Below, in pieces: positions 1-64,000 of a stretch of DNA of 64,000 nt (position 1 is its first letter; the number at the start of each line of letters is the position of its first letter). The position numbers and the translations under genes are program-made. The notes below the pieces were generated by a model. It did not search any database and had not been told where the DNA came from. It saw nothing but the letters and a program-made list of their open reading frames with translations. The DNA is from Ligustrum vulgare (taxonomy: Eukaryota; Streptophyta; Magnoliopsida; Lamiales; Oleaceae). The DNA is taken from the NCBI GenBank assembly GCA_963555705.1, contig OY743170.1, positions 14,547,096 to 14,611,095 of the forward strand, written 5' to 3'.

Positions 1-472
1 GATATTGATATTGGAAACTAGGATTTGAAATTGTTATGTTGAGGAATTATGAATTGATTTTATGGGATATTTTTTGGTGATATTGAAGTTTGTTGGAATT
101 GTTTTCAATATTTAAATCGTTGTGGACTAATTTGGAGTTATTTGTTATTGTTAGTTATGAAGTATACTTACGGATTTGATAAGTCCAAATTACAAGGGAG
201 ACTCTGCCTAGAATTTTATCACTTGGAATTAAGAACATAATATGGTATGCAACCACTAAGGGAATTGAGGTTAGAATTGCAAGTTCATTTACACCATAAG
301 CGAGATTTAGTAAATGATAAGTTATATTTTGAAAGATGAGTGAAGACAAGTATTATGGCGTTATTGGGAAGAATCTTAATTATTCTTGGGAACGGACTGA
401 TCACTAGTAAGAAATGATCACTTGTATTGGAGAATATTATAATTTATGAGGATAAGAGATAATACTGTTAAT
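1..472 (-). other. Degenerate continuation of pararetrovirus-like relic
   Basis: This stretch lies downstream, on the minus strand, of the movement-protein-like ORF at 473-1168. It has no usable open frame in that orientation. By position it would be the decayed remainder of the same viral insertion, running off the window edge. No domain is recognised, so the link rests on adjacency only. Confidence 0.3.
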
Positions 473-1168
473 TTATTTTGGAGACGAACGAAGAGCACGA
501 ATGTTGAGATTCGTACCCAAGAGTTTGTAATATGCTCTGTATATTACAGTGAGTGAATTTGATTCATCCAAACTAAGATTCTTAGTTTGAACATGAAGTT
601 TGAGAGTCTTAAGGATATGTTTATCAAAAAGACCGACTGTGAAATTTGGATAGCAGTTTGAAAAGATTGGACCACTTTCTAGATTTGATTCTAGAACGGT
701 CAAGAGTGAATTCTCGAAGTTTGAATGTCTTTGATCACGAAGAGTAATCAAGACAGGAATGTCAAGTCCAAGTCTGAACAAGGGCTTGAGAGCAATTTGA
801 ACAAGACCAATGTGTAAGAACTGAAATTTCTGACGATGTTCTTGTATGGAAATTTTTGAAAAGAGAGCAATCTCAGTATTTTGACCCAAAACATGCATGG
901 TTTGTTCATGAGTTTTGATGATGTAATTTTGAGAAAAATCAAATCGACCAATTTCATAGATAGATCATTTGTCTACCTTAGGAATTGTCCAATTATGAAG
1001 TAATTGTTCAATTTGAGAAATTTGAAGTTCACTTGTATTTTGAAAAGTTTCAGAATCATTTTGAAGTGATTCTTCAGTATTTTGAAAATTGTTTGACAAA
1101 TTATTAGCTCTATTTTTAGAACTACCAAATCCTTTGAACAAACTGGAAAAAGAGGACATTTTTAACAA
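473..1168 (-). pseudogene. Movement-protein-like relic of an endogenous pararetrovirus
   Basis: Two minus-strand reading frames form one broken coding region. The first (1168-965, 67 codons) starts MSSFSSLFKGF. The second (898-473, 141 codons) holds the recognisable part, with HIGLVQIALKPL, a GPIFSNCYPNFTV block and a terminal VIYRAYYK. From memory these resemble 30K-superfamily movement proteins of plant pararetroviruses (Caulimoviridae) integrated in plant genomes; such proteins move virus between cells through plasmodesmata. A stop and frame change separate the parts, so it is inactive. A tRNA-Met-type primer site lies about 230 bases upstream on the same strand, the order expected of a pararetroviral genome. 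No polymerase is present in the window. An LTR retrotransposon carrying a movement-like ORF is the alternative. Confidence 0.5.
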
Positions 1169-1395
1169 AGTAAGCTTGAAAGGTATTACTACCTACAAAT
1201 TGAAGGTATTTTGATGGTTTGTAGTTACTATAATTGGAGCACCGAACCTACTCCCCCATGTGGTCTTACTCGGGTCTTACTGAACTCGACTGCCCCTGCT
1301 CCCGGGTTTCATGTAACTCTCCCAGCAGTACCTAACATCAAAACACAAATAAAATAACAGATAACAACACTCTCCAAGGATAACTTGAACCTAAA

Positions 1396-1409
1396 TGGCT
1401 CTGATACCA
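1396..1409 (-). other. tRNA-Met-type primer binding site
   Basis: Read on the minus strand this is TGGTATCAGAGCCA, complementary to the 3' end of plant initiator tRNA-Met. That primer site is shared by caulimovirids and copia elements. It lies upstream of the movement-like ORF on the same strand. I see no LTR end beside it, which favours a pararetroviral origin. Confidence 0.6.
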
Positions 1410-1951
1410 AATAGAACCCAGGTTAGATAGATCAAGGATAGTGCAGATAGATCAGCAGAAATTCCCGCCTGAAGTTTCCCGTCCATTCAAAATACTTTAA
1501 TAAAAAATAAAATAAAATAAAAGTATCTATGCACAGGTTCCCGCCCCCTTGTTTTCCACAACAATTCAAATTTCTGCCAGTACAGACAACATTAAATGCC
1601 AATTTCAGAATCCATTAAATGCCTGTCAAACTAGCTTTAGTCAATATAAAAAAATAGAAAAAACAGGCACCATGCTCTCTCTGCTTCGAAGTCCAGTATC
1701 AACGAAAACAGGCTTTACCATTTGTTCTCTGTTTCAAGTCATTCTCTATCTGCTTCCAAGTCTTCTGATGTCATGTTTTAGAGTCTCTGTGAGGGTTTTC
1801 ATCCCGTCCTTCATTTACGAATGATTATGCTTCTTTTTCTCACCGATACAATCTGGGTGTTGCTCGAGGGAAACACACGACCAAATCTTGCACTAAATAT
1901 TTTACAGGTATCAATTCTTTTGGCGATGTTTGTAAATAGTTTTTGGGGAAG
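1410..1951. other. Unclassified sequence
   Basis: No gene or mobile-element end is recognised. A short A-rich run (AAAATAAAATAAAA) lies near 1505-1521. The short ORFs have no family resemblance. Confidence 0.4.
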
Positions 1952-2188
1952 ATGGCTGAAGGCGTAGTGGGTTTTATTGGGTTGGATGAAATCACCATGG
2001 TTTTGGCTGGTTCTCTGTATGATACCTGCAACGAAGACGTTGAAACCAACGGCATCGTTCAGTTGGAACGCTTTACACACATTGGAAATACAGTACTACA
2101 CAGCACACAAATTTGTACGTTTGAAAAACAACTCCAAACTTCATTTTCCTCTCTACATGCTATTGAACATAATTCATTCTTTGATTAA
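1952..2188 (+). pseudogene. Possible N-terminal fragment of a KBA-like dehydrogenase/aldolase
   Basis: The frame opens with an ATG and reads VVGFIGLDEITM then LAGSL. This resembles the Rossmann-fold start of the large plant fusion protein with hydroxyacid-dehydrogenase and class-II ketose-bisphosphate-aldolase-like domains. The likeness covers only about 20 residues and is then lost, and the frame ends after 79 codons from this ATG. The original would have been over 1,300 residues, so at best this is a first-exon relic. Chance resemblance cannot be excluded. Confidence 0.22.
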
Positions 2189-2611
2189 TTTTTTCTTCGA
2201 TTTGTTGTTTACATGCTGTCAGTTTGAATTACTATAAGTAGCACTATGTTTTTGTATAAAAGCTTGTGAGATTATTATAGGTTTAAAATATAATAGTTAT
2301 CCTTTTTTCCTGGAGATTTTTTGGTCTAGAGTTCTCAACTCTGTAATTTAAAAAGTCCAATTTTCCTCTTTTTTTTTTCTTTCCCCAGTGTCTGATGGAT
2401 GCCTTATTAGAGGCTTGCTATTTCTTATTGTCTCATTATTTGCATTGTTGAGCTTTTATGTTCCTGAATTTGAAAATTTGGTGAGACCTAGCTTTGGTAA
2501 ACTAGACTTGGTTGAGGGATGTCTTTTTGGATACGAATATTCTTTGTTTATTTGATTCTAAATGATGCTGGTAATTTATTGAATTCTTAAGTATTTATAT
2601 ATATCTATAGC

Positions 2612-2730
2612 TGATAGGTGTGCCTCCATTTCCCAATTGTTTATTTGATCAACAATAGATGATAGGCGTGCCTCCATTTCCCAATTGTTTATTCGATCAA
2701 CAATAGCTGATAGGCGTGCCTCCATTTCCC
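2612..2730. repeat. 48-bp tandem repeat, about 2.5 copies
   Basis: The unit begins TGATAGGYGTGCCTCCATTT and recurs at 2612, 2660 and 2708, an exact 48-bp spacing, with one or two base changes per unit. It has no coding content. Confidence 0.9.
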
Positions 2731-4038
2731 GTAAAGAACATTAGAACATATAAAGCAGGTTCTATAAAGCCCATTGTTCACAATACCCTCAGTTAGGTGC
2801 TCACCCTGAAGAAAAGGATTGAGCACTGATGTAGAGATGGATAATGTTAACTGACCCTCTTCTGTGAATAAACTACTTGCATAATCTTATCAAATCTATT
2901 TCTACCAAAATGATTATCCTTTGATTCATCATTAGCTTGGGAAAAGGAGTTGCTCCGCAGGACTTGAGAAGCAAATCCCATTTTTCAGTTCATTCTTAAT
3001 TTATCTGTAGCCAAAAACAAAATAGTTGTGAAGGCCTACATACAAAGTTCAAATTTATGCCATTTCTGAATGTACAGTATATTAAAAAGAAAAGAAGACA
3101 AGAATCTTACAGAATAGTCATCATGAAACATAGAGAGATCTTTTCCAAGTCACCTATTGCTAGAAGCAGTTGACTTCTTTGATGAATTCATTAAATTATT
3201 TCGACCATTGGGGCCTTTTGCATTAGCATGATTGCTTGAATTCTTAGAATGATCTGGTGCATATTGTTAAAATATAAGTGGTATAATATGCATTTTTATT
3301 GGAATGAAGAAATTGCATATATTTCATATCTCGCATAAGAAATGTCTTGACAATTTTATGATAACTCTTATTTGTGTCTGCTCGATCTTTTTCTTTCCAA
3401 CTCTGCTTCAAAGTCCAGAGAGGTCCACATTTATGAATAGATAATGGTAGTCGAAACTACTTGAAAGCAATTTAAGAAACCAAAGAAATACTATTAAAAT
3501 CGTATTAAACACTAAAATTCAAAGACATGAATGTTGTCAATGATTTTTACTTTCCTTGCAACTGTTATTTACAAATTTTTGGTTGTTAAATGAAATTATT
3601 GATGGTATTTATTATTTTATTTCATTAGTCCTTGCTTTTACAAGTCCAAAGTAATTCATATTTATGAGTTATGAGATCCAACGTCTCTCCATTTTTTTAA
3701 TACTACTTCGTCTTTTATTGTCATTTAATGTTATGCTGCGATCAAAGTATGGACAAGTTTAAAGCTTTGAAAAATTTTACAGATACATAACATTTTCTTT
3801 TGTGGCCAGGTTGACAAAGTTTTGGGGTTTATAAATTTATAGTGATTATGCATCCATCATTCAATTGTGACCAAGGGAAAGCCAATGTTCCCCCTCTGTT
3901 TTTTGTTTTAATATCTACCATTGTTTTTTGTTTCAATGTGCAGAGTGAAATACTTGAAATACTTGTTCCAACTGGGTCATGAAATAATTGCTATCAAACA
4001 GGGTCTTGAAAACTTGCTCCAATGGGGTGATAATTTGA
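2731..4038. other. Noncoding, unclassified
   Basis: AT-rich DNA with no ORF of note and no transposon end that I recognise. Part of it could be decayed intron or upstream exon DNA of the MutY relic that follows, but I found no upstream MutY exon. Confidence 0.4.
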
Positions 4039-4845
4039 GTGAAAGCACCCATTGTTGAAGATAAAACTGAGTTCCCAAAATCAGTCTCTTCTCTTCAGGA
4101 GGTCAAAGGAATTGGAGATTACACTGCTGGTGCAATCACATCTGTTGCATATAACGAGGTTGGTAAATTAGGTTGTGTTTTGTCTAAATCACAACCTTCT
4201 CATGTTGCTACAAAAAATTAAATGCTTGCTCTTTAGAAAATGGCGATGGTTGATGGGAATGTAATTAGAGTGGTTGCCAGACTAAAGGCTTTATCTTAAA
4301 ATCCAAGAAACTCAAAAACAGTCAAGAATTTTTGGTAATACCATCTCCATTCAAACATGAATGCTCATTAGCACCAACGTTTTTTAATGTAAAGGGTGTT
4401 TTAGTGTACTCCTTCAAAATTTGTCAAATCAACATTAACCGGTGAATTGTTGCTCCACGAGATATTGTAACTTAACAATTTCCTTAAAAATAAATCACTA
4501 GATTTCATAAATTGTACACTTATAGTTTTCAGCGAATAAGGAAAAATATAATCAGTCTTTATTTTGGTTTAGAAATCCATTTTCTGTCATTGTTTTGCTC
4601 TATCATTTTGCGTTTAAATTTGCCATTAACTTTCCTTACCATGCTTTACATTTCCATTTCATAGGATTGATCCTTCTAGGCCTGGTGAATTTAATCAGGC
4701 TGTCGTGGAGCTTGGTGCAACAGTAAGCACCCCTTATAGCACCCAGCTGCTCCACATGCCCGATATCACATCAATGTCATGTACTGTTGCTCTCCACCTT
4801 TGTCCCAGTTCAAGTCACAAACTACGCTCTGAAGGTTGTCAGCAT
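4039..4845 (+). pseudogene. MUTYH: MutY-type adenine DNA glycosylase, three-exon relic
   Basis: MutY removes adenine mispaired with 8-oxoguanine in base-excision repair. Three exon-like blocks are in order. 4039-4158 reads FPKSVSSL then GIGDYTAGAI, the helix-hairpin-helix region, followed by GT. 4237-4334 reads VDGNVIRVVARLKALS, then an in-frame TAA, then SKTVKNFW at a GT donor; it is preceded by CTTTAG. 4665 to about 4845 follows an ATAG acceptor and reads DPSRPGEFNQAVVELGA. The [4Fe-4S] loop (PSC..CP.S..C) is present but in a shifted frame, and the first cluster cysteine codon is AGC (serine). The N-terminal catalytic half and the C-terminal 8-oxoG recognition domain are missing. Retained introns point to a genomic duplication or transposon capture, not a retrocopy. 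Confidence 0.85.
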
Positions 4846-5093
4846 GTATAAATGGCTTCGAATGGGAATGAAAACACTGGACTTAGATATGTAGACTTGA
4901 GTAGGCCGATGTTATTGATTATAAGTAGGTTTCTAATATTTTAGGTTTGAGATTCTTTGATCATGAAAAATTTTACTGAATGAAGTGGGAAAATATTAAA
5001 TGTTCTTTTTTTTTTATTTGATTCTATTATGCGAACTATAGACTTTGAATATATATATATATATTTTTTGAAATCACTCACACGAATTACAAC
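4846..5093. other. Noncoding spacer before a Helitron end
   Basis: AT-rich, with a short (AT)n run near 5050-5063. Nothing else is recognised. Confidence 0.4.
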
Positions 5094-5121
5094 TTTCGTG
5101 CAACGCGCGGGTAAAAACTAG
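5094..5121 (+). mobile_element. Helitron 3' terminus
   Basis: The block reads TTCGTGCAACGCGCGGG and ends ACTAG followed by T. This is the hairpin-plus-CTAG|T pattern of the better preserved Helitron ends at 11571-11601 and 17930-17950. No matching TC 5' end was found upstream, so the element length is unknown. The MutY relic could lie inside it. Confidence 0.6.
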
Positions 5122-5125
5122 TTAA

Positions 5126-5445
5126 TGTAAGGTCTTTTATGCATAGATATCAGGTCATTATTCCCAATTCCATGATGAGACGAATTAGATTAACATGAAA
5201 TTCAGTATATAAAGTCGGTTATGGTCCTTAAATCACATGTACTGTTCATTATGTTCAGACATCCCATCATTAGAGAAAAAATAAGGACTACGTGTTAATT
5301 TGGAAGATTCAACCGCCATAATCGATTACCGTGAACCACCTTTGATTAAGGTATGCTTTCGTTTCAGTTATTGAATCTTGATAATTCCATTATGATGATT
5401 TTGGATTATAGATAAAAAATTATCCATGTAATAAATCTTCTAACA
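5126..5445 (+). mobile_element. Shortened solo LTR related to the copia element at 42-46.6 kb
   Basis: It starts TGTAAGG and ends CTTCTAACA. Between them it follows the LTRs at 41972-42424 and 46124-46578 read on the minus strand; shared stretches include GATATCAGGTCATTA, CAGTATATAAAGTC and CATCCCATCAT. It is 320 bp against 453-455 bp, mainly through a deletion near the start, and is strongly diverged. No target duplication is visible. Confidence 0.7.
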
Positions 5446-5475
5446 TTCTCTACCCTCTTTGCTCTTTTTAGCTAA

Positions 5476-6526
5476 CTAGAAGTAGGTACATGCGTTGCAC
5501 ATCTTATGTATAGGATGATTGAGATGCGTAATTTTTTTGAAGTACTAATAGTATTTTTAAAAGTAGTTGAGGTATTAAATATTATGAAATTTTTTAATTT
5601 TTAAAAAAGTTATATATGAATATTTTTTTATGAAATTATGTATATAATAATGTGAAAATTTTGAATAAATTTTTCATTGAGGTAGTTGACATACTCGTAT
5701 TTTGTTGAAGAAATTCATGTTGTGCCACAAAATCATAAGGAGTTGCATACAATGATATTAAATTATATTATACGTACATTGTATATTATTAGGTAATATA
5801 TTAATGTAATGAACTATGTTATTAATATTACTAATTGATAATGATGTTATTATGTAAGGATTTAGAGTATCTCATTGTTATGTATTTATTTATAACATAA
5901 TTTTTCTTAAAAAATTTAAAGAAAAAACTATAATTATAAATCAGTCCGAAACTTGAAAAATATTGAGAAGAACACCCAAATAATAAAAGGACAAAAGATG
6001 TTAAATGTGAATTAAAGTTTTTGAAATATTTTTTGTATGTAATCTATGAAATAAAAGCAGAGAATTAATGGAATTATAGCATTTTTAATTGAAGTTTACG
6101 TACGTGGTTATTATATTCATAATATAATACATATGCAATATAAACTATAAAATTTGAGTAGATGATTCAATTTTTAAAATTTTGGATGTAATATTTTTAA
6201 TATTATATTAATATATTATATTCTAATAATATTTATTAAAAGACATGGTAGTTTTTTCTTCTTTTTTTAATACTAAATAGATAAAAAGTCTAATAATGTG
6301 AGAATAATAACATGAAATTTTATTACAACATTTTAAAATGGTTATAGTAAGTTAATTTAATACCAAATAAATGAAATAGTATAATAATAAATTACTTAAT
6401 GTAATAAATTATTTAATGTTATTAAATAGGGGTAAGAGTATAATGGGTATATAGCAAAATATATAGGGGTAAAATAGATATTCAAAAGATTCTCCAACAT
6501 TCATCCTTTTAGATAAAGTAGATAGA
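5476..6526 (-). mobile_element. Probable Helitron on the minus strand
   Basis: Read on the minus strand the left edge is ATGTGCAACGCATGT, then CTAG|T, a Helitron 3' end with a small imperfect hairpin. The right edge reads TCTATCTATCTAC, similar to the TCTATAC 5' ends elsewhere in the window. A GATA microsatellite blurs the exact 5' base. There is no ORF, so it is non-autonomous. Confidence 0.5.
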
Positions 6527-6538
6527 TAGAAGTAGAAG

Positions 6539-6566
6539 ATAGATAGATAGATAGATAGATAGATAA
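6539..6566. repeat. (GATA)n microsatellite
   Basis: Seven uninterrupted GATA units directly beside the presumed Helitron 5' end. Confidence 0.95.
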
Positions 6567-7461
6567 AATTAACTTATCAAGGAAATGGAAAAGGGAAACT
6601 TACATACATGCTGGCCTGGGATTTGGGGGAGGGGGGAAATAAAAACTTCAAATGCTAGAGTGATACACTACTTGAATTGTGACAAAAAATTTATCCGAGA
6701 AACAATGCTCTTGTTTTGTTCTCTTTAAAAAAATTATTTTTTTCTATAGTATTCAATTTCAATCATCCATTAAAAATCAAACCCTCAATATTTGATTTTT
6801 CAATCAAATTTCAACCATCCATCTCCTAAAATTCACTATTCATTTCAGAAAACTCTTTTTAAATAATATCAAACACATACTATATAATAAAATTATCTTT
6901 GGTCATTGCTCTTAATATTGGTACATACACAATACTGATACTGTAATTGCTTGGGTTGCCTATCCCTGTAATACTTGGATAGTAACATAGACTATTTCTT
7001 GGTTTTTGTCCTAGTTCTGGTACAGAGCACTAGATTTCGCATTTGAATTTTTCCTCTTTAACCTCACGACAAAATAAAGCCATTACAAAACTATCCTCTT
7101 TGCATGAAGATTAGTTATATTTCAATTTATTAGTATTTGAACAATCTCATAATATGGGAAGGAAATCTATCTAATTCTTGAAAATAAATAGCACGTCAAT
7201 AATATCAAAGGCAAAAGAGAAATTCTAGACATAGGTCAAGCATTTCTATAATATTCTTACCATAATATTAGTGAGTTAAATTGTATACGTTCCTTCTAGC
7301 AATTATCTGATGAAAATAAAATGTAGAAAACCATCACTGGAATCATAAAAATATATTAGAAAATTTTATTTATTTTATTAAAGTTTCCTTTTGCACGATG
7401 TGATTGTAAAAGCCATGTAGAATTAGTGACACATATTAAACTGGCATATATGTTTACGTGA
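6567..7461. other. AT-rich noncoding, may include a small Helitron
   Basis: No gene is seen. ATACTATATAATAAAATTA near 6876-6894 resembles a Helitron 5' start without a clean TC, and could pair with the Helitron end at 7491 to give an element of about 0.6 kb. Confidence 0.35.
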
Positions 7462-7491
7462 GATGTGTGCAATGCACATGCTTAATACTAG
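7462..7491 (+). mobile_element. Helitron 3' terminus with hairpin
   Basis: A TGTGC-AAT-GCACA stem-loop is followed about 8 bases later by TACTAG|T, the terminal pattern of plant Helitrons. The 5' end is uncertain. Confidence 0.55.
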
Positions 7492-8531
7492 TTACACAAT
7501 ATGTGACACATATGCTATAATGCATTTATGTATAATCTATCAGTTATTTATACCACTACCGCCAATGACACTGAACCATTCTCTGTCACATCATATTTCC
7601 ACTATTGTCATCAACGTCTATTTGTACCACCATCACAATCGTGCCAACCATTTATGTACCATCATCACCATTGGCAATCACCTACATCTTCATTCTCCCT
7701 ACCACCAAGACAAATGGAATCGTTGGACCATCTCAAAAACATGAATAACCACCACATAAACATCCACCACAATTTTTTTATCCGAAATTTCCACCATTTC
7801 TCACGGTGACCACAAGAAGTCTACATCTTCTTCTTTGGTACTAGATGATGTTTCACAATATTTATGTTTGCGTGTATTTGCATTTAAAGAAAAATCAATA
7901 ATAATAAACTAAAAAGGAAGTTATAATAAAATTGGAAAAAAAATCTCAAAGAAGAAGTGCCAAAATTTCCACATTGAAGAATCGTCTTTGATTAGAAAAT
8001 GCATATGGCAGTTAAACTAGGCGAGGGCGACATTACCAATTCGCTGAAATTGATGTTTATTTCAAATATCTCGTAGACTCGTACCAATAATTTATTTATT
8101 TATTTTAAAAAAAAAAACAAACGGTACTATGACATGTAGATTGATGACTCTTTCCTCCAATTCAGTACTTGTAGTTGTAGTACATCCCCAATTCAAATGG
8201 CTGAGAACTGTTAGATACTTCGCTGAATTTCAGAAATCATGTCATAAATATTTAATATTTTATTTAACTGCCCAAATTGCCCTGCATTTGTTAAAATGTC
8301 ACGTTTAAAGAATGGCGGGGCAATTCCATCGTGCAATTGGTGTTCAAGACAAGTGGTTGTGGTACCCACACCAATTCTTTTTTAGACGAAAATGGAATTT
8401 TATTATTTTTTATTTTTTCGAAAATTGTAATTGATTATAGACGATGTTGAATAAATTTTGCCAAACACTTGCTTAAGTATTTTTCACTTATAAAAGTAAA
8501 AAATCAAAGTTATTTATAACTGACATTTTTT
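7492..8531. other. Noncoding
   Basis: A CAT/CAC-rich stretch (about 7550-7810) gives two overlapping 93-codon ORFs of low complexity (histidine-rich) with no family resemblance. The rest is AT-rich. Confidence 0.4.
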
Positions 8532-9676
8532 TAGGGGTGAACGTAGTTTGGTTTCGGCGGTTTGTAACAAGATTTCTAACCAAACAATTTTAAACAGTTT
8601 GAAGTTTTTTCAAACCAAATCAAACAATTTCATTTTTAAAAACCAAACCAAACCAAATTTTTTTTTTTTTTTTTTTTTTATTTATTTATTTTTTTTTTTT
8701 GTCGGTTTGGTGCGATTTGAAATCGCAGTTTGTAGATTCCAAACGAGCTCAAAGACACATATTCGTCTAAAATCTCAAGTTGAGATTTCGAGTTAAACTA
8801 GCTCAATAATTGTATCCGACTCTCATTGATTGCATTGATCTGATTATTGTATGGTCACGAATCTGATCACATACTACCAACGCATAATTGTTCCATAAAT
8901 TCAATGGATTGAATATCATGAGTTATCCTTGAAAAACATCTTTTGAGATTAAATTAATAAGGAAGGATTTGTTGGTATAACAAATAACATGTTATACGAG
9001 AGAATAAATACATTAAATCCTCGTGTAGTCACAAATCACCGTAACACAACACAAAATGATGTCTTTATGTAGAGTAAACAGTTATCAAAACAATCGCATA
9101 CTAACTTTCTATAATGAAAATATGAAAAACAGTCTGCAATAAATGACAATTACATGTAGATTTAATACCAAATGTAGATCAAATAATAATTGCTGCAACA
9201 TCTACAAGATACATAATAAATCAATTTATGTTGATAAACAAACTAATTATATAGAAGCAAACATTTAAAATTTTCTTCAATAAACATTAATTAGTTCTTC
9301 CCTTAAGAATTATATTTTAAGAAAATATCTTTGACAATGATTATGAAATGTGGGAGCAAGAATTTATTTCAAATGATTATTGATTTGAACAATTTGGCTC
9401 CTTAATTTTCTTCGTTAAGAATAAAAGTGTGCTGCATGTTTTTAAAATTGAATGTTTGCCTTTATTTTTACTATTTTGTTATTTTTTTAAATTTTAGCGA
9501 GTTGGCGGTTTGTAACCATGGTTTTGACAATTGAAACTTAAACCAAATCGTTTAAGGCGGTTTAAAATTTTTCCAAGTCAAATCAAATCATTTCAAATTT
9601 AAAACCGAACAAAACCAAACCATTTGTTGCAGTTTTATTTGGTTTTGCGGTTTGATCGTTTATTTGTTCGCCCCTA
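8532..9676. mobile_element. Non-autonomous hAT-like element, 1.1 kb
   Basis: Ends are TAGGGGTGAAC and its inverted form GTTCGCCCCTA. The subterminal DNA is rich in AAACCG and CAAACC motifs. The right arm shows the same kind of motif in inverse order. Its left arm matches the right arm of the element at 28703-29776 in opposite orientation, so both belong to one family. No transposase ORF is present. No matching 8-bp target duplication survives. Confidence 0.8.
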
Positions 9677-9814
9677 GTTTAATACTCATTATTCAAAACC
9701 TCATTTCCATCCATACATTCTACCAATAAAATAATTTAAACATAAACTAAAACATATTCTGTAATTTTTAACCACACGTTTTTCAAATATTTACTATTAC
9801 AAAGCACATTTATA

Positions 9815-9932
9815 TCTATACTATATATAAAGGGAGGATAGTTGATTAATGTGAATGCAAAGTGGATTAATGTGAATGCAAAGTGAATTAGTGTGAATGC
9901 AAAATCTAGATAGATATGAATGCATTTATTAC

Positions 9933-9977
<45 letters not shown>

Positions 9978-10104
9978 TATTTTATGATAAATACCAAACA
10001 ATAGTTAATAATTTTTAATTTTAATAATTGTGCAAAGATTTGCAAAGATTATATGATATAATAACTTCTTGATTTTTAATGTTGTTCAATTGTCGTATCT
10101 ATAA
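9815..10104 (+). mobile_element. Helitron unit B0 (5' part only)
   Basis: It starts A|TCTATACTATATATAAAGG and carries three GTGAATGCAAARTG-type units, then a (TA)n tract. It is cut at 10104 where the next unit begins. It preserves an uninterrupted copy of AATTTTTAATTTTAATAA, the empty site for the Helitron inserted in unit B2. Confidence 0.7.
9937..9974. repeat. (TA)n microsatellite
   Basis: About 18 TA units inside Helitron unit B0. Confidence 0.95.
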
Positions 10105-11601
10105 TCTATACTACATATAAAGGGAGAATAGTGGATTAGTGTGAATGCAAAGTGGATTGATATGAATGCATTTATTGCCTATATATAAAAATATTAATAT
10201 TATTGTATATTAAAAACTAAACAATGGTTAATATTTTTTTTAATAATTGTACAAAGATTATATGATATAATAATTTCTTAATCTTCAATATTGTTCAATT
10301 GTCATATATTTGATGATTTAATATTAAATACATATTTATAGTTTATTGTGATTTTTGAACGAAAATTGAGAAAAAGTTAAATATGTAAGACAAATGCTGA
10401 AATTATAATAAATATATTTATATCTTGAACAAGCATCAATATTTGTATTCATAATATTACATCTAACATTATGCACAATTAAAAAAATATAGAATTTGCA
10501 TTTATCATTCAATAAAGTTTTCGATAATTTGGATTATTTATGTTGTTTTTAAATTTTAATAATTGTTGCGATAAAAAATTAGTTTTGTATTTGTGTTGAT
10601 TATGTAGAATCATTAAATTTTATGAATGCTTGTCTATATTGCGGATAGGAATTTCAATTCATCGCAATGATGGAAATCTATACTATATATAAAAGTAGAA
10701 TAGTTTGGAAAAATTCAATTTTTTAATTCTTTACTATTAAATATTTTAATAAATTAACCCTTTGTTCAACAACAATATTTTTGTTTTGAGGTAAAATGTG
10801 TGGTTAAAAAATTGTTTTGAAAAAATATGTGGTTAAAAAGTGAGTTGAAAAAATGTGCTGCTTATAAATAATATATAGAAAAAGTTATTTAACGAAGGTA
10901 ATAATGAAGAGTTAATGCTTTGATTTTTTTTTTTTGGTTAATAATATTAATAGAATGAGTAATATTTTTTAATCATTCTTAATTTTAATAATTTTTAAAG
11001 ATTATAGGATATAATTTTTGGTATAATTTTGTAATCTCCAACTTTACTTGGTTGTCGTATCATTATAATCACAAGATTTTCAAAATTATTATTGTGACTA
11101 CTTATTTTTGCAAATAAAGTTTTATTGGTTAAATACAAATATTTTGACTATTTCTTTTTAATTATTATGATTGATGTTTTTGAATGAAAATTAAAAAATA
11201 CGTTAAATACAAGAGACAAATGTAAAAGTTATGATAAATATGCTAATACATTTTACATGCATCAATATTCGTGCACATAATATTACATCAAATGTGATAT
11301 ACCATTACAAAACTACTAAATTTACCTTTTCAACGAAGTTATTAATAATTCTTTAAAACTATTGAAATCAATAATAATTTATTATTTAAATATATAAATT
11401 GATGTTTACTATTCAAAGAGTTTTTTAATAATTTGAATTACTTATGTTATTTTTTTAAATCCTAATAATTATTGTAATAGAGAATTCTTTTTTATGCATT
11501 TATATGTGTTGATTATGTTTAAACACTAAAATTTTATGAATACTTATTAAAATCGATATTGCGGATAATAACTTTCGTGCATCGCACGGGTGAAATACTA
11601 G
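10105..11601 (+). mobile_element. Composite Helitron (B1 + C1)
   Basis: It starts TCTATACTACATATAAAGG and ends CGTGCATCGCACGGGTG then ATACTAG|T, a full Helitron 3' end with a GTGC/GCAC hairpin. A second 5'-like TCTATACTATATATAAAAG at 10677 divides it into a B part and a C part. The same B-then-C junction (CATCGCA.. then TGGAAATCTATA) recurs at 16740-16765, so the composite behaves as one unit, perhaps through read-through of the B terminator. It has no Rep/helicase and is non-autonomous. Confidence 0.75.
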
Positions 11602-11729
11602 TTATATATAAAGGGAGAATAGTGGATTAGTGTGAATGTAAAATCTGGATAGATGTAAATGTATTTATTGCCTTTTCTCTCTCTATATATATGCAAAATA
11701 ATGGTTAATATTTTTTTAACAATTTTTAA

Positions 11730-12347
11730 TCTATACATATATAATAATAGGATAATCGTCATCAAATTTCCCACCTATTTTCACCTGTCATTTTAGGAAA
11801 TTCTTATTTTTATCAATTGATTTTAATACATGAATTATGAAAGTTCAATTAATACATGTAGTAAATGATTCATAGATTTGTGCAAAAAAAAAATAATCTA
11901 TAAAAAGTCAAATTATATATTATTTTTTTCTTTTGATAATTATTGCATTATTTTGAAGTCGAAAAATATGCAATATGGGTGTCAACTCCAAAATCTCAAC
12001 GAGAAGTTTAATAAAAGATAAGAAATGAGAGCAAATTCTAAATATATCATTAGTAAAATCGTCTTAAATATTAAATGAAAAAATTTTACTTATATTTTTA
12101 CTTTTTTCAACCTCCAATCTCTTTAATTTATCTCATTTAAATCTTAAAATGATAGGTATCATTTCTTACCTAAATTCAATTTGACCTAAATGATTAATTT
12201 TGAATCTTTTTCTTATCAAATTGATATAAATAATAGATATTCGATCTTTTTAAATAAACTCAAATAAATAATTTAATTTTCTACAACTTTAGGTTCCGAT
12301 AAACTCATTGGTTCAATTTGTAAAATAGAAGGTATTAGAAAAACCAT

Positions 12348-12428
<81 letters not shown>

Positions 12429-13954
12429 GAAGAACCATCACCATTTTACGCGCATAGTTTCCTGCCTATTTTCATATGTCATTTTAGGAAATTTATTATT
12501 TTTATCAATTTATTTTAATACAAGAATTAAGAAAGTTCAATTAATGTATGTAGTAAATGATTCATGGATTTGTGCAAAAAATATATATATATTTATAAAA
12601 AGTCAAATTATAGATTTTTTTTTTTTTTGATAATTATTACATTATTTTGAAGTCAAAAAATATGCAATAAGGGTGTCAAATCCAAGATCTGAACGAAAAA
12701 TTTAATACAAGCTAATAAATGAGAGCAAACTCTAAACATATCATTTGTAAAATCGTCTTAAATACTAAATGTAAAAGTTTTATTATACTTTTATTTTTTC
12801 CAACATCCAATCCTTTTAATTTATTATTACATTTAAATCCTAAAATGATAGGAATCATTCCTTACATAAATTCAATTTGACCTAAATGATTAATTTTGAA
12901 TATTTTCTTATCAAATTGATAGAAATAATAGATATTTGATCTTTTTAAATAAACTTAATTAAATCATTTGATTTTCTATAACTTTAGGTTTCGATAAACT
13001 CATTGATTCAATTTTTAAAATAGAAGATACTAGCAGAATGATTCAATTTAAAAATAGAATGTGGTCAACACGTTTATTTAATATGCACAAAAATAGTATA
13101 TGCAACTGTGAAAAATGAGTTTGTAAGAATATGTGGTTGAGAATTAACATTGAAAAAAATTATTTTTGTAGAATCAATTTTATATGAATAAGTGATAAAG
13201 TCTTAGGTCTTGTGGATTAAATCCTCTTTTATAAATTAAGATGTATAAATGATTTTTTTTTTTATATAAAGTTAATTATATTTGTAATATTTATTCAATA
13301 AAATTTAATTAAAATTTGTATTTCATATTATTTATTTGTTACATTCATTTAAATACAGAATTGCATATAAGTTTATCAAGTGTAAGTTTAACATATTGCA
13401 ACATTTAATTTAAATTTGAGCGATTTTTTTTATTTTTTTAAATGTTAGGTAAATTTTAGTCGTAATGTATTTTTTTTTTTTAAATGTAATGAAATGAAAT
13501 ATTTGTTTAATATATTTAAATATCAATTATTGCATTAAGATAGTTAGTACAAATTCTTATAGTGTTATATGGTGATTCGATAAATTAATTCTGTAAATGT
13601 CTGTTAGCCTCTTTAATTCATTTTATTTTATAATTTGAAAATTGTAAACATTTCAACTTTTAAAAATCAAATAACTATAAGCTCGACTTCAGTCGTCAAA
13701 TCAATATTGTAAAATACAAAATAAGTCACATGTCTGTATCGACTTCGCCTAAATAGAATAAGAAAACTGAAGAATGGATAATTAGCTGTGAAAAGAAATA
13801 TGCAAGCCGAAATTTTATGTTTTACTTTTTTGGGTATTTTTCATTATATATGAATGTACAATTCATGTCGGCCATTGTATTTAATTTTACAATTTATATT
13901 AAATAAATAATTGTCAATTACATGTTTGGTACATCGCACGGGTTCGATTACTAG
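11730..13954 (+). mobile_element. Helitron inserted in unit B2
   Basis: It starts A|TCTATACATATATAATAAT and ends ACATCGCACGGG then ATTACTAG|T. Removing it restores AATTTTTAA|TTTTAATAATTG, exactly the uninterrupted sequence in unit B0 near 10003-10026, which shows the A|T insertion typical of Helitrons. Inside, about 600 bp is repeated directly with a 691-bp offset (11740-12340 against 12430-13030). It has no ORF and is non-autonomous. Confidence 0.85.
12349..12429. repeat. (TAA)n microsatellite
   Basis: About 26 ATA/TAA units at the junction between the two direct repeats of the inserted Helitron. Confidence 0.95.
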
Positions 13955-14283
13955 TTTTAATAATTGTGCATAGATTATATGATATAATAATTTATTGATC
14001 TTCAATGTTATTCAATTATCGTATATTTGATGAGTTAAGATTAAAAACATATTTATAGTTTATTGTGATTTTTTTACGAAAATTGAGAAAAAGTTAAGGC
14101 CATGTTTACTTTGCTGTTTTTAGCTCATTTTGAGTTTTCGATTTTCGGAAATATCGAAAATACGTTCACTTTGCCTATTTTCAGAAATTTGTTTTCTAAA
14201 AAAGAATACAAAGGAAACTCAAAACGGGTTTATTGCGTTTTGAATATTTTGTGTTAAAAAGTCCAAAAGGCGCGTTTTGGATT

Positions 14284-14745
14284 TTTTTTTTTTTTTTTGG
14301 AAATGTGAGACTCTTCCTTCACTTGAAACTCTTATGTTATTTTACCATTATATATAGATCCATTTTAAGATTTTTTTTTTTTTAATTATAAATGTGAAAC
14401 ACTTCCTTCACTTGAAGATCTTATGTTATTTTGTCATTATATATAGATCCATGTTAAGAATTTTTTTTTTTTTTTTTTGGTTGTAAATATGAGACACTTT
14501 CTTCACTTGAAGTTCTTATGTTATTTTGCTATTATATATCCATGTTAAATTTTTTTTTTTTTTTTGTAAATGTGAGACACTTCATTTACTTGAAGTTCTT
14601 ATGTTTTTTGCAATTATATATAGATCCATGTTAAGATTTTATTTATTTATTTATTTATTTATTTGTAAATGTGAGATACTTCCTTCACTTGAAGGTTTTA
14701 TGTTATTTGCAATTATATATAGATCCAAGTTAAAATTTTGTTGGT
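14284..14745. repeat. About 95-bp tandem repeat, five copies
   Basis: Each unit is a T-rich run, then AAATGTGAGAC, TTCACTTGAAG, TCTTATGTTATTTT and ATATATAGATCCATGTTAAG. It lies wholly inside the Tourist-like element. Confidence 0.85.
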
Positions 14746-15037
14746 ATGGGGTTAAATTTTTATTTAGCTGAAGCAATATTAATGATGAATTTATTGACAT
14801 TAAAATTAATGTAATTCAATAAATCAACCATTTTTTACATATAAAATATCCCAAACTAAATATATCAAAAAATTATAAAGTAAACGCATTTTTCAGTTTT
14901 CCATTTTTGAAAACAATTTTCCAAAATCTCAAAGATAATATATTTTGAGCAATCCCAAAACAAACAACCAAAATCCAAAATTCAAAACAAAATCCAAAAC
15001 TCAAAATTCAAAATCGAAATACAAAGAGAACGGCCCC

Positions 15038-15904
15038 TAGGGGTGGGCATCGGGTGGTTCGGTTCGGGTATCTCAAGAATCGGAATCGGACCATACTTTT
15101 TCGGTTCTTGTAAAATGGAACCATTCGGTTCCATTGAATCGCAAGAACCAAACCAGAACCAAATCATTCGATTTTGGTTCGATTTCGGTTCTACAATAAT
15201 AATTATTTTCGAGAGCTTATCGTGGAGTATCAGACATCGAGAAGTGAACCAATAACCTAAAATAAACATCTACCAAATATACCAAGATCAAGGATTTCGA
15301 AAATCCTTTCATCCCGAAAAAAGTATAGGATTCTTCATGAAATAGAAGATATTCATACCAAAATATGAAATAAATGGCCTATAAGTTTTTTCGAACATGG
15401 CAATATAGTAAAATTGTGGGATGAGTCATGAATTTTAAATGTATTATTATTAATTGTTTTACATTTATATTTAAATATTTAATTAACTTAATCGTGGTCA
15501 TTTACAACTTCACTTATTAATAAGTTAGTCTCATTCGATTTTCATTTACTAAGAATTTCAGTCAAAGTGTGAAGTTAAAAGTTACAACGAGGTAGAGACG
15601 TAACAAATTTCATAAAAAGAAATTAATCATTTTCACTTTACCCAAAAAAATTACAAATTCTTTTGATTTTAAGTTTTAAGATAACCAATTAAAACTATAT
15701 AAAAAAAACACAAGAATCAAAAATCGGTTCTAACTTCGATTTTTCGGTTCTAAAAGCGGAACCGAGAACCGAACCGAAAATCAATCGGTTTTTGGTTCCA
15801 AAATCGTTTTAGTATTTTATTTTTTTAAAACCATATGATTCCGATTTTTTTCGGTTTCGGTTCCGGTTTGGTTGTATTGGTTCCGATTTTTTTGCCCACC
15901 CTTA
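15038..15904. mobile_element. Non-autonomous hAT element nested in the Tourist element
   Basis: Ends are TAGGGGTGGGCATC and GCCCACCCTTA. Internal motifs are CGGTTCGG, GAACCGAA and ATCGGTTTT. The flanking octamers are ACGGCCCC and ACAATCCC; five of eight bases agree and the others are transition-like, fitting an aged 8-bp target duplication. It has no transposase. It shares its terminal motif with the element at 21497-22055. Confidence 0.75.
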
Positions 15905-16214
15905 ACAATCCCTAAATATTTGAGGCAAATGCTGAAATTATAATAAATATATTTATATCTTGAATAAGCATCAATATTTGTAGTCATAATATTACATCTA
16001 ACATGATATACAATTAAAAAACTACAGAATTTGCATTTATCATTCAATGAAGTTTTCGATAATTTGGATTACTTATGTTATTTTTAAATTTTAATAATTG
16101 TTGTAATAAAAAATTATTTTTGTATATTTTGTATTCGTGTTGATTATGTATAATCATTAAATTTTATGAATGCTTATCTATATTGTGGATAATAATTTTA
16201 GTTCATCGCACTGG

Positions 16215-17950
16215 TGAATGTAAAGTGGATTAATGTGAATGCAAAATCTGGATAGACGTAAATGCATTTATTGCCTTTTCTACACATACACACACACACA
16301 ATAAACAATGGTTAATATTTTTTTAACAATGATTATATGATATAATAATTTCTTGATCTTCAATGTTATTCAATTGTCGTATATTTGATGAGTTAAGATT
16401 AAATACATATTTATAGTTTATTGTGATTTTTGAATGAAAATTGAGAAAAAGTTAAATATTTGAGACAAATGCTGAAATTATAATTAATATATTTATATCT
16501 TGAACAAGTATCAATATTTGTACTCATAATATTATATCTAACATGATATACAGTTAAAAAACTACAGAATTTGCATTTATCATTCAATGAAGTTTTCGAT
16601 AATTTGGATTATTTGTGTTATTTTTAAATTTTAATAATTGTTGTAATAAATTTTTTTTGTATCTTTTGAATTTGCGTTGATTATGTATAATCATTAAATT
16701 TTATGAATGCTTATCTATATTGCGGATATTAATTTCAGTTCATCGCACTAGTGGAAATCTATATTGTTTATAAAGGTAAGATAGTTTGGTAAAATTTAAT
16801 TATTAAATTCTTTATATTTTAGTATTATACTAAATAATTAATATGATGTTATTTTTATTTGTTTATTTTGGTTATTATTATTTTTTTATTATTATTAAAA
16901 TTAATATTGAATGAGTTCAATCAATATTTTTAGTTATCCGTGTTAAAATTATTATTTAATTATTTTTATTTATTTGTTGTTCTTAATATTATAAATCATA
17001 TGTGTAGCCATCAATAATTAAATTGTATTTTAATTATTAATGGTTAAATAATTTGTTATCTTTAATATTACAAATCATATTTTCAAATATATATTATATA
17101 TATTATTATTAAACATTTTAATAAATTAAGCATTTGTTCAACAACTATTTTGAGGTAAAATGTGTAGTTGAAAAAATAGTTTTGAAAAAATATGTGGTTA
17201 AAAATGAGTTGAAAAAATGTGCTACTTATAAATAAGAAAAAGTTATTGAACGAAGGTTAATATTGAAGAGTTAATGCTTTGATTTTTTTAGTTAATAATA
17301 TTAATAGAATGACTAATATTTTTTAATCATTCTTAATGTTAATAATTTTTTAAAGATTATAGGGTATAATTTTCAGTCGTAATCTCCAACTTTACTCGAT
17401 TGTCGTATCATGATGATCGCGAGATTTTCAAAATTATTATTTTGACTACTTATATTTGTAAATAAAGTTTTATTGGTTAAATTTAAATATTTTGACTATT
17501 TCTTTTTTAATTATTGTAATTGACATTTTTTAATGAAAATTAAAAGTACGTTAAAAACAAGAGACAGATGTAAAAGTTATGAGAAATATGTTAAAACCTT
17601 TCACATGCACCAATATTCGTACATATAATATTACATCAAATATGATATACCATTAAAAAACTACTAAATTTATATTTTCAATAAAATTATTAATAATTCA
17701 TAAAAATTATTGAAATCAATAATAATTTATTATTTAAATATATAAATTGACGTTTACTATTCAAATAATTTTTTAATAGTTTGAATTATTTATGTTATTT
17801 TTTAAATTCTAATAATTATTGTAATAGAGAATTCTTTTTTATGCACTTATATATGTGTTGATTATGTATAAGTACTAAAATTTTACGAATACTTATTGAA
17901 ATCGATATTGTGAATAATGACTTTCGTGTATCGTACGGGTGAAATGCTAG
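16215..17950 (+). mobile_element. Composite Helitron (B3 + C2), 5'-truncated
   Basis: It begins with GAATGTAAAGTGGATTAATG and lacks the TCTATAC start. The C part begins at 16758 (TCTATATTGTTTATAAAGG), and the element ends TTCGTGTATCGTACGGGTG then ATGCTAG|T at 17950. Its body matches B1 + C1 throughout, with an extra AT-rich stretch near 16790-17110. It is non-autonomous. A short (CA)n run lies at 16283-16301. Confidence 0.75.
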
Positions 17951-18317
17951 TTATATTGAAAATAATGGATCTCAAACAAGGAGCAAACCATGTGCTCTCG
18001 TTGTTCCCATTAGTTTTCATTTTTCTAGTTGTTTGTGGCTAGGCAATAAAAATAAATCCTAAAGATCAAAATCCCCTATTGGGAAATAGTCAATGTAGTT
18101 GTTGTCAATGAAATTACCTAGCAATATCCTCCAATGATACGTGTCCATTCAAATTTGTTGAAGCAACCGCGTCCCCTTTTATCTCAACCCAATTACTCGT
18201 CTAAACCCTCACAAAATCACGCTTTCCGCGTCCTATTTCTGCTACACTACGGCACCGTTTTTACAAAAATTCAACCTTTCCCATTCCAAGTTTCAACACT
18301 AACACGCACCATTTCCC
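17951..18317. other. Upstream region of the NHL gene
   Basis: Less repetitive than the DNA to its left and lies directly upstream of the TATA box. It probably holds the promoter. The ORF at 18134-18337 crosses the TATA box and is not credible. Confidence 0.5.
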
Positions 18318-18327
18318 TATATATAAA
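18318..18327 (+). promoter_or_regulatory. TATA box of the NHL gene
   Basis: CTATATATAAA lies about 75 bases before the ATG at 18400, the normal plant spacing for a 5' UTR of about 50 bases. Confidence 0.7.
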
Positions 18328-18399
18328 CACTTCTTAACCTACATGTTCTCTCATCATATCCACAAAGTTTAATCCTTACCAAATTCTTCTTTCTGTACC

Positions 18400-19107
18400 A
18401 TGGGAGAAACCAGGCAGCCACATCTTAACGGAGCCTATTACGGCCCTTCAATTCCGCCGCCGTCCAAGTCTTACCACCGCCCAGGCCGCGGCGGTGGTGG
18501 CTGCTGCTGCAACCCCTTCAGCTGCTGCTGTAGTTGCATAGCGAATTGTATTTGTACCTGCATATGCCAAATCTTGTTCACTATTCTCGTCATTGTTGGT
18601 ATAATTGTTTTGGTATGCTGGCTTATTTTCCGCCCCAACGTCCCCAAGTTCTACACCACTGATGCCTCTCTGACGGAATTCAATTACAATAACAACACGC
18701 TACGCTACAATTTGGCGCTCAATTTGACGATCCGAAACCCTAACAAGCGAATTGGAATTTACTATGATCGGATCGAAGCAAGGGCCTCGTATGAAGGCCA
18801 GAGATTAAATAGTGTTATGTTGCAACCGTTTTATCAAGGCCATAAAAATACCACTTCGTTGAGGGCGGAATTCAGAGGGGTTGCTCCACTCGGAAATAGA
18901 GAGGTTTCGAACTATAATAATGACAGAGACGCTGGTAGTTATGATATTGAAGTAATGCTTTACCTGCGGATTAGGCTGAAATTCGGATTTGTGAAATCGA
19001 CAAGAGTGAAGCCGAATATCGAGTGCGATTTGAGGATTCCTCTAAATTCCAACGGCACATCATCTGGGACTTACGAATCGAAACGTTGCGATTTCGATTG
19101 GCGTTGA
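18400..19107 (+). CDS. NDR1/HIN1-like (NHL) LEA-2 membrane protein
   Basis: An intact, intron-free 235-residue protein of the NHL family, usually plasma-membrane proteins linked to pathogen response, senescence or membrane-wall contact. The cytosolic N terminus is proline/glycine-rich and then cysteine-rich (about 35-55, CCC and CCCSC clusters that could be palmitoylated). One membrane helix spans about 57-77, followed by RPNVPKF (78-84). The extracellular LEA-2 domain (about 100-212) carries the family motif NPNKRIGIYY (113-122) and a YQGHKNTT block (145-152). N-glycosylation sequons include NLT 108, NTT 150 and NGT 218. Length and architecture fit NHL2/NHL3/NHL10-type members. The start is the first in-frame ATG after a TATA box. 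It is the only intact host gene in the window. The precise subfamily is unresolved. Confidence 0.95.
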   Translation: MGETRQPHLNGAYYGPSIPPPSKSYHRPGRGGGGCCCNPFSCCCSCIANCICTCICQILFTILVIVGIIVLVCWLIFRPNVPKFYTTDASLTEFNYNNNTLRYNLALNLTIRNPNKRIGIYYDRIEARASYEGQRLNSVMLQPFYQGHKNTTSLRAEFRGVAPLGNREVSNYNNDRDAGSYDIEVMLYLRIRLKFGFVKSTRVKPNIECDLRIPLNSNGTSSGTYESKRCDFDWR

Positions 19108-19283
19108 TTTTTCATCGATCTATGCACTTTCTTGTGCTTTTGTTGAGCATCTGTTTCTTCATTGATTACTGTTCTTATGATTTTTATTTTTTTTAATAGT
19201 ATATGATGATACAGTTTATTATTGTTTATCAGTTCTTGACTTCTTGGTTTTAGAACTATTGTTTCTGATTATGTGTTTATGTA

Positions 19284-19289
19284 AATAAA
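19284..19289 (+). terminator. Polyadenylation signal
   Basis: AATAAA lies about 180 bases after the NHL stop codon in T-rich DNA, a plausible near-upstream element for 3' processing. Confidence 0.45.
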
Positions 19290-20658
19290 TAATGAGTTTA
19301 TTTCTTTGTTCATCTTCTTGAATATTTTTTCATTAAAGATTATGACTTCAACAGCTCAGCTTTTAAAAGAGGGATAAGATAATGTCAGATTAAATTTCCC
19401 GTTACCTGCACCAAAATAGGACAAAATGGTACCGTATATTTGTTAAAAGGAAAGTGGACCCCAGATTTGATAGCTAATTCGAATCTCATTTCAAATTTGA
19501 AAAGGCATCACAAGATTTGCAAGTTGTCGTTGACACTGTCCCAATTGGACATAATTCGAACGGTCACAACGGATAAAAAATTCATCATAAACTTTTATAG
19601 ATTTAAAATAAGACGTCGAAAAATAGAGGAGTTATTTTTTATTTGGTAAATGAAATTTTGTTCCAATCAAATCTCATCACATTATTTGTTATTCCATTCG
19701 TCTCACAAATATATGTCGTTTTCTTTAACTTTTTAATATATTCCCACTTAATATATATTGTTATCAACAATTGTGAACTATCCATTATTTAATGTAGTGA
19801 TAACATTAGTTAAAATATAAGTAAATTTATAATTTCAATATATATTAATTATGTTTTTTTAATTTGGATGAAAATAAAATGAGCATATCTTTACAAGAGG
19901 GAAGAAGTGATGATGAAATTCGAAGCGCGGAAGAAACGCCGGAAAGTTCCGAACTCAGGTTGTGATTGGACGGATGAATCATGACCCGATATTCACGACG
20001 CGATGGCTCGACGATGCGGAATAAAGACCACGACTTTCGAAACACCACAAAGAATTGCCCAATCTCCTTGATAAGTGTCTGATTTGAACGCCACAAATAT
20101 TCTCAAGAAATATTTGATAAGTTCGATATTTGAACGCCACAAGAAATATTCTTGATAAGTTCGAAAAAATATAGGAATCTACCTATAACTTTTATCGAAT
20201 CATCAATAAAAACTGTTTATATCAAAATCAAAGTCTCAAGTCTGCATTACAATAAATGAAAAAAGCGTATAAATAAGCAAAATAACCTAACTGTTAATTT
20301 ACTCAAAATAGAATTCTAATTAAACTAGAATATTAAATTAGGAAAATAACCTAAAAATCAAAATGGAAACAAAATAATTAAAAATCCTATAATTATGGAA
20401 ATATAGTAAATTTCCGTCTGCATCATTGATTTGCCAATTTGAAGCCCCAAACGATGGAATTTTGCCCTAAAATCAATGGGCTCAAGGGTTTTAGCCCATG
20501 AGTTTTGCTTAGTGATCCATTTCTACTTGAAAAACACATAGTATCTATCTAATTTCGACATGGTTGACTGGACTGCACTTTTATTTTGGCTTGAATATTT
20601 AATTTTCTGTCAAGCCTGCTATGACTCCGATTGTCACGGGTCCGAAACATACCAAGAA
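19290..20658. other. Unclassified, partly retroelement-like
   Basis: 19900-20170 is GC-richer and contains a degenerate repeat of TTTGAACGCCACAA and TTGATAAGT units. It resembles leader or LTR DNA of plant retroelements, but I could place no element end. The rest is AT-rich. The ORFs at 19440-19649 and 19845-20096 have no recognisable product. Confidence 0.35.
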
Positions 20659-20810
20659 ACCCGTTTGGTAAAGGATTTATAAATCACATAATTTCTCAAA
20701 TCACTTTTTAATTATTCAAATTTTCTCTCTCTACTTTTTAACCACACATTTTTACCTCAAAATCATAAATAAATCAATTTATAAACCACTACAGTGTTAC
20801 CAAACGAAAG
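20659..20810. mobile_element. Small Tourist-like MITE
   Basis: About 150 bp with inverted ends CCCGTTTGGTAA and GTTACCAAACG. The interior (TTTTTAACCACACATTTT, ATAAACCACTAC) matches the MITEs at 23800-23947 and 56668-56819. Confidence 0.7.
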
Positions 20811-21348
20811 CGTGTGATGTGTGAGTTGTGATGTACATATAAAACAATCAATATTTTAATAATATCTTACACAAAAAAAGAACTCTGTTGGTAGAATTTT
20901 TGAAAAGTAAAAAGTTATTTTGATTGACATTTTGAAAATATTTTATTTGATGGAAGAACTTTTTAGGGGAAGTGATCTAACATGCAGCGTAATTTCAAGG
21001 AAAATATTAGTACATTCACATTTCAAGAAAAATAATGATTGATTAATATGACAAAGGTTAAAATAATGAAAAAGTAGTTATTGCTTGTACTGGTTATGGA
21101 GATTTTATTATGGGATCGTGGAACCATCAACCATGTTTAATTCCACGGTTTTAAGCTCTTATTTGTAATGACATGAGATTTTGATAAATTAATTTTATCT
21201 AGAATCTCAACAGTCAAAAGATACTCAATCAACCGTCTATGATTTCACATCAATTCAATAGTTCTATTTTGTATTTTTTTTTCAGTTGCCTTTGAATTCA
21301 TGCACGTTTATGAAGTGATCAAACGTAGTGGGTGGTTAAATCAAGAAT
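20811..21348. other. AT-rich noncoding
   Basis: No ORF or repeat end is recognised. Confidence 0.4.
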
Positions 21349-21460
21349 ACATTTTTTTTTGTACACTCACTTACATTGGGTGCATTATTTTAATCTCATT
21401 ATAACAGGATCCCACCCCAATGTGAGTGAGTGTGCACAAAATGTGTGCACAAAAAAATGT
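21349..21460. repeat. Foldback (inverted-repeat) element
   Basis: The left arm ACATTTTTTTTTGTACACTC is answered by GAGTGTGCACAAA..AAAAATGT on the right. The inner arms ACATTGGGTG and CACCCCAATGT also pair. The 112-bp unit could form a near-complete hairpin with a 30-base loop. Confidence 0.7.
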
Positions 21461-21496
21461 ACATATAGCATGATTCTTAAATCAGTGAGTTGTTAC

Positions 21497-22055
21497 TAGG
21501 GGTGGGCATCAACCCGTCCAACCCGTCAAAACCGCCCAACCCAACCCGATGAAAATTGGGTTGGGTTGGGTTGGGTTGGGTTATTAAAAAAAAAATTGTT
21601 TGGGTTGGGTTGAGTTGTGGGTTGGATGACAAACTCAACCCAACCCGACCCAATCCAACCCAATCAAAATTTAAAAAATATAAGACCATTTAAATTTCAA
21701 GAATCTTAAATCCATTTTTAATTTGGATGAAACTCAAATATAATTTGAACATATTTTAATTTTATTAGCAAATATTCAATTTATTATATTTGAGTTTATT
21801 GTATTGTACATAATTTATTTGAGTTAATAGTTAATTTATGGGCATAATTTTTTAATTTTCTAAGAATTTTATTTAATTGGACCAAAGTCCAAACCACCCA
21901 ACCCAACCGAAACTTGATTGGGTTGAGTTGGGTTGGATTTGAACTCATATTTGGGTTGGGTTATGTTGATTTTTTATCAACCCGATCATAATGAATTTAG
22001 TTCGGGTTGGACAAAAAACCAACCCAACCCACGCCCACGCCCACCCCTACCCCTA
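21497..22055. mobile_element. Non-autonomous hAT element with perfect TSD
   Basis: Ends are TAGGGGTGGGCATC and GCCCACCCCTACCCCTA. Identical octamers GTTGTTAC flank it (21489-21496 and 22056-22063), as hAT transposition produces. The interior is packed with GGGTT/AACCC pentamers in opposite orientation at the two ends. It is 559 bp with no transposase. Confidence 0.93.
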
Positions 22056-22063
22056 GTTGTTAC

Positions 22064-22402
22064 CATTCTTAGATATAGAAATTCAGAAAACCTCGTCCAA
22101 TATATCAAAAACCGTTCGAAGTAACTATTAAAATTCTCCGAGTCGACTCACCGCCCTATGGAAATCAGTGGTCTTTCTAGCAATTTAGTCAGTGATGATC
22201 TTCGTCTTGACTCTTGAAGGAAGTAATTTGGTGGCTGGAAGTGGTGGTTCAAATTCCGATTGGAGCCTTTTTTCTTCTTCCTTTTGTGGTCAAACCGATC
22301 CAAATTTGAATACCAACATCCAACCCCCTTAGTGATTGGACACCTATCAGCAGGATACCTTAAATCTCCTAAAACTTCTGATCTGAAAAAAGAGAAGAAG
22401 AC
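22064..22402. other. Upstream flank of the SEC61-gamma relic
   Basis: No gene is recognised. It may hold the decayed promoter and 5' UTR of the following relic. Confidence 0.35.
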
Positions 22403-22592
22403 ATGGATGCTTTGGACTCAGTTTTCAACCCACTCCGAGATTTCGCCAAGGATAGCGTTCGTCTAGTCAGGCGATGATTTCACCAAGGGTGCGACTCAGA
22501 CTACGTTTGGTTTCGTGGTTAGAGTGTTTGTCAGATTCTTCGTAAAATTAATTTTTATTCCCATCAATAATATTATCGTTGGTGCTTCTTAA
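22403..22592 (+). pseudogene. SEC61G: SEC61 subunit gamma, broken copy
   Basis: SEC61-gamma is a tail-anchored protein of about 69 residues in the ER protein-conducting channel. The first frame reads [19 protein letters not shown] then RLVRR and hits TGA at 22475. Roughly 20 bases, the conserved lysine/arginine-rich cytosolic segment, are missing. The next frame resumes with FTK and continues through [16 protein letters not shown] to TAA at 22590-22592, where the real protein also ends. No introns are present, so a retrocopy is possible, but no poly(A) tail remains. The copy is inactive because deletion and frame change separate the two halves. Confidence 0.88.
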
Positions 22593-22736
22593 TTCTTTAG
22601 GCTTTTGCTTGTGGCCAGAAGCTTGATAAGGAATTCATCATCAGGGAAGGGTGTCCATTTCAGATGATTATTTAGCCGCGCCTTTAAATTTTACTGGACT
22701 TCTCAATGTAATAGGAAGGTGAGTTCGGGTTAACTG

Positions 22737-23153
22737 CATTGTTCAAAAAATCGAAAATCGGTTCGAACCGAAAAAAGCAACTGGTCAAGGGTCAAAAGGT
22801 CCGATCAAGTCGAATCGGTTTCAATTAAAACGTAAAAAATTATTCCAAAAATCACAAAATTTTCTAAAAAACATGTTATTTTACAAATAAACTAATATTT
22901 ACTTATTTAGAAGATAAAATTATACACAAAAGTAGCTTAAAACAACTACAGAAAAGCAAAACAACAAAACAAAACAAAGCAAAATAAAATAAATGAAACC
23001 GGTTTCATTTATTTACCAGTCGATTCCCGGGTTTCCCGGTTGAACTGATCGATTTTTCGCTTTTTTACTAGTCGATTTTTGAGGTTAATCAAACCGATTT
23101 TTTGGCCGGTTCTCGATCGAACTGATCGGTCCGATCCGATTTTCTAAATATTG
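22737..23153. mobile_element. hAT-type MITE, family 3, copy 1
   Basis: 417 bp, from CATTGTTCAAAAAATCG to CCGATTTTCTAAATATTG, flanked by identical octamers GTTAACTG (22729-22736, 23154-23161). The interior is shared with 24005-24395 (GGTCAAGGGTCAAAA, ACAAATAAACTAATATTTAC, CGGTTGAAC). Confidence 0.92.
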
Positions 23154-23799
23154 GTTAACTGCAATCCTCTCTACGTTTTCGGTATTTTCTATTCCCCCTT
23201 CTCCTATTGACTCAGGCACACAAAATTTCACATTTTTTTATTATTATTTTTATTATTGATCCAATTTTCATTTTGTTTCAATTTCTCTTCATGGCTTTTA
23301 TGAACCTGGGCTCAAAATCCAAAGCATTCCATCACGATGGGCAATCTTGGTAAGCTAAAACGACTCCATGTGACAAAGATTTATTTCTTTAATATTGTCA
23401 ATTATTTATGACCCTTATGGAATGAAGTAATTTTTTTTTTTTAATTTTTTTTTTGGGTAAGTCTCATGCTTTATTACAATTTTTACCAAAATGAACATTT
23501 TTTGGATGTGAAGATTGAAATGAAGAGATCCCTGTTTGACATTTCTTCAATGAAAGATTGCAGAGTTTTTTCTTTTATCTTATGATGTTTTTTGTTCTAC
23601 ATCAAGGTAGTAATTTAGGTTCTAGTATTGTATTTGTTACATCTTGGGGAGTCTGTATATGAATTTCTTCAAACTGTGCTTATTGCTATAAATTCTACGA
23701 TTCTTATAAATTGTGATAAATATTTTGTATCTCTTTTTGGAAGGTGTCCTAAGATGCGAGGTTGGCAATTTTATTATTGGTTTTCTAATAGATATCTTA

Positions 23800-23947
23800 G
23801 CCTCTGTTTGTTAAAAAATTTTTGTTTAAAAACATGTTTTTTTATGATTTCTAGGTAAAATGTGTGGTTGAAAAATAGAGAGAGAAAGTGATTTGAGGAA
23901 TTGTGTAGAAAAAAACATGTTTAAAAACATGTTTGCCAAACATAACC
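23800..23947. mobile_element. Small Tourist-like MITE in the NPH3-relic intron
   Basis: 148 bp, ends GCCTCTGTTTG and CAAACATAACC, flanked by TTA (23797-23799, 23948-23950). It has an internal TAAAATGTGTGGTTGAAAA and an ACATGTTT inverted pair. Same family as 20659-20810 and 56668-56819. Confidence 0.8.
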
Positions 23948-24004
23948 TTAGGAAAAATTGTGTGGTAATATTGAACCCCATATTTTCGGTGACTCAATTC
24001 TATC

Positions 24005-24395
24005 CAATGTTTAGAAAATCGGAAATCGCTTCGAACAGGAAAAGGCAACGGGTCAAGGGTCAAAATGTCCAACCGAGTCGAACCGGTTTCAATTAAAATA
24101 TAAAAAATTATTAAAAAATCACAAAAATTCTAAAAACACAAGTTATTTTACAAATAAACTAATATTTACTCATTTAGAAAATAAAATTATACACAAAAAT
24201 AGCTTAAAACAACAACAAAAAATAAAAATAAAAAAATGAAAATCGGTTGAACCGGCCGATTTTTTCCCTGTTTTCAACCGGTTTCCCGGTTGAACCGGTT
24301 AAAAACCGGTTGAACCGACCAATTTTTTACCGGCCAGTTTTTGGGATGAACCGGACCGATTTTCCGGCCGGTTCGGTCCGATTTTCTAAACACTG
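24005..24395. mobile_element. hAT-type MITE, family 3, copy 2
   Basis: 391 bp, ends CAATGTTTAGAAAATCGGA and TCCGATTTTCTAAACACTG (19-bp inverted repeat, one mismatch). Identical octamers ATTCTATC flank it (23997-24004, 24396-24403). It sits inside intron 1 of the NPH3-like relic. Confidence 0.95.
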
Positions 24396-25060
24396 ATTCT
24401 ATCTCAAAATTATTTAGATACATTCATATAGCCATTTTACTTCGTTTTGTGATGCTTCTTGTGTGATCTTCACAGGCATTGCACATCTGGCCTCCAGAGT
24501 TATGGCACCATTGAAATCGGAGAAATGTCATTTCATCATCACAAGGTGAGCATACTGAAGCTTTTGAGGCCTTATTCATATGTTAATTATGCCAATGACA
24601 CTATGAAATGTGATCGTTTTGAATAATCCAAATTCCAAAAAGCTTATTGCAAATTGCATTTCCCTTTGCTTGTTAAGAAGTGGGGTTTTTTTTTTTTTTT
24701 TTTTTTGTGCGAAACTAATCGACGAATCTCACAGCAATGATAGATCTGTATGTGATTTACAACATGTTCATTTATCTAGTGAAGCTAAAACTTTTCAGTT
24801 AGTAGCCAAATTATGTTATGGCGTTAAAATAGAACTCACTTCTATGAATGTTGTGAGTCTTAGATGTGTGGTTGAGTACCTTCAAATGAGTGAAGAGTAT
24901 GGGGACGGAGATCTCATTTTTTTTTTCCCAAACAAAAGCTTTTCTCAATGAATTGTTCAGAAATTGGGTAGACACAGTTAAAGCTTTTGAAACCTGTGAA
25001 GAAGCTCTTTCACATGCCGAGGAGCTCCACATTGTCTCAACTCTCAAGTTGAAAAAGTAG

Positions 25061-25798
25061 TGAAGAGGAATAATCACAACGCTAATAAAGACAGAGATAC
25101 TACCCCCACAAATATTAGTTCTGTGTAATTTATTTGTCTATTCTAAAGTTTTTATTTACTTTTTGTACTTATATACTGATCGATATAAATTCTCGATCAC
25201 ATCGTTTAAGAATAGGGCTATGGGTCATGGGCTTGAATACTATAGGTCTTCCTTGTCAAGAGCTTCAGACTGGGCATATTTCCCGACTTCACTGGATCAT
25301 CCCCTTCACATATCCACAAGTCAGCCCACATGCCCAGACACATTCCAACATTAAGGTCTTTTTATCTGGCCATATCATGGGCTTGCTGGTCGGTCCACTC
25401 CGGCCTCATCACACCAAAAGCACATACAACCAAGCCTCGAAGCATCCTTCGTCTATGGACTTCAGGAATGTGCCACATTCTTGGGCCTCAAGATAAGATA
25501 CTCTCCATTAGGAAAGATCCCCCAAAAAGGGGAAGTTCAATCGTTATAAGGATTCTTCTCTTAAAAGGTGAACTTACGCAAAGATGACTCCTTTTTAAAA
25601 TAGAATAAGGTTACGGGATTTTAAGCCCTAGAAAATTAATCCTCACACCGAAGGGACGACGGGGAGAATCCTCCCCGACTTTTTTTGAAAGTCATCCAAG
25701 TCGAATTCATTAATATTTTCCAGTGATCAAGCAACTCTAGATCTTGCCACATCAAGGTTAGGAATTTTTATAGCATCATATACCTTTTTTTATTATTA
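25061..25798. other. Possible LTR remnant downstream of the NPH3 relic
   Basis: 25200-25780 is more GC-rich than its surroundings and reads like gypsy LTR DNA: a CTCTTAAAAGG TATA-like motif near 25558, then GGGACGACGGGGAG. I could not define ends or a target duplication. The overlapping ORFs (25134-25496 and others) are not credible genes. Confidence 0.3.
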
Positions 25799-25838
25799 AC
25801 TAATTAATTAATTAATTAATTAATTAATTAATTAATTA
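25799..25838. repeat. (AATT)n microsatellite
   Basis: Ten ATTA/AATT units without interruption. Confidence 0.95.
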
Positions 25839-28694
25839 TGACGTTTATGTAATGACATTGTTTATTGTTTATGTGTTCTAGGAATGCTGAGAATAGTTCA
25901 ATCAGTATGAAGGAAGGACAAAGCAACAACGTGAGGGGGGGGGGGGGTGGCTTTCATCTCAATGATCCAACTTTTCCATCTAAACAACGTTGGAGTTGAG
26001 AATGAAGTCTTTCATCTCCGTGATCCCACTTTCGGTCTCAGTTCTTTAGTTAACCATTGCTTCCACGATACTGTGACAACATACCTTAACTGTCATCCTG
26101 AATAAGGGAGAGTAACACTATAGACATTATTCCTAGTACATGGAGGTGTCATATACTGACACGTAAGATTGATATATCATTCCACTTGGGTACAAATCAC
26201 AATGGAAATTTCGAAGCCCACATACAAAAACATAGACAAGATCAATTTATATAGTGACATGTTCCATAATTTAATTTGTTGTTGGATGCCCTTGACTATT
26301 ACTACTATTTTCAGTTCCTTGATAACTATTTGTCCGTATCAAAAGGATTTTTACGTTTCTTTCCATCTTTTCCTCTTGTATTTTAATAGATTCACATACA
26401 CGTTTCTGGTGTACACAAGCTTGGTAGATTGCAGTGATTGCAGAAAGTTGTAAATTGTTGGCCATTTCATTGACAATTGCATACTATTTAAGTTATTTAC
26501 ATTTTTGTTGTTTGTAATTGGATTCATCTAAACCAAGTGTTACCAGAAACATGGAATGATTTATTATTATTATTATTATTATTACATAACTTGGAATATG
26601 TAGATTCATGTCACATGCGTTCTCGATTGCTGTCAATGCATATGTTAATCATACTACATAACTATTTGAAAATATTTAATTCATATTTGTAAACATCTGA
26701 GGTGTACACAATTGAATTTAGGATACGTCTGTTCAAGTAAACTCACTAGAAAAATGGTGGAATACCCATGAATTGCAATGTAAGATTTAAATCATTTGCT
26801 TAAACCTTCAAGACCAGTATGTGGATAGATGTAAAAATTTACTCTTGGGCACAATTGAGAAAGAAAATCTATCCACTGAATGAAATATAATAATTTTTAG
26901 ATACTTGATAAACATAATATGATAATTCATGAAAAAAAATTCCCCAAAGAAGTTGAGTAAAAACTACTAGGAATGGAGAAGAATGATATCAATATTTTCC
27001 AGTTTTAATTAGGCACTGTTTTTTGTTAGTTTTTTTTTTCCCCCCATTAGTCAGTGCATTATTTTTTGTTAATAGAATATATTCGTACATCGCATGAGTG
27101 TGAAATTAGTTATCAATGTAAATTGCTGAGAAAATATTATTTGGAAGTTTATGTTTTTGGATTTTTGAGTTATTTAAAAATTCAAATTGAAGGTCCGATT
27201 TTCCCCCCTAATTAACCCAAAATTCTTAATATCTTTTTATATTTTATATTCGTCAATTTGAACAATTTGCTCAACCTTCACATAGTGAGAATTAGGAATA
27301 TCAAAAAAAAATTCGGAGGTCCCGCCCCATGTTGAAAACCGAGATATTTTTTGGATTGATTGAAATAAAAAACTGAAAAATAAATTCAAATAATATGAGA
27401 TCACTAATGTCATAATTACATCATCAGTACCACGTGATTAAGATTGTTGGCTGAACTCGTAGAAACAAATTATTTTAAGCAAGGAAAGATGACTTTTCAT
27501 TAACAGGCTCAGCACTTCATCGCTTAATAAAGTTGAATTTTCCATCACTGATAATTGGAAACTTGATTTATTTAAATGACTTTTGTGTCTTATTTAATAT
27601 TACAAAATTTGCATACCAACTATAGAGTGCCAGGTATTTATTTAAGGGTCTATTGGGCAATTTTGACCTGGTTAGTTCAACAATTTAAACACAAATTGTC
27701 TTGTTCAAATCATTATCTTACGCGTAACATGTGAATTTATTAATCACAATAAGATATGATCGACAGAGAAATATGGATAAATTTATTTTAAGGCTGAAAA
27801 TATTAAAGAAAGTTGTAAAATTACAAAAAAATGTTCATTTTGGTGTAATTTTCTCAATGTCTTATTTAGTCATCTCCAACTCATTATTACAAATTAACAC
27901 CAAATAAACAATAAACTTACATTTCCTTATTATTTTAACTATCAACAATTAATTTGTTTAAAAATTATTTAATTACATATTTTATTACTCCTTAAATTTT
28001 ATAAATCACTAATTTATAAATATTTGATTTTAAAAATTCAAAATAAATATAAATCATTACAAATATCTTGTTTTACTATATTAATACCTAATTTAATAAA
28101 ATAATTTATAAATATTTGATTTTAAAAATTCAAAATTTAAATGTATGATCGGACCTAATTAGCCTTTTAAAAAAATGGATAATTGTATAGATTACTTACT
28201 TTAGATAATAAAACTGATTTTTACTACTCAAATAAAAAAATTTGAAAAATACTTCATTGTTACTAAAAAAAATTGAAAAGTATCATAGGTATCATACTGT
28301 GATACTAACATATTTGAGAAGTATCAAAAGTATCAGATTGTGATACTTCACGTGATTATGAAGTATTTTTCAGTTTTTATGATTTTATTATAAGTAATTT
28401 TCAATTTTTATAAAATTTAAGTAAATTTCAATTTGATCCCTAAAAGTAGTGTAATTATGTGAATAGTCCTTAAAAAAACCTGGCACTGACCAGTCCATTA
28501 AAGCCACGATTCTACGATTTGGGCCCGAAACAGCCCACTTAACACAATTGCCCAAAGTGTTGGACACCACCATCTCTATGTCCAACAATCTATAAGCTGG
28601 AATCGGAAGGAACAACATAAGTTTTATCAAATAATAGTCACACGAGTAAGAACGAAAGAATTGCTCAATGTCACAAACGATCAACATAGAAGTA
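25839..28694. other. AT-rich noncoding block
   Basis: No gene is supported. Contents: a run of 13 G at 25935-25947; a short duplicated motif TTTCATCTCAATGATCCAAC and TTTCATCTCCGTGATCCCAC near 25952 and 26010; (ATT)n near 26561-26584; a decayed Helitron-like end (TTCGTACATCGCATGAGTG..ATTAGT) near 27083-27112; a direct repeat of ATAAATATTTGATTTTAAAA near 28016 and 28110; and repeated AGTATCA/TGATACT motifs near 28280-28350. Confidence 0.4.
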
Positions 28695-28702
28695 TTCAAT
28701 AG

Positions 28703-29776
28703 TAGGGGTGAACAAATAAACAGTAAACTCGTTAAATCGTACCAAATCGCAATAAATTGTTTGATTTGGTTCTATTATAAATACGAAATTGTTTGGTTTG
28801 GTTTGAAAAAATTTCAAACCCATTTAAACAGTTTGATTTAAGTATCAATTTTCGAAACCGCAGTTTAAAACTGCAACCCGTCAAGTTTTAAACAAATTAT
28901 AAAAAATGAGTGCAGAAATACCTTATCAAATACAAATTCTTATCAAATCCTTAAAGTCGTTTAGAGTGCTCTTTGATTTATTTTTTCCATTAGAAATGAG
29001 TTATAAAATAACTTTTATCAAAATTTAGACATGTTCTTGAAAGACTTCTAGCCTCTGACAAATGCAAAAAAAATGTGAGATTTTTTCAAGAATAAAGTTA
29101 TGTGTTAATTTATGTCTGCTTGATCCCTCCTATAAGCAGTCCAACTCCATTCCCAACTAGAACTATCGAATGCTACAGAAATGTTAAAATGAGGCCAGCA
29201 ATTTTCATTCAAGAATTTTATAAACAAATTAGAAGAAAATTCATTATTATACATATTTATAGCATACTGAATGAAAGAAATACTTTTGCAGTAACACAGT
29301 GTATTGTCTTTTATTTATGTGAAGGTTTTAAACAAGTAAATATCATTTGTAGTTGCAACCTGTCGGAGTAATCCTCTTATCAATATAAATTGCATTTAAA
29401 AAAAAAAAAAAATCCAAGAACACCTTTTGGCGTAATATACCTTAATGGTCGGAGGTATTTATTAATTATCGACCACAAAGTTGGTGTTGATCATTCACTT
29501 AATGTTTTGTATCGATTACGAAATATGTGATCTTTGCTATTGGTATATTAATAATTCATTTATTCTTGCATTATTGTACAATAATGTGACATAGTTTGGG
29601 ATCTACTAATTTATTTGATTGCAAACCACGGTTTTAAATCGCATCAAACCATAAAAAATGGTTTGATTTAGGAAATGAAATGATTTGGTTTGGTTTGGAA
29701 AAATTTCAAACCGTTTTAAACAGTTTGATTTGAAATTTTGTTACAAAATGTCCAAACTAAACTGTGTTCACCCCTA
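28703..29776. mobile_element. Non-autonomous hAT element, perfect TSD
   Basis: Ends are TAGGGGTGAACA and TGTTCACCCCTA, flanked by identical octamers TTCAATAG (28695-28702, 29777-29784). The 1,074-bp interior has GGTTTGG/CCAAACC subterminal motifs shared with 8532-9676. No transposase frame is present. Confidence 0.95.
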
Positions 29777-30815
29777 TTCAATAGTAGTTGATGTTGCTAT
29801 ACAATCAAAAGGTATCATTTTGGGGATTCGACTCCACAAGAGATTATTTTTGGGGTTAAATACACAAATACAAAACTTTAAAGGCATGATTTTTAAAATT
29901 CAAGTATTTTAAAATATATTTTAACAATTTTAAACAATTATCAAAACCAAGTACATTAAGAAACTATCAGGATTTCGTAAATGTGGAAGTGGTCAAGGAT
30001 GCTCTCTACAGTGAGAGAAAATCTCACTGGTGCTTGACATGTTTGATTGCTCTTCACTGATGTTTTCAATCTGTTACTTAGTTTTGGATCTGGGTAATTA
30101 ATGCTTCTTTATCTACCTCTATTCAGCATCATTTTGACATTTATAGATCTAGAAAATATTCTGAAAAATCGTGATATACAGTTCATACCAGTTTTTAATT
30201 GTTGAAATTAATTGAATTATTTACAAATTGCAATTTATTTACAATTGCAACTTGATTGTATTTTACAATTCACTCGAAACTTATTTTTCTTTTAAAACTA
30301 ATTAAATTAATTATAAATTGTAATTAATTATAATTTCAACTTATTACATTTTGTAATGAATTACAGTTAATACAATTTTGACAGACTTGCTATTGGACTT
30401 TTATTTATCTTTGTAATTAATTTCAATTGTAACATTATTTCAATTTTACAATTAGTTACAATTGTAACTTTATTTCAATTTTGTAATTTATTATAATTGT
30501 AACTATTGAATTACAATTTACAATTTATTACAATTGAAACTTTATTTTAATTTTGTAATTAATTACAATTGTAACTATTGAATTATAGTTAGGAATAAAT
30601 TAAAATTGTAGCTTTGTTTTAATTTTGTAATTTATTACAATTGCAAGTATTGAATTCGTAAAACATTGTGTAAAATTCGTAATTCGTAATTAATTGTTGT
30701 TCCACCACCCTCACTGCCATCGTGGTATCAACAGTAGCACCACTGTCTCGACACCACCACCACCACCACATCTACCTCATCCAAAGAAAAAAATAAAAAA
30801 CAATTGTGTTAAAAT
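29777..30815. repeat. Field of AATTACAATTGTAA-like palindromic repeats
   Basis: From about 30180 to 30690 the DNA is a degenerate series built on TTACAATTGTAA and CAATTTTGTAAT. A short (CAC)n/(CCA)n tract follows at about 30725-30772. No ORF or element end was found. 29785-30180 is unclassified. Confidence 0.6.
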
Positions 30816-32295
30816 TGATTAGTGCGTTTTATACACTTATTTGTATGTCTAAATTAGATTTTATTATTGTAATTCTTGAATAATTACTAATTAATTAATT
30901 TATATTTGTTTAGATTTTAGGAACTTTCCCAAAGCCATTAGAATGAAGCACTAAAGAGGAAAAGTGGACATTCGGATGTTATTTGAAGCTTAAAGGAGCA
31001 AAATCGATGATGGAATCGTCAATCAGAATTTCCAAGGAAAGCTAAGCGGAAGGAATCAAGGTTCGAGAGCTAAATCGAAGATGGATTGAAGTTTGGAAGA
31101 AGATTTGAAGAGTTTTGGAAGTTCAGGGACTTAATTGTTGCAATCACAAGATGAAGGACTCGCGTGTAAATAAAGTTCGGGGGGCCAACTTAAACGTACA
31201 TGAAAGATGGAGATTGCAGAAGCAGAATTGTGCTACACAGCCACTATTAATTTATGTGGTGGCCGCACGAGATTTCTGAATTAAAGAGAACTTGATTTCA
31301 CTTACCTGCAAAAGTTTGCTTGCACGACCGCGCAGTTGTCTGAGGCCCAGCAGGGAAAAGCCCATGCCTGAATTTCAGCGTGGTTTAACCTAGGTTTCTT
31401 GGAAAATCTATAAAAGGGACTTGTCATGCACGAATTCAGAACCTTTGCACACATACTGAAGAGGCAAAAATTCATCATCAAAGCTTGGAGATTTGGAGCA
31501 TCACTTGGAGGCAAAGGAGAGGAGATTTGGAGATGACATCGTAGAAGACAATTCTTTGTGCAAGAGTTCTTCTATTTTCTTTTCTTCAAATTACTCACAA
31601 TGTTTAGTTTTGATTATTATTGTGTTTTTATTTCATATATTGCGAGTAACTAAACTATTTGTTGGGATCAAACGATGTAGGGTAGTTTTACGCCGATAAT
31701 TTCATTACTTAAGTTTTAGGTTTGATTGCTTGTGTATGGTTTTATTTTGTGTTCAATGCATGAATTAAATGGCGACTAATTTATTGATTAATTGGATCAT
31801 TTTCATAATCCAAGAGGTGAGCTAATGATCTAGAATTAGGACTAAAATCTGTAATTGAATGAGCGATAGAGATATACGTTCGTTGTTATTGTGGTCTTAT
31901 TTGAGTTCTTGTATTTCATACACCTAATCATTACAATTAGTTGTTCGTTAACACGGTTGACTAATTAGGTAGAGTTGGTTTAAACCCGAGATGAGGATTC
32001 TATGTGTATAAGTGAACTCGACCAATCTCATTAGGAGATTAAAACTTGAGTATTGAGATTGAGGTATTGACTACATGAAATCGTGAAATCCCAACTTTTC
32101 ATCAATTGATTTTACAAACACATAGTTTAATCTCTAGATTCATCAAACTTCTATTACTTGTCATTCAAATAAAGTAAGAATTATAATAACTTTGGTACTT
32201 AATCCAATTCTTCGTGGGAACGATAACTCGGACTCAAAAAGTCCACTTTATTACTTGACACGACTCGTACACTTGCGGTATTATTTCAGTGATCA
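30816..32295 (+). repeat. 5' LTR of the Athila-type element
   Basis: 1,480 bp, from TGATTAGTGCGTTTTATAC to ATTTCAGTGATCA. A TCTATAAAAGGGACTTG promoter-like motif lies near 31408. It lacks about a dozen bases (near 31306) that are present in the 3' LTR. Confidence 0.88.
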
Positions 32296-32297
32296 AG

Positions 32298-32316
32298 TTT
32301 TTGGCGCCGTTACCGG
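32298..32316 (+). other. Primer binding site of the Athila-type element
   Basis: TTTTTGGCGCCGTTACCGGG directly follows the LTR. It is the tRNA-Asp-type site typical of Athila/Tat elements. Confidence 0.75.
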
Positions 32317-32403
32317 GGAATTGTCGCTAATATCAATTATTTTTTTATTTTTACTTTAATTTGAATTTGAATTTTACTTTTAGTTATTTTTAATTTTTAT
32401 TTT

Positions 32404-33830
32404 ATGCTAAGAAGATCTAAGAGTGGTGATTTACTTCCATTTGATTCAGAAATCGAACGTACTTTGAGAAGAAGACGTAAACAGCAGTTGGAAGCAGCTT
32501 TGCAACCAGACAGAAGAATGGCAGCCGAAGGGGTTCCAAATAACCCCATAATTCCTTACAATCCATTGGTTAATCAGAATCAACCTAAAGATGCACTTGG
32601 GTAGGAGCCTCAAGCTCGAGGAGGACGACCATTGAGGGAGTACATGGTCCCACTTGTGGGAAATATGAGGACATGTGTCGTGCCACCAGCCATCCCTACC
32701 AACAACTATGAGATCAAAACTTCATTGATCTCATTGATCCAACAATCAGCAGTAATCCATGGGCTATCTTCTGAAGACCCCCATGCACATTTACGAGCTT
32801 TTCAAGAAATCTGTGATATGCAGCGGATGAATGGAGTTTCCAGCAGAAGCTGTAAAAATGAGGTTATTTTCATTCTCTCTTGCAGACAATGTTAAAGAAT
32901 GGTTCTACTCGTTGCTCACAAGCTTCATAACTTCATGGGCTATTTTAAGTCAGAAATTTGTTGATAAGTTCTTTACACCGGGAAGAATGTCAAAGCTAAG
33001 GAGGGAGATATTGGCTTTCAGTTAATAGCAAAGGGAATCAATATTCAAAGCCTGTGAGAGGTTCAATGAGTTTCTTAGGAAATGTCCCACACATGGCATA
33101 GCTGATTGGATACTAATTCAACAATTTTACAATGGTCTGACCTATGAAAACAAGAGGCGTGCAGACTCAGCTGCAGGTGGATCATTAATGGATCTGACTT
33201 ATGAGGAGGCCTCAGTAATCTTTGAGAAGATGGCAGCAAATAACTACCAATGGTACTCAGACCGAGCTGTGCAAAAGACTGCAGGAATTTTGGAAGTGGA
33301 TGGGATCACTAAGTTAAATGCTAAGGTTGATGTTTTGGTGAAGAAATTTGATAGTTTGGGAAAGTAGCCAGTACATGACATTCAGGAAAATCAGGTTTGT
33401 GACAATTTTTTTGAAAATCATGGGGACCATGAGTGTCCTGCTACTGTTCAAGGCCAAATAGTTGTGGAGTAAATTAACTACATGGGAAACAATCAATAGC
33501 AAAGAGGACCTTATTCCCAGGCCTACAATCCTGAGTGGAGAAAGCATCCCAACTTCTCTTGGTCAAACAATCAAAATGTTCAGAATCCTCCTGATTTTCA
33601 ACAGCAGCCACGATAGCAAAAGCAACAACAGAGTCAGATAAATTTTAAAGAGAACATGGATATGATCGTACAACTTTTCAAAAGCCAACAGGAAATGCTG
33701 CAAACTCAAGAATCCGAAATCAAGGAACTGAAGAATCAATTGGGGAATCTAGCAGTGAATAGATCAGAAAGACAACTTAACATTTTCCAAGAAATACAGT
33801 AACCAACCCAAGGGAGAATATTTGTGCAAT
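32404..33830 (+). pseudogene. Athila-type gag, broken
   Basis: Gag forms the particle that packages element RNA. The first frame (32404-32604) reads LLPFDSEIERTLRRRRK, a typical Athila gag start. It is followed by SSEDPHAHLRAFQEICDM, then EWFYSLLTSFITSWAIL and KFVDKFFTP in another frame, then IADWILIQQFYNGLTYENKR. Downstream come YSQAYNPEW.KHPNFSW and a coiled-coil-like EIKELKNQLGNLAV. Several in-frame stops and at least two frame changes break it. No zinc knuckle is seen, as is usual in this lineage. Confidence 0.85.
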
Positions 33831-33963
33831 TACCACTAAAAGTGGGGTACAGCTGAAAGAAGTAGAAATTAAGAAATCTGATCAAATGGTTGATAAAAAG
33901 AAGGAATAGAGTCCGTAAGAAAAAGATCTGCCTGGTGGAGATAAAAAACAGAAAGAGCAGGAG

Positions 33964-34838
33964 AATGTGTTGAATTAGGTAGAGGGACCAAAGATAGTGA
34001 ATAAGGATGAGGGGAGACCAGTAAGACCACTGGTAAAACCTTATGTGCCACTAATTCCATACCCAGGAAGAGTAGTGCATAACTTGAAGGAGCAAAAATT
34101 TAACAAGTTTCTGGACATGTTAAAGAAGTTTCCTATCAACATCCCCTTCATCGAGGTAATTAGAAAGATTCCGAGCTATTCAAAGTCTTTAAAAGAATTG
34201 ATGACAAAGAAGAAGAGACTTGAAGATTGTGAAATGGTAGCATTGAATGAAGAGTGCAGTGCTATACTCCAAAATAAGCTACCACCAAAAGTAAAGGATC
34301 CAGGGAGATTCTCTATACCATGTTTAATTGGTAATTTAAAATTTAATAAAGTTTTATGCGATTTGGTATCTAGCATTAACTTAATGCCACTCTTTGTCTA
34401 CAGGAAATTAAACTTGGTGGATCCAACACTAAAGACTATCATGTTGCAGCTGGCTGATAGATCAATCAGGTATTCTTATGGGGTGATAGAGGATGTACTT
34501 GTTAAAACTGACAAGTTTGTGTTTCCACAGATTTCATGATTTTGGACATGGAAGAGGACGAAAGAATACCATTGATCTTGGGAAGGCCATTCTTAGCAAC
34601 CGCTAGAGTATTAATCGATGTTGAGAAGAGGGAGGTCATATTTAGAATGGAGGAGGAAAAGGTGACTTTAACCTTGCATAAATGGAGAACAATGATCTCA
34701 ATCTCGAAAATTGCTCAAGTGTCGAAGTGGAGTCACATTGAAGGAAAAAGGGAAGCAAAAACAAAAGGTCTAGGGTGTGTAAAGAACAAATCCAAAAGGC
34801 GAGAAATTGTGTTGACTCCAACCCGTGAGTCACCTTGA
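33964..34838 (+). pseudogene. Athila-type aspartic protease region, broken
   Basis: The frame at 33997-34539 contains CSAILQNKLPPKVKDPGRF, IPCLIGN and CDLVSSINLMPLFVYRKL. The last matches the retropepsin active-site loop, but the usual D-L-G-A-S is D-L-V-S-S, so the enzyme would probably be dead. A frame change at about 34536 leads to [20 protein letters not shown], the conserved strand after the active site. Nothing of reverse transcriptase follows. Confidence 0.85.
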
Positions 34839-36555
34839 AGATATCTATCAAAAGTCGAGCTTGAAACTCTAAACAGAGCGTTTTTTGGGAGGCAATCCAA
34901 TCTGTATCCTTCTATTATTTATTTATGCTTTATTTAATGCTTCATGAGTAATTTAGGATTTTATTGCTTTGTTTATTTTTGTTGACATCATTGAGTATTG
35001 ATTCTCTTGCTTTGCATCAAATAAGGAGTTATTATGAGCATGTCCACTGTTGATAAAGTTTGTGCATAAATTTCATCATAGATGTTTGACCTCAAAGTTG
35101 TTAAAAATCATGTTCATTCAATAACAAAAGTTGGTTACATCGCATCTAGAATTGTAAGGATAAGTCATAAAAGCATGCATGGAACCTTAGTTCATAGTAG
35201 GATGCAAGTTTAGGTGAGTGAGTACATAAAGAATAAGATGTTTTGGGGTTAGAAATTGGAGTTGAAATTCAAAATTGGCATAAAAATCTTTTACAGTCGG
35301 ATAACCACGCAGCCACGCCATTTCACTTTGGTGGCCGTACGTTATCCTTCGAAATAGCAGAACCTTACAGAGTTTACCTACGCGGCCACCTGATTTACTT
35401 CTGTGTGGCCGCATAGTAACCTTTAGGATAAATTCAGCAGATTTTTATATAATTTGGTAAATCATTCTAATTCATAATTTTTTACTTCGTTTTCTCCCCC
35501 AAAAATCACCCCAACATAACATGTCACCTAACATTGCATTTTTATACATGGGATTGAGCATTACACATACATACATCACATTTCAATCTTCAAAAAGGTA
35601 AGAATTCCACATTCACTTCAGAATTTTGCAAATTTTGTGGGTTTCCTTGTTTTTCGTGTGATTTGAAAATTATGGATTGTTATGTGGTGGATTAGGCTAG
35701 ATTTTGTGTGGAATTTAGTGTCAAACCTAGGTTAAATTTTTGGGATAACTTCATGCTTCAAATCCATGATTTCCACTTGCCTTGCTTTGTGCACTCTAGA
35801 TGTTTGTTAAAATGTCTCAATGCATCTTTCATCAAATTTTTGCAAATTCTTTTGATCAACATTCATCAATCATATTGAACATTGATTATGTGCAAGCCTT
35901 TCATGACTTGCATCATCACAAAAGTATGAATCTTGCAAGCAAAGTGCATAAATTTCAGATTTTGGTGACCACTTTGCTACATCATTTTACAACCCTTTTT
36001 GAAATCCAACTGAACTGAATTTTTTGATATGTTGTAGACCACATTACATATTTTTATGTGTCCGAATATGACTCGAAAAATCTCAATTTCTCAAAGCGAC
36101 GTCGGGGCTGAAAATGGGTAGTTGGGTATCTCAAAACTAATTCAAACTTGTGCGTAACCTTAGTTTGGAGGTTGTGGATATAGTTGCCTATATTTTCTTT
36201 TAAATTTGATGCTTCTAATTTACTTGTTTCATTCTTGCGAGAAACAAAACAATTGGGAAACATCGAAATCAAGATTGGAAAAAGTGAAACCATCCAAGTC
36301 TACATTCAAAAGGAAGCTTCAAATTGAAGAATTTATACCCTCAAACCCGGAAAGTATTTGAACCCCTCTTTTCTATGCTTTGTTTATTGAATATATCTTT
36401 ATGACATACATTAAGGGCAATGTATAGTTTTAGTGTGGGAGTGAAAATTACTATTTTATGCTAAATGCTTCATGTACTTCAAATGCTAAATACTTCACTT
36501 ACCTTCTATCATTTGCTTCATTTGTTTCACTTACCTTCTATTATTTGGGAAATTG

Positions 36556-36609
<54 letters not shown>

Positions 36610-37383
36610 CTAGGACATGATATGAATCAATTTATGCTCTGACTTGAATAATTGGACAACATCAAAACTTGAGTTTCATTAACAAGTCATGACTTGCTTG
36701 ACTTCATATTTTTGCGCACATAGTCATTGTTGGATTATTGCTTGTGTAGGAGTATGTTTAATAATTGTAGGGTACATTTATGCAACGTGGACTTAGGAAT
36801 GACTTCAAAATCCCAAGACTTAGAACATTAGACACCTCGTCCCTTAACTAGAACCAAACCGCTCAAGAAGTTGTTTGGGGGTGGAAAGGTTACTATATGC
36901 ATGTATTGATGAGTTAGAAGTCTGTGATTCTTGATTCTCCACTTTAGTTAAGACAGTTTGGTCAACAGGTAAAAACCATAACCAGCATAAAGACAAAAAA
37001 ATGCTGAAGGTCTTATTTTACTCCTCAAATGCCTTTTTGACTTGAGCAAGTAAGCTTTACGGGTCTTTCAAACCTGGTACCCTAAACTCAACTGAGTTGG
37101 GAGTTATCAGCTTAACGCTCACTACAGGGGTTAATTAGAAAGTAAGTATGGAGAGTGAACTTACACATAAGATGTTAAAACATCTTTAACTTTTCAGTTT
37201 AAATCTTTATGACTCGGGTAATTAAGTTTGAGGGATTCTCTGAACCTGGTGACCTAAAGTCGTCTGACTTGGGAGTCACCGACCTAAAGCTCGCTATAGG
37301 AGTCATATAGGAAGCAAGTATGAAATTTTCTGCACAAAGATATTAAAAGACAAGGACAATAAAAAGAAAAAAGTTATCCATAA

Positions 37384-37418
<35 letters not shown>

Positions 37419-37955
37419 GTATAAGCTTTGTTGACTAAAATTGTGGAAATTGAGGTTGTAGAATTGGGGATTGCCTACTTCTGACTTGTTGAACATGCAT
37501 ACTTCTAATTCTTACTATCTTGTGTAGAAAAATGCAATATTCATATGTTTAGAGACCACAATAGGGGGAAACATGGGATTTGAGAGAAAATCAGACAGTT
37601 GTGATCATTCACGAGCGTTGAAAGGATAATCATTAGACATCATAGGATGACTTCATGGGATTTGGGCTTGATTTTGCATAATAAACCACACAATGTTAAG
37701 TACATTTTCGCATGAGTAGGAGTTTGACTTTGGCTATTCATACACACACTTGAAAATTGAGTATGACTTGACTAGAACTATTTTTACTTTGTTTTTCAGA
37801 ACTCTTTGCCAAAGATGTGAATTGATTTCTATTATTGGGGCTTATGGTGACCATGTTGACACAAATTTTTGTTGTTGTTGCTATTTTCTAGTTTTATTTA
37901 TTATTTTATTTTCACATTGTTTGAGGACAAACAATAATTCTAGCTTGGGGGTATT
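34839..37955 (+). other. Noncoding 3' internal region of the Athila-type element
   Basis: It begins with AACAGAGCGTTTTTTGGGAG and the short block often found after gag-pol in such elements. It contains hairpin pairs near 35297-35415 similar to ones in the LTRs, (AT)n at 36560-36606, a degenerate pair of about 170-bp repeats near 37038 and 37209 (GACTTGAG../GACTCGGG.. then AACCTGGT), and a T-run near 37389-37415. The purine tract GCTTGGGGGTATT ends at 37955. Confidence 0.7.
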
Positions 37956-39480
37956 TGATAAGTGCGTTTTATACACTTATTTGTATGTCTAAATTAGATT
38001 ATATTATTTTCATTCTTGAATAATTGCTAATTAATTGCTTTATATTTGCTTATATTTTAGGAATTTTTTCAAAGTCATTAGAATGAAGTACTAAAGTGGA
38101 AAGTGGACATTTGGATGTTATTTGAAGCTTAAAGGAGCGAAATTGATGATTAAATCATCAACCGAAATTTTCAAGGAAAGCTAAGTGGAAGGAATCAAAG
38201 TTTAAGAGCTAAATTGAAGATGGATTGAAATTTGGAAGAAGATTTGAAGAGTTTTGGAAGTTCAGGGACATAATTGTTGCAATCAGAAGATGAAGGACTC
38301 ACGTGCAAATGAAGTTCGGGGGCCAACTTAAACGTATCGAAACGGTGGAAATTGCAGAAGTAGAATTATACTACACGGCCACGAGTTATCTATGAGGTGG
38401 CTGCGCGAGATTTCTAAATTAAACAGAATCTGATTTCACTTACCTGCGTGGCCACTAGAAGTTTGCCTGCTCGGCCGCGCAGTTGTCCAAGGCCCAGCGG
38501 GAAAAGCCCCATGTGCGAATTTCAACGTGGTTTAACCTAGGTTTCTTGAAAAATCTATAAAAGGGACTTGTCATGCATGAATTCAGAACCTTTGCACGCA
38601 TACTGAAGAGGCAAAAATTCATCATAAAAAATTCATCATCAAAGCTTGGAGATTTGGCACATCACTTGGAGGCAAAGACGAGGAGATTTGGAGATAACAT
38701 CGTACAAGACAATTCTTGGTGCAAGAGTTCTTCTATTTTATTTTCTTCAAATTGCTCATGATGTTTAGTTTTGATTATTACTGTGTTTTGATTTCATATA
38801 CTATGAGTAACTAAACTATTTGTTAGGGTCAAACGATGTAGCGTAGTTTTACACCATTAATTTCATTACTTAAGTTTTACAGGTAGATTGCATGTGTATG
38901 ATTTTATTTTATGTTCAATGCGTGAATTAACTGGCCACTGAATTAACTGGCCACTGATTCATTGATTTAATTGGATCATTTTTATAATCCAAGAGGTGAG
39001 CTAATAATCTAGAATTAGGAATAAAACCCAGTAATTGAATGAGCGATAGAGATTTATGTTCGTTATTATTGCAGTCTTATTTGAGTTCTTGTATTTCATG
39101 CGCCTAATCATTACAACCAACTGTTCGTTAACACGGTTGACTAATTAGGTAGAGTTTGTTTAAACCCGAGAGGGGAATTTTATATGTATAAGTGAACTGG
39201 ACTGATCACATTAGGAGATTAATTGACTACGTGAAATCGTGAAATCTCAACTCTTCTTCAATTGATTTTACAAATAGAATTTTATTTCTTGCTTATTGTT
39301 TTTTTTAGTTTAATCTCTAGATTCATCATAACTTCTATTACTTGTCATTCAAATAAAGTAAGAATTAGAATAAATTTGGTACTTAATTCAATTCTTCGTG
39401 GGAACGATAACTCGGACTCAAAAATTCCACTTTATTACTTGTCACGACCCGTACACTTGCGGTGTTATTTCAACGATAAA
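37956..39480 (+). repeat. 3' LTR of the Athila-type element
   Basis: 1,525 bp, starting TGATAAGTGCGTTTTATAC. Collinear with the 5' LTR, with many substitutions and small indels, and a private 16-bp tandem duplication of GAATTAACTGGCCACT at 38924-38955. The end (ACGATAA) has lost the canonical CA. Confidence 0.88.
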
Positions 39481-39485
39481 AAAAT

Positions 39486-40961
39486 CATTGAGAAATGAAA
39501 TTATATTCCCAATGGATCATCTGCCCTAAATAACTAGTGTCGTCGAAAAACATAACCAATCAATTTCTGGAGTAGACATCGTGGCGGAACAGAGAGCAGG
39601 CCTACGCACACATGGTGTTGCAATGACATGGCCTCAAAATCATCTATCACCTCGGGAAGATCTTGAATAGGTGCATAGACTTTTCCTTTCAATTCATTTG
39701 CATGTGACGGGACAATACGACAAACCAGAGGATTGATTCTGCCAAAGAAGCTTCAAATAGATAACAAATTGCATCTTCAATGTGAATTTCTGACAAAATG
39801 ATGAGATGGAAAATATTGTTTTTGCCCCATCCCTAACAACTTTACCCTCTACGTGTGACTTTATTTTCGGTACATTGCAAAGATGCCTTATTTTTTCTGT
39901 ATTCCTTACTAGATATACTATCATCCTCCATCTCAGGAAGAACCGGTGCTTATTCTGTCAATATTTCTTGTCCAGTGAGTGAGTGAATGCAAGTGAAGAG
40001 AGAGACAAAAGACGAACATATTAGTTAGGGTTAGATTTGGGTTTAGTAAATTAATAATTGATTTAATACAGTAGCTTATAATTACCTGATTTTAAAAATC
40101 TAAAATCTAAAGATATGATTTGGTGTAATTTTTCCATACTTTTTCTCACCTATTCAGTATTTACAATGTGGGTGGCTATATTGCAACCAAAAAACTTATT
40201 TTATGCACCACAATTTTAAATGTTTTACTTATTTATTAAAATAGACATAAATAAAATTACATAAATAACATTTTAATTCCTTACACTAAATTTTATGTGC
40301 ACCACAATCTTTGAAAAAAAAAAAAAAATCTTTTCTTCTCCATACTTATTTCCAGTAATTCTTTACTTGAAGATAAGTTTGTCAAACTAGACGAGCATTG
40401 CGGTTTCTACATGATCTCTTTCTCACTTTTAAAGAAAAAACAATTGTAAATCTATACTGCCATTTTCATTTCTTTTTCTCGTGAGGATCATACACAATAA
40501 GCTTGAAATTAGCAACAACAAAGGAATCAATATCAGTCTTCCCAATAATTCTACTCCCACGATGATTCCGCAGATATTATTATTATTATTATTTTGATTG
40601 TTATTGCTATTGCCGTTGATCCGACGCTTCACCATACTTTTTTGTTGTTGGTGATGTTGTCGTGGTAGCCCGCGTCTATGTCATGATCTCAAGTCAACTC
40701 AGTCAACTTCATTGAAAAAAAATCTTGGATTCTGGATCACGTTTTGAGTTTAAGTTTAGGTATATTCATTCAATAATTGGATAATTCTACTGAGGCCTGA
40801 AAGCAATTAGAGATAGTTGATTGTGCATTTGTCCCTAAAAAAAGAGGAAGATTTATTTATAATGCAATAAATTAATCATGCCGAAAAATTTAAATTGAAG
40901 GGTGGATTGACTAGTAGCCGGAAGGATTTTGAGGGAGATGAGAACTCACTTAGTGGTGTAC
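39486..40961. other. Flank with unexplained coding-like minus-strand DNA
   Basis: About 39960-39500 on the minus strand has an UTR-like CT-rich lead, an ATG near 39924 and, in one frame, a clean stretch (VPSHANELKGKVYAPIQDL near 39715-39660). I do not recognise it. 40429-40635 (minus) is a short ORF of asparagine repeats (an ATT microsatellite near 40580) plus a hydrophobic stretch, probably chance. The rest is AT-rich. Confidence 0.35.
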
Positions 40962-40964
40962 AAC

Positions 40965-41515
40965 TACAAGAAAAAAAGTCTAGTAGTGACAAGTATTTCT
41001 TAATATTGTGAAAGTTATAAGTGTCATAAAAAAATTTTGTGACAACTTCAAGAGTGTATATTTCTCGCTTCAGAAAATAAACTGTGATGCTTATAGGCGT
41101 CGCTATAATTTGACACTTTATTGTGTCACTAAATATTGTGACATTTGGAAGCGCCACTAATAAATTGTGACGCTTGTATTTAGTGAGCGTTCAAGTGTCT
41201 TTATTAAATGGATTTTAGTGACACCTCCAAACATTACTATTACTTTAGTGACATATACTATCCGTAATATATAGCAAAAATTATCTAAAATACATCACCA
41301 ATTCACAACAAAAATTCATAATAATATACACAAAATCTCACCAATATACATAATTAATATGATAAACAAAAACATGATCATTAACATAAATATGATTAAC
41401 ATATCATTAACAAAAACATGATCATTTATTCATTAACATATATGTTCCATGCTACACAAAAACATGATTATCATATCACTAACAAAACAAAATAAAAAAA
41501 TAGTACCTTGACGGG
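40965..41515. mobile_element. Possible truncated CACTA-like fragment
   Basis: ACTACAAGAAAAAAAGTCTAG at the left edge resembles a CACTA terminus. The following DNA repeats TAGTGACA/TTGTGACR motifs, like a subterminal region, then A/C-rich AACAAAAACATGATCATTAAC units. No opposite end was found. It lies just downstream of the last kinesin-13 exon. Confidence 0.35.
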
Positions 41516-41971
41516 ATCTATAACATTCACTAACTTTAGTAGTTTCCAAAGCATCATATATACAACTTTTTTACCTTCAAGAGAGCATTCAGATTATGAT
41601 CCGAACTTTTCATATCCAACTTATGTTGCTCTTTCCAATTGGTCTAGCCATTGGTTCTCCTCGTCTTATCTTTTGATTTTGAGAAAATGTATGCCTCGAC
41701 TTTTATGTTTTTCCGTGATGGCTTCTCTTACTCATAGGAGTCTTCATCATTATATTCATTATCAGTTTGTTCAGGCCATGAACCGCTCGTATGGTTTTCA
41801 AATGTCACAATAGGTGGTAAAGCTGAAGACAGTGGTGTGGTGTCGACTCCTTCAGATTTGATATTAAAGATAACACATCTTTCTTGGAGTTGCTCCATTT
41901 AGATAGGCTGTCGACCCTACAGTGATGGGAAAGAGTAACGAACATGATAAGGCTACAAACAAAGGATCCTT

Positions 41972-42424
41972 TGTTAGAAAAATTATATTACAGATAATAT
42001 TTATCTATGATCTCAAATATCATCATGCTGAATTATCAAGAATGAAATAACTGAAGCGAAAGTGTACCTTAATCAAACATGATTCACGATTAACGATTTT
42101 ACGGTTGGATCTTCCAAATCAATACGTAGTCCTTATTTTCTCTGATGATGGGATGTCAAAGAGAATGAACAGTACGTATGATTTAGGGACCATAACTGAC
42201 TTTATATACTGAATTGCCAGTTAACCTAATTCAGCTCATCATGAATTAGGTAATGACCTGATATCTACACATGAAAGTCCATACATTAATTAGATGCATT
42301 AAAGCCTGATATATATAAAATCCTCATTAGATCACTTTAATTGGGCTTAACCAAATTTGATATCATTTTATTCAATACACAATAATTCACATATAAGCCC
42401 ACACGATTGATTAAAATCCTTACA
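41972..42424 (-). repeat. 3' LTR of the 42-46.6 kb copia element
   Basis: On the minus strand it runs TGTAAGGATTTTAATC to TTTTTCTAACA. The polypurine tract lies at 42425-42435. Confidence 0.93.
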
Positions 42425-42899
42425 ATCTCCCACTTGGACTATATGTGTAACCTTACAATTGTGTATCAATCATAACCTTATGAGTACTCAGAATTTTGCT
42501 ATCATTAGTGAATGCATCCCAAACAATTCGGTCCATCAATTATATCAACATAGGATCAAAGCGGCTTTCGCTACATTAATCGTAATTAAACCTACCAATG
42601 GTCACGTATATCGACATAACTGAATGACATGGATCAAGTATGGATGTGTAGCATGGAAATTACATGTAATGTGATCTTCAACATGCCTATTTCCAACTGG
42701 TCCAACTTTAGTGAGATCAACCTCAAACGAGTTCAGAGATAATAAACCTGAAACCTTACAGCTGTAAATAACTTTAACTTTAAACTATATCCAAAAGGAT
42801 AATAAATGTGTCTAATGCACCCAAAATACAAACTCCCACTGAAACCAAATATCCTTAAGAAATACAACACCCATATGAGTAATGTGCTCATGAAAGACC

Positions 42900-43935
42900 T
42901 TGGGTGGTAATACCTTAGTAAGCGGATCCGCAATTATGGAGTTTGTCCCAATGTACTTTTATTGACACGTGTCCACTCTGAACTGTATCCTTCACAACCA
43001 ATAACTTATGTCAATGTATTTTGACTTAGTTGAGCTCCTATTGTTATTGGAATATAAATCTGCTGAGTTATTGTCACAATGTAACTTTAGTGGTCTTTCT
43101 ATACCGTACAGAATATGCAGCACAGTGACAAAATTTCGCAGCTATATTCCATAATTAGATGCCCCCAAAATTGCTACAAACTGTGCTGCCAATTGAAAGA
43201 AGCTAAAGTATTTGTTAAGCACTCCTTCCGGAAATAGCTCCTTCAACCAGCAGATAAATGTAGCCTGATGTGGATCTTTTACTTTCTTGGCATCTAGTAA
43301 AATTAGAATCATAATACCATATGATCTCCAACTGATCCGATTTTCTATATGTGAGCATGTAGTCTTTTGTTCTCTTTAAATACCTTATAATCCATGTTTG
43401 GCTGCTTTCCAAATGATCTATCCCAGGGTTACTTAAATATCTCATTAGTATCTCAATAATGTATACAATATCCGAACGCATACAAATTTGAGCATACATC
43501 AGATTTTCTATATCTTAACTATATGGAATCCTCTGCATTTCTTTAAATTCAAGATAACTTTTCGGGCATTAGTTGAGACTAAATTGTCTCCCTTAGCGAT
43601 AGAGGTGTCCCCTAGTTTACTGTCTTGCATAAGTATTTTATCAATATAGCCCTTTTGTGACAATCCAAGAATACCTCGAGAGCAATCCCGATGTATCTGA
43701 ATTTCTAATACAAAAGAGACGTCACCAAGATTTTTAATCTCAAAATTTCTTGACAAAAAATCTCATAATTTTATGTGACGTGCCTATATCATTAGTGGCA
43801 AACAGTATGTTATCAATATACAAAATCAGGAAAATACACTTACTCCCACTGAACTTGTAATACACACAACCATCAACAGCATAAATCTCAAGACCAAATG
43901 AGATAATTACTTGATGAAATTTGTATTACCCTTAA
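42900..43935 (-). pseudogene. Copia reverse transcriptase/RNase H remnant
   Basis: On the minus strand it reads KFHQVIISFGLEI, then FLILYIDNILFATNDIG, where the catalytic Y-V-D-D is Y-I-D-N. SRNFEIKNLGDVSFVLEIQI (43756-43508), MYAQICMRSDIVYI (43499) and RSTSGYIYLL, part of RNase H, follow. The C-terminal block IADPLTK lies near 42925. Stops and frameshifts are frequent. The piece begins abruptly in mid-RT because of the internal deletion. Confidence 0.88.
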
Positions 43936-43944
43936 CGGGTAATC

Positions 43945-44034
43945 CCACTTCTCAAAGTTCCTCATTTGATTAGATGAACTTTCATCCGTAAGAGGAGCAG
44001 GTTGCTCAATCCTTAGTACATGGTCTAGATCCAT
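43945..44034 (-). pseudogene. Copia gag N-terminal stub
   Basis: About 30 codons from an ATG at 44034: MDLDHVLRIEQPAPLTDES and then MRNFEKW, a typical start of a Tork-like gag. After it the sequence jumps to the middle of RT near 43935. Confidence 0.7.
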
Positions 44035-46109
44035 GCAGCCAACAAAAAGTTAATGTTCTTGTTTTGATCCTTAAAGTTTATTCTATAAATATAGGGATTA
44101 AATTTGAGCTTGTAGATATACTACTAGCAGAATTTGAAACCGAATAAAGAACACTTAAACAAAATAGCTCACAGAAATACCTTATTATGCAAATCATACT
44201 CTCAAACAATGGTAGGGCCCATCACAAGATACCTAGCACAACATCAATATTTAGTCTTTGGACAAAAATATTGACTTGTAAGTGGTACTCTTGGTGTAGT
44301 AATCAAACACTGACAGTAAGACATGTCAACCAACAAACCTTTCTTTGGACTGATTTACTGATCACGCGTAAAACTAAATAATCGTCACGTATTTATCACC
44401 ACAAGTTCATGTGAAATTCGAGTCAAATATTGACCTTCCTTTGGGCCGATCAATATCCGCATTAAATAACACACAAACACCTAATTTTCCCTTGCTGTAG
44501 TGATCAAACACTGACAATAAGACATGTTAACCAATAAACATTTCTTTGGACCGATTTATTGGTCACACGTTAAACCAAATAGTTGCTACGTGTTTATCAC
44601 CACAGGTGCATGTGAAGTTCAAGCCAAATATTGGCCTTCCTTTGGGCCGATCAATATCCGCAATGAATACCACACACAAATACCTTCTAATATTCAAATT
44701 TAATTAATATCCACAAGAGATGTTGCTTTGGAAACATGTTGCTTCAACTAACTTACTTTCGAATATTATATCTCTCAAAAGAGTCCGTAGTACCAAAATT
44801 TGAAATTGAAATCCATTGATTTGCATCTATATTTGACTTTAGGATTTGAATTATAGAATTCAAAACTTTAGAATAAAGCAATCCTTAAGTTGAGAGAGTC
44901 AATTGCAATATTCTTAAACCTTAGGTAGTCAATTATGTTAAATTTTATGCTTGAAGGACTTAAATTACAATTTTCCAAAAACCTAATTGGCCAATTTAGA
45001 GAAATTCCAAACTTTATGTCTCAATTTGAAAGAAAATCGAACTTTAGAGGTCCAAAATAGTAAATTTGGAAACTTTAAGGACTAAATTAGAAAATTTTCA
45101 AACTTTAGAGACTGAAAATGAAAATTTTCAAACTTTAAGGGACCAAATTATAGAATTTTCAAGCTTTAGGAACCAATTTTGAAAATTCTCAAACATTAGA
45201 GGCTGGATTAGAAAATTTTCAAACTTTAGAGAGCCAAAATAGGGAATTATAAATCTTTAGGGACTGAATTATAAAATCCTTAACTTTAAAAGGTCCCAAC
45301 TTAAATAATTTATAACCTGAGGGGCTTAATTATAAATTCCATAGCCTTTAGGGTTTAAACTTTATTTCATAATAACCTTGGGAACCTGATGTTCAAACAA
45401 TCAGAATTTACAGAAATTGCAAAGGAGTCCTTTTAAACTCCTAATTTCCAACCGAAAGCCCCTTAGTCCTAAGAAACTGGGTTTCGCAATAGTTAGGGTT
45501 GAAAACCCTAACTCGCGCCGCCTCCAAAAACGACAGAGGCACATCCCACTGCTGGCTCTCCGCTCGCTTACCTTCGCGGAGCAGCGCCGCGACATTTCTA
45601 GCACAGTTCTCCTGCAGCGCCGAGCGCAGCCAATCGCGGCACTGTGCGCCTGCGCGTACCTGTAGAGCCTGATGCTGCTGTAGTTCCTTCCGTCTACAGC
45701 CAAACCAACTGAATCTGAATCCAAGTCCAAATCCAAACAATGTCTCCAACTCGAAAAATCAATACACATGTACAATTCAACCACTAAATTCAGATTCAGT
45801 CTACACCAAAGCCAAATCCAATTTCGAAAATCGAATTTGAATCTTAATCCTTTGTATATTTCACAGATTGAAATCCATATTCAACAACCCAAATTTCAAA
45901 ATCCATATTTGATTTCAAGAGGTATATACATACAAATTTTCACAGCCAAAAATGTCAGCAAAGTTTTCACAATCCATACCCAATTTCAACAGATTTTATG
46001 TATAAAAAATTCAACTGAAATTCATACATATATAAATAGATATACATGTCGGTAGTTTGGTTTCATATATATGCGTTTGAAATAGATCTGATAATTCAAC
46101 ACGATGTCG
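44035..46109 (-). other. Long leader of the copia element, with repeats and a GC-rich patch
   Basis: About 2 kb between primer site and gag stub. 44300-44500 and 44501-44690 are a diverged tandem pair (period about 201). 44930-45350 is a degenerate series built on AAACTTTAGAGACTAAATTA. 45500-45665 is a CpG-rich patch (GCGCCGC, GCAGCGCCGAGCGC) unlike its surroundings. ORFs there (45401-45784 and others) overlap on both strands and look like GC artefacts. Confidence 0.6.
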
Positions 46110-46121
46110 GCTCTAATACCA
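46110..46121 (-). other. Primer binding site of the copia element
   Basis: On the minus strand TGGTATTAGAGC, one base from the tRNA-Met-type site, directly beside the 5' LTR. Confidence 0.8.
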
Positions 46122-46123
46122 CT

Positions 46124-46578
46124 TGTTAGAAAAATTATATCACAGATAATATTTATCTATGATCTCAAATATCATCATGCTGAATTATCAAGAATGAAAT
46201 AACTGAAGCGGAAGCGTACCTTAATCAAACATGATTCACGATTAACGATTTTACGGTTGGATCTTTCAAGTTAATACGTAATCCTTATTTTCTCTCTGAT
46301 GATGGGATGTCAAAAAGAATGAATAGTACGTATGATTCAGGGACCATAACCGATTTTATATACTGAATTGTCAGTTAACCTAATTCGGCCCATCATAAAT
46401 TAGGTAATGGCCTGATATCTACACATGAAAGCCCATACATTAATTAGATGCATTAAAACCCGATATATATAAAATCCTTATTTGATCACTTTAATTGGGC
46501 TTAACCAAATTTAATAGCATTTTATTCAATACACAATAATTCACTTATAAGCCCACACGATTGATTAAAATCCTTACA
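46124..46578 (-). repeat. 5' LTR of the 42-46.6 kb copia element
   Basis: 455 bp, collinear with 41972-42424, with an extra CT in a CTCTCTCT run. Confidence 0.93.
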
Positions 46579-48632
46579 TCCTTTTGTTGGACAATTTTAT
46601 ATCGAAGGATCAGATTTACCTGTCGGCATATCGCAGTGTGTTTAAAGTATGTTCACAGGATCCTGAGTTAGGTGTAATGAATGGTATCATTACAGTACAA
46701 GGATTTCCAACAAATTAATCCCTCAAAACTTAAGTTAATTTACTGCCTCTAAATGGAATGTGGCCTTGATCGTTGTCAAGTGCTCTCATACACTCCTTCA
46801 ATGCAAGCAATCTATATTGATCTCGGCTTCTTCCATTCTGCACAACATCATGCGGGGTTATAAAAATAAACAGATGGACACAGTCAATAGAATATACATC
46901 TTGAAAACCAAAAGGTTGTTGACAGCATGCATCCAGATACACAATATACATGCCTTTTTGTCTTACCAGATATCTATTTTAAACAGATGACAGAGAGCTT
47001 CCCCTACAACGAAGGGAATGAAAATGATCCATATGTACCTTGTTTGGTTATCGTTATCAGTAGTGTTTGCACCGCGATCACTTCCAGCAAGGTTTATGAA
47101 ACAGAGCTTGCCAACAACTCTTGTGGGTTTGGGTTCACTACCATCAACTGACCTCTTAATAGTAAGCTGAAGAATAGCGTGTGATCGGGACGACTCCTCA
47201 TTTGCACCAATGGTGCATGTACTTCTAGTCGCATTACCTTTTTCAACGAGTTCCTTAATTGTCTCCACATCTGATACTTTGTAATCTTGCAAGCCCAAAA
47301 TACAAACTTGCTGTTTATCGTCCTCTCTCATGCAAAGTTTCCTGAAGAACAGAAGTTCTAAATATCATGAAATTTCAAATATAATATGGCAGTGTCGAAC
47401 AGATATAAAGAGAAAAATAATGCAACGACTTACTTCCTATCACTGAGTAGATCAAAGAGTTTTCCTCCGTATATCTCAAAGAAGCTGGAGAATAATTGAA
47501 ACCCTTGGTTCCTGTAAGTATGGTGAATAAGTCGGAAAATATCCCTAGATGCTTTAAGGGGCAGTGTTTCATAGAATACGTTTTGCCACTTCTTGAATAA
47601 GTTTCCAGGATGCAAGTGGAAAAGAAAATATAAAGGTAAGCGAAATCTCATTAATTAGTGATAAATAAATGAGTAAAAAATGAGATGCGTGATCTCAAAA
47701 GGGACATAAAACTAAAATTCAATCAACTAGAAGAAGATACAATCACAAAATGAGAAGAGCACTTTGTATAATTTAGTTGAATTAACAATTTAATTCCTAT
47801 CATCCTAGAAGCAAGGAGAAAAAGGATAAATGTCAATGAAATTAGGAGGTCTATAAAAACACGTCTAGTATCAACGTATCATTAAGAAAGAAAATGATGC
47901 TTAGAAATGAAAAAAAAAAAAAAAAAAAAAAATCATAATAATAAATCTGAGCAACTGCTTCAATTATAAAGAAATGGGATGATAAACATAATGGCTGGGC
48001 AAGGAAATTCATCTCTCTGTGATTTTAGCATTACGAATTGGAATAATATTTACATAAAATTACTTCTCCAACATGCCATTGATCCTATCACAAAAATGAT
48101 GCCTTTTTCATGACATCCTAGCAATAGGACTGATTGCTTAAATTTGTTCAAGTGGGTAAAGAAGTAGAGAAAATTCATTCAATTAATCTTTTCTGTGTCT
48201 CTTATTGATACCATAGTAACTAGGAGACCAAACACCAAGAAAGAAATCTTGTTAGAATGTCACAGTAGAGTTTGTTTTAGCAATAAAATTCCAAAGTAAA
48301 TGGAGAAGGATCTGTAATTTAAATTATTACATCTGAACTACTAGTTATTTATAAACTTCCATTTTGCGCAAATCAACTAATTGAGCATTTCTACAATCAT
48401 GAAAGACTTCCAATAACTGAATTAGGTAAAAATAGGGCAAAAGCCACAAAACTTCGAAAAAAAAGTTAAATAGAAGAAACAATGCTAAAATGCCAATTTC
48501 CTAAGCCTTGATATAACCAAATCCATCTCAGGTTAAGCCATTACCTACTTTCCCATAAGCAAAGCAAGTTGCTTTGGTGCGTTGGAGAATTATTGGAACA
48601 TTTGTAACGAGTAAACTAATTGATCTCCATTG

Positions 48633-49809
48633 AAAAACTACTTAAAAAGATGTATCTTAAACAACAAAGAAAAACTATCTAACTATCCGATGATAAAAGA
48701 GGAGGATGGGAAAATCTAAAATGTCATCCAGAGCTGAAATGATAAGACTCCATCCTTGGTCAATCCAAATCCAAATCCAAATCCAAACCCAAACCCAAAC
48801 CAAACCCAAATCCAAAAATATATAAAATCAACTAAAATTTGACACAGACTACCTAACTCACACAAAAAAAAAGTAAAAAAAAAAAATAAAAATTCAAGAG
48901 TCTACTCGAATTTAGTACTTATACTCCACCACAATTAAAAGATAACAATAGAGAATTCTTAGTACCACAAAAATATATAAGTTACAATAAAATCAACACA
49001 ATTTAAAGTTTTGCAGTCAAACCATTTCTTAAATAAAAAATAATTAATAAAGACTTAGATCACCTCAATTATATGAACAGAAAAGGATAAAATTCTAAAA
49101 ATCAAAGAGGGCGATACCTCATCAGAGGTGAAGATTGAAGAAATGGATAACTGCCAAAAAATATTAAGAAATATAGAGAGTCAGAGCAAGGAAAAAACCT
49201 GTCATGGTGGCAAGAGAAATTGATGTAGACTGTCGAAGAGAAGCTACAAAGTTCGATCTAAAAAACCATCAAATTATATAGACAACATCTATACATAAAA
49301 CGGAAAATCACATAGAAAGGACAAGGAAGAAAACGAACCAGTGATGCAGAAGTAATGGCTTCACAGCTTCAATGACCCACAGATGTTTCTCCAAAAACGT
49401 GATTGAAATTTGTTAAAATCTAAAATAAAATCAAATGAAAAACTGTAGACCCATAAAAAAAATAGAGGGAAATCAACAAAAAAATTAAAAAAAAATAGAT
49501 GTTTTTATATCCGCTATCTGTTCCTTATTTAAACAGATGTTTTTATATCAACTTTTAACTATAATGTTTTTATATTATCGTTAATTTATTCTGTTTTCTT
49601 CAAAACTAAATTACACGTGAAATTTCAGAGATATATACTTATTTTTAATAATATCAGATTACGCCTTAAAAATAAAATTTTAAATCTATATTTAGAGCGG
49701 ATCGATATAATATTGTTTTATTCTTTCAAAAAAAATCGGGAAAATAAAATAAATGCATAAACATTATAAATGAATTTGAGGCACCACACCATCCAATGGT
49801 AATTTTGAA
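48633..49809. other. AT-rich noncoding with a hexamer tract
   Basis: 48763-48815 is a run of CCAAAT and CCAAAC hexamers, telomere-like but degenerate. Poly-A/T runs are common. 49100-49420 on the minus strand has intron/UTR-like character and could be the far 5' part of the kinesin relic, but no exon was recognised. (A separate A23 run lies at 47910-47932, in the relic's intron.). Confidence 0.4.
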
Positions 49810-49814
49810 GTATC

Positions 49815-50940
49815 TGTAGCGATCGTGAAATTTCTGAATTTATATAAATAAATATTTTATTTGCTAAAAATCGTGTTGCTAAAATTTAACCCATTATTTA
49901 AAATTCACGTACGTCGTTTAGCCAATAAATTCAAAATCTATTTTTAAAATCCAATTTCATTTTTTTAATTTAATTATTTATTTATTCAAATAAAATCACC
50001 AGATAATTTTATTTCAAATTTGAGTTTATCATTCTAATTACACTTCAAATTTTAAATTCATCAATTATCTCTACAAATCATGATCCTATCCAACTCTCAA
50101 TCAAGCAATCTTATCACGAAAATCTTTCTGCAGTTCAAATTCGAAACCAAATCAAAGATTATCTACCCAGCTATTTTACTCCCCTTCACGATCAGAATTA
50201 CCTACGGCCAAGACACAGCATTCAGGTATAATCTTCATAAAATTTCCATTTTCATCTCACCGTCATCACCACCGTGACCAGCATCCACCGAGGCAACCCA
50301 ACGTGAACGAGAACAACGCACCTAATTGCACTGCTTTCTTCCCACAGCAACTCCACCACCTTATAACAAAGAACTAACCACCACCAAACTGCCTTCCATC
50401 ACACACTGATACACAATCCAGCCACTTCATCCCTCAACCTGCACCACCACATAAATTCATCATCTCGACTAAATCAGACTATTACACTGCCTGCAACTAC
50501 CATCCACCGCCAAACGTTAACGAGCCGCAACACTCAGCCTGCGGCACTACCACCACGAAACCACAGAACCGGCCAAATTGCAACCCAAAACAAAACCAAA
50601 CATCAATTTCCCAGCATCCACGATTCACCCTCACCGTGGCCACACCTCGATCGCCACCACAGTCGTCTCCCATAACTCCCCAAAACTCAAATTAAAGGCA
50701 CAAACATACAAACCCAGAAAACCCAATGCTTATTTCACCGCCGTCTTATTTCCGAACCACCGCCGGAAAACCCACGAACAGCCTCGGATTTCCCCTCGGT
50801 TTCGCACCCAGACTCAGCCCAAAATCCATTTTTCTCGCATACCAGTGTACCCTTAGTTCCGTTGAGTCACATTTTCGCCGGCATCGCCGCCGGCGATTGG
50901 ACTTGGAGGAGGGGTTCCGCCCCCTCCATCGCACCCTCGT

Positions 50941-50996
<56 letters not shown>

Positions 50997-52108
50997 CATA
51001 GAGAGAGAGAGAGAAGAGAGAGTGTGATATATATATATAATTTGATTTTTTTTGCCTCTTGGGTCCTCAAGTTTTAAAACTAATTATTTTGATCCCAAAT
51101 CATGTTTTAAAATGTATCAAGTCCAGCCTTAAGTTTTAAACTTATTATTTAGGTCCCAGATTATCTTAAGCAGCATTTTAAATGAGTCCCTTAATTTTTG
51201 AAAAAAACTCTATTTTAGTCCTCAGATTTTAAAATCATTCATTATAAATCCAAGCTTTAGATTTATTTCAAAACTTTAATTTTATTTCAAACTTTGAATT
51301 TCTAGAAACTAATTTAAATTTTATTTTATTTTACCTAGACAAGACGTACGGAGATCTAGAGAACTAAAATATATTTTCCCGCTCAACCACACTAGTAGAG
51401 AATTGAGGTAGACTCGCCCCCATTAATTTGTTTATATTTTAATTGCACGTTATATGCTTCGTGTGACTTATGTGCATTATTTGCATAAGATGAGACGAGA
51501 ATTTATATTTCTTATGAAATATTAGTGTTATGAGCATGCCATAACTTATATGCATTTTAAATGCATGAGACGAGACGAGATTATGATTTTGTTATGCTTT
51601 GACATAACTTATGTGCATTTATTGCATGAGACGAGACTACCCACACCCTATGTTACGAAAGCCTATTATTATGATGAAGTTGTCACTATATGATTGCATG
51701 TTTATGTGTTCAATTTTTATGTAAATTTATTAATCAGCGATGAGTCTACTGAGTATTTCAATGAAATGCTCACCCATTTTTAACAACAATTGCAGATATC
51801 GGATATGGAGGCGAATGATGCGCAGGATGTGGTATTAATATTTGAATAAGTAGATTGCATTATTATTTCAGTTGAATAATCGCATTTTGAGAAATGTTGA
51901 GATTTTGAACGGTTTGCTTTATTTGGAAATGTTTTAGCAAATATTATTTCCGTAAATTGGTGAATATTTAAAGTTTGTCAATTTTTGAATTTATTTAAAT
52001 AAATCTTTCCAATTAGAAATGTTATTTTATTCCGCATAATATTATTTCAAAAAAATTAAACGTCTCGATGACGTGACGAGTCGGGCAATTAGAACCCGGG
52101 GCGTCACA
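49815..52108 (+). mobile_element. 2.3-kb solo LTR, gypsy-like
   Basis: It starts TGTAGCGATCGTGAAATTTC and ends CCCGGGGCGTCACA, flanked by identical GTATC (49810-49814, 52109-52113). There is no primer site, coding region or second LTR, so it is a solo LTR left by recombination. The orientation is inferred from the TG..CA polarity and the GGGGCGTCACA end common in plant gypsy LTRs. It contains a GC-rich section (about 50230-50940), a (CT)n tract and a TATATATATATAA near 51029. Confidence 0.88.
50942..51024. repeat. (CT)n followed by (GA)n
   Basis: About 26 CT units and, after six bases, a broken GA run, together a self-complementary tract within the solo LTR. The ORFs rich in serine/leucine or arginine/glutamate here are artefacts of it. 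Confidence 0.95.
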
Positions 52109-53284
52109 GTATCTATCATCATGCATATTTAAAGGGTCACTAGTACAAAAAATCCAAAAAAAAAAAAACAAATTAGCGCCTGTAAAAAATGCGGTGGCAA
52201 ATTTGTAAATAAGTTTTTACCAAAGGCGTCGGTTGTTTTCTGACAACCGACGCCAATTGAATGGCCCAAGTATGGGCGTCGGTTCTTACATAAGAACCAA
52301 CGCCTATGCTTCAGTTATAGGCGCCGGTTCTTTGAAGGAACTGACGCTTTTTGATAAAAGGCGTCGGTTCTTATGTAAGAACTGACGCCCATACTTCGCG
52401 TTATATTCCACGCTTCAATCAATTTTTCAGAAACTCTCTTTCCCCAAATCGGCTGCTCACCCTAGCTCTATTCTCACGTTGTCGGGCGCCACCATCCGGC
52501 GAACTCACCAACACACATCACAAATCTGACCGGCAACCACCTTCATAGCACCTCCAAACTCGACCGCCACAGCCCCTGCGCACCACCAGCCCCGCGCGCC
52601 ACCACCTTCTGCGAGCCACCCCACCTCAGCGTGCCACCCAGCCCAGCCCGCCACCAACACTATCCCCACCGTACCCAGCTAGCCACCACCACCCACCCCA
52701 CAAGGTCCACCACTTCAAATTTTAAATTATTTGTATGTTTTGCGAATTTGGCAAAGTAAACTTTCCAATAACTTCAGATTTACTCTTTCATTTACTTCTT
52801 TGAACAGGGCCGGTGGGTTTACAGTAACCTCCCTATAGACAAATTCATTACTCTCAAAGTCAAAAGTCTCACAACCACTCTATAGGTACAATGAAATTTT
52901 TTTAGTCATTGAAGTTAGATTCTTTATTTGATGTCCTCGATGTCGAACTTTTCTTTTTATTTTTATAGCTTATTATAGTGAGCTGATTATCTAATGAGTT
53001 TGATGTCACTCTTGTTTACTTGTTTCAATGGCATCTGAATATATAACTTGTTATCTTTCTTGCTTTTTTTGATACTTGAGTTTAATATTGTGATTAATAT
53101 ATTTATGCTTATTCTATATTTATAATCTATAACTGTATAAACAATGTTTTGAGGCTAATTAATTATTAGATAAATGTTTTAGGGGTCATTGAATTGCAAG
53201 ATGAATATTTTAGGGCTCATTAAATTATAAGCTTAGCCAGGGAAGTATAAGAATTTTCCATGTTAATGACTTTATGTATTGCAG

Positions 53285-53847
53285 GAGTATGCTGACATGC
53301 TGAAGATCAAGATGCATTTTTTAAAGATGATGCCGAAGCCCATGCTAAACTCATCAACCTTGGAGCAAAACTTGAGCCTCCTGAGTTTTTTCTTTCATTA
53401 CTCAACTTATAATAGGTCTCATTTGCTGTATTATTTTGAGCCTAATTATAGGTTGCAGGATTTATCGAATTTGGATACGCTCATTAAGCTGATAATACCA
53501 CTTTCCTCAAAACTACATTTTCACAAATATTTCAAAATTATTTCTATATTTGCTCAAACATTCATTTACCTATCTATGTTTTCTCCCCATTAAATTTTCA
53601 AATCTAACTACTTTAATTTAGTTCCCCCTGATTTAAAATATTTTTCTCTGATCCATATATTTTGGTCACCTTGACTATAGAGTATATGAAGGTTTTCTCA
53701 TTATCTATGTTGTGTTTCACCTATCATTTGGAAAATTACATCAAACAAATGTCTTGTTTACTTTTCTGGACAGGATTTCTCATTAGATGATGGTTCCCAC
53801 GATCTCAACCAGAAAAGTTTGTGGCAGTCAAATATTCAAAAGGAAAG
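53285..53847 (+). pseudogene. APX: Captured chloroplast-type ascorbate peroxidase exons
   Basis: Ascorbate peroxidase reduces hydrogen peroxide with ascorbate. Exon 1 follows TTGCAG at 53281-53284 and, after an 8-base tandem duplication (CATGCTGA) that shifts the frame, reads [17 protein letters not shown] and [10 protein letters not shown]. This is the end of the catalytic domain of stromal/thylakoid forms. Exon 2, after GGACAG at 53768-53773, reads FSLDDGSHDLNQ and, one frame over, KFVAVKYSKGK, the segment joining the catalytic domain to the chloroplast C terminus. The heme-binding part is absent. The assignment is from memory of the family, without alignment. Confidence 0.72.
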
Positions 53848-54017
53848 TCTATAATTGTTAGTTGCTTATACACTACCAAATATGGAATGAGCGAAATTGC
53901 ATATTTTTTGTCCCAGTAAAAGTTCTAAATAAAAGATCACATTAATGCACTTCTTTATTTTATTTCATGTTTCACTATAATGGAGATTTTATTTATTTAT
54001 TTTTTGTGCTGTTTTAG

Positions 54018-54274
54018 GGAAAACAACATTTGTAAAGAGGTATCTCACTGGTAGAAGAAATATGAGCGTAAGCCTGCTTGATAAGTTATGCTTCAATATG
54101 ATATTTTCTCAGCCTCCTTTTTCTTTTCTTAATTAACTATTTTTATATGGGTATAGCAACCATTGGTGTGGAAGTTCATCCCTTGGATTTCTTCACAAAC
54201 TATGGAATGATCGAGTTTTATTGTTGGGACACAGCTGGTAAGGTGAAATTTGGTGGCCTCAGGGATGGATATTA
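54018..54274 (+). pseudogene. RAN: Captured Ran GTPase exons
   Basis: Ran drives nucleocytoplasmic transport. Exon a (54018-54067, after TTTTAG, before GTAAGC) encodes the P-loop end and helix 1: KTTFVKR.LTG in canonical form, here with a 1-base loss and a 7-base loss. Exon b (54157-54274, after GTATAG, before GTAAGT) reads [16 protein letters not shown], then FYCWDTAG and KFGGLRDGY. The catalytic glutamine after DTAG is lysine here. Introns are kept, so capture was from genomic DNA. The first and last exons are missing. Confidence 0.92.
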
Positions 54275-54884
54275 GTAAGTAACATTTACTAAGATGTGAC
54301 AAAACTGTTAAATGTTATTTTCAATTAGGTTAGGAACTTTGCATTCTCTTTCATATTTTCCAAGGATGAGCTAAGTTATTGGTTTTCTTCCTCAATGTTT
54401 ACACATTTTATACTGAACGTTATCGAATCTAGTTTTACGTGATTGCATTGGCAAGTTTTATTGCATATTAATCAATCTAATTTTTATATATTTTCACGTT
54501 ATCTGCGAGTCGATTTGAAATGTTCAGCTGCTTCTGTTTTATATAATTTTTTGATGTGTACATGATTGTTATAGTTTATATAGGTATATAAGGGAAATAT
54601 AAATAAACGAAAAAAAAAAAATTAGTAAAAGGCGTCGGTTGTTATTCAAAAATCGACGCCTTAAGCTTTTTAAAGGCGTCGGTTGTTAACAACCGACGCC
54701 TTTAGTTGAGATAAGGCGTCGGTTGTTACTTAACAACCGACGCCTTTAATGAACTTAAGGCGTCGGTTTACAACCGACGCCTTAAGTATGCACTTTTAGC
54801 GTCGCTACTAAAGGCGTCTCCTGTACAACCGACGTCTTTTCTGCTTTACAACCGACGCCTTTAACTCTTAATGTACTAGTGGGT

Positions 54885-56667
54885 GTTTTTCCTCTCCCAT
54901 CCCACATAACTTTCGATGTGGGAAGGAAACTCTGTATTTTTTTTTTTTTTTTTATTTCTTTTTTAGTTAAATGTTAACTTAATTGTGTAATTGTTAAAGA
55001 CGGTCACCATGTTGACTGTTTAAAAAAAAAGTTGTTATAATATTTTGCTTATTTTATTAAAATTAATAATTCTAAAATGTAAAAAATAATGTTAGTATGA
55101 TATTTTATATTGTATTTTCATTTGATTTTTATGTAAAATTTTATTTAATGTTTTAAAAATAATTAAATAAGTAAATGTTATTTTATTTGTAAAATAACTT
55201 ATTTTATAGAAAAAATTTTAATTTTTGGAATAATTATTAATTTTTTAATTGATACCATTTTGACCCTTGACCAGTTACATTTTTCGAGTCGAACTGATTT
55301 CCAATTTTCTGAACACTGATATTTACATAAAACTCTTGCTAAGTATATTAGGTTAACCAAGATTCTGAAAAATAAATAAAATTTGTGGTGCCCATAAATC
55401 AACCTCGCGACTGCGTTGTGTATTGTTAATGCAATATGCAGCCAAGGAAAGCGATTTTCCTTCTTTTCGGCTTCTAAAAGTTGGTCTTCATTTAATTGCA
55501 CGCTCAATCCTTCAAGTTTCTGTCTTATTCAGTTGTGTCCTTATAATTTGACTTTCATTTCAATTTGACCTCTTTTTTATTTGCAGCTCAAGTCCTTCAG
55601 TTTTTTAAAGTTTGCACTTTAATCCCCACTTTGTCCTTTTTGTATGTTTCCACCAGAAAGGAAAGAAGGTGAGAGGGGAGCCTCTACCATGAAAAGAATA
55701 GGTTTATATTAATTCGATTTCAGTCTATTTTTTTCGTTTTATCTTCAATTGCATCTAAAATTGAGTTTTTCCTAAAACAAACAAAATCATCAACACATAA
55801 TTTAGTAGTATCACATCCTAAAATACTTATGATTATCTAAATCTAAGGTCAAGATAAGTACGAAAAAAACATACTTGTCATTGACATTTTGCGCAACATA
55901 GTTGGATAGGAAAAAAGAATGTAGACAAGAGTTTAATCAAATCCTCTTTTCCTCCGAAACCCCTTGTCTTTTTTAAAGCCAAAATATATGTTTAATTTAG
56001 TGTCACGCCAATATAATCATCTTTTGTCGATTCTAAAGTAAACACATCTTTTTTAAGGTTTAAAGACAGATTATTTATCTATGTTTATTTTACTTTAGTT
56101 CACTTTGAAAGTTTTCTTATTCTTCAACTTTACAATTTTTTTTTTTTTTTTTTTCCTTTTCTGGATAGGAATGCTTGATTACTAAAATCAAAGTGAGAAA
56201 AAGCTTTTTCTTTCACAAAACACATCACAAAGCATGAAAAGTAGTGCTTATTTTTGTTATTTCTTAGAGAAGATTTTTTGTTTTTTTTTTTTTTTTTGTT
56301 TTTTTTTTGACGTTCTATAGCCCAAAAAAAAGGTTGTTCTTCCTTTGCGCAACCATTACGTTATGGATCAAATTCATACATTAATCATCTTCCTATAAAA
56401 TAATTATTTAGGGGAATAATTATACAACGATAAATTCTCATTCCCAACCAAGTTAGAACATGAAATATTTTAAACGATATAAAGATGAAAATTAAACTGG
56501 TTTTTATAGCTAATAGTTTGAATAAAAGCTATTTTTGGATGAGGATGCTTTTTCATAAAAATTACGCAAACAATGTAGAGATGAAATATATTTTATGTGG
56601 CTAGGTCTAAAGGACTCTTTATTTGTTTCTTCTATGGGAGAGGATGAAGTGCATCTTTAACTATTTT
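54885..56667. other. Noncoding, scattered transposon debris
   Basis: Around 55260-55317 on the minus strand a stretch (CAGTGTTCAGAAAATTGGA, GGTCAAGGGTCAAAAT) matches one end of the family-3 hAT MITEs; the other end is not found. 55500-55640 has repeated TCCTTCAAGTT/TCCTTCAGTT phrases like retroelement leaders. Long T-runs lie at 56130-56155 and 56280-56310. No gene is supported. Confidence 0.4.
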
Positions 56668-56819
56668 GCCTCCGTTTGATAGCAGTACTGTAGTGGTTTA
56701 TAAACTAATTTATTTATAATTTGAGATAAGATATGTGGTTAAAAAGTGGAGAGAAATGCCTGTGATTAAAAAGTGATTTGAAAATCGTCTGATTTATAAA
56801 CCGTTTACCAAACAGAGGC
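56668..56819. mobile_element. Small Tourist-like MITE
   Basis: 152 bp, ends GCCTCCGTTTG and CAAACAGAGGC. The interior is shared with 20659-20810 and 23800-23947. Confidence 0.8.
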
Positions 56820-56901
56820 TTCACTTGCTCTTTCAAAGATTCAGTCAAAGATAATGGAAGGAGTTTAATTAACATTCGTTTTCCGTCACGAAGGAGGTAA
56901 C

Positions 56902-57422
56902 TGTGGAAAATAAAGACATTTTTGTTGAATTTGGTAAGCCACCATTAGCCAACAATTTAGTCTATGTTCACACCTATTTGGTAAGTCACCATTAGCCTAC
57001 AATCTAATCTATGTTCACACCTATTTTTCTTCCATCCATTGTTGATTTTTTGTCCAAACTTTCCCTATAAATAGAGGGCAAAACCTCAATGGAAAATGCA
57101 CCAAGTAGAGAGGAAGATAGAGAGTGAAAGTAGTAGAGAGACATTTGTGAGTAGTGAGAAATATTAGAGAGAAATAAATTATTTTCTCCTAAGTATTTTC
57201 CTACCTTGTTTTCTCCTATTACAAGAGAGGTTAAATATTGTTATCTCCTTGTATTTAGAGAGAAGGTTATTGTAATTCTCCTACTATAGTGAAATCCTCC
57301 TATACTTGCCCGTGGACGTAGCCATTATTGGTGAACCACGTAAATACTTGTGTTCCATTATTACCGCATTTTCTCAATTCCACTATACTTGCTGACCAAC
57401 GCGATCCACGCCTTTCCTAACA
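56902..57422 (+). repeat. 5' LTR of the young copia element
   Basis: TGTGGAAAAT to CCTTTCCTAACA. It contains a diverged direct repeat of about 52 bp (TTGGTAAGYCACCATTAGCC.. near 56935 and 56983), a TATAAATA box at 57066-57073 and GAGAG-rich leader DNA. Confidence 0.97.
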
Positions 57423-57424
57423 AG

Positions 57425-57436
57425 TGGTATCAGAGC
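57425..57436 (+). other. Primer binding site
   Basis: TGGTATCAGAGC, complementary to initiator tRNA-Met, two bases after the LTR. Confidence 0.95.
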
Positions 57437-57580
57437 CTGGTTACATCTTTTGAAATTCTTAGTATGCTCTGTGGTTGCAGCTTTGTCTGATCTTCCACAT
57501 CAGAAAATATTTCTTGAGATTGTTTTGCGTAGGGTTGGTGTTCACTATCACTCGGTATTATTACCAAGTCGTGAACAAAA

Positions 57581-57850
57581 ATGGCAGCAAAGTATGAGGT
57601 TGAAAAGTTCAATGGGAACAATTTCTCGTTATGGAAAATGAGAATAAAAGCAGTTTTGAGAAAAGATAACTGTTTGGCGGCAATTGGAGAGAGACCCGCG
57701 GATATCACTGACGATGGCAAGTGGAACGAGATGGTTAGCAATGCAATTGCTAATCTGCACTTAGCACTAGATGATGGAGTCAACTACAGTGACAGACCAC
57801 ATCAACACCCTCAACACTCTATTTTCACAGCTCACATCAATGGGCCATAA
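57581..57850 (+). pseudogene. Copia gag 5' part, frameshifted by deletion
   Basis: Gag normally forms the virus-like particle. This frame starts MAAKYEVEKFNGNNFSLWKM, the usual start of this gag family, and continues to NLHLALDDG. There the family's next segment, roughly 45 residues by memory, is missing, and the following gag sequence (ESTTVTDHINTLNTLF) lies in another frame. The join falls in a GATGATGGA microhomology near 57768-57776, so a small deletion by end joining or template switching is likely. The codons after the join are out-of-frame and end at 57850. No programmed frameshift is known at this place in copia elements. Confidence 0.88.
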
Positions 57851-60800
57851 AATAGAGGTAGGCGAACGTGCTGAAATTCTACTTCAAAGTCTACCAGATT
57901 CGTATGATCAACTCATCATCAACTTAACTAACAACATAGAAGATCTAGTCTTCGATGATATTGCAGCTGCGGTTCTTGAAGAGGAAAGTCGGCGCAAGAA
58001 CAAGGAGGACAGACTATCTAGTTCACAGCAGGCGGAAGCTTTGACGATGATGAGAGGGAGATCAACGGAACGTGGCCCCAGTGGGAGTCATACCCAAGGT
58101 AGATCTAAATCCAGAAGTAAGAAGAATGCCAAGTGTCATTACTGTGGCAAGAAAGGGCACTTAAAAAGGGATTGTTGGAGTCTTAAGAGGAATGAAGAAG
58201 CCAAAGGGAAGGCACATGAGATACCAAAAGCTCAGGGTTGTGTAGCAAGCACCTCATATGATGGCGAAATTTTATACAGCGAGGCAACGATTGTTGTTGA
58301 AGGCAGAAAACATTTCACCGATGTCTGGCTCATCGATTCAGGAGCGACATGGCACATGACACCAAGGAGAGAATGGTTCCATCAATATGAACACATCTCG
58401 GGAGGTTCAGTGTTTATGGGAAATGATCATGCTTTGGAGATCGTTGGTATTGGTACTATCAAATTAAAAATGTATGATGGTACAATTTGCACTATCAAGG
58501 AGGTTCGACACGTAAAGGGCTTGAAGAAAAATCTATTGTCTTTGGGACAACTAGATAGCATTGGGTGCAAAACTCATGTTCAAGATGGGACTATGAAAAT
58601 AGTCAAAGGCGCGCTTGTAGTGATGAAAGCAGAAAAGATAGCTGCAAATCTGTACATGCTTAAAGGAGATACTCTACAAGAAGGAGAAGCATCTGTTGCA
58701 TCGGCAGGTTCAGCAGAAGAATTAACAATGATGTGGCACCGCAAACTTGGCCACATGTCTGAACGTGGTTTGAAAATTCTCTCTGAACAAGATCTTCTTC
58801 TAGGGCTCAAAAAGGTATCATTACCCTTTTGTGAGCATTGTGTCACTAGTAAGCAGCACAGATTGAAGTTTAGCACTTCTACTACTAGAAGTAAAGCTAT
58901 CTTGGAGTTGGTTCATTCTGATGTTTGGCAAGCACCGGTTATGTCCCTAGGAGGTGCAAAATATTTTGTATCTTTTATTGATGATTACTCCAGGAGATGT
59001 TGGGTGTATCCAATCAAGAAGAAGGCTGATGTGTTCGAAGTCTTCAAAATCTACAAAGCGTGGGTAGAACTTGAATCTGAGAAGAAGATCAAGTGTTTGA
59101 GGACGGACAATGGAGGAGAATATACTGGTAATGAATTTAATATTTTTTGTCAACAAGAAGGTATTAAAAGACATTTCACGACGGCATATACTCCACAACA
59201 AAATGGAGTGGCAGAGCGGATGAACAGAACATTGTTAGAAAGAACGAGAGCAATGTTGAGAACTGCAGGGTTAGCTAAATCATTTTGGGCTGAAGCAGTC
59301 AAAACCGCCTGTTATGTGATCAACCGGTCACCATCAACCGCGATTGATCTGAAGACGCCAATGGAGATGTGGTCAGGGAAGCCAATTGATTATTCTCACT
59401 TACATGTCTTTGGAAGTCCTGTGTACGTTATGTACAATGCCCAGGAAACATCAAAGCTGGATTCAAAATCCAGAAAATGCATTTTCTTGGGGTATGCTGA
59501 TGGAATCAAGGGGTACCGCCTGTGGGATCCCACTGCCCACAAGGTGATAATCAGCAGAGACGTGATATTCACGGAAGGCAAGGTACAAGAAAATGATAGC
59601 ACTTTAAAAGAGCCAGAAACTACTGCGGTTGAAGTTGAAGTTGAAAATAGAGAAGAACAAGAAGTCCGGGATTCTTCTGAAGCAGCACCGGAGCATGAAG
59701 AAGGAGAACAAGCTGAGTTTACAGTTCCTGAAATCAGACGATCAACTCGGGAGAGGAAAGAACCAGCTTGGCACTCTGAGTACATTATGGAGAGCAATGT
59801 TACATATTGTCTACTGACGGAGGATGGAGAGCCATCAACTTTCCATGAGGCTTTAAATAGCCAAGAAGTTTCGCAGTGGATGGAAGCTATGCAGGAAGAA
59901 ATTGAGGCTCTTCATAAAAACAAGACATGGGATCTTGTTTCGCTACCACAAGGAAGGAAAGCCATTGGAAATAAATGGGTCTACAAGATCAAACGTGATG
60001 GAAATGACCAAGTGGAGCGGTATCGTGCTAGACTGGTGGTAAAGGGATATGCTCATAAAGAAGGCATTGACTTCAACGAAATATTCTCTCCTGTTGTTCG
60101 ACTCACGACAGTTCGAGTATTATTGGCGACGTGTGCTACATTAGACTTGCACCTGGAGCAGTTAGATGTGAAAACTGCATTTCTTCATGGTGAGCTTGAA
60201 GAAGAAATTTATATGCTCCAACCAGAAGGTTTTGAAGAAAAAGGAAAAGAGAACTTGGTTTGCAGGTTGAACAAATCTCTATACGGTCTCAAACAGGCGC
60301 CGAGGTGTTGGTATAAGAGATTTGATTCCTTCATCATGAGCCTTGGATACAACAGACTTAGTGCAGATCCTTGTGCTTATTGCAAGAGATTTGGTGATGG
60401 TAATTTCATTATCTTGCTGTTGTATGTTGACGACATGTTGGTAGCAGGCCCCAACAAAGATTGTCTCAAAGATTTGAAGGCACAGTTGGCTAGGGAGTTT
60501 GAAATGAAGGACTTGGGAGCCGCAAACAAGATTCTAGGGATGCAAATTCACCGAGACAGAAATAATAGGAAGATTTGGCTTAGTCAGAAGAACTACTTGA
60601 AGAAAATCTTGCGACGCTTCAATATGCAAGATTGTAAGCCAATTTCTACCCCTCTTCCTATTAATTTCAAGTTATCCTCAAGTATGAGTCCTAGCAGTGA
60701 AGCGGAGAGGATGGAGATGTCTCGAGTACCGTATGCATCAGCAGTGGGTAGCCTAATGTTTGCTATGATTTGTACAAGACCAGACATTGCACAAGCAGTG

Positions 60801-61388
60801 GGAGCGGTCAGCCGATATATGGCAAATCCTGGTAGAGAGCATTGGAATATGGTGAAGAGGATCCTAAGATATGTCAAGGGTACCTCAAATGTTGCATTAT
60901 GCTATGGAGGATCAGAATTTAATGTTAGAGGCTATGTAGATTCAGATTATGCAGGTGATCCTGATAAAAGCAAGTCCACCACTGGATATGTGTTTACTCT
61001 TGCTGGAGGAGCTGTAAGCTGGGGTTCAAAACTGCAGTCTATCGTGGCTACTTCTACGACGGAAGCAGAATATGTGGCGGCTACACAAGCTAGCAAAGAG
61101 GCAATATGGTTGCAAATGTTAATGGAAGAACTCGGACACAAACAAGAGAAGATTTCTCTATTTTGTGATAGTCAGAGTGCTTTGCACTTAGCAAAGAATC
61201 CAGCATTTCATCCAAGGATGAAACATATTAGAGTACAATATCACTTTGTACGAGAGAAGGTGGAAGAAGGAAGTGTGGATATCCAGAAGATTCATACGGA
61301 GGACAACCTAGCGGATATATTCACAAAGCCGATCAACACTGATAAGTTCACATGGAGCCGATCCTCTATCGGCCTAGCAGAAGCATAA
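57771..61388 (+). CDS. Copia gag(3')-pol polyprotein, open frame
   Basis: 1,205 codons in one frame, in copia order. Gag C-terminal part at 1-120, zinc knuckle CHYCGKKGHLKRDC at 122-135, protease active site DSGA at 189-192, integrase zinc finger H323/H328/C354/C357, integrase triad D384, D446, E482 (spacing 61 and 35), reverse transcriptase about 720-960 with YVDD at D887-D888, and RNase H about 1050-1190 with D1057 and a TTEAEYVA block. All catalytic residues are intact. The ATG given is only the first in this frame; in the intact ancestor this frame would be fused to the gag start at 57581, from which it is now separated by the deletion. Expressed protein, if any, would need internal initiation. 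Confidence 0.93.
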   Translation: MMESTTVTDHINTLNTLFSQLTSMGHKIEVGERAEILLQSLPDSYDQLIINLTNNIEDLVFDDIAAAVLEEESRRKNKEDRLSSSQQAEALTMMRGRSTERGPSGSHTQGRSKSRSKKNAKCHYCGKKGHLKRDCWSLKRNEEAKGKAHEIPKAQGCVASTSYDGEILYSEATIVVEGRKHFTDVWLIDSGATWHMTPRREWFHQYEHISGGSVFMGNDHALEIVGIGTIKLKMYDGTICTIKEVRHVKGLKKNLLSLGQLDSIGCKTHVQDGTMKIVKGALVVMKAEKIAANLYMLKGDTLQEGEASVASAGSAEELTMMWHRKLGHMSERGLKILSEQDLLLGLKKVSLPFCEHCVTSKQHRLKFSTSTTRSKAILELVHSDVWQAPVMSLGGAKYFVSFIDDYSRRCWVYPIKKKADVFEVFKIYKAWVELESEKKIKCLRTDNGGEYTGNEFNIFCQQEGIKRHFTTAYTPQQNGVAERMNRTLLERTRAMLRTAGLAKSFWAEAVKTACYVINRSPSTAIDLKTPMEMWSGKPIDYSHLHVFGSPVYVMYNAQETSKLDSKSRKCIFLGYADGIKGYRLWDPTAHKVIISRDVIFTEGKVQENDSTLKEPETTAVEVEVENREEQEVRDSSEAAPEHEEGEQAEFTVPEIRRSTRERKEPAWHSEYIMESNVTYCLLTEDGEPSTFHEALNSQEVSQWMEAMQEEIEALHKNKTWDLVSLPQGRKAIGNKWVYKIKRDGNDQVERYRARLVVKGYAHKEGIDFNEIFSPVVRLTTVRVLLATCATLDLHLEQLDVKTAFLHGELEEEIYMLQPEGFEEKGKENLVCRLNKSLYGLKQAPRCWYKRFDSFIMSLGYNRLSADPCAYCKRFGDGNFIILLLYVDDMLVAGPNKDCLKDLKAQLAREFEMKDLGAANKILGMQIHRDRNNRKIWLSQKNYLKKILRRFNMQDCKPISTPLPINFKLSSSMSPSSEAERMEMSRVPYASAVGSLMFAMICTRPDIAQAVGAVSRYMANPGREHWNMVKRILRYVKGTSNVALCYGGSEFNVRGYVDSDYAGDPDKSKSTTGYVFTLAGGAVSWGSKLQSIVATSTTEAEYVAATQASKEAIWLQMLMEELGHKQEKISLFCDSQSALHLAKNPAFHPRMKHIRVQYHFVREKVEEGSVDIQKIHTEDNLADIFTKPINTDKFTWSRSSIGLAEA

Positions 61389-61444
61389 GCAGCATGAGAA
61401 TGGCAAGTGTGGGAAGGATGGCAGGTTACAACAAAAGTGACTTT

Positions 61445-61456
61445 AAGTGGGAGAAA
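61445..61456 (+). other. Polypurine tract
   Basis: AAGTGGGAGAAA directly before the 3' LTR primes plus-strand DNA synthesis. Confidence 0.93.
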
Positions 61457-61977
61457 TGTGGAAAATAAAGACATTTTTGTTGAATTTGGTAAGCCACCAT
61501 TAGCCAACAATTTAGTCTATGTTCACACCTATTTGGTAAGCCACCATTAGCCTACAATCTAATCTATGTTCACACCTATTTTTCTTCCATCCATTGTTGA
61601 TTTTTTGTCCAAACTTTCCCTATAAATAGAGGGCAAAATCTCAATGGAAAATGCACCAAGTAGAGAGGAAGATAGAGAGTGAAAGTAGTAGAGAGACATT
61701 TGTGAGTAGTGAGAAATATTAGAGAGAAATAAATTGTTTTCTCCTAAGTATTTTCCTACCTTGTTTTCTCCTATTACAAGAGAGGTTAAATATTGTTATC
61801 TCCTTGTATTTAGAGAGAAGGTTATTGTAATTCTCCTACTATAGTGAAATCCTCCTATACTTGCCCGTGGACGTAGCCATTATTGGTGAACCACGTAAAT
61901 ACTTGTGTTCCATTTTTACCGCATTTTCTCAATTCCACTATACTTGCTGACCAACGCGATCCACGCCTTTCCTAACA
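61457..61977 (+). repeat. 3' LTR of the young copia element
   Basis: 521 bp. It differs from the 5' LTR at four bases (three transitions, one transversion) and has no indels. TATAAATA lies at 61621-61628. Confidence 0.97.
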
Positions 61978-61982
61978 GTAAC

Positions 61983-62855
61983 CTGACTTCACTCTAGTCA
62001 ACGCTTCTTTCTTCATATTGTGGACCTTAGCTCTTTAGAATAATGTTACCACGCCTGAACCATGAGAGTGAAATTTTAGATCAAAATACTATGTCTAGTT
62101 GGAAAATATAATTTCAATCATCTGGATCCTTTTCCTGTCGAAATACAAACATTGAAAAATGAAACTTATAGGATTCTCAAGAAATTCTTCGATTTGTTCT
62201 AGATGCAGATGGTTAATGAAAGGAGCTAAATTAACAAATGTTTTCTGTAACTTGGGAGTACCATACTCTTACTTCGAAATGAAAAGGTGAATGTTTAACT
62301 TCTTTTAAAAAAACTTGGAGCCAGAGTCTCACTATTCGTGTTCAACTTTCACTTTCTTTATTTGCTTATTCCCTTTATTTTTATTTTTTTTATTTTTTAT
62401 TTTGGTTGGGGGTGGGGGGTGGAGATTTCAATTGTTACATGAAAGGAGAAGGCAGATTCACTGAAACTCAAACATTAAGTATAAAATCTCTCTGGATAAC
62501 TTTCCTTTATCATGACCTCATAAAAAATAAAAGAAAGCAAGTAAATATTACCTTTAATTCACTTTTCCTTTTTGTTTTTTCTTTTCTTTTTGTTCTTATA
62601 CTGGACCTTTTTTACAGATGCTCTTGTTTTAAAAAGCATGTCAAAAAAATAAAAATAAAATAAAATAAAATAAAATAAAATAAAAAAACTCTAGAACTTG
62701 TTCATTCTTGAATTCACTAACCTTCCACACTTGAAAACAATTTTTTTCCCTCTATTTTCTAGATCTCAATAAAGACTAGAAATAAATATTCTATTCATCA
62801 CATATTGATAAATATGAAAAAAATGAAAAAGGAAATAAAATAAATCACGTTCGAT
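61983..62855. other. Noncoding flank
   Basis: No gene is recognised. It has a T-rich run near 62375-62405 and an (AAAAT)n tract near 62648-62690. Confidence 0.4.
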
Positions 62856-63068
62856 ACTACACATTAATCTTGAATAATATTTGACAAATAACAAAATAAC
62901 TATAAAATTTCATCAGCTTCAATATTACTACACATTAATCTTGAATAATATTTGACATATAACAAAATAACTATAAAATTTCATCAGCTTCAATATTACT
63001 ACACATTAATCTTGAATAATATTTGACATATAACAAAATAACTATAAAATTTCATCAGCTTCAATATT
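62856..63068. repeat. 71-bp tandem repeat, three copies
   Basis: Units starting ACTACACATTAATCTTGAAT recur at 62856, 62927 and 62998. They are nearly identical (CAAATAAC against CATATAAC), so the amplification is recent. Confidence 0.95.
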
Positions 63069-64000
63069 ATAGACTAAGCGTATTTGAAGTATGACTCACG
63101 AGACTTTGATCACAACAGTAAACATCATCAACACGAGTATATGGATGATTACTAGATCCTATATATAATTCGCGTATATTAATGCACATGAATTATTAAT
63201 TTTTACAAGCACTATCGTTTTGCACGAGGAAGTTCCATATCTACGTTTTGTCAAAAATTAATATTGTTGTATTATGTAATACAAATTAATCTAAAATCAT
63301 TACTTGTGTTAAAGCTGTTTCTTGGAACTTCATGCTCTTGTCATTTGAAGATAAAGCATGGTTCATCACTCACACACACGCGTGCATACGCGTATATATA
63401 GGTTTTCTACATAAAGAAATTCTATCCCTAGCTAGTTTCTATTTGTATTTAGATAATCTTGAAATATAGTTAAATTCAAAAATATAAAAAAATATTGAAT
63501 CAGAATTGTGGATGATAAGTGGGTAATAAGTTGAAGGGCGTATTCTTCTTTTAAGCCAATCTCCCCTAATAATCTCCATGTTGATTTCATTCTTATTTTT
63601 CTTGAATATTTACACGTTTGATATTTTAGGGTTCTTAAATCTAACAAATACAAACCTATTGAGAATCCCTTTTTTGGAAGAAAACTTGTGTTAACGGTCA
63701 TAATTCATCGCCAGGAAGTGTCAATTCATGATCATTAATCATTATAATCTTTAAAAGCCACAAAGGTAAAGTTCATTTTACCTAGTAGAAAATTTTGGCG
63801 CCAAGATGTGACGTGGATACATTTTTGTCAACTTTAGGTGACGTAATTAAGAGAATAAACTATAATTAATGCGATATCAAGGTATGAATAATGGCTTTCT
63901 ATAATTTTGGTTCTCTCGTCCTTAAGTCGATTATACAATTTTATTTGGAAGAAATGAATGAATTCATTGTTACGATGTACATGTTTTACCATATTTATAG
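63069..64000. other. AT-rich noncoding to window end
   Basis: No ORF with a family resemblance and no transposon end. A short (CA)n/CGCG patch lies near 63370-63395. Confidence 0.4.

Follow-up and report, generated by a model that had tools for sequence, protein, structure and literature searches.

Background

Two inverted repeats beginning with CACTA enclose, in the 64-kb stretch of Ligustrum vulgare DNA analysed here (the window), exon-like pieces of chloroplast ascorbate peroxidase (APX) and of the nuclear GTPase Ran. The locus raises the question of what kind of element this is, how parts of two host genes came to lie within it, and what could be expressed from it. A preliminary description had interpreted it as a CACTA element carrying exons of two unrelated genes, and the ends, 17 subterminal motifs and four exons support that interpretation. 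With high confidence, we regard it as a non-autonomous CACTA (En/Spm) element of the Pack-CACTA kind, in whose interior genomic DNA from two host genes has taken the place of the original sequence.

Element ends and subterminal repeats

The element spans positions 52138–54881 (2744 bp) of the window. A search for ends, combined with simulation, placed the 5' terminal inverted repeat, CACTAGTACA, at 52138–52147 (plus strand), and the 3' repeat, TGTACTAGTG (54872–54881, minus strand), is its exact reverse complement, so that the two match at 10 of 10 base pairs. The flanking sequence holds GGT both on the left (52135–52137) and on the right (54882–54884), a target site duplication of 3 bp such as membership of the CACTA (En/Spm) superfamily requires. 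The clear bounds and the GGT duplication described previously are thus borne out. The 64-kb window contains a single inward-facing pair of perfect 10-bp CACTA ends no more than 15 kb apart, whether or not a duplication is demanded, and no second copy with the same ends lies elsewhere in it. Because such a pair, matching 3-bp duplication included, also occurred in two of 200 windows simulated with a first-order Markov model, the ends by themselves are good, not overwhelming, evidence, and to this extent the ends and the exon matches described below might be thought coincidental.

The subterminal regions settle the identity of the element. A scan of the 64 kb for AAGGCGTCGGTT-like motifs, tolerating up to two mismatches, found 17, all of them inside the element, against a chance mean of 1.53. 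Seven lie at the 5' end (52214–52396) and ten at the 3' end (54620–54865), and the motif scan and a repeat search show them arranged for the most part as inverted pairs. Direct and inverted subterminal repeats are therefore present at both ends, as the superfamily requires, and both arrays have strong RNA fold scores (z = -13.7 for 52215–52400 and z = -16.0 for 54620–54865). As plant DNA would predict, the element had no match in a plasmid collection (megablast), and the palindromic subterminal unit had no exact match in viral or genome contig collections. Three motif strings, searched in the open-access literature, gave apparently unrelated papers among the matches listed (titles and abstract openings).

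The element is complete and has retained the cis-acting parts for movement, namely inverted ends and subterminal repeats. To judge from these parts, it would belong to a mobile family, and the transposase and a TNPA-like protein of an intact relative would bind the ends and subterminal repeats and move it in trans. Pack-CACTA elements have no internal transposase gene and carry host coding DNA between CACTA ends; here no transposase family of Pfam was found in the 11 reading frames of the element scanned, and the DNA between the ends includes APX and Ran exons.

Captured exons of APX and Ran

The APX piece consists of two exons and a retained intron, all on the plus strand. Exon A (53285–53384), recognized by protein search, tblastn and splice borders, encodes part of the C-terminal region of a chloroplast-type APX and requires a change of frame near its start; the intron (53385–53773, 389 bp) runs from GT to AG; and exon B (53774–53846), recognized by a spliced protein match and splice borders, requires a change of frame in the middle. 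Exon A by itself, queried as the residues translated from 53296–53385, has chloroplastic ascorbate peroxidase 1IYN as its best match (E = 1.5e-6), other APX chains scoring E = 0.012 or weaker. When exons A and B are spliced, the match to 1IYN improves to E = 8.4e-15 and is gap-free through residues 240–294, and 1IYN is the sole chain below E = 0.001. The piece corresponds only to the C-terminal end of 1IYN. In a tblastn comparison of one Musa APX with the window, exon A was recovered and exon B was absent from the matches listed; Pfam gave no match on the APX frames.

The Ran piece follows in the same orientation and also has two exons, both recognized by protein search, tblastn and splice borders, around a retained intron. 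Exon C (54018–54067, plus strand) encodes KTTFVKRYLTG and has a small deletion past LTG, the intron (54068–54156, 89 bp, plus strand) runs from GTAAGC to TATAG, and the translation of exon D (54157–54274, plus strand) ends in GGLRDGY. Exon D alone matches GSP1/Ran with E = 4.9e-16, and the spliced exons C and D match it with E = 5.8e-22 in an alignment that skips two residues where the deletion lies. Two Ran proteins compared with the window by tblastn recovered exons C and D; beyond exons A, C and D, these two proteins and the Musa APX found nothing below E = 1 in the window. In the tblastn comparison, exon D and a Ran protein named from Abeliophyllum agree at 33 of 38 residues (86.8%). Pfam reported only Ras on the exon D frame, at 20.7 bits against a cut-off of 21.6 bits. 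The active site is altered from DTAGQEKF to DTAGKVKF, with loss of the Gln, which we take to be the catalytic residue.

These E-values (8.4e-15 and 5.8e-22), together with 17 subterminal motifs where 1.53 are expected, lead us to reject coincidence, in spite of the two of 200 simulated windows; its probability is vanishingly small. They also agree with the earlier claim of exons from two unrelated host genes in one orientation. The further claim, that intron borders are kept, holds with one qualification. All four exons have AG directly before them and GT directly after. According to the alignment, however, the donors of exons A and B appear to have their GT one base ahead of the expected exon end, and exons A and B are therefore out of frame when joined.

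For both genes, spliced exons match better than single exons. Because removal of the introns lengthens the collinear alignment in APX and in Ran alike, these are true introns, and the captured DNA is of genomic origin. Retrocopying was considered and rejected, both introns being retained.

Joining of the two gene pieces

The APX and Ran pieces are separated by 171 bp (53847–54017, plus strand) that, at its splice borders, opens with GT and closes with AG, and this stretch probably represents the remnants of one intron from each gene. Capture would have taken place at the DNA level, either in two steps or as a single capture of a stretch already joined, APX and Ran meeting in intron-like sequence. 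The single-uptake version has a wider form, in which APX and Ran had already been joined in the genome, as a pseudogene of patchwork make-up or as part of another transposon, before they were acquired in one event or had CACTA ends settle around them. The pieces do adjoin in the same orientation with only intron-like DNA between them, as this would have it. Little speaks against it beyond the repeat search, which gave no ends of a further element between the pieces, but we consider such prior joining rather unlikely. For the Pack-CACTA kind of capture that we prefer, the route would be either the one proposed for those elements, in which related elements are inserted in tandem and excised jointly (PMC8903248, in the part cited here; review PMC13317346, likewise in part), or faulty gap repair; the sequence may be compatible with either.

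The protein searches as a whole fail to place either donor. A chimeric APX–Ran query had a Ran of Cucurbita as its best match (best 120 of 3932 matches), and the sole APX matches below E = 0.001, two of 39 candidates, were both from Musa. Since Ran is nearly invariant, the captured Ran does not place its donor.

GC-rich stretch and putative promoter

Directly behind the 5' subterminal repeats, at 52401–52755 (plus strand), sequence and GC profile suggest a putative promoter of the element followed by a GC-rich, possibly untranslated first exon. A TATA-like TTATATTC is located at 52401 and TCAG at 52427, and the GC-rich exon has candidate donors at 52704/52705 and 52755/52756. The GC content reaches 62–68% over 52501–52700, and 28 of the 35 hundred-base bins of the surrounding 51801–55300 have less than 40%. 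In maize Spm, the promoter adjoins the subterminal repeats, and the first exon downstream of it is GC-rich and untranslated; a literature search gave no account of this arrangement among the papers listed. We read the present stretch as an Spm-like leader because it lies directly behind the subterminal repeats and the TATA-like TTATATTC; position and composition are the grounds on which the putative promoter is assigned.

The preliminary description had noted a GC-rich, exon-like stretch of unknown origin. The stretch is indeed present, and a leader belonging to the element itself now seems a more likely origin for it than capture of a third gene. One frame is open for 97 codons, and coding first exons can be as rich in GC, so a third captured host exon has something in its favor. 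Against it, none of the three frames tried had a Pfam match; the protein search gave two of 39 candidates, both peroxidases, and found no homologue of the 97-codon frame at E = 0.001, among candidates of about 140–444 residues, a range that would miss shorter relatives; and the position, just past the subterminal repeats and preceded by a TATA-like site, is the one expected of an element leader. A third captured exon is accordingly a doubtful reading of this stretch.

Decay and coding potential

With the GC-rich stretch read as promoter and first exon of the element itself, transcription would proceed through the captured exons in the sense direction. Six hypothetical spliced RNAs, built with this assumed first exon and with the 3' end kept unspliced, have a longest ATG-started open reading frame (ORF) of 45 codons. 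The RNA of the element would be non-coding, since none of the six contains an ATG-started ORF of more than 45 codons. A working protein is very unlikely, to judge from the frameshifts, the Ran deletion, the lost Gln, the APX piece limited to the C-terminus and the short ORFs.

A functional chimeric gene, making a protein or a regulatory RNA that acts on APX or Ran, must be weighed on the same evidence. The single orientation, the retained AG and GT borders and the possible promoter are what such a gene would have, and chimeric transcripts are known from Tgm-Express1 (PMC1947982) and a Tpn1 insertion (PMC5105172), as the cited parts of those reports describe. But the frameshifts, the deletion, the change from DTAGQEKF to DTAGKVKF and the limit of 45 codons all speak against it, as do the matches of the chimeric query: the best 120 of 3932 have Ras-family Pfam domains, and none of these 120 has a peroxidase domain. 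We regard a functional gene as highly improbable. A Ran-like protein of Linum, apparently covering 91% of the chimeric query, was examined as a possible APX–Ran fusion and rejected, its N-terminus being different.

The chimeric transcripts or small RNAs proposed in the preliminary description are possible. A more elaborate proposal, which we consider quite improbable though less so than a functional gene, is that the element would serve as an exon-trapping cassette: its own promoter and GC-rich first exon would be spliced to any captured exons, giving a standing chimeric non-coding RNA and, from it, small RNAs directed at chloroplast APX and at Ran, with successive captures selected for sense orientation to the promoter.

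Genomic surroundings

Immediately to the left of the element, a stretch at 52040–52109 ends in CCCGGGGCGTCACA, and may mark where a Ty3-type terminal repeat on the minus strand comes to an end. On the other side, 2 kb away, there is a young Copia-like retrotransposon (56899–61977), the two 524-bp repeats of which are 99.0% identical and enclose an open polyprotein frame of 1205 codons. Two direct repeats of about 455 bp (41971–42424 and 46123–46578), 94% identical and 4.15 kb apart, have an inverted and more distant copy (81–83% identical) at 5118–5445, and are possibly terminal repeats of a retroelement. A piece of a Kinesin motor domain lies on the minus strand at 46963–47364 (Pfam Kinesin, E = 1.3e-21), and a cluster of diverged multi-copy repeats occupies 9808–17956. 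A viral movement protein domain on the minus strand at 473–964 (Pfam MP, E = 5.3e-18) is probably a fragment of an integrated plant pararetrovirus. An intact NDR1/HIN1-like gene is located at 18400–19104; among the best 120 of 454 matches, its best named match is from Forsythia ovata (86% identity), the third by score is from Morella rubra (55%), the fourth and fifth are from Rehmannia (81%) and Sesamum (78%), and one further match has 88%. These matches would place the host probably in the Oleaceae or close to that family.

Comparison with known capturing elements

Pack-MULEs resemble the present element in that they contain gene pieces captured at the DNA level. They belong to another superfamily and have long inverted repeats and longer duplications than the element described here.

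Within the CACTA superfamily, coding DNA, in many cases drawn from two or more loci, is likewise enclosed by non-autonomous CACTA ends in the Pack-CACTA (Pack-TYPE) elements of Arabidopsis, rice and maize. Their captured genes and hosts differ from ours, and the duplications given in the cited part of that report are of 5 nt, in contrast to 3 bp in the present element (PMC8903248). A 3-bp duplication is given for CACTA elements in the cited portion of a study of Chenopodium, where CACTAs also carry gene fragments (PMC8978399), and for soybean Tgmt* (PMC2613891, in part). Tgm-Express1 of soybean is a CACTA element in which exon and intron segments of several unrelated host genes are found with their splice sites retained; as far as the cited text goes, it holds five genes in 5.7 kb, compared with two genes in 2.7 kb here, and it is inserted in a known gene and gives many chimeric spliced transcripts, whereas the present element is known from its sequence (PMC1947982). 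In the Tpn1 family of Japanese morning glory, the ends and subterminal repeats are kept and the interior is captured genic DNA, but the cited section gives inverted ends of 28 bp and a putative autonomous relative, TpnA1, compared with ends of 10 bp here (PMC5105172).

Pack-CACTA, Tgm-Express1 and Tpn1, as characterized in those parts of the literature, share the design of the present element, which upholds the earlier statement that capture from several genes by one non-autonomous CACTA is already known in plants. No report of a CACTA element holding both APX and Ran was found among titles and abstract openings of the open-access papers that matched, and within that range the combination is new, as had been supposed. 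What is new here is the choice of captured genes and the host; the mechanism is already known. The Ligustrum element leaves current views unchanged, and provides a tidy, fully bounded capture of gene fragments by CACTA, with readable intron borders, that is one more case for asking with what frequency captured pieces sit sense to the element promoter.
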